Assembly (NCBI GenBank): GCA_963930775.1
Contig: OZ005698.1
Coordinates: forward strand, 868,001-932,000
Length of the DNA: 64,000 nucleotides
Reading direction: 5' to 3'
Source of the DNA: Cliona cf. orientalis
Taxonomy: Eukaryota; Porifera; Demospongiae; Clionaida; Clionaidae
Shown here: one piece after another, positions 1 through 64,000 of the stretch
Position numbering within the stretch: the stretch's first letter is position 1
Layout: the number at the start of each line of letters is the position of its first letter
Made by a program: the position numbers and the translations under genes
The notes under the pieces: model-generated
Told to the model about the DNA's origin: nothing
Seen by the model: only the letters and a program-made list of their open reading frames with translations
Databases searched by the model: none

Positions 1-59
1 TCCAGTCATCGATTATCAGTAACAATATTTGTCATTGAGCTACTGAACTGGCTGTTGTG

Positions 60-113
60 CCAGAGCTGATGGGGGTGCTCTAGCACCCTGAGCACCCCCC
101 TGGGTACGCCACT
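60..113. repeat. Possible hAT-type transposon end
   Basis: A GC-rich hairpin-like stretch rich in CACCC and GGGTG ends in TACGCCACTG. This resembles the CAGTGGCGTA terminus common in hAT elements. A related terminus occurs at 15490. Only one end can be seen. Confidence 0.35.
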
Positions 114-117
114 GGGC

Positions 118-778
118 CTAGCTACTTGAAATCTTATGTGAAATCTTGAAATCCCAACGAAAATCCGGAAATCTCAAGCAAAATCTCGGGATTTCGAAAT
201 CTCGTACAGTTTTTGGGTGTGTTTCGAACCCCTCGGTTCGAAACGAGAATGTCATCGATATATAAAACAACAACCCCAGAAATGCTGTGGAGTACAAATG
301 TAGGCGTTCCATGGTCTTTTGGAATATGCCAGGGGCCGATGCTACTCCAAATGGTAGCCTCGTATAGCAATATAGCCCCTTGTGTGTGTTGATCACACAT
401 AGCTTCTGCGATTCTTCGTCCAACAGAAGCTGTAGCTGGATACGCTCGGATGAGGTCGATGGTCGAGAAGATTTTACCATTTGCGGATGCAATTTTGGCA
501 AATGGGTCTTCAATTTTTGGAATTGGATAACGATTTAGTCGTGAAACTGGATTGACTATGACTCGGAAATCGCAACAGATTCGTACGGACTTTTTATCAC
601 TTTTGATAACTGGCACTATAGGTGCAGCCCAATCGGAACTGTCAATGGGCTCGAGTATACCCACTGTGACCAAACTCTCTGATACGCAACGGCATACTGA
701 ATCCCGTAACTCGTCGCCAGTTTTGTAGTGACTTAGATCACAGCAATAAGAATAATTTCTGATGCTTACAATGCACAC
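118..778 (-). pseudogene. Ty3/gypsy-like retrotransposon reverse transcriptase fragment
   Basis: Two minus-strand reading frames together cover the fingers and palm of a gypsy-type reverse transcriptase. The first (from 778) has a region resembling W-A-A-P-I-V-P-V and a conserved R-Y-P-I-P-K segment, then a strand ending F-S-T-I-D-L. The other frame carries [14 protein letters not shown]. The first frame resumes with the catalytic Y-I-D-D box (Y-I-D-D-I-L-V). The frame changes near 340-500 mean that it cannot make a full enzyme. No LTR, integrase, RNase H or primer-binding site is visible here, so this is a decayed internal piece. Its left side may continue outside the window. The family assignment is secure at the level of gypsy-like RT; the clade is not. 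Confidence 0.85.
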
Positions 779-874
779 ATTGACTCCAGAGAGAACTAAC
801 TCTTACAACCATGCATACACGTTTAATAAATAGACACAAAGCAGGAAGTAAACAAAACCACAATAAGCATTACA

Positions 875-3800
875 TCACAAATACAAATACATCGCATTAT
901 TGTTGGCTTTGAATTCTAGATCTTCTGGTAGCGGCTCAAGGCTCCCCTCTACTACTCCAGGTCCACTGACAGTACTTTCCCCCACAGTCCCTCCAGTAGT
1001 AGTATCAGAGGCAATTTTATCACTGCCTTCGAATTCAGCAGCCAATTGCAATCCAGCCCCTAGCTCGAGGCTCCCCTCTACTACTCCAGGTCCACTGACA
1101 GTACTTTCCCCCACAGTCCCTCCAGTAGTAGTATCAGAGGCAATTTTATCACTGCCTTCGAATTCAGTAGCCAATTGCAATCCAGCCCCTAGCTCGAGGC
1201 TCCCCTCTACTACTCCAGGTCCACTGACAGTACTTTCCTCCACAATCCCTCCAGTAGAAGTATCTCTTGGAACAATATTAACACTATCAATGAGCTTGAT
1301 GGCACCAATTCTTGCTCCAGCTGCTCCTCTACTGATAGCAATTTGGGACTGAATTTTTTTCCATTCATCACCAGCCCTCAGTTTTATGGGCTTGGGGTTT
1401 GGCACAATCAGATCATTCTCTTCTTTCTCACCCATAAGTGAGGTCTCAAGTGATCCTTCACTCTCACTGAATAGCTTCTTGATAAGTTGGTCGATTCCAG
1501 ATTTGCTATACTACAAAATTATTATGAGAAATGATAATACTATTATTATGAAATAAATAAAATGCGAACAACTTAACTGTTCTGTAAAACTTGCCAATGT
1601 TTCGACTAGATGCTCTAGTCATCCTCAGGGCAAAAGTGAAGTGATTTCGCACCTTGCTTCACTTTTGCCCTGAGGATGACTATAGAACATCTAATCGAAA
1701 CATCGGCAAGTTTTACCGAAGAGTTAAGTTGTCCACAGAGAATCTTCGTTTATTTCATGCAGATAGCAACTGAGAACAATGTCACTTCATTATTATTAGC
1801 TATATATTATGCATTATCATTATGTTGTAGGCACAAGCTCACTTTATGATTATTATTACGACCAGGTGCATGCATATATCCAGAAAAAATGCACTACACA
1901 GCTGCTGTAATGGCCATCATACTTGCCTATCAGCATATTTATGTTAACATTAATTTTTAGACTGAGAGTATTATAGAGGAGGGAGAGTGTCAAACTGCAC
2001 ATATGCTGTGTGTAACAGCTGTTTATACAGTTCATGACCGTTATAATGATATTCATGTTTGGAGGTCACCCTAATTCATAAACATTACAGCCGAGGCTAG
2101 TCTCGTCCCCAGACCCCACCCCCAAAATGAGGAAAGGGTCTGGTACATATTGAGCATTTTTTTGGGAGGGTACAATTCGTCATGACTCTCATGACAACGC
2201 ATTGTTTTGGCATAGCAACGCATCAACCGCTCTCATGTGCAGCAATAGCTGGTTATATAGCGTAGTATCACATGATAATCACATATAAGCCACATGGCGC
2301 GACTCTGATTGGTGTGACAGAATTCAGAAACGCCATGTCAGCAAGCCCAAGAAAGCGCTAGACGCATACCAGACCCTTTACTCCTTTGGGGGATGGGGTC
2401 TGGGGACGAGTCTAGGCTCAGGCCAGCCATGTGTGCACGTACAAGTATACCATGGTACATGTAATGCTAATGCTAGTGCTAGTGCATTCCAGAGTGACCT
2501 CCACAAATGAACCATGCTAACAGCTGCTGTTACATGCAGCATATACTGCCATTTACTCTCCCTCTCCCTCTTTATATACTGTACAGAGTTCAGCCCCCCC
2601 CCCCCCCCCCCCCCCGGATCGACTTACCCCCCTTGGAAGTTGGCCTTCCCTATATTACGTTATATGATGGGGATTGTCTCCCCCCCCCCCCCCCCTTAAA
2701 ATTTGCTGCTATGCATTTGCCCTCTCTTGAGCGAAATCCTGAAATAAACCTTGCTACATGTACCCTTGTTTAGACTTATATATAGGTACCATAGCCTTGC
2801 TGCCCTTATCATAACATTATTATACTACTTACTTGCAGATCATAAAGTACGCGATCATCAACGCTTATCTTCGTTACTCCACTCTCTTGAAAAACTTCAT
2901 ATAAGTCATCTGGTGAGCGTGTTACTAAGATGACGGACTTCATAAGAATGAACACCAGCTTAGTGCTTCCTGGACTGACTGCCTTCCATCCTATTGGAAT
3001 ATTATTCCGACCATTATACGTAGCTCTGTTTAATATATTGACTATTAATTTCTCTGTTTCAAGGATGGTTTTATCTTCCCAACCCTCAACGATCATGGTC
3101 AATTCTATGCAGTAATCTGGTACAGGAAAACTGATGTCAATTAAATCTCTCAGCTTCGTGCTCGCCTTAAAGGTTGCAAGTTTGCTAGTATATTCTTTAA
3201 TCTTTTGATGCATGTCATCAATAGGCACATCTTGGAGTATATGAGTTAGAATTTCTGGTGACATGTAGCTCCAGTACTTTAACTCAGTCAGATTATCAAA
3301 TAATTCTTTGATAGTTGAGGAAGCAAGAGTCCTGCGCCTTATCTTCGAATAGTTATCGTCTGTTTGATATTGCCTTTTAATAGACACAGGCAACATTCTA
3401 AATCTCTGTATGATCTTATCCAGATGCTCTTGATTACAAAATTTTGTTAGTGTAGCTTCAGTACATACAATGAGATCGAAAAATTCCCTTTCTAGTTCCT
3501 CCAGAGTCAATTTCACTTGTTCCACCTCTTGTGCCACCAGTACACTTGGTGAACTTGGCAATGATCTTGGAGGGGATAAGCCCTCAGCTCCACTACTACT
3601 TGAAGGCGAGGGAGGAAAAATTAAACTAGAGCACTGAGTGCATGCATTTGCTGTCACTGTGATATGTTTGGTCTGGGCATCATGATTTGCAGATCTGCTC
3701 TTGATCGACATCAACCCAATTATGTATTCTGCTAAGTCAGTTCTATTGATTTGAAGAAGTGCTTGTATCATTGCTCCGTATGTTGCCTTAGAACCACATC

Positions 3801-4023
3801 TGCGCTTCCAGCATTCAAGAAATTTCATCGGCCGCAATTCTGCCTCTTTGGACTTGATATTGTCAATCTCCAAAGTTGGAATTCCCACGAATGTGGCCAG
3901 CATTTCCCATCCATCTAGCTTGGTAGCAAAATCCCGTACATGATCATCACTAAATGGTTGTTGCAGAGTAGAGTTGTCGATTTTCCATCGTGTTAGCAAT
4001 TCTTCAAAGCTCGGAACTGCCAT
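875..4023 (-). CDS. Death-domain protein A with 43-residue C-terminal tandem repeats
   Basis: Two exons are read: 4023-2833 (397 codons, starts MAVPSFEELL) and 1510-875 (211 codons plus stop), joined in phase 0 at a GTAAGT donor and TAG acceptor, giving about 608 aa. Residues 1-105 form a Death-domain-like helical bundle (W-K-I-D, L-D-G-W-E-M-L-A, M-I-Q-A-L-L-Q-I-N-R-T-D-L-A). Residues 120-165 are a Ser/Pro-rich linker. Residues 170-290 are helical, and 290-397 are a beta-rich stretch containing V-P-D-Y-C-I-E-L and P-G-S-T-K-L-V-F. The second exon carries nearly three copies of a 43-residue repeat (129 bp units), rich in Gly, Glu, Ser and Thr. The gene is divergent from an RPA1 5' fragment. 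It shares its first exon plan with the D genes in the RPA1 intron but lacks their caspase-like part. A signalling adaptor role is inferred from the Death domain only. Confidence 0.75.
940..1330 (-). repeat. In-frame 129 bp tandem repeat
   Basis: Three units with a period of 129 bp start near 940, 1069 and 1198. They are almost identical in the first two copies and shortened in the last. The period is exactly 43 codons, so copy-number change keeps gene A in frame. Confidence 0.9.
1549..1758. mobile_element. Palindromic MITE in gene A intron
   Basis: A near-perfect hairpin of about 210 bp. The left arm (ATGAAATAAAT, then AACAACTTAACT, AAAACTTGCC, ATGTTTCGA, CATCCTCAGGGC) is mirrored on the other side around a short centre near 1648. 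There is no coding capacity. It is probably a short non-autonomous inverted-repeat element. Confidence 0.75.
2098..2414. mobile_element. TAGTCTCGTCCCC-type MITE
   Basis: The element begins TAGTCTCGTCCCCAGACCCC and ends with the reverse complement (GGGGTCTGGGGACGAGTCTA). It is about 317 bp with no coding capacity. Isolated copies of the same terminus lie at 4043-4070 and 16058-16110, in the promoters of genes A and B, so the family is repeated in the window. Confidence 0.75.
2594..2695. repeat. Two poly-C runs
   Basis: Uninterrupted C runs of about 22 (2594-2615) and 16 (2680-2695) bases in the intron of gene A. Run lengths of this kind are easily mis-sequenced. Confidence 0.9.
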
Positions 4024-4227
4024 AGTTTGGTGGTAGCTTTAGTCTCGTCCCCAGACCCACCCCCTTTCATATTAACGCATGCGCGCGCATACGGGCAGCA
4101 GATTATCATGTGATAGTAATGTGACCTTCGATTTATGCGCGGGGTTTGGCGGGAAGAAATCAACTGTGCGTGCCTCTGCCTGCTTTTTGCTCGATTTTAC
4201 ATCCTTACCGTTCCACACCAAGAAGAG
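4024..4227. promoter_or_regulatory. Bidirectional promoter with E2F site (copy 1)
   Basis: A 204 bp gap lies between the divergent starts of gene A (minus) and the RPA1 5' fragment (plus). It contains a CG-rich ACGCATGCGCGCGCAT stretch (NRF1-like), TATCATGTGATAG, and the E2F consensus TTTGGCGGGAAG at 4145-4156. The arrangement is repeated almost base for base at 16042-16274 in front of the complete RPA1. E2F control suits a replication gene; that link is established knowledge, and use here is inferred. Confidence 0.6.
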
Positions 4228-4461
4228 ATGGGTGAAGTACCAAACCTGACAAATGGTGCCATTCGAGTAAGTCTGCCTGAAAATTCTTCTTTAGCCCACA
4301 GCTGTGAAGGTTGTGTTGTGTGCGCTTCCTTGCTCCAGGACATTCTGGCGGGAATGCAGCTGTCCAGACCTGTTGTACAAGTCTTGGTGAGCGCGCTGAG
4401 TAGCTATATATGTGTATATTAATAGTAACTCAACAAAAAAATTATGCTACTGACAAGACTG

Positions 4462-6621
4462 TAGCGTAATGTGCCAATTACCGACAGGTACCAACTATCG
4501 GAAATACGGGTATCAATTTAAAACTTATCTACTGTACACAGTATATGGCATAGTAAAAAGCTTAAGGTACCATTTAATTGCGTGGGCGTGAGCGTCAGGA
4601 ATGGCTAATTCAATTAGCGAATCGTGAAGGGGCGTGGCCGAAGAGGCCATACGAGTGCTTTTGGTCGAAGGTGGGCGTGTCCAGAATCGGCCAGGGATGA
4701 TTATGCGCGTGTAATTAGCGACCGGAAGTGGCCCCTGAAGAAAAGGCCGGTAATTGCCCACATCAAAGCAAGATCAAAGCATTCTTTCTTAACTATTAAC
4801 CGCAACGACTTAATTAAACACTAAGTAGAAAAAAAGAAAAGATTTAAATAATTAAATAATTAAATAATCTAATTCATGGGGGGTTTGGGAGTACTTGGGG
4901 ACATAATTTTTACATGGGCACGCAGAATGGGTCGAAACTAGAGATTTGACCGGACAGATTTTTGATTCACACCTTAGAATTAAAGTTACGGCTCTTTGAA
5001 GTTTTCCCATATGTTTGTACAGGGAAGCCATGCGTTTGCAATGTTTTCCGCCCACGCGCTACGTGAAAAACGGGGAATCCCCGTTAGGCACGCGCACACA
5101 AACGTGACGACCTTTACCTACTTTGGTCAAAATTGGAGTATAGGGTGCCTGCTTGCATTGTATGGCTCTACTAAGCATCCAGCTCAACTATGTGGTGGTT
5201 TTGGACTTTTTTTCTGCTTAGTGTTCTGGTCTCCTTGAAAAAAAAAAAAAAAAAAAAAAAAAAGCTTATTAGGCCTAATTAAGCATGTGGGCGTGTTCCT
5301 GGCACTGTGTGGAGTGTGTGCGTGTGCGTTAATGCAGGTTTTATTGCTTCCGATTGGGCGTGGCTTCACGGGACAGTGCTTGGACATCGGCGCCTGGGAC
5401 TTGGCCTCGGCGATAGGTGGGCGTGTCCCGGAAGCGGTGGTGACCTTTGAACCCCGCGAGGAGGCTTTGGGGGCGTGGCAGGAGGTCAAAGGTGAGGCCA
5501 TGTCTGTTAATGAGGCACTGTACGGCGGTGCGATCGAGGGGCCTGTACGGCTGGACGGAAGCTGACGATGGTTTGAAGCGGATGTGGTTGCGATGACGTG
5601 TTGTTACTCCGCCCACACAGGAAATGAGGTGAGCTCTTGCGTGGGCGGTGTGGCAGAACGGCCTCCAAGTGTTTGTGTGTGTTTTGGCCTTGAGGAAGCT
5701 GTACGTTTTAATTGGGATTGATTGTGGGCTTCCGGTGGACATCCGGTGGTTAGTAGGCACTTGATTGAGAATGGTGGTCCTTGGGGAACAGGGTGGGGCT
5801 GTTTTGGGCGTGGCCTGGCCCCTCCCTTCCGGCTCGGCTTCCGGTCCATGGAGGATATTAAATGAACACTTCCGGCTCTAGCAGCCACACCCCTGAGACC
5901 TGTGCAATTAAAAGGGCGTGGTTACACAACATGCACCTCACTAATGACTTTGATGTGGTTTAGGTGTCATATCCCCCACCTCACGCCCACGCAATTTAAT
6001 GGTACCTTAATATCGACATTGGGCCTTAGTATAGGCAGTGGGCGTGGCGCGTTTAATAATAACTTCGCGTGGTCGATCGCGACTCGCTTCTCTGCTTCAG
6101 GCTGGAATTTTGAAGGTAAGTTTTGCTCCATTTGTGATAAGATGACCCTCGCAGTGTCTTACTTTCTCAATACAGGGGCAAAGACGCGATGGTGCTGTTC
6201 CCGAGGCGCTTCTGCCAAGTTTGAAAAAACGATAAAGATCGAACAAGCTCACCTATGAACATGAAGTTGTCTCAGTAGTTAGAGCTCATGATTATGCACC
6301 TGCTAGTATTTTTTACATAATTTTCTTACCCTTGGATTGCATGCACTGTGATGACAAAGCTCCAAGTGACGATAATTGATTGTATTGAAAGTATACGGTG
6401 TGCCGATAATACGTACCGACTGTTGATAACTGGCATTCGCAATTATAAGCTAAAATTGCCATTGCAGATGTATTTTGATCGGCAGCCCCCTGATACTTTA
6501 GGTACTTGTAGCCCTGGCGACGCCCTACCTGTTGGTCCAAGTGCGAAGTTCAGGCGATGTTCCTAAGCAACAGCACACGCGGGAGAAAACCGTATGTCGA
6601 TAATTGGCACTTTACGCTATA
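4462..6621. mobile_element. Outer 2.2 kb inverted-repeat element in orphan RPA1 intron
   Basis: The left end TAGCGTAATGTGCCAATTAC and the right end (reverse complement TAGCGTAAAGTGCCAATTAT, ending 6621) match over about 25 bp. The corresponding intron of the full RPA1 (16434-16769) lacks this segment, which supports insertion. No transposase frame was recognised. A second element is nested at 4566-6006. Confidence 0.6.
4566..6006. mobile_element. TTAA-flanked 1.4 kb element (piggyBac-like target site)
   Basis: The ends GGTACCATTTAATTGCGTGG and its reverse complement match over 27 bp with one mismatch, and each end is flanked by TTAA (4562-4565 and 6007-6010). TTAA duplication is the piggyBac signature. 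The interior is GC-rich with many GGGCGTGG motifs on both strands and holds a 26-base poly-A run at 5238-5263. Short open frames occur on both strands, but none resembles a transposase, so it is probably non-autonomous. Confidence 0.65.
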
Positions 6622-7043
6622 TAGCTAGATTCATGATCTTCATGTTTGTGTTTCTATCCCTCATAAGCCCACTCAATTTTAGGCAACACCTAAACCCACA
6701 CCACTATAATAATCATTGTACATTTCGCAGAACATGAAGAAGATTCAGTCGAACGGTGGTCCAGATCGATACCGGCTCCAGGTGTCCGACGGCCTGCACT
6801 ACCAGCCCTGCATGCTGGCCGCACAGATGAATGACAGGGTCCAGAGCGGAGAGCTGTGCAAGTGGACGGTCATGGAGATCGAGGGATACATCATCAACAT
6901 CATCCCCCAGAAGAAGTGAGGGCGATTTAGTGTTCTAGTTCCCCAGTGCATGTGATGTATGCTTACCTTCTTCAAGTACACTGATCAGATGACAGGTGGA
7001 GAGATACCACATTGTGTTGACACCCCATGATCCTGTTCCAGTA

Positions 7044-8928
7044 CAGTGCAACCTCGATTATCCGGATCCCTTTGTCCACTGGCTGATCGCTGCCATACCG
7101 GATAAGTGAAATGTCCGGATAATTGAAATACCTACATTTCTCGCCTGATTTATGATACCTAGCCTATAAACGATACCTATACAGTATGATCATGGCCAGC
7201 AGTGTTCAGAAAAGTACTTTGGTCAGTCAATTTTGGCCAAGGCAAGCCTGTACAGTCGTTAGGCCAGCGGTCCAAAATAGTACAAACGTTGCAGATCCAG
7301 GAAGTGCATCCGGTGGCACATTCCAGTGCATGCAATTTTTGCCGTTTTTTATCTATTTTTCTTATCTGTTCTATCTAGGCCATCTTTCACTTCTAGGACT
7401 CCAAACAAAGACCAGAAGACAGAGGAACTCTTCTACTTTCTGCTCGTTCAAGTCCTATAACCCGGAGACATTCATGAGCTCCGCGGCGACCGCTTTTGTG
7501 CATGCTACTCGCAAGCGCTCACAAAAAGTGCCTCGCGCAAAAAGTGGCACGTTTTGGTTCCCTAGGATGGATTCCCATGATTCAAGTATCATTCAATAGC
7601 TCTTGTACAGCTCTACAATATAAGACTGGAACGAAGTTTTTCCATTGAGCGGTTCCAGAGTTACACGGCATCAAAAAATCAGAAAATTTCAGTACAACCG
7701 CGTGGTATTCTCCGAAGTTTTGTCGAGTGTCTGACGATTTGTCCAGTAAATGCCAAGGAGGGGAGTGCTCAATATGAAGCTCCAAGTTTCTAGGGAGTAG
7801 ACATCATCATTCAAATGGTTAGTTTCTTTCTATATTCAAATCTTCAAGCAAATATTATATAATGAAGTCCAGGGATGAGGGTGAGCCTTGCCAGCTGAAA
7901 TGGCAAGAGTAGATACCTATGCCATAATTTGTGTAAATCAGCTGACAATGAAGCTGAAAAGCACAAGTTCACATCCATGGAGGTGAAATAAGATAGCAAT
8001 CTTCCCAGGTACCACCTGTCTCTTTCTATCTCTCCCCCATTCTTACACACACCCCTACCCCTTGTATATGCACGTGCACAATCTCTTAGGTGACGGTCAG
8101 CTATTGACGAGTGTGAGACGGTGAGAGAGGGAGCAATGGAGTTCCACCGCCAAAGAGAAGGTGCTGCCTAGGCCTCAGGTATAGCTTTTGTTTTGAAGCT
8201 ATCTTCTGAGGTACTAGCTACTCGGTCTAGGTCCTCGCACCATCCCTGTGGCTGCTTGAGCACTTACTCTGTCAACTGGAGCTGTCAGTGTGTCATGATG
8301 GCATAGGAGACTGGTTATGAAAGCTTTAACAACCTTCTGCAAACCTTTAAGAAGGCCTTTGATGGCTGCATAATATCTTTGTACCACCTAGAAAGTTCTG
8401 TCATTGATTTATACGTATTTTATTCAATGTTTCTATGATAAAATAACAAACTTTTTAACAGCGTGTAACTTTGGAACCGCTCGATGGAAAAACTTCATTC
8501 CAGTCTCATATTGTAGAGCAACACAAGAGCTATTGAATGGTACTTGAATCATGGGAATCCATCCTAGGGAACCAAAACGTGCCACTTTTTGCGCGAGGCA
8601 CTTTTTGTGAGCGCTTAAGAGTAGCATGCACAAAAGCGGTCGCCGTGGAGCTCATGAATGTCTCTGGGTTATGGGATTTAAACGAGCAGAAAGTAGAAGA
8701 GTTCCTCTGTCTTCTGGTCTTTGTTTGGAGTCCTAGAAGTGAAAGATGGCCTACCTAGGCCTAACGACTGTGTAGAGTCCATAGCTCATCGCTCAATCTA
8801 TAACCACACCCACAAACGATCATCGGTCACGCCTTCTGCGCATGCGTGGTAATGTATTTCTAGGTCTCTGGCAGTCTGGATAATCGAGGTTCCGGATAAA
8901 CGAGGTCCAGATAACCGAGGTTGCATTG
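7044..8928. mobile_element. Pogo/Tigger-type foldback MITE
   Basis: The ends CAGTGCAACCTCGATTATCC and (right, reversed) CAATGCAACCTCGGTTATC are flanked by TA on both sides. They match the CAG-TACAACCTCGATTATCCG terminus known from pogo/Tigger elements. The arms are long inverted repeats: roughly 7380-7690 pairs with 8430-8760 with high identity. No transposase frame is visible in the centre (7700-8430). Confidence 0.8.
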
Positions 8929-9445
8929 TACCACTTTATCTGTTAAGTATATTCAAGTCACTGATGCTATATCTGGTGGTGCGAATGAATCATCTTTTCC
9001 ACAATGCCATAATAATTATAATTCTGCATCATGATAATAATGATATACCAGTATAATTATCATTCTCTTATAGGGAGCAATAGGTACTTCTACTTCTGAT
9101 AGCGCTGGGGCAGCGGCAGCTGGTGGACATGCAAGTCTCTATCGTACACTGTATCCTGATTGACGCTGATACTTAACACTCCATAGGCTTCGTAGGTATC
9201 AAAAGATTGAGCTCCTTCTTGGAAAGACCGTGGGTGGTGATAGATTCCAGCAATACACACATTTAGCTCAATGCATCCTTGTTACACACTTTGCAGTCCA
9301 CCTAATTTGGGATCCTGATAGGCAGCTCGTGTAGTGTGCACTGATTCCTCTGCGTCGACCATTAATTTTATAGTTTGGTCTTGCCAATCTCGCACTTGAA
9401 TTTTTATCAACATTCTAATCATTTTTATTGCGTCCTTTAACGTGA
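8929..9445. other. AT-rich spacer, nothing recognised
   Basis: No gene is recognised. A short Ala/Gly-coding stretch after TTATAG at 9073-9140 could be mistaken for an exon, but it has no supporting partner. Confidence 0.5.
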
Positions 9446-9656
9446 TACCGTAGGTCGGGTTTTAATTGTGAGTATCTATTAATTGCGAATTGCGAGTTTT
9501 TGTACGTTTTGCAATTAATAGATTCGCAAACATGAACGTGCACGTATATTACAGTACGGTACGGAGTCGTCTATCGCAATTATTGGATTCGCAATTTAGC
9601 CTGACTTGACTACAACGCAATTATTAAACTATGCAATTAAAACCTGTCCTACGGTA
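9446..9656. mobile_element. TACCGTAGGT-type MITE, copy 1
   Basis: It begins TACCGTAGGTCGGGTTTTAA and ends in the reversed counterpart (CCTGTCCTACGGTA). The interior has repeated ATTCGCAA / TTGCGAAT motifs. A related copy lies at 31450-31982. Confidence 0.75.
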
Positions 9657-10078
9657 TTATGCATTATTATTGTGTATGGATTGTCCACAACTTCTGTCAA
9701 TATCCTGCAAATTTTGATTTGATGGGGGTTGGCAAGTATGCTGCCAAGGAGCATGGAAGGATGGATCTATGGTGGAAGGTGGTGTAAAGGTCCTGAGCAA
9801 TTGTCACCAGAACTGGAGAACGAAGCATGCATTTTCAGCAAAATCCATGCATTTGAAATACCATAAAGAATATTTTATGATAAACACCGTGCTTAAGACT
9901 CACAAACAAGGTATATAACAGTTAGTTATGTAACAGTTATAGTGAGTTAACAGACATGCATGCAGACACAGAATGACAACATGCAGTAGCTGAGTTTTAA
10001 CAATAATAATACTATTATAATAAGATTAGTTTTTATAATAATATTAATTCTTGGACTGGCCAATATTAACAATGGACT
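9657..10078. other. Non-coding stretch, nothing recognised
   Basis: AT-rich 3' flank of gene B. There are no convincing open frames or repeats. Confidence 0.5.
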
Positions 10079-11479
10079 TCACATATTAACATATTGTACT
10101 ATACTAGGTTCATGCACATCTGAATCATGGCTGAATTGAACTGTAGATTCTTCTTTATGTCGAGCTTTTTTAATTTTAGCTCCAAATTGAATAAGTCCTC
10201 CAATAGTTGCACCAACTGCTGCTCCAATTATGGTACCAGGTCCTGGTACGATGCTGCCAAAGAGGGCACCAATTCCCGCTCCAGCTCCTACTCCAACCAA
10301 GAGTCTACCAACAGTCAAGCCAGCAGTGGCATCTTGGCCAACTCTTTTCCTTTCATCACTAATCCTTAGTTCAGGGTCTGACTTGATCTCTTCTTTGCTT
10401 ATCAGTGACTCAGAGATCTCGTGCAGTCCTTCACTTTTATCGAATAATCTCTTGACTTCATACTATAAAAATAAAATGGGAACGATTTATCAGATTCTAT
10501 TGCTTAGTATTACGGTATCCTATACATTGTGTGTACAATTAAAATTTATTATTAAAATAATATAGATAGCCTATGATAGCTCCACCTGTACACAGTAAAA
10601 ACAACTTTGTTATAATAGCATAAAATTTGTGTCATATTGATGCATTTTGTATAGCATATCAAAGTATGTTATAATAGCACACATCCTTGTATGTTAAAGT
10701 TACAGTAAATTCCCTGCTACATTAACAAATGTAGCTATGTTATATTGGCAGTATGTACTTACAACATGGACATTGATGTAATTATTACTATGACATTTAT
10801 GCTATATCAACATGCAATTTTGTGTCATATTTATAATATGTATTATTCACATATCAATTGTTGTCAAAATGAGAAGCTATATTGTGTTATACTGACAATA
10901 ATGTGTGCTGTCAACATAATTATTGTTATTGGTGTATTAACACTGCACCATGTTAGTGTAACACCACAATTTGACAACGTGTAAGGATGTTATTATAATC
11001 ACATATTCATTATTTTGACATTAAACAAGTTATATTAAAGGTATTGCACAAATAATCATTATTATGTTCACAGTAGCTACCATAAGGTGACTATTAATTA
11101 AACGTTCGACATTATTTCTGTGGATTGTCCCAAAAACACAAAAATCTGTACCTCTACCCGCTGACAATAGCTACCAGGGTGCATTTCAGGATTTCGCTCA
11201 AGAGGGAGCAAAATTAATGCATAGTGGTGAACTTTAAGGGGGAGCAACCCCGGCCACATAAGGAAGGCCAATTCAAGTTCCAAGGGTGGGGGCCAAAGCA
11301 CCCCCTGAAATAAACCCTGGCTACTGTACAGTATAGAACATTACACCTGCAACTAATTGTCACCCTAAGGTACTACATAAAATACATTAGCTATAATAAT
11401 GTCAACACCATACGTGCTATGTGTTCAAGTTCAACACTAACGTGTCAGAGTTATAAAGTTCCTTCAGCTCTATCATCCT

Positions 11480-12180
11480 GGCAGGCCTACATGTTGTCAA
11501 CGGCTTCATCATCATATCAGCTTAAATTTGAAGGCCGAGCTGCAGAGATAAAAATGAGGAGGCAAATCAAAGGAGAGAGAGGAATAGGAAGAGAGATATA
11601 GGACAAAGATAAAAAAAAGAGAGGGGAGCAGGAACAGAGAGATGAGGGAAGAGAGTTAGCGAGACAGACAAGTTTGTACAACATCGGAAGTGGAAGGGAG
11701 AGAGAGAGAGATAAAAGAAAGATGAGAGAGATAAAGAGGAGAGGTAGAAACTGACATACCTGCATGCCATCAACAGGCCCCACCATCGCATCAGCTTGAA
11801 TTTGACAACTGAGCTGCATAGATAAAAGGATACAATCATAGAATCAATTTAAAAGAGAGGGAGGAGGAAGAGGCATTAGAGAAAGCTAGACGAGATGAAC
11901 GAGAGAGACAAGACAAGAGAAAATAAGCAGGAGGTGAAGGGGGCACAAACAGAAAAAGATGAGAGAGAGAGAGAGAGATGAGATGAGATAAGAGGAGAAA
12001 CTTACATACATACATGCTATCAACAGCTGTATCATCGTACCAGTTTAAATTTGAAGGCTGAGCTGCAGAGATAAACCGTTTGGGGAAGCAAATCAAAGGA
12101 GAGAGGAAGGAGAAGAGAGAAAGGGAGAGAGAGGGGAGGGGAGGGAAAGAGAGTGGATAAAGAAAGAGTGGGGGAATCAG
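11480..12180. repeat. Three diverged tandem units with GA-rich tails
   Basis: Units begin near 11490, 11760 and 12005. Each contains ATCAACAG or GTCAACGG, a TATCAGCTTAAATTTGAAGG-like core and GAGCTGCAGAGATAAA, followed by 100-200 bp of GAGAGA-rich sequence. The period is about 245-275 bp. Confidence 0.7.
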
Positions 12181-13110
12181 GGAGAAAGACAAAAATGATG
12201 TAGTAAGGAGAAGATAAGTAGCTAGCTAGTATATTTATTACTCCCCAAAAGCTTAGCAGAACAGCCTTTAAATCTAAATGTGATATGGGAGGGGTGTACT
12301 TCGAACCAAACTGAGTGTCAAAATGATTAATAGCTACCTGGGACACCAATGGAGTTTGTAACCAGTTTCCCCCACTATCTTAGCAATAAATTGAGCTATG
12401 TTGAGACCATGTAGGTATAGAATAGAAGTGGTACTATGACTGTGACAATATCCTCACCTTGTACTAGTGTAGCACTTCTCTACATACAGCCACTTGATCT
12501 CACTAGTCTACTAGATTGTGTTTTAGACCTAAAGATATTCATACAAAACCAAAGAGAGGTAAAAAATATGAACTAGAAGGCTTCACAGGAACCATATTAG
12601 TAACTACATATGCTGGAAATCTTTACAAATAGGTTCAGCTTAGGGTTGACATGTATTATCTACTCTCAGATGTTCAACTTAGGCTAAAGCTACCTAGCTA
12701 GCATACTTAGAACAATCAACACCAAATTTAGCGAACTCAATGGGTTCCACACCATTTACCTTTGTTATTTTTAATGACTTCAGAGCTCTCTGTCTTCTTT
12801 CACACAGAATAAGCAGTGCCACTCTTCATGTCTTCTCCATTTTCAAATTTCAGCTGCAGCTGCCACTCGCTCATTAATATGCGCATGCGTGGTTATGACG
12901 TCATTACAGTATGTAGTGAAGCTCACTACCTATGCATTTCACTAAGAATAGTTGTAGTGAACCACCTCTATTAGTAGTAACCGTCACTAGTCATTTTTTA
13001 TACAGTGTATAGTAACCATTGCAGTGTAATATTAATCCTTGCCACGGTATACATAAAACTCTGCCATAATGTGTTGTACATGTTTATATGACAGTTTCGT
13101 TGTTAATATA
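12181..13110. other. Interior of the 3.1 kb element, no gene
   Basis: AT-rich sequence without a supported open frame. It contains an NRF1-like GCGCATGCG site near 12883. Confidence 0.5.
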
Positions 13111-13390
13111 AGGCGTGACAAACTAAATTCACAGTTTATCGTCACAAAGATTTCGATTTTGCATGCGGGCGGGCGGTCATTTTTCATATTTCAAACTAGT
13201 AGAGAGTGCTGGAAAGCTATGCTCGAACCTCGAAATCGCCGACGCCCCGCCCTCTAATTAACGCGATCGGTGGGTGGGGCTCAAAGTGCCATATGTTTAC
13301 TGTATTGAATATGAAATCTGAAAAATTTTGAGAAAATCTGAAAATCCATGCGGGCGGTGACGATAAACAGCGAATTCAGTTTGCCCCGCC
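13111..13390. mobile_element. Nested 280 bp palindromic MITE
   Basis: The left arm AGGCGTGACAAACTAAATTC then TTTATCGTCAC is mirrored by GTGACGATAAA then GAATTCAGTTTGCCCCGCC. It lies inside the 3.1 kb element. Confidence 0.65.
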
Positions 13391-13970
13391 TAAAGTATTA
13401 CATTATATTTACATGTTTGTATCATCATACTGAGTTATATTCTTCATTATAACCTACATCGGTTATAAGTACATGCCTGTCATTGTTAGTATAATTTATA
13501 GGGTTATATTAACACATATGTTGTTTTAGCATGAGGTGTTATTTTAACATAATTGTTTTACTATAAGAAACCTATAATTATTATAACATCAAGATTTTAT
13601 ACTAACACATAAGGGTTGCTATTGTGAATATCAACTGTTTCTTTGACAACAACGTGTCATTTCTACAGTGTGTGACTATCACAATTTTTGTTATTTTAAC
13701 AAGGTTGTTTTTACTGTGTATATATATAGCTATGTTACTTACTTGCAGATCATAAAATATGCGATCATCAATGCACATCTTTATTATTCCACTCTCTTGA
13801 AAAACTTTATGCAAACTTTCAGATGAATATGCTATTGAGATGTCAGATGTCATAAGAACGAATACCAGCTTAATGCTCCCTGGACTGATCGTTTTCCATT
13901 TTATTGGATTACTGTGAGTGTTGTGCGTAATTCTCTTTAATATGTTGACTACTGATTTCTCTGCGTCAAG

Positions 13971-14890
13971 TATGGAGCTTAATCTGTGCCAAAAATACAA
14001 CTTCAGCTAAAGCTACCACTACTGCTACATCATCCTAATTCGCTACACCATCTGCTACTGCATCCGCGTTTCGCTGTCCGCTACTGCATCCGCATTCGGC
14101 CGTCCGCTACTTCATCCGCATTCAGCCGTCCGCTACTGCATCTGTGTGGACTCCGATACGTTAAAGCGCATGCGCGTACAAGATTGTACCTCGCGAGTGA
14201 AGTTCTTGCACGCAGCATAATAGACGTGACATGCATCAATGGTGACTGTTAATAGCTTCGTCCCCTATTTGGTTGTTGCCATTGTAAAAGATGGTTACTA
14301 TAATGATTATAGAGGATATGGAAGCCACGCCCACCACTGCAGGCCATGCACGTTATGGTAAGACTGTGCATGAACAAATAACTTGATTACCTGGCAAGAA
14401 TATAAAAGTGTGAACGACTCAGTGTTCAGCTTTTTGTGTAGCTATAATAGTATAATATATATAGCACGCAGATTTTATATCTCTATATATTAAATATAGC
14501 TAGTAACCATCGTCACCATTGATACATGCCATGTATATCAAGTTATGCTGCGTGCGAGAACTTCGCTCGCGAGGTACAATCTTATATTAAATATTATGCG
14601 CATGCGCTTTAATGGACCTGAGTCTACGCAGATGCAGTAGTGGACACAGCAGCGGACAGCTAAATACTGATGCAGTAGCGGAAGGCTGAATGGGGATGCA
14701 GTAGCAGACACAGTAGCGGACAGCTGAATGCGGATGCAGTAGCGGACTCGGTAGCGGACGGCTGAATGCGGATGCAGTAGCGGACAGCGAAACGCGGATG
14801 CAGTAGCAGATGGTGTAGCGAATTAGGATGAAGTAGCAGTAGTGGTAGCTTTAGCTGAAGTTGTATTTTTGGCACAGATTAAGCTCCATA
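13971..14890. mobile_element. 920 bp foldback element splitting the exon of gene B
   Basis: The ends TATGGAGCTTAATCTGTGCC and its exact reverse complement are flanked by GTCAAG direct repeats (13965-13970 and 14891-14896). Gene A has the uninterrupted site. The inverted arms extend for at least 250 bp, roughly 13971-14250 against 14515-14890. They include sub-repeats of about 25 bp of the type GCTACTGCATCCGCATTC. Both arms contain GCGCATGCG. No transposase is present. Confidence 0.85.
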
Positions 14891-15489
14891 GTCAAGGATG
14901 GTTTTATCTTCCCAACCTTCAGTAATCATGGTCAGTTCTATGCAGTAATCTGGAACGGAAAAACTGATGCCGATTAAATCTCTCAGCTTCGTGCTTGCCT
15001 TAAAGGTTGCAAGTTTGCTGGTATATTCTTTAATCTTTTGATGCATGTCATCAATAGGCACATCTTGGAGTATATGAGTTAGAATTTCTGGTGACATGTA
15101 GCTCCAGTGCTTAAATGCGGTCAGATTATCAAATAATTCTTTGATAGTTGAGGAAGCAAGAGTCCTGCGTCTTATCTTCGAATAATTCTTGTCTGTTTCA
15201 TATTGCCTTCTAATAGACTCAGGCAACATCCTAAATCTCTGTATGATCTTTTCCAGATGCTTTTGATTACAAAATTTTGTTAATGTAGCTTCAGTACATA
15301 CAATGAGATCGAAAAATTCCCTTTGTAGTTCCTCCAGAGTCAATTTCACTTGTTCGTCTTGTGCTGCCATTGCACTTGGTGAACTTGGCAATGATCTTGG
15401 AGGGGATAAGCCCTCAGCTCCACTACTACTTGAAGGTGAGGGAGGAAAAACTAAACTAGAGCACTGAGTGGACGCATTTGCTGTCACTG

Positions 15490-15654
15490 CACTGGCGTAG
15501 GAAGCATGGGTGCACCGGGTGCTGGTGCACCCATGAAATTTCTGAGTGGAACACACACAGTCACACTTTGCTCTAAAGTAATTATTTATTATCCATTTAG
15601 TGTACATATAGGCATCAGAGCACCCATTTACCAAATCATCTTCCTACGTCTATG
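15490..15654. mobile_element. 165 bp hAT-like MITE inside gene B
   Basis: The ends CACTGGCGTAGGAAG and CTTCCTACGTCTATG are partial inverted repeats, and a CACTG direct repeat flanks the segment. Gene A lacks it at the equivalent site (3655-3665). It also contains a GGTGCACC hairpin. Confidence 0.7.
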
Positions 15655-16041
15655 CACTGTGATATGTTTGGTCCGGGCATCCGCATGATTTGCGCCGGAT
15701 CCACTCTTGACCGATATCAACCCAATCATTATGTATTCTGCTAAGTCAGTTCTATTGATTTGAAGAAGTGCTTGTATCATTGCTTCGTATACTATGTTGC
15801 CTTAGAACCACATCTGCGCTTCCAGCATTCAAGAAATTTTATCGGTCGCAATTCTGCCTCTTTGGACTTGATATTGTCAATCAATCTCCAAAGTTGGAAT
15901 TCCCACGAACGTGGCCAGCATTTCCCATCCATCTAGCTTGGTAGCAAAATCCCGTACATGATCATCACTAAATGGTTGTTGCAAAGTAGAGTTGTCGATT
16001 TTCCATCGTGTTAGCAATTCTTCAAAGCTCGGAACTGCCAT

Positions 16042-16274
16042 AGTTTGGTGGTGGCTTTAGTCTCGTCCCCAGACCCCACCCTGTGGGGCCCCCGGGGACG
16101 AGACTATACATTAATTTTTACGCATGCGCGCGCACACGGGCAGCTGATTATCATGTGATGGTAATGTGACCTTCAATTTATGCGCGGGGTTTGGCGGGAA
16201 GAAACCATCTGTGCGTGCCTCTGCCTGCTTTTTTTTCTCGATTCTACATCCTTACCGTTCCACACCAAGACGAG
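16042..16274. promoter_or_regulatory. Bidirectional promoter with E2F site (copy 2, RPA1)
   Basis: This is the second copy of the divergent promoter. It has an ACGCATGCGCGCGCA NRF1-like run near 16119, TATCATGTGATGG, and the E2F consensus TTTGGCGGGAAG at 16190-16201. The RPA1 start follows 73 bases downstream. A TAGTCTCGTCCCC-type transposon remnant lies at 16058-16110. Confidence 0.6.
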
Positions 16275-19200
16275 ATGGGTGAAGTACCAAACCTGACAAA
16301 TGGCGCCATTCAAGTAAGTCTGCCTGAAAATTCTTCTTTAGCCAACAACTATGAAGGTTGTGTTGTGTACGCTTCCTTGCTCCAGGACATTCTGGCGGGA
16401 ATGCAGCTGTCCAGACCTGTTGTACAAGTCTTGGTGAGCGCACTGAGTAACTCTTTTAATATATTATTATGTGTACATTCTTTAGCAACTCAACTAACTG
16501 AATTATGCTACTGACAGTACTAGTTGTTTTAGCATATTTACACTTCATATCCTTGACTCCGGGAGTAATAACTTCATACTAACAAACTACTCTCACACAC
16601 ACAGCTTGACTATATACAAGAATGTACTTGAAATCTATTTATAACCCCCGAACCAATAGCTTCATGATCTCATAATATTATTTGTGTCTATATAATTTCC
16701 TTATAAGCCTATTGTGATTCTTAGGCTATGGCTCAAATCATAGTATAAACATTATTGTACATTTTGCAGAACATGAAGAAGATTCAGTCGAACGGTGGTC
16801 CAGATCGATACCGGCTCCAGGTGTCTGACGGCTTGCACTACCAGCCCTGCATGCTGGCCACACAGATGAATGACAGGGTCCAGAGCGGAGAGCTGTGCAA
16901 GTGGACGGTCATGGAGATCGAGAGATACATCGTCAACACCATCCACCAGAAGAAGTAAGTGTGTACATGTAAAGTGTATGTGTGTGTACAATTATACACG
17001 TGCATTACACAAGTAATACAAGGGTTCCCTACACACTAGCCAAATTAGCCATTTGCTATATACAAGCTTTGGGAATCCCTGACTGTGATCAGTGATGACA
17101 GGTGGAGAGATATGACACCCAAGTGAGAGACCTATTAGCACATGTATTGTTCTTGATTGGTATGAAAAATTAGTGAGTGAGGGTGATAGCTGTACACAAG
17201 TATTCTGAGCTATACGTGCTGTGGCATAATATTATGAGGGTGGGGCTCAAAACTATTTTACTCCTGGCATTATGTAGCCTGATCTACATGTAATTGTGTT
17301 TTAGGATAGTAGTGCTCATTATTTGGAATTGTCTCTCTCTCTCTCTCTTTATAAGGATCATTATTTTGATAGCTGTGAGGATTGTCAAACCGGGGACAGA
17401 GGTGTCTAGAGCCCTTGGCAAGCCAACTCAGCTAGAGTTGGTGTGTGTTCCCAATGGTGGTGAGGCCCCTGCACCCCGAAATCCCCACAACGGCCCCCCA
17501 GGTCCAGGGGGCCAAGGGGGAGGTGCTGGTGGAAATCGCCCTGGAGGAGGAGGAGGAGGGGGGAACCAGGGAGGAGGTGGAGGGGGATACAGAGGGGGAA
17601 ACCCTGGTAATCAGCAGCAGCAAGGCTACAGATCAGGTGAGCTTCATAATTCACTTGATTTTTGGTGACTTTGTTACTTATTTAATTTATCAATCTTGTT
17701 TCAGGTGGTCCTACTGGGCATGGAGCTAGCAGCAATGGACCTAACACAGGAGGGAGACCTCCTTTCCAAAAGTATTTTCATGCACTACCAAGCTAACATA
17801 TCCCTCTATACTGTGCATATATGTACATATTCATATGCATGCAATTCACGCCTACTATAGACACATTCACATACACTCTCTTTCACACTGCCATGTGCAC
17901 ACACTTTTTTCCAGTGCTGCTCCCCCATCTAGGCCAGGGTTCAACGGAGGTGCGTCCTCGTCTCCAGGGAGGGGTCCGTTCTCAAGCCCCACCCAGCTGT
18001 CCCAGGCGACCCTCTTCCCGATCTCCAGCCTCAACCCCTACCAGAGCAAGTGGACGATCAGAGTTCGTGTGGCATCAAAGCCGTCCATTAGGGAGTGGAG
18101 CAACTCTCGGGGACAGGGGAAGGTCTTCAATGTTGACCTCGTTGATGAGAGTGTAAGTGTGATAGCTATGTACTTGAAATTATAGCACCGTACTGTACTA
18201 TTATTAGTTATGCCATTGGTTGTTTTTTTTTTCTCTCTTGCTCTGCAGGGTGAAATTCGGGCATGTGCATTTAACCAGGTGGCTGAGAAGTTAAACTCTA
18301 CTTTTGAGATGGGAAAGGTAAGTGCTTACTATTACTCTAAGGACTTCTTCCTTTCTTTTAATACCACCCCCCCCTCCCCGAGTGAGTATAACCATAGAAT
18401 TGGAATGAGTGGAGATGATAGTGCCAAAAAATGACAGAATGAGTAGCAGAAATTTTTTTACAGACAAGATTCAACCTATAAAGGGTTGAGATAGTGTTTA
18501 AAAGTTTTAGAACAGGTGGCTGACCAAACCTGACGCCGGGGACTGCCTCTTCCTTTCCTCCAACCTTCTCCAAGTTAGGCCAGGTGGTAGTGTGCATGGC
18601 TCACCGATACTTCTACTGTTGCAGTTGATGTGAGAGGAATCAATACAGGCGGTTGTCTGTGTTTCTGAAAGTTGTTTTGACATTATGAATATCACAGCTT
18701 CCGTGCTCTTGTCATTGCGCATGCCATCTACAGAGTAGCGAAACTCGGTTGGTATTTCTTTGGATTTGCATGAAGCAAGTATTTTGATAATCATCCCCTT
18801 CTCCCTGGCTTTGTGTCCGCATGGCTTTACCCCCTGCTCATCCAAGAACTCCATACAGTCCCTCACCCAGCAGCCAGAGTAGCTACAGTCAGAGTTGATT
18901 GTTAAGACACGACCTTTGAAGTTGTGGCTTGCTTTTAGATAGAGCTGAGCAATGTCCCTGAATGTGATGAAGCCATCCTCAAAGCACCAGTCACCAGTGC
19001 CCCTCCTACCAGCTCCAATGTAGTGAAGTACAACTAAGGGATAACAGATCACATTAGCTCAGTAATAAAATGCTCAATGCTATGGTGATTCTAATCTTCA
19101 TTTAGTGAGTAATTGACATAATATATAGGTCTGAAATTTACCTCCATCATTCTCTGTGGTATATTGAGAACATGTTCTATGCTTCCCAAGACCTCTTTAT

Positions 19201-22200
19201 ATGATACTGACTGCCCTGACTTGACTTCAACAACTGAACAGTTTTTATCCAGTTTGTATCTATCCTTTATAATGCATGTGTCTAGCTGGTTATCGGACTC
19301 AGGAATCACTCCCTGGTTTAGTAGCTTCAGCTTATCCTCCTGTGTCAGTTGGCCAGGTCTCCTAGCCACCACAGCTTCAGGGTGGGGAAGGGACAGGTCA
19401 GGGGCTAGGATTAGAACATCTCTTCCACCAGCAGCATTGTATCTAGTAATTGCTGTTTCGCGCCACAATCTCCCTGGTGCCTCCTTTTTACCTTGAGCAG
19501 CCTACAATATGAGGAAAGTTTAATTAACAACAGAATTATATGCACTGGTTTGATTAAATTTTGTGATTTACCTTGTTACGGTGTAAGGCATTTCCATCAA
19601 TCTGGACACTTTTAACCTTGATATCTTCAAACAACTTTTCTGGGATGACGCTTAATGACTCCAAGAGAATGAATGCCACATTTATGCTTCCTGGAAACAC
19701 TCCCTTCCAGCCTAGTCTAATGTGTGGACTGCCACTGTATGCAGCTCGTCGCACAATGTTCACTGCTCTATCTTCTACCTCTTGGATTGTTTTATCTTCC
19801 CATCCTTCAACCTCCATGGTTAGTTCCATGCAGTAGTCTGGCACGGGAAAGCTTATGCCAACCAATTCTCTTAGCTTAGTGGTTGCTTTGAAGGCCCTTA
19901 GCTTGTCTTCATATTCTTTAACCTTGCTATGTACTCCATCAATTTTTACATCTTTTAAAATATGAGCTAAAGTGTCTGGTGTCATGTAGCTCCAATGCTT
20001 CAGTTCAGTTAGATTATCGAATAGTTTCTTTATTGTTTTTGAGTCAAGAATTTTTTGTCTTGTTTCTTTATAATTTTCATCTGTTTCATGTTGTCTTCTG
20101 ACGGATTGTGGTAGCATACGGAATCGTCTAATTATAGTGTTCAGGTTTACTTTATTGCTTTCCAGGGTATCTTCGATGAATATTACAAGATCATAGAACT
20201 CTTCTTCAAGTTTTTTTAGAGTTGATACTACTTCCTGTGGTGTGGGATCAGCTGCAAGTGACAGCGAAGACAGAGCAGCTGATGAAGCTGCACTATCTGC
20301 TCCATTGCTTCTAGCTGGGTGTGATGTCAGACTGGACTCATTGAGGCATAATAGATTTTTAGTAGTGATGTTTCTAAGTGGTCTTAAAGATTTTAAGGTG
20401 ATTACTTTCTCTGCCAAGTCAGTTCTACTGATCTGTAGTAGCACCTTTACCATTGCTTCATAAGTTGCCATGGATCCACGTCTTTGCTTCCAATGTTCAA
20501 GCATTTTTAGTGATTGTCCAACTGCATCTCCCTGGCTCTTGATATTAGCAATGTCTGAGGTGGGCATCTCTAAAAATTTGGCCAGTGTTTCCCAAATGTC
20601 CAGCGTTAGGGAGAACTGCCTTAGATGTTTATCATCAAAAGTCTCCCTCATGGTAGAACTGTCCAGCTCATAGTGTGCCAGTAGCTCATCATAGGTTGGT
20701 ACAGCCATGGTATGCTAAATTCAAAGTTACTCTCTTAAGCCTCAATAGTTAACACTGTGTGTATGTCACACATGTATTTCTATATATGGTCATTTACATA
20801 CACTATGGGGACTCCATTTTCACATAATTAGAGAAAGTGTGTCTAAGGGTTTGTGGGATGTAATTAAATAACCCAGGATAGTCCCAGCCACCCAGTGTTC
20901 ACATAAACAGCCAGTGTGGGTTTGCTATGACCATATTGGTATTGTTACCCTGCCTGCTCCTAGCAACCAGTGAATTAGTCAACTAGTATATAAGAGCTGT
21001 AATTACCATGTTTATGCTAATAGAACGCATGATCCAATTACCGCAAGAAAATTCAATTCCAGGAATTGTTTGTATTCTATTAGAACGGAAGCGACTGTCT
21101 GTAATTATTTTCTATGAATCCAATTAGCGCAATAGTGCTAAGGTGAGGCTATTGTGCATGCTCAAACCACGTGCTGCACGGATAAACCACACCTGCTTAG
21201 TAATAAACCGTTCTGGAAGCCTCTGTCTCTCGGACTCGTTGCTAGCTATAGTTAACCAAATCGCAAGTGTCGTTTGTCGTTCATGAGGGTACTAAACTAC
21301 ACTCGGGACTGACCTTAGTTGGAATTGCACTGAGTCCAGCAGCCAGGGGCCTCAGGCTGCGATCAGCATGATTCAGTGGCATCGCTAACCATGCGGCGCA
21401 GCTGTCAGAAGGCCTTTCTCAGGCTACCCTCGTGATGATCGGGGCCAGGGGCACAGGTAAGATACAATCGATAGCCACTATTCGTTGTCGCTCAAAGCTA
21501 TGCTAATTGTTCTATTATAACGCAACATCTAATTAACGCAAGAAAATTCACTTCCTGGAATTGTTTTGACTCTAATTGTGCGCAAACCAGATTTGAAATT
21601 ATTTTTTTTGCTTGCGTTCTATGAGAATAAACACGGTATGATGCTACTATTTTGATAATAATTGTTTAGTACCATAACAGAAATTAACAAATCACTAAAA
21701 ATGTCTTGCTCTAATCTCCTAACATCTTCCATGTGAGGCCAGGTGGCAATGTACATGGTTCGTCGATAGTTTTACTCTTGCAGTGGAGAAATGAGGAGTT
21801 AAAACTGTCTATTGTTTGTGACTTTAGAAGTTGTTTTGATATCCAAAATTCCATCTTTCCTGTGGAGATATCGTTGGACACACCACTCACAAGGTAACTA
21901 TATTCAGTTGGTATTTCATTTGACTTGCATGAAGCGAACACTTTGATAATCATTCCCTTCTCCCTGGCTTTGTGTCCGCATGGTTGTACCCCCTGCTCAT
22001 CCAAGAACTCCATACAGTCCCTCACCCAGGAGCCAGAGTAGCTGCAGTCAGAGTTGATTGTTAGAACACGACCTTTGAAGTTGTGGCTTGCTTGATAGAG
22101 TTGAGCGATGTCCCTGAATGTGATGAAGCCATCCTCAAAGCACCAGTCACCAGTGCCCCTCCTTCCAGCTCCAATGTAGTATAGTACAACTAGGATAGAA

Positions 22201-25200
22201 ATGAATAACGGATCACATTGCTTAATGATTCGTTTACACATATCTGCATAGCATGTTATGGCTCAGTGGACAAGGTTAAGATTGTAGGTTACACATATAG
22301 CGTGATCAGAAATTTACCTCCATCATTCTCTGTGGTATTGAGAAGATGTTCTATGCTTCCCAAGACTTCTTTATATGATATTGATCCCCCTGACTTGAAT
22401 TCAATAATTGAACAGTCTTTGTCTTGTCTGTATCTAGCCTTTATTATATCTAGCTCATTCTGGGCTTCAGGAGGCAGCCCCTGGTTTAGTAGCTTTAGCT
22501 TATCCTCCTTTGTCAGTTGGCCAGGTCTCCTAGCCACAGCCTCCTCAGGGTGGGGGAGGGACAGGTCAGGGGCTAGGATTAGGACATCTCTTCCACCAGC
22601 AGCATTGTATCTAATAACTGCTGTTTTGTGCCACAGTCTCCCTGGTGCCTCTGTTGTACCGGGAATGGCCTAAAACACAAGAAAGGTTTTACAAGGATAA
22701 ATACTGAATCAGATTTGATTTGTGATTTACCTTGCTATACTCTTTAGCATTTCCATCAACCTGAACACTTACAACCTTGTTATCTTGAAATATTCTTTCT
22801 GGGATGATTGTTACTAACTCCATGAAAATGAACATCATATTAATGCTTCCTGGAAACACTCCCTTCCAGCCTAGTCTAACGTGTGGACTGCCACTGTATG
22901 CAGCTCGTCGTACAATGTTCACTGCTCTATCTTCTACCTCTTGGATTGTTTTATCTTCCCATCCTTCAACCTCCAAGGTTAGTTCCATGCAGTAGTCTGG
23001 CACAGGAAAGCTTATGCCAACCAATTCTTTTAGTTTAGTATTGGCTTTGAAGGCCCTTAGCTTATCTTCATATTCTTTAATCTTACTATGTACTCCATCA
23101 ATTTTCACATCCTTTAAAATGTGTGTTAAAGTGTCTGGTGTCATGTAGCTCCAGTGCTTCAGTTCAGTTAGATTATCAAACAGTTCCTTCATTGATTTAG
23201 ATTTTAGAACCCTTTGTCTTGTTTCTCTGTAATATTCATCAGTTTCATGTTGTCTTCTAACGGATTGTGGTAGCATACGAAATCGTCTTGTTATAGTGTC
23301 CAGGCTTACTTGACTATTCTCTAGCGTCTGTTCGATGAATATTACGAGGTCGTAGAACTCTTCCTCAAGTTCTTTCAGAGTTGGTATCACATCTTGTGTT
23401 GGATATTCATTTGGTGTAGCTGGCTTATTTGTCTTGGGTGTTTCTAGTGAATTGATAGCATTTGAAGACTGTCGTAAAGTAATGACTTTTTCTGCCAGAT
23501 CAGTCCTATTGATTTTAAGCAGTGCTTTTACCATTGCTTCGTACGTTGCCATGGATCCGCATCTTTGCTTCCAACATTCCAGCATTCTCGTTCGCTGTTC
23601 TATCGCAGTACCCTGGTTCTTGATAGCTGTGATATCTGAGTTGGGGATTTCTAAGAACTTTGCCAGTGTTTCCAATGTGTCCAGCGCTAAGGAGAACTCT
23701 CTGAGATGCTCATCATCAAAAGTCTGTTTCATGATAGATTTCTCCATGTCATTGTTTTTCAGTAGCTCATCATAGGTTGGCACAGCCATGGTGTGTTATG
23801 TAAGTGACAGCTGCTCCTTGTTAGTACTGTGCTGTGTGTTTTTCTTACCTTACACAGAACACGCCCCGTTTTTGTTCTCCCATATCCATAATTGGTCATA
23901 CGCCCATGGCTCTCATGTTACATAAGTGAATTCAACTTTATGGTGGAGCCATTATGGTGTGGTGTAATGGGATAGTCTAGTCCAGTGCAGTCCCAGTTGC
24001 TCATGTATAATGCATTAGCAGGCCAATGGTTTTCGCTACATGTATGTATGGCAGAATATACAAGTCCAATATTATGGCACTTGAGCTAATTCTCTATCCA
24101 CATTGCAGTATGCTATGTGGTAATTGATAAAACTTATTTCAGTGGCTCGTCCAAATCACATTCCTTGTGGCTGTAGGAGATTGTAGCTAGATCCAGCTGT
24201 GTCATCAAAATAAAACCTCAACTTGCATGCCAAGCAGTCTGAGAGGATTAGGAACCATAAATTTTATTGCAGTGCCCCCAACAACTCCCCCTCCCCCCAC
24301 GCACCGTATAAACCCCACATGATAGTAGAGAATATCTCATCCAATGTACCATTGGCTATTGAAAATTTTCAGAATTTCATCATGATCTTGGAAATTACTA
24401 ATGGCAGTGGTGATAATGAGTGAAGACGTTAGTCTGAATGACTACATCATGTGCACACAGTACCCTACGATGGTTAGTTTAAAATTTGTGGTACTCCTTT
24501 CCTCACTGATTCTGGCACGCGTTGCTTGACAAAAACAGAGGACTTTCTCTTCATTTCCTGTGACGTCCTCCAAATGAAGCCTGGTGGTAGTGTGCATGGC
24601 TTATCGATACTTCTATTGTTGCATTTGAGTTCAGAAGAATCAATATGATCTGTTGTCTGTGTTTTTAGAAGTTGTTTTTCTATCCAAGATGATGTGCCTC
24701 CTGTCCTCCCGATATTATACATGCCATTTACAGGGTAGTGAAACTCTGTTGGTATTTCTTTTGACTTGCATGAAGTGAACACTTTGATAATTATTCCCTT
24801 CTCCCTGGCTTTGTGTCCGCATGGCTGTACCCCCTGCTCATCCAAGAACTCCATACAGTCCCTCACCCAGCAGCCAGAATAGCTGCAGTCAGAGACGATC
24901 GTCAGAACACTGTGCTTAAAGTGGGTTAGATAGAGTTGAGTGATGTCCCTGAATGTGATGAAGCCATCCTCAAAGCACCAGTCACCAGTGCCCCTCCTAC
25001 CAGCTCCCATGTAGTACAGTGCGACTAAGGTAGAAATGAATAACAGATCACGTTAACTCAGGAATGAATCTACACAGCACTATGGCTCAGTGGACAACAT
25101 TAAGGTTACAGGATACTTGTAAATGTATAGTATGATCAGAAATTTACCTCCATCATTCTCTGTGGTATTGAAGACATGTCTTATGCTTCCCAAGGCTTCT

Positions 25201-28200
25201 TTATATGATACTGACCGCCCTGACATGATTTCAACAATTGAACAGTCTTTAGCACATCTATATCTAGCCGTAATAATATCTAGTTCATTATCGAACTCAG
25301 AAATCACCCCCTGGCTTAGTAGCTTTAGCTTATCTCCCATTGTCAGTTTTCCAGGTCTCCTTGCCACAGCCTCAGGGTGGGGGAGGGACAGGTCAGGGGC
25401 TAGGATTAGAACGTCCCTTCCTCCACCAACTGAATACACTGTTCCACCTTCGCTGTTCCATAGCCTCCTTGATATCTCACTTTTATGGATCGATACTGCT
25501 GACTGTTGTTTGTAGTCAGTTAAACAAGGACTAGAAGCGGACTATAGTATAAGGATAAAGTAGGATAAAAAAATTAAGCAAGTTAGGATGCAGGGTGCTT
25601 TGAGTTGCAATTTACCTTAGTGTGATCTTTACTACAAACGGTATTTCCATCAATATGGATACTTACAACTCCACTCTCTTCAGAAAACCTTTCAGGGACA
25701 GGCTTTACTGACTCCACAAGAATGAATGTCACATTTATGCTTCCTGGAAACACTCCCTTCCAGCCTAGTCTAACTTGTGGACTGCCACTGTATGCAGCTC
25801 GCCGCACAATGTTCACTGCTCTATCTTCTACCTCTTGGATTGTTTTATCCTCCCATCCTTCAACCTCCATGGTTAGTTCCATGCAGTAGTCTGGCACTGG
25901 ATAGCTTATGCCAACCAATTCTCTTAGCTTAGTATTGGCTTTGAAGGCCATTAGTTTGTCTTTATATTTTTTAACCTTACTATGTACACCATCAATATTC
26001 ACATCCTTAAGAATATGTGCTAAAGTGTCTGGTGTCATATAGCTCCAGTGCTTTAGTTCAGTTAGATTGTCGAATAGTTTCTTTATTGTTCTAGAATCAA
26101 GAATCTTTTGCCTAGTTGCTGTGTAATTTTGATCTGTTTCATGTTGTCGTCTGACAGATTGTGGTAGCATACGAAATCGTCTTGTTATAGTGTTCAGGCT
26201 TATTTCACTATTCTCTAGAGTGTCTTCAATGAATATTACCAGGCCATAGAACTCTTCTTCAAGTTCTCTCAGAGTTGATATCACATCTTGTGCTGGGTAT
26301 TCATTTGGTGCAGCTGGTAGTGACAATGGAGACATGGCTGCTTGTAGTGATGCTTCCTTTATTCCACTACTGCTAGCTGGAAAAGTGGGTTTTTCCAGGC
26401 TGGATTCTCTAGGGGAAAGTAGCCTCTGGTTGGTAGTAGCTGTTGCTAATGAGGGGATAGTGTTTGAAGACTTTTGTAAAGCGATAATTTTTTCTGCCAG
26501 GTCAGTCCTGTTAATTTTAAGCAGTGCTTTTACCATTGCTTCATATGTTGCCATGGATCCGCATCTTTGCTTCCAACATTCCAGCATTGTCATTCGTTGT
26601 TCTATCGCACATCCCTGACTCTTGATAGCTGTGATATCTGAGTTGGGAATTCCTAAGAACTTTGCCAGTGTTTCCAACGTGTCCAGTGCTAAGGAGAACT
26701 CTCTGAGATGCTCATCATCAAAAGTCTGTTTCATGATAGATTTCTCCACTTTGTAGTGTGCCAGTAGCTCATCATAGGTTGGTACAGCCATGGTGTGCTA
26801 AATAAGTGATAGGTGCCCCTGGTTGATACTGAGCTGTGAGCTGTGTGTCTTACCTCACAAAGAACACTTCCTGTTTTTTGAAATTTTGTTTTTCCATATA
26901 TAGTCATTGGTAAGTGTACGCCCACGGCTCCCATGTCATATCAACTGTCCACTGTGGTGTGTGTAATTGGATTTATAGTCCAGGGCAGTCCTAGTTGCTC
27001 ATGCATGAGTAGGCCAGTAGGGTTTATTGCATACATCTGCAGCTAAATCTCGAACATTGCCAAAAGTATTATACTCTTGACATTGCAGTGTGCTATATCG
27101 GAGCTCCTGATTAATTGGTTCAATCGTTACAGTATCTTCTCTAATAATGAAGGAAGACATTAGTATGAATGGGTATTCATTTTTTGTTGATGTGCACACA
27201 GTACCCTACAATAGTTACTGGTGTTGTGGTACTCCTTTCCTCACTGATCCTAATACTTGTTCCCTGATAGAACCAGAGTGACTTTCTCTCATTTCCTCCA
27301 AGTGAGGCCAGGTGGTAGCATGCATGGCTCATCGATACTTCTACTGTTGCAATTGATATGAGAGGAATCAATACAGGCTGTTGTCTGTTTTTCTGAAAGT
27401 TATTTTATCATCATGAATATTACAGTTCCTCTGCTCTTATCATTGCGCATACCACTCACGCAGTGGCAATATTGGGTTGGTATTTCTTTAGATGTGCATA
27501 AAGCAAGTATTTTGATAATCATTCCCTTCTCCCTGGCTTTGTGTCCGCATGGCTGTACCCCCTGCTCATCCAAGAACTCCATACAGTCCCTCACCCAGCA
27601 GCCAGAGTAGCTACAGTCAGAGACGATTGTCAGAATCCGACCTTTGAAGTTGTGGCTTGCTCTTAGATAGAGCTGAGCGATGTCCCTGAATGTGATGAAG
27701 CCATCCTCAAAGCACCAGTCACCAGTGCCCCTCCTACCAGCTCCAATGTAGTATAATACAACTAGGGTAAAAATGAATAATAAATCGTGTTATGGCTCAG
27801 GTGGCAGTTTACGTAAATGTCTCTCCTTAAAAGAATGCATGCAGCATACGCATTATATGATATAGATCTTTCAATTGATATAAGTTGGGAAATGTGGGGC
27901 AACGGACGATTGATCCTGATGGAGTTTTTAAATAGTTTACTGTAAATCGCAAATATTTTGTGTTTTAAATATTTCATGCGATAAATTTTCGCATTAAATA
28001 ATTTTTAGACAAACGACCTTGTACCGCATTATCATTAATATTGTGCATGTATTTTCGTGCGTTGCATTTTTGCACAAGCCAGGCTGTCCGAAAATATTTT
28101 AACAACGAAATATTCGCGATTTACGGTATCAGAGGAGAGGCCAGCTATAGGTAAAAGTTGATGTATTGTTTCATTACTCACTATATGAGAAATGCCCAGC

Positions 28201-31200
28201 ATGGTTGAACAGTCACCCATATATAGTAACCTTAATTTTTTGGCATTATACGTACTTGTATAATTATAGTGTGATTAGAAAAATTTACCTCCATCATTCT
28301 CTGTGGTATTGAGAAGGTGTTCTATGCTTCCCATGACATCTTTATATGATATTGATTTGACTTCAACAATTGAACAGTTTTTTGCAAGTCTATATCTAGC
28401 CTTTATAATATCTAGCTCATTATCGGACTCAGGAAATACTCCCTGGCGTGGTAGCTTCAACTTATCTTCATCCATCAGTTGGCCAGGTCTCCTAGCCACA
28501 GCCTCATGGTGGGGGAGGGACAGATCAGGGGCTAGGATTAGAACATCTCTTCCACCAGCAGCACTGTATCTAATAATTACTGTTTCGCGCCATAGTATCC
28601 CTGGTACCTCCATTTTACCATAAGCAGCCTACAAAGTGACGAAAATTTGATTAATAACAGAAGTACTGGTTTAATTTGTAATTTACCTTGTTATACCCTT
28701 TACAATGGAAGGCATTTCCATCAATTTGGACACTTATGATCTTGATATCTTCAAAAAACTTTTCTGGGATGACCGTTACTGACTCCATGAGAATGAATGC
28801 CACATTTATGCTTCCTGGAAACATTCCCTTCCATCCTAGTCTAACATGTGGACTGCCACTTATACAGCTCGTCGCACAATATTCACTGCTCTATCTTCTA
28901 CCTCTTGGATTATTTTATCTTCCCATCCTTCAACCTCCATGGTTAGTTCCACGCAGTAGTCTGGCACGGAAAGCTTATGCCAACCAACTCTCTTAACTTA
29001 GTATTGGCTTTGAAGGCTAATAGCTTCTCTTTGTATTCATCAATCCTTTTATGCACATCATCAATTTTCACATCCTTAAGAATGTGAGCCAAAGTGTCTG
29101 GTGTCATATAGCTCCAGTGCTTCAGTTCAGTTAGATTATCGAATAGTTTCTTTATTGTTTTTGAATCAAGAATTTTTTGTCTTGTTTCTTTATAATTTTC
29201 ATCTGTTTCATGTTGTCTTCTGACGGATTGTGGTAGCATACGGAATCGTCTAGTTATAGTGTCCAGGCTTACTTCACTATTTTCTAGAGTATCTTTGATG
29301 AATATTACAAGGTCGTAGAACTTTTCCTCAAGTTCTCTCAGAGTTGGTATCACATCCTTGTGTTGGATATTTATTTGGTGATAATGGAGACATGGCTGCT
29401 TGTAGTGATGCTTCCTCTATTCCACTACTGCTAGCTGGAAAAGTGGGTTTTTCCAGGCTGGATTCTCTGGGGTATGATAGACTCTGGTTGGTAGTGGCTG
29501 TTTCTAGTGGATTGATAGCATCTGAAGACTTTCGTAAAGTGATGACTCTTTCTGCCAGATCAGTCCTATTGATTTTAAGCAGTGCTTTTACCATTGCTTC
29601 GTATGTTGCCATGGATCCGCGTCTTTGCTTCCAACATTCCAGCATTCTCATTCGCTGTTCTATTGCAGTTCCCTGGTTCTTGATAGCTATGATATCTGAG
29701 TTGGGAATTCCTAAGAACTTTGCCAGTGTTTCCAACGTGTCCAGTGCTAAGGAGAACTCTCTGAGATGCTCATCATCAAAAGTCTGTTTCATGATAGACT
29801 TCTTCACATCATAGTGTGCCAGTAGCTCATCATAGGTTGGCACAGCCATGGTGAAGTGACATGTGCCCCTAGTTAAGGGTGCTTCACCTAACAGCACATT
29901 AAGTGTTATGGAATGTTCTATCATGTTGCTATCTACACGCTACAAGACCACAAACCACACACATAATGATATTCATGATTGATAAGCGTCCTGCAACTAT
30001 ATACACTAGCTGTTACTCGGGACCCTTTACCTTGCATTCCAGACGAGCGAAGCCTTAATCAACCTTATTTTTGATTCATTATAAGCAACAATATAGCCTT
30101 GGTACTCGTGCCACCTAGTAATATCTAGTTCATTCTTAGTCCTTTTACCACCCCCTGAGTGAGCATAAGCATACAAATCTTATAAGGGGGCTGTATGCCA
30201 CCCCACCCCCCAAAAGATCTTTTTGGAAAGGGATTAAATCTTTAATTTGACAATACGTCACAGCAAAAAGAAATTGGAATGGTACAAAAAAGTGTCATAA
30301 CTAGAGTTACAGGAATATTTATAGACAAGATTCTACCTATAAGGAGTTACTGGAGTGTTTGAGTGTTTTCTAGTGCTGCAGGTACCTGACCAAACCTGCC
30401 GTCTGTTTAACAAGAACAGGGGGCTTTCTCTTCCTTTCCTCCAACCCTTTCCAAATGAGGCCTGATGGTAGTGTGCATGGCTCATCGATACTTCTACTGT
30501 CGCATTTGATGTGAGAGGAATCAATACCAGCGGTTGTCTGTGTTTCTGATAGTTGTTCTGACATTTTGAATGTCATAGCTCCTGTGCTCTTATCATTGCC
30601 CATACCACTCACGCTGTGGCAATACTCAGTTGGTATTTCTTTGGATTTGCATGAAGCATGTATTTTGATAATCATCCCCTTCTCCCTGGCTTTGTGTCCG
30701 CATGGCTGTACCCCCTGCTCATCCAAGAACTCCATACAGTCCCTCACCCAGCAGCCAGAGTAGCTACAGTCAGAGAAGATTGTCAGAACACGACCTTTGA
30801 AGTTTTGGCGTTCTTTTAGATAGAGTTGAGTGATGTCCCTGAATGTGATGAAGCCATCCTCAAAGCACCAGTCACCAGTGCCAGTTCTACCAGCTCCAAT
30901 GTAGTGAAGTACAACTAGGGTAAAAATGAAAACTCAGTAGTCTAATCTTCGTTTACACATATCTACATATTATACTATGGCTCAGTATACAACATTAAGG
31001 TTACAGGTGGCAGTTTGCATACATGTAAAAATGTTTCATGAAAGTATAGTAACACCAATTAATATTATAATAGATGCTATAGAGTAGTGTTAAAAACAGC
31101 TGTCACAACTTTGAATTGACTACACTGTCATTAAGTTTAAACTGTGATCGATCCCAACAGATAGACTTCAAATTTAAACCAATTCAGATGTCTGAGCAAT

Positions 31201-34200
31201 AATAAGAAATACTTCTTGCCATCAAAGGAGAGGCCAGGTGATAGGTGACGTACTGGTTTTATTTATTGTTTACTTTACTATGAGAAATGCCCACACATGG
31301 GTGAGCAATCACCTGTAACCTTAATTTACATACAGTACAACCTCGATTATCAAATCTCCTTGGGGCAAAGGGAAATTTCGAACCATTCGGATAACGTTGA
31401 CCATGCCCAAGCCACACCCACAAAATGGATCATGTATGCAAGAATGTATACCGTAGGTTGGGTATTGAATGCGAGATTCTTTTGATTGCGAATTGCGAAT
31501 TTTTACACAAGACGCAATCAAAAGAATTGCAGGAAAAAGAATACGCAATGAATAATGTTACATGTGACCACACCCTTTTGTGCGTGTACTCACTTGCGAT
31601 CCCAAACATACACGCGTTATCTATACCACCAAGAGTATATAATATATACTCTTGATATCTCGCGTGCTCGATTTACTTGCATGCATGTACGCATAGCTGT
31701 CGATCGTCGAGAATGAGTCTTCTTCGATTCTTCAAGCCAACTGCCAACCTGCCAGCACCATAGCCACCACCAAGCCAAGTGCAACTGTCGCTCGAGCAGT
31801 ATGGTATTCTATTAATAGCCCACCCACCCCACATGCAGCCTCACAAGCCACACCTCCTCTGTGGCTAAAATTGAGGGTGTGGCTTTCTTGTTTGGCTATT
31901 CGCAATCATTAGAATTGCAATCTGGCCTATATAGCATCATTCGCAATCGTTTAACTACGCATTCAAAACCCGACATACGTTATATGATAGAGTTATCGAG
32001 CATTTCGACGATTTTAATTCCAGAAAATGCAGGGTCAAAAAACACATTAATTGTGACCACGTGACCTGACCGTCTTGCGCATGTGTAGTAAACCTACGTC
32101 GCAGAGTTGCCACGCGAGAACCAGCTGCTGAACTGCTATCAAATCTAGTTCTAATGCTCAAAGAAGTAAAAGAAACGTAACATAAGTATTCTATCAATCG
32201 AGGATCTTTGCATTTCGAGTTCGGATAATCGAGGGTTCGGATAATCAAGGTTGGACTGTACTTGTATATAGCATGATCAGAAATTTACCTCCATCATTCT
32301 CTGTGGTATTGAAAACATTTTCTATGCTTCCCAAGACTTCTTTATATGATACTGACCGCCCTGACTTGACTTCAACAATTGAACAGTGTTTAGCAAGTCT
32401 GTATCTAGCCGATATTATATCTAGTTCACTATTGGACTCAGGAATTATCCCCTGGCTTAATAGCTTCAGCTTATCTGCTACTGTCAGTTGTCCAGGTCTC
32501 CTAGCCACAGCCTCAGGGTGGGGGAGGGACAGGTCAGGGGCTAGGATTAGAACATCTCTTCCACCAGCGGCGTTGTATCTAATAGTCGCTGTTTTGTGCC
32601 ACAGTCTCCCTGGTACCTCTGTTTTACCAGGAGTGACCTAAAACACAAGAAAGGTTAAATTAGAGAAATACTGGCTTGATTTATGATGTACCTTGGTATA
32701 TTCTTCATGGTGAAGAGCATTTCCATCAACCTGGACACTTATAACTTCGTTATCTTCAAAATATTTTTCTGGAATAAGCTTTACAGGTTCCATGAGAATG
32801 AAAATCACATTTATGCTTCCTGGAAACACTCCCTTCCAGCCTAGTCTAACGTGTGGACTGCCACTGTATGCAGCTCGTCGCACAATGTTCACTGCTCTAT
32901 CTTCTACCTCTTGGATTGTCTTATCTTCCCATCCTTCAACCTCCATGGTTAGTTCCATGCAGTAGTCTGGCACAGGAAAGCATGTGTTTATCAACTGTCG
33001 TAGCTTTGTGGTTGCTTTGAAGGCCCTTAATTTATCTTCATATTCTTTAACCTTGCTGTTTACTTCATCAATATTCACATCCTTTAAAATATGAGCTAAA
33101 GTGTCTGGTGTCATATAGCTCCAGTGCTTTAGTTCAGTTAAATTGTCAAATAGTTTCTTTATTGTTCTAGAATCAAGAATCTTTTGCCGAGTAGCTGTGT
33201 AATTTTCATCTGTTTCATGTTGCCTTCTGACGGATTGTGGTAGCATACGAAATCGTCTAATTATAGTGTTCAGATTGACTCTATTGTTTTCCAGGGTATC
33301 TTCGATGAATATTACAAGGTCGTAGAACTCTTCCTCAAGTTCTCTTAGGGTTGACATCACATCTTGTGGTTGGCGTTCATTTGGTGTAGCTGATAGTGGT
33401 AATGGAGACATGGCTGTTTGCAATGATGCTTCGTCTTTTCCACTACTGCCAGCGGGAAAAATGGGTGATATCGGGCTAGGGAATGGTAGAATCTGGTTGG
33501 TAGTGGCTGTCTCTGGTGAATTGATAGTGATAGAAGATCGCTGTAAAGTGATGACCTTTTCTGCCAGGTCAGTCCTGTTGATTTTGAGTAGTGCTTTTAC
33601 CATTGCTTCGTATGTTGCCATGGATCCGCATCTTTGCTTCCAACATTCCAGCATTCTCATTCGCTGTTCTATCGCACATCCCTGATTCTTGATAGCTGTG
33701 ATATCTGAGTTGGGAATTCCTAAGAACTTTGCCAGTGTTTCCCACGTGTCCAGTGCTAAGGACAACTCTCTGATAATCTCACCATCAAAAGTCTGTTCCA
33801 TGATAGATTTCTCCATGTTATATTTTGCCAGTAGCTCATCATAGGTTGGTACAGCCATGGTGTGCTAAATAAGTGACAGGTACCCCTGGTTGATGCTGTG
33901 CTGTGTGTTTTTTTTTTTTTTACCTTACACAGAATACGCCCTTTTTTAAGTTTGTTTTCCCATGTATGGTCATGTGCCCACGGCTCTTTTATTACATTAG
34001 TGAATTCAACTGTTTGGGGAGCCATTATGGTGTGGTATAATTGTATTTATAGTCCTGGGCTATCCCAGTTGCTGTAGGAGGTTGTAGCTAGATCCATCAG
34101 TGTGTCATCAAAATAATAGCATGAGAAGCAAATTGTTGCGGTGCCCCAACTACTTCCCCACCCCTCCCCCATACCATTTGTTACTGAAATTTGTAGTTTT

Positions 34201-37200
34201 ATGTTGATTTGTCTTGGGAATTATCTCTAACTTAAAGGGTGTGGCGATAATGAGGGAATACATTAGTCTGAATGGGTAATCATGACTATCCTTAATCATG
34301 TGCACATATACTACCCTACAATGGTGAATTGCTATTGTTGTGGTACTCCTTTGCTCATTGATTCTGACACCCGCCTCTCGACAGAAACAGAGGACTTTCT
34401 CTTTGACCTCCTCCAAGTGAGGCCAAGTGGTAGAAGAGTGCATGGCTCGTCGATACTTCTACTATCACATTTGATGTGAGAGGAATCAATACAGGCGGTT
34501 GTCTGTGTTTCTGAAAGTTGCTTTGACATCTTGAATGTCACAACTCCTGTGCTCTTGTCATTGCGTATACCATTCACGCAGTGGCAGTATTTGGTTGGTA
34601 TTTCTTTGGATTTGCACGAAGCAAGTATTTTGATGATCATTCCTTTCTCCTTGGCTTTGTGTCCGCATGGCTGTACCCCCTGCTCATCCAAGAACTCCAT
34701 ACAGTCCCTCACCCAGCAGCCAGAGTAGCTACAGTCAGAGACGATTGTCAGAACCCGACCTTTGAAGTTGTGACTTGCTTTTAGATAGAGCTGAGCGATG
34801 TCCCTGAATGTGATGAAGCCATCCTCAAAGCACCAGTCACCAGTGCCCCTCCTACCAGCTCCAATGTAGTGAAGTATAACTAAGGAATAATTGAAATGCT
34901 ATAATAATCTGCTATAATCTTCATTACACATTATCTGCATATACCATATTGTAACATTAAGGTTATAGGTGGTAGTTTACATAAGAAATGTTTCTTACAA
35001 GTTTTAACAGTATACCAAGTTTTAAGATAGGTTATCATAACTTCAAAATTAATGGACTACACCCTCAGTGAAGTTTGCAATTGAGCTGTGATTGATCCTG
35101 ACAGACTTCAAATTTGCACTATTTCAGATGTCTGAGCCATATAATAAGGAAAGAGAGGCCAAGTGAAGGTGCTTTTATTTGTAGTTTGCCTCATCATTGC
35201 TCACTATGAGTGAGTAATGCCCACACATAATTGGGCAATCACCTATAACCTTAATTTTTTTGCATCATACATATTATTAGTGTGATCAGAAATTTACCTC
35301 CATCATTCTTTGTGATATTGAAAATATGTTCTATGCTTCGCAAGACCTCTTTACATGATATTGACCACCCTGACTTGACTTCAACAATTGAACAGTCTTT
35401 TACAAGTCTGTATCTAGCCTTTATAATATCTAGTTCATCCTGGCAGTCGGATGGCAGCCCCTGGTTTAGTAGCTTCAGCTCATCCTCCTGTGTCAGTTGG
35501 CCAGGTCTCCTAGCCACCACAGCCTCAGGATGGGGGAGGGACAGGTCGGGGGCTAGGATTAGAACATCTCTTCCACCAGCAGCGCTGTACCTAATATTAA
35601 TTGCTGTTTTGTGCCACAATCTCTCTGGTGCCTCTATTTTACCAGGAGCGGCCTATATACAACATAAGAAAGGCTTGATTAAAGTAAGTAGTAATGAAAA
35701 ATGTTTTTCATAATGAACTGTGGTTATATAGTCTGTATCCTTGCAAGAGGGTTGATTATGATTTACCTTAGTGTGATCTTTACTGTAAATGGTATCTCCA
35801 TCAATGTGGATACTTACAACTCCACTATCTTTAAAAGACTTTTCTGGAATGACCAAGAGAATGAATGTCACATTTATGCTTCCTGGAAACACTCCCTTCC
35901 ATCCTAGTCTAACGTGTGGACTGCCACGGTATGCAGCTCGTCGCACAATATTCACTGCTCTATCTTCTACCTCTTGGATTGTCTTATCTTCCCATCCTTC
36001 AACCTCCATGGTTAGTTCTATGCAGTAGTCTGGCACGGGAAAGCTTATGCCAACCATTTCTCTTAGTTTAGTATTGGCTTTGAAGGCCCTGAGCTTGTCT
36101 TCATATTCTTTAACCTTACTATGTACTCCATCAATTTTCACATCCTTTAAAATGTGAGCTAAAGTGTCTGGTGTCATATAGCTCCAGTGCTTTAGTTCAG
36201 TTAGATTGTCAAACAGTTTCTTTATTGTTCTAGAATCAAGAATCTTTTGCCTAGTGGCTATGTAATTTTCATCTGTTTCATGTTGTCGTCTGACGGATTG
36301 TGGTAGCATACGAAATCGTCTAATTATAGTGTTCAGGTTTACTTTATTGCTTTTCAGGGTATCTTCGATGAATATTACAAGATCATAAAACTCTTCCTCA
36401 AGTGCTCTGAGCGATGTTATTATTCTTCGTTCACGTGGCATAGCTGGTAGAGATATTGGAGATATGGCAGCTGGTGAACAAGCATCTTCTATTCCGCTGC
36501 TACTAGTTGGTGAAGTAGGTACCATCGAACTAGACTCTTTCGAAATCTGGTTAGCGATAGTTTTTTTAAGTTTGGGGATATCACTTGAAGACTTTCTTAA
36601 AGTGATTACTCTTTCCGCCAAATCAGTTCTACTGATCTGTAACAGTGCCTTGACCATTGCTTCATATGTTGCCATGGATCCACACCTTTGTCTCCAGCAT
36701 TCAAGCATTCTCATTCGTTGTTCCTCTGTGTCTCCCTGGCTCTTGATGTTTGCGATATCTGGGCCTGGTAGTCCTATGAATCTGGCTAGCTTTTCCCACG
36801 TGTCCAGTGATAACGAGAACTGCCTCAAGTCCTCACTATTGAAGGTTGATTTCATGGTAGGTTTTTCCACTTCATAGTGTGCCAAGAGTTGGTCATAGGT
36901 TGGTACAGCCATTGTCTGCTAACTTTTCATCAAAATCACAGGTCGTCCTAGCTACTATGGTGTGCTTTTCTTGTGTTGCATTAGTAACTTCCTGCAACGG
37001 TTAGTCGTTTGGTTTTATATGGTCATAGGTGATTAATGTGGTATCACAGTCATAATTTTTCAATCATGGGGTATGCAGATATACCGTAATACTATAGCTG
37101 GAAATTTTTTATTTGGTACTCATGAAGGCGGATTGCCAAACTGCCAAATAATTTCCCATATTATATTTTCTGGCTTTAGGCTAATAATTATGTATAGTGG

Positions 37201-39557
37201 AGGATAGGGTGATATTGCTTGGGCTGAATATGTAATATTGAATCACCCCCCCCCCCTTATACACACACTTGTACACACACTTAGGTATACTTTGTCAGTC
37301 GTGGTAGACTTCGACCTGCCAACAAACAGTTCAACACCACAAAGAATGACTATGAGCTCACTCTCAATGAAGACTCGGTTATAGAACTGGTGAGAACAAG
37401 ATAGGTTACTACTAGTATAGATGGAGCCTTCTCATTCATTCATGTCCATGTTGATAGCAGCCAAACTGTACTAGAGCACCACAGACCCTTCCATTTCATG
37501 TCTATCAGTCGTATAGCATTAAAGATACAGAATCTTAATATTTTTGGTGACTACATTTTACTACATGAGTACACTTGATGGAATGTTGTTTTATCTCTGC
37601 AGTGTACTGACTCTGTGTCAGACTCCCAGCTGCCCACTGTGCAGTACAACTTCAGACACATTGCTGATCTGGAGAGCGTGGAGCCAAACCAGCTAGTGGG
37701 TGAGTCAGCTATGTTTCATGCATGTAGTGGAGCAGGTTTGGCATTAAGGCCTATACAATGAGATATCTATGAGATAGCTTATATATCCTGATTATGAATT
37801 TGTCCTGATTTTATAGAAGAAATCCTCAATATGAATCAATGGTAGCCATCTGCAAACTTACTTTTCTTAAGCTATTCACATATTAATATAATATTATTAT
37901 TGTAGATGTGATTGGTATTTGCAAGAGTGCTGCTGATGTCGCCTCCATCATAACCAAGACCACCAACAAGAAGCTCTCTAAACGCGAGCTCCAGCTGGTC
38001 GATCGCTCGGGACGCGAGGTCACATGCACTCTCTGGGGGGCAGAGGCCGAGGGGTTCGATGGCTCAAATTTCCCCGTGGTGGCCATCAAGGGGGCCAGGG
38101 TGTCTGATTTTGGTGGGCGTTCCCTGTCGACACTGTTTAGCAGTCTTCTGACGGTTGATCCTGATATCCCTGAAGCTCACCAGCTGAGGGGCTGGTTTGA
38201 TAATGTCGGCAAGAATGAGCAGACGACTTCTCTCTCTGACCAGAGAGGAGGTGGAGGAGGAGGTAAGTCTGTGGTAGCTCGAGTCTAATATTATACCGTA
38301 TTGCGGGAATTAAATTTGGCGGTTGAGCCCAAAATCGCCAGTGCAAGAATATTAGCGGATTTAAATTTGGTGGTTTGGTACGGGATTGCCATATGTATAT
38401 ATGCGAGTGGGAAATTTTGGCGGATTTTAATTTGGCGGTTGTAATATAGACCACCAAACTGCCAAATTTAATTCCCCGCCAAATTTCTGGCTATACGGTA
38501 CTCGCATTTTTACTCTCTCTCCTTTCTCTCTCTCTCTCCGTTCCCCCTCCCACGCAGGTTCCCAGGCCTCCTTCCTGACTCTTCAGCAAGTCAAGGAGCT
38601 AGACCTTGGTCACGGAGACAAACCAGACTACTTCAGTTGCAAGGCATCCATTTCTTTTGTCAAATCTGAGAACTGTCTCTACAAAGCTTGTCCTAATGCT
38701 GACTGTAACAAGAAGGTGACAGAGAACTCCAACACAGGAGAGTACCACTGTGACAAGTGCAACCAATCCTTCCCCAACTTCAAGTATCGATTGATCCTTG
38801 CTGTGAGTGACTGAATATGTACAAATTGCACAATGTCATACAGTTACTTCCTAGTCTCGCCTAGCAGTACTAGTACGGGATTTTCACTAGAAAATCATCC
38901 TAAAAGGGCTCCTAAGAGCAATATGAGTCTGATATATCGATATGGGAATTTTTTTTTGTTTTGTTTTTTTTGTGTGTGATGTAATATGTGGCAGTATATA
39001 ACAAAATAGTGAAATTTTAAATTTTGTGCTGTCACTTTCCCATGTGCAGATCAACACTGCTGACTATTCCTCCAGCCAGTGGGTGACCTGTTTCCAGGAC
39101 ACAGGGGTGGAGATTCTTGGATGCTCCGCCCAGGAGCTGGGGGACCTCCGAGACCAGGACTCTCCCGACTACAACAATGCCTTCCAGAGGGCAAACTTTA
39201 AGGACTACATATTCCGAGTCAGGGCTAAGATGGATAATTACAACGTAAGCTGTGTATTGTGTGCTCTAGAAAGGGCTATAATAGATCAATAATTGCTGAG
39301 CTTAGAGGCAAATAATCAACATTTGAGCTCTAGATGCATTTGTGTGATGACAGTTACCAAAACTATGAATAATAGTAATTTTGAGATGTCAAAGTTCTGG
39401 AAGAATAATATCATGACGTTTGTTTAATAGAAGCTACTTTTTGATTTTCTAGGATGAGACTCGTTTGAAGTGCTACTGTGTGGGTGTACAGCCTGTCAAC
39501 TATGCTCAAGAGGCTCGCAGGCGCATCGAGGAAATCAAACAGATCATGGCAAATTAA
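16275..39557 (+). CDS. RPA1: Replication protein A 70 kDa DNA-binding subunit
   Basis: Large subunit of RPA, the eukaryotic single-stranded-DNA-binding trimer of replication, repair and checkpoint signalling. Twelve exons join in frame to about 700 aa: 16275-16433, 16770-16954, 17356-17636, 17705-17771, 17915-18152, 18249-18317, 37285-37389, 37603-37699, 37906-38262, 38558-38802, 39050-39244, 39453-39557. Residues 1-115 are the RPA70N domain. Residues 135-230 form an unusually long Gly/Asn/Gln linker. DBD-A starts near [11 protein letters not shown], and DBD-B spans about 385-495. DBD-C carries the zinc ribbon Cys564, 569, 584 and 587 (C-X4-C-X14-C-X2-C). The 6th intron is about 19 kb and houses six antisense Death-domain genes. 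The join M-G-K / V-Y-F-V across it restores the conserved DBD-A strand. Family length is usually near 620 aa; the excess is in the linker. Confidence 0.95.
18507..20708 (-). pseudogene. D1: Death domain + pseudo-caspase-like gene, frameshifted
   Basis: Three-exon plan: 20708-19572 (379 codons), 19501-19142, 19033-18507. Exon 1 begins [10 protein letters not shown] with the Death domain at about residues 1-105, then the conserved linker ([32 protein letters not shown]). Near the end of exon 2 two extra bases (TA, about 19173) shift the frame relative to the five sister genes, so the exon sum is not a multiple of three. Exon 3 is otherwise a full caspase-like C half with Y-I-G-A-G and S-D-C-S-Y-S-G. 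It is the member nearest the RPA1 5' exons. It is either a recent pseudogene or a protein ending shortly after exon 2. Confidence 0.75.
20709..21710. mobile_element. Spacer D2-D1 with a TACC-type MITE (21004-21638)
   Basis: The upstream region of D1 contains an element that starts TACCATGTTTATGCTAATAG and ends GAATAAACACGGTA. Its arms include paired AAGAAAATTCA...TCC(A/T)GGAATTGTTT segments at 21046 and 21549. The interior shows no transposase. The rest is promoter and downstream flank without a recognised gene. Confidence 0.65.
21711..23789 (-). CDS. D2: Death domain + pseudo-caspase-like protein
   Basis: Exons 23789-22731 (353 codons), 22669-22318 and 22189-21711 sum to 630 codons (629 aa) without a break. 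The order is Death domain (about 1-105), a shortened linker (about 25 residues less than D3 or D5), conserved helical/beta module, then the caspase-like domain. The latter has [11 protein letters not shown] near its start, [13 protein letters not shown] at the usual His motif and S-D-C-S-Y-S-G-S-W at the usual Cys motif. The C terminus is about 25 residues shorter than D3. It is likely a Death-domain-recruited signalling or decoy protein without protease activity; that is inference. Confidence 0.75.
23790..24473. promoter_or_regulatory. D3-D2 spacer with conserved upstream block
   Basis: The first 250 bp upstream of each D start share short words (CTGTGCTGTGTG, TACCTTACACAGAA, CGCCCATGGCTC). 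They appear again upstream of D3 (26800-26940) and D5 (33860-33990). This suggests that the promoter was duplicated with each gene. No other gene is seen. Confidence 0.45.
24474..26791 (-). CDS. D3: Death domain + pseudo-caspase-like protein
   Basis: Exons 26791-25616 (392 codons), 25502-25148 and 25024-24474 sum to 694 codons (693 aa) with no internal stop. The Death domain and linker are as in the other D genes, with a Ser/Pro/Ala-rich spacer at about residues 115-165. Exon 2 is unusual. Its first 30 residues and the segment before G-G-G-R-D-V differ clearly from the sisters, and its acceptor seems to have moved. The caspase-like motif reads Y-Y-M-G-A-G (Met where the others have Ile) and S-D-C-S-Y-S-G. 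Same inferred role as D2. Confidence 0.75.
26792..27399. other. D4-D3 spacer
   Basis: It holds the D3 upstream block and, at 27220-27400, the decayed end of the D4 third exon beyond its premature stop (recognisable as the D-family C terminus). No separate gene. Confidence 0.5.
27400..29849 (-). pseudogene. D4: Death domain + pseudo-caspase-like pseudogene
   Basis: Exons correspond to 29849-28687, 28628-28289 and 27761-27400. Exon 1 is broken by an extra base near 29356 (after the Death domain), a missing base near 28969 and another near 28860. Exon 3 ends early at a stop (27400) where the sisters have a Gln codon. The motifs Y-I-G-A-G and D-C-S-Y-S-G are still present. Only the Death domain (about 165 residues) could be made from the first frame. 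Confidence 0.8.
27938..28128. mobile_element. TACCGTAAATCGCG-type MITE in D4 intron 2
   Basis: It starts TACTGTAAATCGCAAATATT and ends AATATTCGCGATTTACGGTA. About 190 bp, inverted, no coding. Confidence 0.75.
29850..30369. other. D5-D4 spacer
   Basis: No gene recognised. A stretch at 30140-30350 resembles 18355-18490 downstream of D1 (ACCACCCCC, GAGTGAG, ATAAGCAT and the C-terminal flank), so the duplicated unit includes 3' flank. Confidence 0.45.
30370..33858 (-). CDS. D5: Death domain + pseudo-caspase-like protein
   Basis: Exons 33858-32692 (389 codons), 32637-32289 and 30914-30370 sum to 687 codons (686 aa), open throughout. The Death domain is at residues 1-105, a Ser/Thr/Pro spacer at 110-165 and the conserved linker module at 170-385. 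The caspase-like domain spans about 390-620, with Ala513 in G-A-G where metacaspases have the catalytic His, and Ser556 in D-C-S where they have the catalytic Cys. The basic E-E-R-K-R-K tail is followed by the stop. The exon 1 donor is GTACAT, slightly off consensus. Intron 2 is enlarged by a pogo-type MITE (31333-32258). It is one of the best-preserved members. Confidence 0.78.
31333..32258. mobile_element. Pogo/Tigger-type MITE in D5 intron 2
   Basis: The ends CAGTACAACCTCGATTATC and GATAATCAAGGTTGGACTG are flanked by TA. No transposase frame. It contains a second nested element at 31450-31982. Confidence 0.8.
31450..31982. mobile_element. TACCGTAGGT-type MITE, copy 2 (nested)
   Basis: The left end ACCGTAGGTTGGGTATTGAA and the right end CATTCAAAACCCGACATACG match the element at 9446-9656, with the same ATTGCGAATT internal words. 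It is nested inside the pogo-type element. Confidence 0.65.
33859..34331. promoter_or_regulatory. D6-D5 spacer with duplicated upstream block
   Basis: It contains the same CTGTGCTGTGTG / TACCTTACACAGAA words as upstream of D2 and D3. No other gene. Confidence 0.4.
34332..36912 (-). CDS. D6: Death domain + pseudo-caspase-like protein
   Basis: Exons 36912-35767 (382 codons), 35652-35298 and 34879-34332 sum to 683 codons (682 aa), open throughout. The start is [13 protein letters not shown]. The Death domain is the most diverged of the six ([11 protein letters not shown]). The linker module is conserved, including V-P-D-Y-C-I-E-L and P-G-S-I-N-V-T-F. The caspase-like domain has V-I-L-H-Y-I-G-A-G and S-D-C-S-Y-S-G. 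It is the first gene of the array in its own reading direction and lies about 370 bp from RPA1 exon 7 on the other strand. Confidence 0.77.
37083..37180. repeat. Fragment of the GGCGGATT/AATTTGGC MITE
   Basis: It starts ATACCGTAATACTATAGCTG and contains GGCGGATTGCCAAACTGCCA, related to the element at 38294-38500. The right end is decayed. Confidence 0.5.
38294..38500. mobile_element. TACCGTA MITE in RPA1 intron 9
   Basis: A 207 bp hairpin from TACCGTATTGCGGGAATTAA to the reversed GGCTATACGGTA. The arms share AATTTGGCGG / CCGCCAAATT words. It lies 57 bp before the exon 10 acceptor. Confidence 0.8.
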
Positions 39558-40496
39558 GGGAACTGGCAAACTCATGCATAATGTAACAACAACACTTCTT
39601 CGGCTGCATTTGGAAAATTTCATAAGAATTTAATAGTCTTGCTTGATTGACAATAATTATGGTAATTAGCTATCCATTATTCCCGTTAATTATATAACTA
39701 CATCTATGATTCTTTGATTTAATGTTGTCTCTGATCTTTTTATTATAATACTTTGCTATCAAATTACCTCATCAGTGCTATAATTATAGCCACTTAAGAA
39801 ATTTCATGACATAACAAGTATGTTTGATGTAACAATGATGGGATAATGTGCATGAGTTATTTACAGTAATGCCCTCCAGGTTTTAAGGACACTGATTGTC
39901 TGAAACATCTTTCTCGTTAGCTACATTTTGGTCTTGGTTCCAGCTCCATAACTAATACTGTTTAATACCGAAATAATGTTTTTTTGGTCTGAGCATAAAT
40001 GTGATAATCATACATGTAAGGTTGTCTTTTGAAGAAGCTTGGTATGTATACTATGGCATAGTCTAGTATGTTCAGGACCATGGTAGCTGCTTTCATCTGC
40101 TCAAGAGCTACATTTTGGTTTTTGTTCCAGCTCCATACATGTAGCTCTTTCCGTTGCCGAGATAGACTTTGATGCGCGCCCCTGTGTAGAGTTAATGATA
40201 TTCATAGCTTTTAATTAATTACGTCACAGTCCGTACATTCCAACATGAAACCCATACGCGTTTTGCTACCCCCTGTCCCAGCTCAATAAATAGCATTTTC
40301 TGGGACGGTCTATCGATAACGGGGCTAGAACGGTAGTGAAAGCTACCGCATGGTCCTGGGCATTTAGGGACTAGTGGCCGCCCAGGATCTCACTTGAATA
40401 CCCCCCATCCCTGGAAGTATGCCTGCGGTAATGTCCGCAGTGTTCACTCCCAAACGGATCACCGAAGCTGCGGCACCTCGGCCCGGGGGGAGGGAT
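39558..40496. repeat. RPA1 3' flank with repeated block
   Basis: Intergenic. A block with the core CTACATTTTGGT, then TTCCAGCTCCATA, occurs twice (39920 and 40109, about 190 bp apart). A GC-rich, hairpin-dense segment follows at 40290-40496. No protein gene. Confidence 0.55.
40331..40481. ncRNA. Candidate structured RNA or SINE, hairpin-rich
   Basis: Three perfect stems lie in succession: CGGTAG/CTACCG (40331-40348), CCTGGGC/GCCCAGG (40355-40386) and CTGCGG/CCGCAG (40423-40440). A weaker CCGA/TCGG pair follows at 40462-40481. The GC content stands out against the AT-rich surroundings. It matches no snRNA, SRP, RNase P or tRNA that I recognise. The strand is unknown, and it may simply be an interspersed repeat. 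Confidence 0.3.
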
Positions 40497-40499
40497 GAT

Positions 40500-40700
40500 T
40501 GGGACTATTTTTATTATTTTTTTTTTCACAAGTAAGCTTATTAGGAGGATGACTATTTTTATTATTTTTTTTTCACAAGTAAGCTTATTAGGAGGATGAC
40601 TATTATTATTATTTTTTTTTCACAAGTAAGCTTATTAGGAGGATAATTGGGACTACTTTCATTTTTTTCACAAGTAGTAAGCTTATTATTATTATTTTTT
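40500..40700. repeat. 47 bp tandem repeat, four units
   Basis: The core CACAAGTAAGCTTATTAGGA starts at about 40527, 40574 and 40621, and a shorter fourth copy follows at 40669. Each unit includes a T8-10 run. Confidence 0.85.
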
Positions 40701-40841
40701 TTTTTTTTTGTTTGATGTCACAATCGTGCGCAGATGAAGACCAGGTTAGGATACGGACTATAATATTATAAGAAAATTGATCGTCTGAAAAATATTTTTC
40801 GTTGTATATATTATATAATAATAATATCATTATTATTCAGC

Positions 40842-43162
40842 TCAAGTCTTAATGGTGATGAGTATTTTCCCTATGTTCTTATTCTCCCTCATTCTCTCAT
40901 GAGCCTTAGTTGCCGCCTCCAGAGAAAAGGTGCTGTCGATGGGTACACGAAGCTCACCAGTGGCAAACTTGGGCAAAGCTTGTCTTGAAAACTGTGAATT
41001 GAAGGCAGTATAATAATATAATACACCAGCATTCAAATATCAAATATCTATACCTAGGCCTAGTGGCCATGGAAACTGTAAATTTTACATACATCTTTGA
41101 CCAGTTGTTCCCTGTAGTCGAGTGATCTGCTCCTAAGAGTAGAGAAGATGTGTGTCACCCTCTTTCTCAATTCTGCCAGGAGATTTGTTGAGTTCAGCAC
41201 TGATCCACCCAACTATATACAGTGCCAATGAAACAAAGTATTTAGGTACAGCAATAATATTATTATTGAACTTGGCTGCTTACAAATCCTAAATGCACAA
41301 TTCTTCCATCAGTGGCAACACATTTGCTGTGTTTCTCCCAGTAGGGGGCACCAACAAAATCAAGAATAATGTCAGCCCCTGCAATCAAATGACACTGTCA
41401 ATCACTGTCACATTCAAGTATATACCGTAAATCTGGAAATTTTCATTGTAAAAATATTTTCGTAGTCGGTGGCGGCTATGAAATTAATGTTACGAAAAGT
41501 AGTATGCACTATTAACGCTAATGCGGTAAGGGGTCGTTCCTACGAAAATATTTTTACACGAAAATTTATCATACGAAAGTTTCTGTACACGAAAATTTCC
41601 AGATCTACGGTATATTTTTCATAGAACATGATAATTATACCTCTATCAGCAGTGGCAGATAAAACTTCCACAGCAAAATCTTGAGTCTTGTAGTTAATGG
41701 CAACATCAGCTCCATACTCTTTACACACCTCTAACTTTTGGTCTGAGCCTGTGTCATCACCATGTAATGTGCAATACTTTTAGTCTGACGCATTCCAAGG
41801 TTTTTATGTTACATGCCGAGGGTAACTATACTAGTATTGTAGCTACTGTATCTTAATCCACGAAAAGACTAGCAAGGACATTCACGTAGGTCAAAGGATG
41901 AGGGAGGCTAAAATCTTAGCTAGCTCTGCATCTGTTCTTACCAGCAGTGGCTATCACTTTTGTGGCCTTGAAGAGCACCTTAGCCAGCTGAGTGGCAGCC
42001 AGGCCAACCCCACTGGCTCCCTGAATGAACACCAGAAAACAGCAAGTTATAGACTGAATAACTATTATAACAAGCTAGGGGCATAATGAAAAACAATTTT
42101 AGAGTATGTAAAGGGCACAGGATCTATGAACAGCACAATGATGTGACATACATTAGGAACACTGTTAAATTTATGGGAAGTGGCTACTAAGCTTCAGGAA
42201 CCACATAGCTACATGTATTTTCTGAGAAGACATACTGCATGTATTAAGACTGTCTCTCCATCTTTCATCGCAGCGTTGGTCACCAGAGCTTGGTAGGCAG
42301 TGAGGAACACTTCAGCTATTGTCCAAATAAGAACAGTATTCACGTTACTATTCATCTATTTTAGCAGGATTTTTGCATGTATCTAAATTATGGACTTACG
42401 TATTCCAGCAGCATTAGTAATGGATACTCCATCAGGTATCTTCATCACTACCTGGTAGGGAGCCCGGCAGAACTCTACATCGAGAAAAATGATTAAGGAC
42501 ACTGAACTAAATGTGACACCATACTATACTATACTATACTATACTATAATACTAGTACAAAGGTATCATAAAATCGAATAATGGTTATTATCGTTACCAG
42601 CATATCCACCACCACCAACCAGAGCCATGACCTGATCACCAAGCTTGATGTTGGACTTTTCAGCCGCTAATGGAGTCACTTCAACCACCTTTCCTGAAAC
42701 TATAAAGTGATAAAAATTGATTACAGTTTTCATAAATTAATTTATATACCTTCCACTCCAAGAATGTTTGACTCTCCAGGGGGTGGTGGATACTTGCCCA
42801 CCGCCTGGATCAAGTCCAGTCTGTTCACACCAGCAGCTTCAACCTACACACCAAAAAACAATATTAGATGCCAAGAATCTTACAGTGCATGAATTAGTAA
42901 ATTTTAGCATGACTTATGCTATATAGCACCGGCCTCAATGCTACGACCCTAGCTTGTAAGACAATATGGCGGCCAGGGGTGTGGCTAAGAAAGTTGACAG
43001 AGGCTCGACCTTGATCATGACGTCTCCATCCTTTAGATCTGGTCTTGGTGTGTCTGTTTCCAGGAATAGAGATCCGTCCGACACGTTGTAGCCAATATTC
43101 TTCATCTGAAACGCGTAGAGGAGAAAGAATGATGCTACTGTACAAACAGCACCGCTGACCAT
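40842..43162 (-). CDS. TP53I3: Quinone oxidoreductase, PIG3/TP53I3 type (MDR superfamily)
   Basis: NADPH-dependent quinone reductase of the zinc-free medium-chain dehydrogenase superfamily. Ten exons join in frame to about 349 aa: 43162-43010, 42843-42750, 42693-42598, 42474-42400, 42315-42236, 42020-41942, 41748-41641, 41378-41284, 41212-41093, 40991-40842. Visible motifs are N-R-L-D-L-I-Q and Y-P-P-P-P-G-E (N-terminal GroES-like part), G-D-Q-V-M-A-L, then the Rossmann nucleotide loop G-A-S-G-V-G, and D-F-V-G-A-P-Y-W. No structural zinc cysteines are seen. The first 18 residues are hydrophobic (V-A-S-F-F-L-L-Y). They may be an anchor or targeting segment, or the true start may be the later Met (MKNIGY). 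The exon 1 donor (GTCGAG) is weak. Divergent from the SRRM2-like gene. PIG3 versus a close relative is not settled. Confidence 0.82.
41423..41612. mobile_element. TACCGTAAATCTGG MITE in TP53I3 intron 7
   Basis: A 190 bp hairpin. TACCGTAAATCTGGAAATTT is mirrored by AAATTTCCAGATCTACGGTA, with paired AAAATATTTT(C/T) internal words. Confidence 0.8.
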
Positions 43163-43448
43163 TTCATATGGAAAGGGTCGTCTAGAAGGGCTTCTCTAAT
43201 TATACGACATCGAGGGCTGAGAAATCAGAGAAATTGAAATTGGTGGTTAGACGTTTCAATATCCTCGACTTCTGAAACAAGTCTCGTCCAGGTGAGGCTA
43301 TTAAATATCAGTTAGAAGATTCATATGAGTGCATACTCCACGCCTTAAAACTAATTTTAGTAGTACCCACACAGAAGTGGCGCTCCTAAGGGATTTCTAA
43401 TTAATGCACACCACATCACTCCACATGCGCCTACACTTTTAGGCTACC
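43163..43448. promoter_or_regulatory. Divergent promoter TP53I3 / SRRM2-like
   Basis: 286 bp between the two divergent start codons. No clear TATA box. This is one of three short head-to-head promoters in the window. Confidence 0.45.
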
Positions 43449-46400
43449 ATGTACAACGGTATTGGACTTGCTACGCCTCGTGGCTCGGGAACGAGCGGCT
43501 ACGTGCAGAGAAACTTCGCCGCCATCAAGCACAGAAAGGAGAGGGTGGACTACAAGACGGACGCCGAGTTGGCAAAACTCGACCGAGCTTTGAACAAGCC
43601 TCCAAACAAGGAGATTCTGGAGCACCAGTGGAAGAGAAGGATCGAGCTCAAGTGTGTGGAGCTACAGGATGAATTGGAGGAGCAGGGGTGCGTCTATTCG
43701 TAAACTTCCTATGTGTGCATTTATACAGAACACTAGAAAGTGCATTCTGATGTGTACATGTAAGTCCCTTCCCAGGTGTGTGTGTGTGAGTGTATTTTTG
43801 TGTGTATGGAGCTCGGTACATAGTGTATAATAATAATATGTGCACTGTCAGTGTAGGAGAGAGAGTGTGTGTGTGTATGTGATCTGTCGACCCTTTACCA
43901 TACAAATAGCACTTGAATTGCAATTTCCAAGTCATGCTTTTACAATTACGACAACAAAAAGTTCAGTGCTCTACCTGGGAAATCCCTTTCAGTGTTCACC
44001 CATCCCCCTAAATTTATGCATGTACCTGCAGCTATGCTGAAGAAGAGATAGAGCAGAGAGTGGCTGACCTGAGAGCTGAGCTCACCAAGACTGGCTACGA
44101 TGGAGGAGGGTCTTACCGCTCTTCAGGGGGAGGGGGAGGAGGAGGGGGAGATAGCCACCAAATGGCCGAGGCAGCTCAGAAGAAGAATGAGCAGCTGAGA
44201 GCGGCGTTTGGTATCCGCCCGGACTACGTGGATGGGAGTGCTTTTGCCTTTGGTGCCATGAAGGCTGCCAGGGAGGAGGAGAAACAGCAACAGGAGTAAG
44301 TAGTGATTATAATTATGTATCCATGCCTAATTTTTGTGTTGGCTGCAGAATTTTTATACGCTTGATAGTTCAGGATTCATACCTGTATTGATAGCAACTG
44401 AACTGTACTAGAGCACCACAGACCCTTTGCTCCATGTTTATGTATGCATGCATGTAGGTGGAGCCACTCCATTGCCCCTCCCCTAGCCCCTCCCCTATAC
44501 ATGGATTATTATAATATTAGTGTGTAACTGACATATACATGCGTAGTTGTCTCTTTCCTGAGCTTGTTGGTGTATACGTTGCTATGTTTGTGAAAACATG
44601 CTCCAGATGTTTTCCAGTTGACTAACGATAGCAGGGTAACTAACTTTAGAGTTGAAAGTTATTGCACACATATTATACACACATAGTTTAGTATAAAATA
44701 GTATCACTTTGAGGATGATCAACTGTGTTTGCATAGCTTTCTGTTTCTGGAGTAATGTATTCGATTCTTCTGAGGGTGTGTGTGTGTACGTACGAGTTCT
44801 TGGGGGGCAATTTTCAAAAATACGGTGCTTACAAAACACATTCCCTTAAGCTCTATTAGATTTACCAATACCTTATCGAATGTCTACATCCATGAGCCCA
44901 TACTTGACCTGTTTATGATATTAATTTTATTGTTTACAGAGAGAGAGTTCAGCAGAAAGTGGAGTCCAAGGAGCCACAGCCAGAGGAGGAGGAGGAGGGG
45001 AGCAGTAGCAGCAGTGAGGAGGAAGAAGAATCCAGTGAGGAGGAGAGCTCTTCAAGTGAAGACGAGCAGAGGGCAAGGAAGAGAAAGAGAAGGTATGTGT
45101 GTGTTCATGTGTGTGTTAAAAGTTAATATGCTCCCGAAAGCTTAGCCCCCCCCCCTCCTCCCTTTATATAATATTATGTCAGAAGAATTGATATAATAAT
45201 ATTATAGTGTGTTTGCCTTGTGAATGAGATTAGTGGATAATTCCCATGTGTATACACAAGACTCGGAACCTCTTAGTTTTAATCCTAGGAACCATTCTAA
45301 TCATAAAATTATTGCAATGTGAGCCAGCAATCCGCCTACACATGAATATAATGATTTCAAGTATGGACGGAATTATGCATTTGTACGTACATGTACATGG
45401 TTACATTGGGTGTCTTGTACGTTTTTCATTCCAGATCTGATTCCAAGAGGAAGGATCGCAGGCAGCAGCAGAAGAAGAAGTCTTCCAGCGAATCAAGACA
45501 CAAGAGAGCCAGGAAAAGGTACGCACCCTGTAGTGTAATAACAAAATTCACGACGGAGTAATAAAAAATTTAATTCTAGAAGCTTCCTCTGATGATTGTG
45601 TGTAGCATTACATGACGGTGCACTGACCCTCTAATGGCCCGCGTGCTACGTACATATGTATCTGTCTGTCCGTCTGTGTCTAGTGCACTGTGTACCATAA
45701 TTACTTGCAGGTGTTTGTCTTGAGGTGTTATTGTGTACTCACCGCGATCCTTATTTCAGGTGTTAAGAAATGTGTGTGTATAATTATTGTAATAATATTA
45801 ATTTTATGTGTTTATGTGTTATTGAGGTATACATGTACATGTACATGTAGTTTGGATCCCTAGCTGAATAAAGTTACTATAGTGCATCATGCTACATGTA
45901 CATTCGTGTACATGCATGTACATGTACATGTTCCTACCGAGGACTCTCAATGTGTCCAGGTGCTTTGTCTGTAGTATAGACTAACTACACTCAATATGTA
46001 TTTGCACAATATAATATGCAACACACTCGTACGTATACATTATACATGTGTACATACGCTACGCTACACTACCTATGCTATCTACATATGCCTTATATGT
46101 ATATAACTTGGATATAACGATAGCACCTGTCATTGCACGCAAGTGTAGGTGTGATGTGTGAATTACTAGCTTACCGCTCAGAATGCTCTAGATCTGTACC
46201 TATTATGGGCATACCTCGGCCTCTCTCTCTATTTATCTTTGCCATTGAGGAAGAGTATTCATGATGTGTGTGTGTGTGTTTATAAATTAATGCTGCATGT
46301 ACATGTGTACACATGGAAGACTGATTCTACAACCAATGTCCCAAATCTGCATGTATAATTAAGGAAGTGAAGCCATCCAAGCACACTCACTCTGGTGGAA

Positions 46401-49303
46401 ATTCTAAAGGCATGCTGTGCTTGTGAGTGTATGTGTGTGTGTGTTGTATGGTGGCGGTGGATGATACCATCCTTGTGTTTAGCATCTACTGTTTCTCTGT
46501 TAAGCCTATTCAAGAGGCCAAACTGTACTATAAGCACCACAGACCCTTCCATGCCACATACATGTACATGCAGTAAACTACTCTAAAGCTAGATATATCG
46601 GCAGGAATTAGACCATATTTTGAAGAATATACACTACAATATTCTAATATCCAAACAGGCCTACTTTTCAATGCTGTACATTATTGGGATAAATGCTGCT
46701 ATCAACACAGACATGAATGACTGAATTGGCTCCATTTGTGTTAGGCCAAGCCTGAACTACATATCATAAAATTTTACAGTGAGGCGTTGACACGTGTCAG
46801 TGGTGTGTGTGTGTGTGTGTGTGTGTGTGGTGGTGGTGTCTCGGTGTGGCCTAGTAAACTTTCCTTGTTTTATCCATCACTGATGTGTTTGAACAATCAA
46901 TCTTTGTGCCCAGTATACTATATAGTAGATCAATCTACATCTGTGTGCATACAATGTTCTTGCAATATGTGGCTTTTCATAAAAATATACGGTATAATGT
47001 GTGTACACACACTCCATAAGCACATCGGTGTACTGTTTCTGATCCCTCTACTGATTTCAATCTGAGTACTGGATTGGGGGGGGGGGGGGGATTTCGTATT
47101 GATTTAGATCATGTATAAACCATTATTCACATCCTTATTATGGTACTAAATTATATGTAGGTCCATTTCTGAAGGAGACAAGAAACATGAAAGGGACAAA
47201 AGTAAGAGCAGTAAGAAGGAACGAAAGAAAAAACGAAAGCGAAAATCGAGTTCTTCCGGCCCTGACGAGGAAGCGTCTCCCTCCCCACCTCCTCGAAAGA
47301 GAGGAAGAAAGGATCCCGATGAAGAAGAAGACTCAGATAGTTCACCAGAGAGACCAAGAAGCAGAGACAAAGCCTCACCACCTCCACCTTCTTCTCGATC
47401 GCATAAGAAAGAGAAATCTCGAATGGCTGAGCGCGAAGAGAGGCAGGCATTTCACCGTCGCAGATCTGGAGAAAAATCACCTTCTCCAAGTCAACAACGA
47501 AAGAGAGACAGATCTCCTCTGCCTAGGCCTTCTTTAGAGGTCAAAAGGTCAGCCGAGAGGGGCTATTCTCCTCCTTCCTCTTCTCGGCGACAGAGAGGTG
47601 GGATAGAAGAGAAAAAGCAAATGTCACACCACCGCCAGTGCTCGAGAAGCGACGAGAGAGGAAGACAGAGGAGAGGTGAGAAGAGAAGACAAAGGAGACA
47701 GTCTTCTTCGTCGCATGATGAGCAGTTAGAGCACACTGATAGATCTCCATCCCCACAACTACCATCATCAAGAATTGAGATAGAGAGGGAGAAGAGAGAG
47801 AGGGCCAGAAGGCGTTCCAGATCTCGCTCTCCCCAGCAGCAGCAGCAGCAGCAGTATCATCGTCGAGGTCGTGAACGGGAAGAAGAGAAAGAGAGTTTGA
47901 GGAATCAACAGCATAGCCGTCGCGATTCGTCCCCAGCACCCCGCCGACAACGCGATGCTCAACGCTCGAGATCAAGGTCAACCTCCCCTCCTCCTTCTTC
48001 TCATCCCGTTAGCAACCAGGAGAGAAGACAGCAAGAGTATAAAAGGAGGTACGCCCATTCTCCTCCTCCTCCTACTGCTTCTTCTAGACATAGAAACCAA
48101 TCTCCACCATCGTCGCGACAGCGTAGAAAATCATCCACTTCTCCACCACCTAGGCAGTCTCGTAGACAGCAAAGATCGAGTCCCAGCCCAAAAAGACGAC
48201 ACCGACATGACTCTTCGTCCCCTGCCCCCTCCCCCTCTCCTCCTCGTGCTTCAAGAAGAAGACACGAAACTCCCGATGAAGAAGACTCGAGATCCGACTC
48301 ACCTCAACAAAGGTCCTCTTCCGATGAAGAGGAGGAAGAGGAAAGGGAGGAAGTTCGCTCACCTGTCATTCGGCAGCGGCAAGCAGAGTCCAGCAGTCCC
48401 TCTCCTTCCCCTTCCCCCTCCCCTCACCCACCTCCCAGGAACAGGCAAAGAGAAGTTTCTCGTTCACCCTCAGTACATGCATCCCCCTCTCCATCACCCC
48501 CACCTAGAGGCAGAAACCAGCAGAGGTATGAGAAAAGGCGGTCAAGATCCCATTCCTCGAGTTGTGAGCCGCCAACAAGACGAGGGAGGGAGAGGGGAGA
48601 TCGTAGCCGAGGGAGAGACTATGGCTATCATCACCACGAGAGTAGTTCCTCGAGATATCGACAAAGGGGTGGGAGCAGAGATCGATCGCCGAGAGAACGT
48701 TGGAGAGAGAGGGGAGGGTATGGTGGAGATAGGAGGAGGGGGAAGCGTAGCTCTTCCCCTGACTTTGACGGAGAACGTGATCGAGATAGAGAGAGAGGAG
48801 GGCGCGATGGGGATAGGAGGAGAGGGAAGCGTAGCTCTTCTCCTGAAGAACGCAATCGAGACAGAGAGAGAGGAGGGTATCGTAGAGACAGAAGAAGGGG
48901 GAAGCGTAGCTCTTCTCCTGAATCTGATGGAGGACGTGATCGAGACAGAGAGAGGGAAGAAGGATCTCGTAAAGATAGGAGGAGAGGGAAGCGTAGCTCT
49001 TCTCCTGAAGAACGCGATCAAGACAGAGAGAGAGGAGGATATCGTAGGGACAGAAGGAGAGGGAGACGTAGCTCTTCTCCCGAGTCTGATCGAGACAGAG
49101 AGAGAGAAGAAGGATCTCGTAGAGATAGGAGGAGAGGGAAGCATAGCTCTTCTCCCGACTCTGACGATGGAGAGCGTCGTGAGCGATATGGTGAAGGAAG
49201 GAGGGGGAGGAGCTCCCGTGGAGTACGTGGATCACCGGATAGTGACCGGGACAGGGGGCGTGGCCGGGGGAGGAGGAGGAGGAGGAGTCGATCTAGCAGC
49301 TAA
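43449..49303 (+). CDS. SRRM2: SRRM2/CWC21-like serine-arginine splicing factor
   Basis: Spliceosome-associated protein. Five exons are read: 43449-43687, 44032-44295, 44940-45092, 45435-45518 and 47161-49303, all joined in phase 2, giving 960 aa. The N terminus (MYNGIGLATPRGSGTSGYVQ) is the hallmark of the SRRM2/Cwc21 family, and residues 45-100 form the cwf21 domain (N-K-E-I-L-E-H-Q-W-K-R-R-I-E-L). Then come an acidic/Ser segment, Lys-rich exons and a very long RS/SR and SP-rich exon. Residues near the C terminus are six tandem repeats with the core D-R-R-R-G-K-R-S-S-S-P. Family members promote splicing and organise nuclear speckles; the vertebrate protein is far longer. An overlapping 474-codon frame over the same exon is a low-complexity shadow. 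Confidence 0.85.
45519..47160. other. SRRM2-like intron 4, microsatellite-rich
   Basis: It contains TACATG-type palindromic runs (45829-45935), a GT run (46802-46830), a G run near 47077 and a copy of a repeat with CACCACAGACCCTT (46513-46740) in inverted arrangement. No gene. Confidence 0.6.
48720..49170 (+). repeat. Six tandem RS-repeat units in SRRM2-like exon 5
   Basis: Units of about 66-84 bp encode D-R-R-R-G-(K/R)-(R/H)-S-S-S-P followed by alternating E-E-R-x-R-D-R-E-R-G-G-Y and E-S-D-x-R-D-R-E-R-E-E-G-S tails. The alternation suggests a two-unit amplification step. Confidence 0.85.
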
Positions 49304-52300
49304 TGATGACATACAAAGGTACGTGTACAGTGGTATAATATTATGTGCAGTGCATGATTTATATAACATGATGCTTTAGACTAATCATCAAGAATATCCA
49401 CTCTTGGTATGTATGATCTAGTGTTTGTTCTGCTAGGTATATTGATGTAGAGTAATTTTGACGCTTTACTCGCTGTATACATTAATTTTGCTCAGTTAGT
49501 CCATGTCGTGTCTTGAACCCGAGCATTTTGTAGACTTAGTGCTATTGACTGAGATGACTTATTAGGATTCACCAGACACCCATAACCCTTTGTGCAGCCA
49601 CGCATGTATGTACATACACACTCATACATACATACATACATGACATGACATGTGCGCAGCTATTGACCTTATTTTTGCATAACAAAGGAATTAGGATAAG
49701 AAGAGTGCTAACGAGACATAATGCATTAGCGAGGAGTGGCTTCCTATGCTAGCATTGTTAGGGGTTCGGGTAAAATGTGCTTATTCATCAGAATGCCAAC
49801 TATGTACCAACGCATGCTACATACATACCAGTACATACGTATTCCTCTGTACCTGAATATGCCTCTGGATTTACAAGATGATTTACAGTGTGGATGGAGA
49901 ATTTTCATCCAGAGGGTGGAGGGGGCATGAATTTCCTACCCCCCCCCCATCCAAATTTACCCCTCTAGAATCTAATACTATTATTTCCCCCCTTCCCCAA
50001 GAATTTGGGTTCACGTGCTTGCAACCCCCATCAATAAGATTCTGTACGAAACACTGCAGTCTCGGCTGCTAGTGCTGTCCAGCACGGAATCTGATGCTCA
50101 AGAGTGAATATTCAGGGCACTCATCATACAATTCCCTGCCAGTTTTCTTTCAAGTTTGATTAGCACCATCCTATGAAGAACCAGTGTATGCACATGCATA
50201 TTATGCAGCTGGCCAATAAATATATATGTACATTGTATAACATACAATGTCATGTATAATGTTATATATTGTTATTATGTAGCTGGCAGCCTACCGGTTA
50301 GTGTGTGGGCTAAGAGGGACAGTTAGCTCGATAATCAGGGCCAGTAAAATATGCACTCACAGCGCAGCACTGGGAACATCCTGTATTGAGTGTGTACACA
50401 AGGGGCTGCAATGTGTAGTTAGTTACATGTACATGTACGTATAATATTGTGTACGTAACGATGCACGTATAGTGTGGTGGTAGCTGGCTTAGAGCTATGC
50501 ATATTAGAGAAGGAAGAGTCTTGGCTGGGGTGTATTTTGATGGACGAATGTTCTTGTTTTCCAATCTTGGGGAATGAGTAACTGTTGTGGGGGGTGGGGT
50601 GGGTGGTGCTGACATACTTTAGGCCTGAGGCAGCCGGGACCATGAATTTTTGCTATTAAGTTTTCTGCTGTGTATTTTTCTGTGGCTTTTAATGCACACA
50701 TACATGTACACTATGTAAGTATGTACATTACGTAGATCAGTCCTTAGTGTTTTGGCATACATTGTACTGTGCCGAGTCTACTCTAGATCTAGTGCACATC
50801 CATGGGCATGCTATTCAGTTGAGTAGTTTTGTGTACAATTTCTTGGACGCTTGCATTAGTTGTTATTTGTTCCCCACCGTATATGTACACCACAGGCAAG
50901 TTGAAACCACTACGCATACTACTCCAAACTATCTCCCTCTGTTGACTTTCTCTAATCTCCCTGGTGTGCGATGAAATGATATTTCCACTGGAGATTGGCT
51001 GCTCAACCTAGTTTTGTATAATATTATGAGATATTTGCTTTCTGTTTCGTCATGCATAAGCTTCCTCCTTGAAGTAGTCCTTATGGATGGAGGGGAGGGA
51101 AGGAGGGAGAAAGAGAGGGAGGGAAAGAGAGAGAGGGAGAGAGAAAGAATCGGTTTACAGAGAAGTTACATGTATATGTTCCATTGTAAGTGTGTAGAGG
51201 GCCACCATGTGTGTGGTACGTATATTCCGTTTATTTTCCTGCAATAATGGACTGTCTGTCCAGTGCTGCAAAAAATGATAATAACAATTATTACTGTATG
51301 TGGTGAATGAGGTGAGACTCATCGCTACATGGCTCATGACCATACCTGGTGGAGCATGACAGGACAGGCAGGACCTCTCACTCTAGCTCTCAGGGCGTTG
51401 GCTCAGCACTTACAAGGTAGGAGAGGTGCTCAAATGTCATTAGCTCCAAACAAATAAGGAAACGAGGCTGCCTTACCTATATAGCACATGGCCCCATGCT
51501 GGCTACTGTTGTGACACTGTACAGCAAAATACTATTTTAATAGCTTAGCACCTCTATGCTGAAAGTCCCAAAATTTTTTTTTTTTTGAGTTCGGGGCTTA
51601 CCTAGATCACGTGTGATGCTCTATCGGTTCAGCTAGCTACCAAGTCTCTTGCTCTTTCTTTCTATAATAGTGCAACCCCTATCTCCATTTAATCTGATAC
51701 CGGTACCATTGCCATAAGGTGCTTCATGCTACCAAGAGTGTGCTACTTGTATGTTATATCATGTACTAGATGGGAGGGGAAGGGGGGGAGGTGGCTCTTG
51801 CTATATAGACTTGGTGGTTTATTGAGTGAAAAATGAATCTTCTCAAATTTCATGTAGGTGTGGTATTTGAGCAAGGTCACTATAGTCCACGGACTATTCA
51901 TGCATATTATACATACGTGTAGTCAGAATTGCTCTATGATCCGATCAATATCTTATGCATATGCATTAGCAAGCCGCTTGTGATTATTCTGATCTTACTG
52001 GGTGTGGCTGTGTTTTTGATTGACTGGTGCTGCTCTACCATCCTCCACATGCTTTGCTGCATACTTGCATGCAGTGGTACTATGTGTTTATCAGCTGTTA
52101 GTGGCATGCCTCTCGCACCTATCTACGATTATTCATACCTATGTTTATGATGGGCTGCGATTGATGTATATATGTATGAGTGATACCACCCCCTTAACAC
52201 AGCCCATAACCTACCAACTTTACTGCCCCACCCTTTTTCTTGTTTTTTCTCACTTGCAGGTTTTGTGCAACACATTTTTGAAGGACCTTTTTTCATCAGT

Positions 52301-52796
52301 CATCTGACTCTAATTGATGCCCACCTACTTTTATGATTGTACGATTCTTCACACACCTGTATCTGAACAAAAATTTATTATACTATTTGCTTGCTTTCTT
52401 CACCTTGTATATATTCATGCACCAACATATCCCTATGATAGTTTTCGTTCCTTTTTGTGTATGCATGCACGTACTCATATGGTCAAGTTTCACTTTGACG
52501 TTTCGATAATCACACAGTATATATACTTAAACATAAGTCTTAAACTGGTTACAAAAGCCAAAAAAAGTCACTACACAAGCTACGAAAAAGAGCAAAAACA
52601 GCAGCTCTTGTTGCAATCCAGGAAGAACCTAGCAGCAGTCAGCTAAAACATGACACAAATTACACATAATAAACGGGACAACTGTTAAATACATAATGCC
52701 TGCAAGATGTGTGTACCGTACGTTAAGTCTTACAGAGTTAATATTAAGCTATGCTGATATTAAAGGGAAACCAAGGACTAAATAAGCTGAACTGCT
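49304..52796. other. 3.5 kb intergenic region without a recognised gene
   Basis: Microsatellite and low-complexity sequence: ACATACATACAT near 49615, TACATGTACATG near 50425 and a GAGGGA run at 51090-51150. Short open frames only. No RNA gene was recognised. Confidence 0.55.
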
Positions 52797-53382
52797 TCAC
52801 TGCTCTGGCGGAACACCTCCCTCATACACTTGCTCCTTTGTCTTGTCGACCTGTCCGAGGCCTTCGTGTTTCACCTTGGGCGCGTTCACGGCCGATTCTA
52901 CGCCAACTGCACCGGCGCCATAGCTCGAGGTGCCCGCTCCCTCGCCCTTTCCAACTCCAAGGTTCTCCTTGACCTTGGGCACGTTCGTCTGTGCCTGGAT
53001 GTTCAATGCGCCAGCTCCATAAGAGTGTGCTGCGTCGGTCTTTTGATAACCTCCGACAGCCTTACCACCGCCTGTGCAAAAAAAAATTCATATTATCGCG
53101 AGAACAAACGCAAAAAAAGTGAACTCGCTTGTATCGTTTAGAAAGACACAAAATTAACACCAATCTTTAATAGTCAAACTACGGAGGATAGATTACATGC
53201 TTTGCAAGCACTCCTACACACCACAGGGCATGCAAATACACAGACGAATCTAGCTTATCCTAGCTAGCTGTTTGGACAAAAACACGTGGCTTACTTTGGC
53301 TTGTTGTGTGCGAGAGGTTCACGTTTCCAGCGGAGTAATCGGCTCCCTTGCCGGAGTATCCACCAATCTTTCCAATAGGCAT
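52797..53382 (-). CDS. Small glycine-rich protein of unknown function
   Basis: Two exons, 53382-53295 and 53071-52797, joined in phase 1 (A | GC) to 120 aa, starting MPIGKIGGYSG. I do not recognise a family. The sequence is Gly/Ala/Lys-rich. It contains two related segments of about 35 residues with the core S-Y-G-A-G-A then N-x-P-K-V-K, separated by G-V-G-K-G-E-G, and ends Y-E-G-G-V-P-P-E-Q. There is no signal peptide or membrane segment. Splice sites are good (GTAAGC donor, TTTTTTTTGCACAG acceptor) and the frame is kept, so the gene looks real. It is divergent from PXMP2. Confidence 0.6.
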
Positions 53383-53742
53383 CTTCTCAACTTGATCGCG
53401 ACGATTGACTTCTACTAAAAAAGAGGGCGAACTCGAGAGATGCTGAGCGATGATAATGACTGCTGAGCTGCTGCAAAGAAAAGAAGGTGTGGCACTCTCG
53501 GCCACGATCACTGCGCGTGCGCGGCGCCACGAAGCTCCGTTGCATGGCGAATCTGATTGGCTGTTGCTATGCAATTTAATGCTTTCTCCTTATAAGGCCT
53601 GCACCGATGTTTGTAATTTTGCATACTAATTAGCTATTCATGACGTCATATCCAATTTTGTGGGCGTGGTAGTACCTCGTTGTACTTTGTACTTTGCCAC
53701 AATATTCCTCATCTCTAAGACTTCCACAGGAAGGCATCATCC
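53383..53742. promoter_or_regulatory. Divergent promoter with NRF1-like site
   Basis: 360 bp between divergent genes. TGCGCGTGCGCG at 53512-53523 matches the NRF1 palindrome family, a frequent site in housekeeping and bidirectional promoters. Confidence 0.5.
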
Positions 53743-55411
53743 ATGGATCATTCTCCTGCAGAACCTCCCAATATCAGTGATCAATCCACTGTGCTCTCTT
53801 CACCCAGCTCTGACTCCAGGGGCTTTCCTATAAGCAGCACCAGCAGCAATGGGGGCCGCAGTCAGCTAGGCATGAGTACATCTGCCACTGCACAGCAGTT
53901 CCAGCCAATCATCCGGTTGCTTCGACTTTACCTCAAGTATCTCGACAAGCACCCTGTAGCAACCAAGGCAGTGACAAGGTGCTGTATATTCTACTCTTGA
54001 AAAGCAGTCGGATGATTTGTTAAATACTGATCATGAGGATGCATGTGAAATGACTGCCGCACATCACCTGCTGTCTCTAGAGCTGCTTAATTGATCCGAA
54101 TTAAGTCAATTGTTATTGAATTAGGCTGGCATTGGCGCTCATGCATACTCGACACTAGACCTACCTACCTACAGGCTACCCCAATTAGGGCACAGCTGCT
54201 ACCTACAATTTATTTGCAGTTTTTTGGCACCACATAACTAGCATTATCCCATTCACTGCATTATAGCTAATACTAAGTCTTAATACATTAAATTTTTGTA
54301 GCCTCATCCCCCATTCAGTCATGCTCTATTGAAAAGATTGGGCCCAGTCCTCTATCAAAAATATTATTTTGCACTAGGTTTATTCGGACCCTGTGTTGAT
54401 TTTAGTACAATATTTTGTGTGCTTGAGTTATACTACTGGTACAATTATGACTGCATGTGGTTAGGAACTTGATTTTATATTTATGGCATTGCTATATATA
54501 ATGAGTTGTGCCTTGATCCTCTTGCATTGCAGCTCTGTGTTGGCTGCCATTGGAGACATAGCTTCCCAGGTGATTGTTCAGGCGGGCAAACAAGGAAAGA
54601 AACACTTCTCCTGGAGGAGCACAGCTGCATTTGCTGCATTTGGGTAAGATTGCCTGCTTCAAATCAATATTACTGTCAAGAGCAATACTCTTGATATTAT
54701 GTGCTAAAAATTTAATAATTAATTTTTATGGATGACTCAATAGCATTCACACCTTATCCATCATCATAAGTTAATAGTAGAACCCCTCTATATCTCATTT
54801 ATATTATTCCAGTCATCCCGTATCCTGGTCATGAGGTTGATTCCCCTCCCTATAGAGTATATGTAGAGATAATACTAAAAGTTTTTTTAACATTTCTGTT
54901 AATTCTATACACTCTGTCCTCCAGGTTTATTGTCACAGGCCCTGTCACTCACACACTGTACTGGATATTAGAGGCTATTGATCATCGAAAGACAAAAACT
55001 TCAACCGTCAAGAAAGTTGTCATAGATAGATTGGTATTTGCTCCTCCATATCTGCTATCTCTGCTCTACTTTGTTGCTCGGTTTGAGGTATATAGATTTC
55101 TACCTCCCCTCATTCCCACATTTGACGACCTTTACCTATTTTATGACTCAAATAATGTAGGGTAAAAATCATACCGAGGCATGGGCTGCTGTAAAGGCTG
55201 TATTTTGGTCAGTGCTGGTGAAAAACTGGATCATATGGGGCATTGCTCAGTACATCAATTTGAGTTATGTTCCCGTTAAGGTAAACATTAATAATAATTA
55301 TTATTACTGTCTATTAATTGAAATTATTTCTCTTGAATATAGCACCGAGTATTGTTTGCTAACTTGACTGCTTTGCTATGGAACATCTACTTAGCTATCA
55401 TTCGAAGATAG
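53743..55411 (+). CDS. PXMP2: Mpv17/PMP22 family peroxisomal membrane protein
   Basis: Five exons, 53743-53978, 54533-54643, 54925-55087, 55161-55280 and 55343-55411, sum to 233 codons (232 aa) with clean GT/AG sites. A Ser/Pro-rich N-terminal extension of about 50 residues precedes the family core: Y-L-K-Y-L-D-K-H-P-V-A-T-K-A, then G-D-I-A-S-Q (first membrane segment), G-P-V-T-H-T-L-Y-W, R-L-V-F-A-P-P, W-x-W-x-x-x-Q-Y-I-N-like N-W-I-I-W-G-I-A-Q-Y-I-N and V-L-F-A-N-L-T-A-L-L-W. Four membrane segments are expected. The C-terminal block fits PXMP2 better than MPV17; this is a judgement from memory of the family. PXMP2 is a pore-forming peroxisomal membrane protein. Confidence 0.82.
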
Positions 55412-56328
55412 CCAGCTACTAATATGCTAGCAATTATTGTGAAGGATGACATTAATTTTTCCTGTGGAGCGGAGCGCCGTGTTCATTGTGCGCATGCGCA
55501 CTGTTATGCACCCAACACATCCGGTTGATGGTCAGTTATTAATTACCGGTTCACAACAGGCCCCGCCTTTTTCCCGCCTACTTTTGACCAAATTATTCAT
55601 GACATGATGATATGCATGCTTGAGCTGAGCTAGCTAAGCAGCTAGTCTGGTGTTCAGTTTCAAGATAGACGATAAGCCGACAGCTGACGGAGCTACAGAG
55701 AGTGTGAACTTCGACAGGTACTAAAAAACTAGTGAGTTATTCGTTGACCTATGTCAGGGTGTGTGTGTGAGTCATTGTTTTTGCGTGAATACCTTCTTCT
55801 AAATAAAAAAAAGAAGTAGCACTCATGCATGGAGAAAGAGTGAGAGATAGGCAGTTGCGTCAACGTACGCCGTTGCATTGTAAGTACTATCTACCCAGCC
55901 ACAGGTAGAGGAATAATATTTTTATAGCCAGCCCTCGTTTGCATAATTTGAGGAGCTGAATTTATTTAGGCAGCCATGAATATATATATTTTTTCTTCTC
56001 CATGTTTCAGGCTATGGCCTAGAGACTGGTATGGTTTGTGGGTCACCTGGAGGCCTGTGTCTTTTTTTTTCAATATCAGTCTTACTCTAAAGTGAAAGTT
56101 TGAGAAAGCCTATGATTATTTTTGACCTTGAAGAAGGGTAAATACTTTCCAGGCTTTGTAATTCATGGATATTTTAGGATAGTGTCAAATTGTCTCTAAC
56201 TGACCACTTCAAAGATATTAAATGCTCCTTATACTACAGTAACCTCTCTCTCTCTTTCTCTCTCTTTCTCTTTCTCTCTCTCTCCCCCTCTCCACACTTC
56301 ATCTCGTTTGTTCCCTGTTTTTCAGATC
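55412..56328 (+). promoter_or_regulatory. Promoter and probable 5' UTR exon of the last gene
   Basis: The perfect NRF1 palindrome TGCGCATGCGCA lies at 55489-55500. A non-coding first exon is plausible, ending at ACTTCGACAG before GTACTA near 55717. The coding exon has its own acceptor (TTTTTCAG, 56318-56325), which implies an upstream exon. A CT-rich tract precedes it at 56246-56290. Confidence 0.45.
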
Positions 56329-58577
56329 ATGGGTGACTCTTCGGAGTGGATTGAGGCTGTCATTCGAAGACTAGGCTCATCGGTAGGCCACTGTTTATTT
56401 AACTCACCCCACAGTATGCTTAGTGCTCTTAGCCATGAATATACTGACGTGTTTGTTTGTGCGAGCGTTCTCGTAGTAACTACACTGTGTGTGCATGCTG
56501 AGTACGAGCTGATTGAGTATACATGTCCATATTACGTATTATGTATGCGGACTTGGATGATAGTTAACCAAGATAATCATGGGTAGGCGTTGTGATTGAA
56601 GGAGGTGTCCTCATTTTATAGTTTAGATAATATTATTTCTTTATATACATGTGTACACACACATTACTTGTCTGCCTGAAAACAGAAGCGTCGATCTGCT
56701 ACTAATCATGCCCTTATAGAGGGGTTCTACCCTGCAATTAGGTACATGGGGAGTGGGGGAGGAGGAGGGGGTTGTATGTGTTCCTACGGTAGTTGTTGCT
56801 CTCTATTAACTAGAGCTTTGGTTTTTATCTGTTGTGTCTTCTTTGAGAGAATGTCCGTTATTCAAAACCGTTCCCATTCACGGAACTGTACACTGTGTAA
56901 ATCACTAAGCCGTGTTGGAGATCTAACGTGTAATATACACACGTATATACATACATTGCAATACTGTCATTGTGGGTCGGGCACGTGTGTAGTTTAGTAC
57001 ACACAAGCTTTTAGCAGTCTTAGCCCTACTCCCCACGGTGGGGTTTGATGATCAACAGTCTCTGTGTGATAACACAACATACATGTACATTATAATATTG
57101 TGTGTAGAGAGGAGCATGGGTATAATATACCACATATGGGCGTGATGTTCCAATTGAGCACAATGTAGGAGTTTTGGTTAATATACTATTTGCTATCGGG
57201 TCAAAATTGTAGTGATTAAGTATGTACGTACTTGTGGCAGCCTTACAAAGTAGTAAACATCTTAGTGAGGTGAGAGAAAGAGGGAGGAAGTAGAGAGAGA
57301 GAGAGAGGGAGAGGGAGAGAGAGAGAAAGAGAAAGAGGGAGAGAGAGAGGGAGAGAGGGAGGGAGGGAGGGAGGGAAGGGGGAGGGAGAGAGAGCTGCTT
57401 GTCTTTGTAACCTGTCAATGTGACATCATCTATTCTGTGGCTCATTGTGGAGTGTAGTTGTAGCTAGTTTACTTTAGAACAACCCCTGGCTAATTACCGG
57501 ATTAGAGACCTTGTGCAACTGTGCCCATTTGTGAGGCCATAATGAATGTCATTGGGCTGTTTAGTGGCCACACTACAGCTACTACACTGGAGAGACTGCT
57601 ACATTGTACCTGCACATATGACCAGACAGCTAAGGCTGAAGGTAGACAGTTAGTTGCCTAGCTTGATCTGTGACTGCTCATTCCAGGAAAGCTGTTTTAT
57701 ATTCAATGTACTGATTCCGTAATATTCTTGCATGGTCTCAGTACATACACAGCTGCTCAGGTAGACACTGTCATACACACGCACGCACACACTTGCATAC
57801 ATTGTACATATAAATGTTATACTGATGCACGCATACGCTACAGACACACACACACACACACACACTCACAATAACGCATACATACAGACACACATACATG
57901 TACATGTACACATACACACGTAATATTCGTGCACCTGCACATCCACACACACACACATCACATACATGCATATCATTATCAGTTCCTGGCGGTTTTAAAG
58001 GGGGACCATTTATCATTTTGAATGAAAAGTGGTTTTTACCCCTATACAGAGCAGGGCTAAATCATGACATTATATTCGGGCAGTGGGTCAGGAAATTGTT
58101 ATCACATAATTAACCACAGCTGTGCAAGGCTGCATTGTCCACGATCCTGCAAAAGCCTACGTGTACTTAGGAGGCTGCTAGCTACCTATAGATATAGATC
58201 TATCTCTATCTCCCTATATGCTGTACATTGTATTATCACGGTCACTGAATCGTTGCTGCACATGTGTTCGTATGTGCATCTATATTTCAACTGACACTGT
58301 TATAGTAGCCACATGCCATCCTATTTTTGGTTATTTTGTAATTGAGTTTATGAACGGTCCATTGGGTCGGCTAATAGGCCTATGGTGTGTGCGTGCGTGC
58401 GTGATGGTTTTTATTTTGTTTCTCATTTCTTACCTTTTATAGGCTAAGCATGGGTATTACGTGACTGCAGTGTAGGGATTAGTTTTCCCATCCCGCACCT
58501 CTCTCTCTCTCCACCTCTCTCTCTCTCTCTCTCTATCTACCTTCTCTCTCCACCTCTCTCTCTCCTGTCTACCTCTC

Positions 58578-58668
<91 letters not shown>

Positions 58669-61600
58669 GTCTCCCCATCCCCTCTCTCTTTCACTCTCAC
58701 TTCCATGTAAGGTCACCACGAATTTTATAAATATATTCCTGTGACAATTGGAGTGCTTGAATAAACGAGCGTGCACAATACAACATTGACATACATTGTG
58801 GTTCAGACAATGATCAACCTACCATATACACATGCACGACACTACGAATCCAACTCGAGGTGACATACGCGTGAATATGTCAACATGTTCTGCTCCCTGG
58901 TGTATTTGTTTTAAAAGCTTAGTTATGATCTTTATCTTGAGTTTGTACTCGGCACATAATGTCCCAAGGACATACACACATGCACTATAGTGCACTGTTA
59001 CTGTGCTAAAGTGACGGTATGGCCCGTAGCTATAGCTCTACAGGTATGACGTAAGCTACATGTATACAGGCATATTATGGATGATAATTATTGCCTATTG
59101 TGCGCGAGTACCAGATGTGCATATGTGTACATTGTCTATGCCGTGTTGGTGCGAGTGTGATAGTGTGTGGGAATGTATGCTTGAGATAGATATACTATAT
59201 GACTGGCTATTTGTCACTCCATGTTTGCTTATGCCCCATTTTGTGTTGAATATCTTCCAACGTAAGACTAACAATTATAAACATTCATCCATGGTATAAT
59301 ATGCATTTATTTATTCTGCGTGTTTATCCTAGCACTACTTAGCGCTATCCTAATCCTCTTCATTATTACATATTTCGAGCGTTCTGTGTTTTTTCTTTCA
59401 AGTTCACAAGTTAGGCATCCCACATCATCTCAGAAGTTGTTTGTGGTTATTTACATGTAATATTCAGGACTATCACAGCGCTTTCAATTGACATGCACAT
59501 GCAAGCTGCATGCATGTACATGTATAATATGCATATAAATTTAATGCTGTACAACTCTACTACGTATGTACATAGGTTATCTTTATTTCTACAGCGTGTA
59601 TGCATTCAACTTTACCTCATACCCACATGAAGTCTTAAATTAGTAATTACACAGGGGGTCCCTCCCAATGCTTTCAAAATTTTGTAGCCACTTCTCAAAG
59701 ATGTTATTGACCGTTTGCTAACATTAAAATGGCAGAAGTGGCTACTCGGTCCAGAGACTAGTAGCCGAAGTGAAAGATACCTTACAAATGGCTAGTTCGG
59801 CTAGTGTGTGGTATTCCCCATGTACTCTATGTACATGTACGTACAATGCGTATGTACACGTACATGCATGTATGTTCATATACATTAATTAATAAGAGGC
59901 AATCCTAGTTATTACTATTAGTATTACCATATACGGTAGGTAGTATAGTGGAACATAGGATGTACGATTGTATATGAGAGAGAGTCACGGCCCTGTAAAG
60001 GAACACTGGCCCTCCTGTATCAGAACACCAGTCTTAGCTGACATTTCTGTAGTCCAACACTTGCGATACACGGCCACACGTAGCACATACACAATGTTCA
60101 TGTGCAATTAATTCATCTTACTTCCCGGACTAGAAACCGCAGCTGACATCGACACTGCATTAGAACACTGCTGGTACACGGTACTTAACATGCACTAGAG
60201 TAGCAACTCCATCTTATTACGTAGATATTGGTGGAATACTGTGTTTTGCAAGTCAGTTGTCCAGTGGAAAGGGTAAATAGGCAGTGGCTCTCAAGTGACT
60301 TAATCCAGTTGTACTACGAGTCATAAAGGCTTTCAGTTTATTTAGTGACAGAGACAGGTGCCATTCCCCAACTTTCCTAGACAACTGACCTGCAAAGCAC
60401 AGTACTAAAGCTGCATGATGCTCATTAGTGGCTGCCTAGTATTGTTTTGGAAAGATACCCTAGACAGGTACAGAAAAGGCATCTAGAAAGGAACCTTCTC
60501 TCCTTGGTTTGGGGGGAAGATGAGTTTTCTGAACTTCCCCTGTCGTTACAACAGCAAGATATATCGATGTACCCTTGATTGTTCATGTACATAATGTAAT
60601 TATTGTGTGGTACGTGTGCCTCCTAGGGCGATCAATAAGGACGTAATTTTGTCTGCCCTTGGGCTCACTAGTACATAATATTGTTATAGTTTCAGTAGTT
60701 GATTAGGCCCTCTGAGCTCTATAGGTATTGAGACAAATAAGTGTATTGCTGACAGTAGCAGATCGGGCAGAAACGATAGGTACCTGTATTGGTAGGGCTT
60801 CACTGCCAGGTTATGGTGTGAGTAAGTGCACATGTATGTACATGTACATGTACACTTGTACTTGTATGTGGGTCTACATGTATGTATGTGTGCGTGTGTG
60901 TAGTGCAATTAAAGACACTTAGCCAATTGCTGGGCACTAGACTGCTGTGCTCACAATGCAATGGTACCTGTCGCCGCGCTGGCCATCAGAATGGAATTTT
61001 CAGATTATGTGAGGCTTCCTCTCTCTCTCTCTCTCTCTCTACCTTTGATACTGGGAGTACTACACATACGTATGTACATAGCTAGCTAGTACTATAGCAC
61101 ATGTACACACACACACATCATATGATATTATAGTGATACATGTATGAACTATACGTATGCGTACGCGTGTATACCAGCACTAGGCACTGTGTTTATCATT
61201 TGTTGCATATTGCAAAGTAATTACTATTAGATAGCCAGAGCACGCTTACGGTACTGATCCAAATATTGTTTTATGTTATAGTAGTAGCGTATAGTGCATA
61301 CCCCCACTCAACGACACGCATGAACCCCTAATATCATTCACATGTGCTCATACATGTATGTGCACATTCACATGCATGTACATGTACAGCTGCCCTACTT
61401 CATCTTCCATCCCAGGCTATACATGTACATGTGTATGTATGTACACATACGTACATGTATACTGTACATGTATGTGGCTGTTTGATATTTTTATGATTTT
61501 CTGCGAACAGTGTTTTCAAACAGTGATTTGTGTGATGGAACTGAAACGTGCCTTCAGTATATACCCTCAATGTGGTTTTGATAGTTTGTTTGTGGGCAAG

Positions 61601-62072
61601 TGGAGTGTACCTTTGCTCTCTAGGTCAGTTTCAATAGTCCTTATGATGTCATCGTTGTACGAAAATCAAAGTTGGTTTTTGTACATTCTGACTGACTCTG
61701 AGTGAAGGCAGATCTGAGATGATGTATGGTACATACACATATGCATACTGTACCTATGAAAGGTGTTGTAGTGGAGGGGCCCTATATACATCATAGTAAC
61801 ATGTACTCTATATATACACACTTCATAGTACTTAAATCTCTCTCTCCCTCCCTCTCTCTCTTTCTCTTTCTCCCCCTCTCTCTCCCTCCCTCCCTCTCCC
61901 TCTCCCTCTCGTACAACTTCCATAGCTCCCCCATCACCCTGGGAACCAGCTGGTGCCTGCAGCCTGTGACCAGCTGCTGGAGCAGACAGTGGATTGTGTG
62001 GTGGGGCTGAGTCAGCAGGACTTCTCCTCGGTCATTAGTGGACTGGCCAGTCTTCTCCAAGAGCTCATCAAA
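56329..62072 (+). CDS. Unrecognised gene, first two coding exons (3' incomplete)
   Basis: Coding exon 1 is 56329-56382 (MGDSSEWIEAVIRRLGSS, then GTAGGC). Exon 2 is 61926-62072 (49 codons, then GTAAGT). Both are phase 0, and together they give 67 residues with an amphipathic helical character (Q-L-L-E-Q-T-V-D-C-V-V-G-L and V-I-S-G-L-A-S-L-L-Q-E-L-I-K). The style suggests the start of an alpha-helical-repeat protein, but I do not recognise it. The remaining exons lie beyond 64000 or in the unassigned last 1.9 kb. The 5.5 kb intron is full of simple repeats, so intermediate exons cannot be excluded. Confidence 0.5.
58500..58690. repeat. CT/GA microsatellite
   Basis: Nearly pure CT dinucleotides over about 190 bp, longest uninterrupted at 58582-58662. 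Confidence 0.95.
60235..60410. mobile_element. 175 bp inverted-repeat element
   Basis: ACTGTGTTTTGCAAGTCAGT at the left is mirrored by ACTGACCTGCAAAGCACAGT at the right. No coding. Confidence 0.65.
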
Positions 62073-64000
62073 GTAAGTCAAGTGTGGAATGTAATACAAT
62101 AGCATTGATGTGGAAATTTTTGTAGTCTTGTTCCCCCAGGCTCCCTGAACTTTTCATTATGCATGTATGCATTGAAAATTTGGGGGGTGGGCTTGGGGAC
62201 GAAGCTGGAAGTTTTATAATGGCAAATTAACTTAAGCTTTTCATGAAGAAGCTAGCATACATCTCCTTTATTATTCTTTAGCAATAGCAATAGCCAGAAA
62301 TTCATAGCCACATGCACATGTACATGTACAATTAATTAAGTACATGCATGGTGTGCATGTGACAACTCTAGAGAGACGTACAAGTACAACTATGCCACCT
62401 CTAAAAACCTTAATCTGGATGAAATTCAAGCCACACCATTGTATTCCCTGGAGTACCTACAGCCCATTACCTACCTAATCGATGTGGCATATATAGTACA
62501 CACGTACTCGGGCCGACCGACTGGGGTAATCGGATTGCTCCACTAGCTGTCATTTGTCCGCTACAGATTGCTAACACGAGTACAACTGTTGGAGCATTGT
62601 CAGGCACTGTGTTACGGACATACCCGTACACCACCACAAATTAGACAGGGGACTAGCTAATTAATGGGCCCTTTGTACTACATCCTGTATATATTCTATA
62701 GCTACAGTGTCTGTAATTATATACATGTACATTCACGCCCCCCCAACTTAATACAATTGATGTACATGTGTACATATATGGATATAATATTATATTATGT
62801 TGTTGCATGCAAAAGTTGATACCATAGATTGGGAAATTTTTTGTTGCTCAATATTTTTGGTTATTAGTGCGAGCCATGAAAATTAAAAACACGTTCATTT
62901 TGATTATATTATGCACAAGCATAATTCTATTATGGCAGAGGTCGTCAGCCACGAAAAATAATGAACTACACACAGCAAAATTTTCCAAATGGAATATTAT
63001 TAATTTTTAGGATGAAATATGCACCCACGATAAATGGTATAATATGTTTGCAAATATAGCATTGTTGTCCCTGGGCCTTCCCGTGTCACAAATATACATG
63101 TATATCTGGACTGGACTAAACCAGTATAATAATTCACTGTTAGTCTTCCATATGTATTATGTACATGCATATGTAGCATTTCACATTAATTTTCTTTGTC
63201 CAATCATTTATTGCAGCTAGTGGGGGGGGGGGGGGGGGGGGGGGGGGGTGGTAGATATTTGGTTGGTACTTGTCACAGGATATGCTTATTCAGCAATAGT
63301 AGTCCTTCTATATGAGCTCATTAGCCATTAGTGGAAACTGGTGATCAATCTTGTGTTATGTATCCCATATTATACACATGCACTATACAGCTCATACCAC
63401 ATCTCCTTATATGGTCAGAAATTTGAATGGCAATAGTATTGGTAAATTTAGTGGTTCTATAACAAACCACAGGAGTTCTATATTCAGCACACACTAGGGG
63501 CAAGGGCTACAATACTAGTTTAGCTACAAAGAGATATACCTCTACTATTAACCAGACATCTTTAGTGCTGTTACTAGCTACGTACATGTACATACGTACA
63601 TGTAACTACTTTGTGTAAAAACATATAATATATCAGATTCCCTATCCACAACTTAAGTCAGCCGCTGAGAAAAATTTTACATAATATTATATCCCCATCC
63701 CAGACCTAAAGAAACGGTATTTCTAATATGAATTACCATGTAGTATCCATGTACAGGTCATGCACGATGATGTAGTCTGTTTTACTTGCTGAAGCCCCGA
63801 TTGCTTTCTCAGGTGCATGTACCTATATATGAATCACCGCACATCCTCAGGTGTCTTCTATTACTAATGCATAGAGATAGATAGTATGCTGTCGGAACGC
63901 ACATCTAGGGGTGCTTATGTGGTATATAATATTAATCTACGCATAGAACAATGTGCATGTCACACCATTAGTCTATTGAGCGAGACCCTTTCCCGTGGTA
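62073..64000. other. Right-hand end of window, presumed intron
   Basis: AT-rich sequence downstream of the last exon. It has a TAGTCTCGTCCCC-like remnant at 62125-62210, a decayed TACCATAGATTGGG MITE near 62819, a 27-base poly-G run (63222-63248) and TACATG palindromes. No further exon was recognised. Confidence 0.5.

Follow-up and report, generated by a model that had tools for sequence, protein, structure and literature searches.

A Death-domain gene array within and beside RPA1 in the sponge Cliona cf. orientalis

As modelled here, the transcript of RPA1, an essential single-copy repair gene, must traverse a fast-changing array of death genes in Cliona cf. orientalis. This unusual arrangement raises the question of whether host and array are tied by shared control or have come to share a locus through local duplication, as well as of what kind of proteins the array encodes. 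The window analyzed is the whole stretch of 64,000 nucleotides (C10:868001–932000), in an assembly of 216.8 Mb and 149 contigs that was taken as given. Coordinates, including negative ones, are those of the window unless a contig is named.

RPA1 and the genes inside its sixth intron

The model of RPA1, built by hand on the plus strand, comprises 12 exons separated by introns that are all of the GT-AG type, and it encodes 700 amino acids with no internal stop. Exons 1–6 (16275–16433, 16770–16954, 17356–17636, 17705–17771, 17915–18152, and 18249–18317) were placed by GT-AG boundaries, the open frame, and alignment with RPA70, and exons 7–12 (37285–37389, 37603–37699, 37906–38262, 38558–38802, 39050–39244, and 39453–39557, the last including the stop codon) by the gene model and the same alignment. 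Between them lies intron 6 (18318–37284, plus strand), with a length of 18,967 bp. Exon 6 ends at 18317 with ATGGGAAAG, followed by GTAAGT, and exon 7, preceded by ACTTAG, begins at 37285 with GTATAC, in phase 0. The spliced product matches human RPA70 (PDB 8rk2_A, E 5.2e-171) in a single stretch spanning residues 220–695, which covers the OB folds and the C-terminal domain and crosses the intron 6 junction with no gap. The exons on the two sides of the intron thus join in frame, as the original prediction had stated, and the other ten introns, which it had put below about 800 bp, measure 68–401 bp. We infer that splicing of RPA1 still bridges the array. The gene is single-copy, since the search of the full assembly (17 of 17 candidates scored) returned 15 matching pieces, namely the 12 exons and three upstream copies of exon 1 or exon 2. 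No relatives of exon 9 were confirmed in a collection of prokaryotic contigs.

Intron 6 is filled by direct repeat units of ~3–4 kb, each with one minus-strand gene of three exons, and the starts of the six copies are spaced by 3159, 2894, 3069, 4007, and 3063 bp. The exact junctions and the common strand of all six copies confirm, at the level of sequence, that the array is nested wholly inside the intron and is antisense to its host. Each copy was checked individually for its splice sites and frame. Whole frames are found in genes F (34332–36912; exons 36912–35767, 35652–35298, and 34879–34332; 682 aa), E (30370–33858; exons 33858–32692, 32637–32289, and 30914–30370; 686 aa), C (24474–26791; exons 26791–25616, 25541–25148, and 25024–24474; 706 aa), and B (21711–23789; exons 23789–22731, 22669–22318, and 22189–21711; 629 aa). 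Gene D (27290–29849) is broken, with three frame changes in exon 1 and a stop in exon 3, and gene A (18507–20708), in which exon 1 is open, loses its frame at the exon 2–3 junction and has a predicted product of 531 aa. The count of six genes therefore stands for three-exon copies, but just four of them have a whole frame. Pairwise dN/dS values for the full coding sequences of B, C, E, and F (0.32–0.41 in six pairs) indicate that these four are under purifying selection, with exon 2 under looser constraint (0.51–0.68). At the ends of the intron, ~100 bp on the left and 359 bp on the right lie outside the repeat units and are unrelated to them in sequence, so the host intron was probably once of ordinary size.

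The orientation of the array and its span of 19 kb speak for transcriptional interference, in which RPA1 transcripts, antisense to the death genes, would keep their levels down in cells engaged in division or repair. We consider this quite unlikely, with two of the six intron copies decayed and with the poly(A) signals on the plus strand of intron 6 not depleted (five AATAAA compared to 5.5 expected, a weak check). Furthermore, eight copies of the array lie outside the intron, beyond transcription from the main RPA1 promoter.

Domains of the encoded proteins

Exon 1 encodes a Death domain, a helical stretch, and a small α/β domain. The identity of the first, already proposed from the sequence, is borne out by PF00531 matches above the cut-off of 22.6 bits (43 bits, E 5e-11, in F; 47.9 bits in I, a copy farther upstream) and by profile matches to PDB chains of THOC1 (4e-7), FAS (7e-7), and RIPK1 (9e-4). 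In the middle part, the DED signal is weak and below the cut-off (19 bits versus 35.9, E 0.0017, in I; 0.14 in F), and the helical stretch is perhaps DED-like. An AF2 model of exon 1, built from six window sequences, has a mean pLDDT of 51, with 59–80 (blocks of ten) in the Death domain and mostly less than 50 in the C-terminal part. At that low confidence, the latter part follows the order β-α-β-β-α-β plus a fifth short strand, with a conserved GS in the turn that links strand 2 to strand 3. TRADD-N, in the description by Kaur et al. 2021 (PMC8195603), is an RRM-like domain in which a four-stranded sheet is combined with two helices and the strand 2–3 turn carries a small-residue-Ser motif; the same account lists 357 TRADD-N proteins in the sponge Amphimedon, most of which combine Death-like domains and TRADD-N with a C terminus that varies and may include a caspase. 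The TRADD-N model PF13820 found nothing in the Cliona genome and was silent in all 14 controls too. Relatives of exon 1 were sought by alignment in a collection of viral contigs, and none were confirmed there.

Exons 2 and 3 encode the C-terminal part of the array proteins. A genome-wide search in which all 32 candidates were scored gave 28 matches to exon 3, 26 of which were aligned; the two omitted are pieces of one broken copy on contig C9 and read alike at both sites. The catalytic columns were assigned by reading the GHG and DxCxSG patterns. The position of the His is occupied by Ala in ten copies (nine on C10 and one on C6), by Pro in 13 (all on C9), and by His in three (all on C3), and the position of the Cys by Ser in 23 and by Cys in the same three copies on C3. 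Both of the residues expected for catalysis, the His and the Cys, are thus absent from 23 of the 26 relatives, and the pair by which an active clan CD peptidase would be recognized is kept in none of the nine exon-3 copies at the RPA1 locus, broken D included. By its likely fold, the C-terminal domain is a probable clan-CD pseudo-peptidase.

Profile searches with this domain gave weak signals. Pfam returned nothing above the cut-off for the exon-3 domains of the array, the sub-threshold matches being to the CASPase-like Raptor_N (0.088, in F) and to C14 (0.095, in one of 26). NCBIfam gave weak matches only, with a caspase model at 0.33 in two of 26, and a profile search of the PDB found no matches up to an E of 10. 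Peptidase_C14 is matched 47 times elsewhere in the genome and not once in the array, and an hhalign comparison of the domain against nine caspases encoded in the genome yielded no significant match (E 0.64 and 0.56). The term "caspase-like", used in the original prediction, may be kept for the likely fold family but not for the catalytic residues, which are replaced in all nine copies at the locus, nor does the hhalign comparison lend it significance. No relatives of exon 3 were confirmed by alignment search in prokaryotic or viral contig collections.

The three relatives on C3 (L031, C3:897001–906500), arranged in tandem, keep YTGHG and TDCC[YN]SG. Each was joined from two exons, and in Pfam two of them match C14 below the cut-off (0.0085 and 0.011), one of these also matching C13 (0.0092), while the remaining copy matches C25 (0.064) and C13 (0.094). 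In the pieces examined, these relatives are without a Death domain. At C9:6.22–6.48 Mb, the pseudo-peptidase domain forms another large array, in which the position of the His is occupied by Pro.

The array upstream of RPA1 and the copied promoter

The middle domain of exon 1 is present in 14 copies, all on the minus strand, between 839 and 905 kb of C10 (124 kb searched), and these copies flank exons 1–6 of RPA1 on both sides. Intron 6 contains A–F; of the others, G and H lie 5′ of RPA1 within the window, and I–N are located farther upstream, outside it. The earlier description of 19 kb filled by the array is correct for the intron, but the array also continues upstream of RPA1. Copies I (668 aa) and M (667 aa) are whole, and H (2809–4023, minus strand) has an open exon 1 with Death and TRADD-N-like domains. 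Stops or frame breaks are found in G, J, K, and N; in G (13736–16041, minus strand), it is exon 1 that is broken. Copy L (~−19383 to −22080, on C10, L011/L012; one in-frame stop, TGA) has a tandem DED in place of the Death domain (PF01335, 5.4e-31, two stretches) and the same exon-3 domain, a predicted layout of tandem DED, middle domain, and pseudo-caspase that comes near to that of c-FLIP. Beyond G and H, open frames at 10079–10462 and 875–1510 (both minus strand) have in common, by eye, a short KRLFDKSEG-like stretch. The former contains a glycine zipper (PF13488, 2.7e-06) and is possibly an exon for another C terminus of G/H; similar pieces are also present on the plus strand upstream. Open frames at 118–802 (minus strand), adjoining H, resemble, by eye, a retroelement reverse transcriptase.

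In the tree of the middle domain (14 copies, unrooted splits), A–F are separated from the other eight copies with a support of 100, J, K, and N, located upstream of RPA1, form a clade (100), and A–F together with J/K/N are split from G, H, I, M, and L at 80. The intron 6 array would most likely be derived from the neighboring array. In the tree of the Death domain (12 copies), F groups with J/N (support 80), and in the exon-3 tree (nine copies) the support for A–F is just 41, so exchange between copies is likely, blurring the story of a single entry. Entry by duplication of RPA1 exons 1–6, followed by loss of the second set, was also considered. This route is not supported: no pieces of RPA1 exons are found in intron 6 (exon search over the 124-kb region), and no similarity to the RPA1 promoter is seen in the sequence upstream of F.

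It is highly improbable that the arrangement is an artefact of assembly, with alternative haplotypes or array copies misplaced inside RPA1. The I/M blocks are 86–93% alike (four longest pieces) and the G/H blocks 77–94%, which leaves room for unmerged haplotypes among the upstream copies. This does not apply to B, C, E, and F, which are separated from one another by dS of 0.37–0.48, far more than alleles. In addition, the flanks lie in one 9.8-Mb contig, and the 124-kb stretch examined contains no N.

The 5′ end of RPA1 has itself been copied beside the outer genes. The 124-kb region contains exon 1, in whole or in part, four times, namely in the gene, at 4228–4386 (plus strand; 96% identical, open, donor GT kept), at ~−5202 (95%, last half only), and at ~−23651 (82%, with insertions). 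Exon 2 is found twice, in the gene and at 6731–6915 (plus strand; 96% identical, open, AG and GT kept). Each of the four exon-1 copies faces a death gene (G, H, I, or M) across a related promoter block. Copy G is head-to-head with RPA1 exon 1, with 233 bp between the ATGs (16042–16274, E2F-like core at 16190–16200), and the duplicate stretch at H is 204 bp long (4024–4227, core at 4145–4155). An 84-base query from the promoter core has four matches in the genome, all at the RPA1 locus, with identities of 98, 98, 76, and 73%. The E2F-like 11-mer TTTGGCGGGAA, which we take to be an E2F-type site, is present in each of the four head-to-head units, with no other occurrence across the 124 kb (two occurrences in the window compared to 0.02 expected). 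Among 53 loci it has one further match, at a caspase locus on C7 (L039) that is unrelated.

A palindromic element (TCTCGTCCCCAG...CTGGGGACGAGA) is also seen in or near the head-to-head promoters, at 16061–16103, 4043, 2101, and −5644. The half-element TCTCGTCCCC is present at all four places, and the complete pair of halves is seen in G and, with slight changes, in I; in unit I, the element breaks a sequence that is uninterrupted in unit M. The copy of exons 1–2 (4228–6915, plus strand) is in phase with RPA1 exon 3, behind its own promoter copy. Although evolving neutrally, with dN of 0.039 and dS of 0.040 and no constraint visible, it is a possible alternative N terminus of RPA1.

These copies bear on the view that the whole arrangement is a positional accident, in which the array came to lie in the intron by drift and affects neither gene, and the promoter copies are passive by-products of duplication. 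We regard this as somewhat doubtful. Nearby duplications are frequent and messy, the copied exons 1–2 are neutral, and several array copies are broken, all of which would agree with an accident; on the other hand, the E2F-like motif is intact in four of four units despite the strong divergence of the adjoining death genes, with I separated from B, C, E, and F by dS of 1.1–1.4, and no break is seen in I, M, or exon 1 of H. Long branches separate G/H from I/M in both exon-1 trees, which means that the promoter block either spread after the split of the death genes or is held by selection, and a recent spread would cancel the argument from motif retention.

The RPA1 promoter and first exon copied beside the flanking death genes are, as a lead, a more concrete link than the interference proposal, and a stronger pointer to shared control than antisense silencing would be, with the tie to RPA1 mainly positional. 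A fuller version, in which an S-phase-type promoter of RPA1 serves as a copied control cassette before G, H, I, and M while RPA1 transcription through the intron is antisense to A–F, is a long shot. If it were true, cells making RPA1 would also make pseudo-caspase brakes (or alarm adaptors), one locus would tie single-strand-DNA stress to the threshold of cell death, and the duplicated exon 1–2 pair could supply an alternative N-terminal domain of RPA1. With four copies of the RPA1 promoter facing death genes, the question of replication state versus cell death becomes approachable in Cliona cf. orientalis.

Proposed origin and comparison with known systems

The reading that we favor, with some reserve, is the local expansion of a family of Death/TRADD-N-like adaptors with a pseudo-caspase part, which entered intron 6, duplicated there, and acts in a manner similar to c-FLIP. 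Such adaptors would combine a Death domain, a helical (perhaps DED-like) stretch, a TRADD-N-like domain, and a caspase-like domain with no catalytic residues. The family would have arisen as a minus-strand array adjoining RPA1. A single member or block of it would have moved into intron 6, at that time of ordinary size, and tandem duplication would have yielded six copies, two of which later decayed. The location of the array in RPA1 is thus most likely the result of local duplication. Expansions of this kind would be of the immunity type, in which genes duplicate and decay fast, and some of the members just 5′ of RPA1, behind promoter copies, are predicted to have the cell-cycle control of RPA1.

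Purifying selection combined with the loss of catalytic residues fits the role of a non-cutting adaptor in death or immunity. The array proteins look like switched-off relatives of caspases rather than killers, and are most likely regulators of death or immune signaling that act without cleavage. Like c-FLIP, they would probably join Death-domain complexes, where they would hold a real caspase, scaffold it, or block it, with no cutting of their own. The catalytically empty family and its three relatives on C3 with catalytic residues form a natural pair for the question of how a protease becomes a regulator.

Among known systems, the closest in architecture described in the cited account are the TRADD-N proteins of the NCOA6 clade, from Amphimedon and other marine invertebrates (Kaur et al. 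2021, PMC8195603), in which N-terminal domains of the Death superfamily are followed by an RRM-like domain with a small-residue-Ser turn and by a variable C terminus that can include a caspase. Large lineage-specific expansions are a further likeness, and neither RPA1 nor intron nesting is mentioned in the passages of that paper describing these proteins. In contrast to them, the array domain is unmatched by PF13820 (to which the controls are silent too), and the caspase-like part lacks catalytic residues. In c-FLIP, a DED is combined with an inactive caspase domain, according to the same source (PMC8195603). The array shares with it the fusion of one or more death-fold domains to a catalytically dead caspase-like domain, and copy L shares the tandem DED as well, whereas A–F have Death and TRADD-N-like domains and their C-terminal domain is not recognized as a Pfam C14 caspase.

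A death-gene array in an intron of RPA1 was not found among the papers listed by the literature searches, at the level of titles and abstract openings. Nested genes are independent genes that lie on the opposite strand inside a host intron. Unlike the usual cases, the locus described here has six tandem copies in one intron, the family resumes past the 5′ exons of the host, and the promoter and exon 1 of RPA1 have been copied alongside the outer array. Replication genes, in turn, can have bidirectional promoters with E2F sites, and these are resembled by the short head-to-head spacing at G and H (233 and 204 bp) together with TTTGGCGGGAA; what distinguishes the RPA1 locus from them is that the pair is present four times and that the partner is a death-domain gene.
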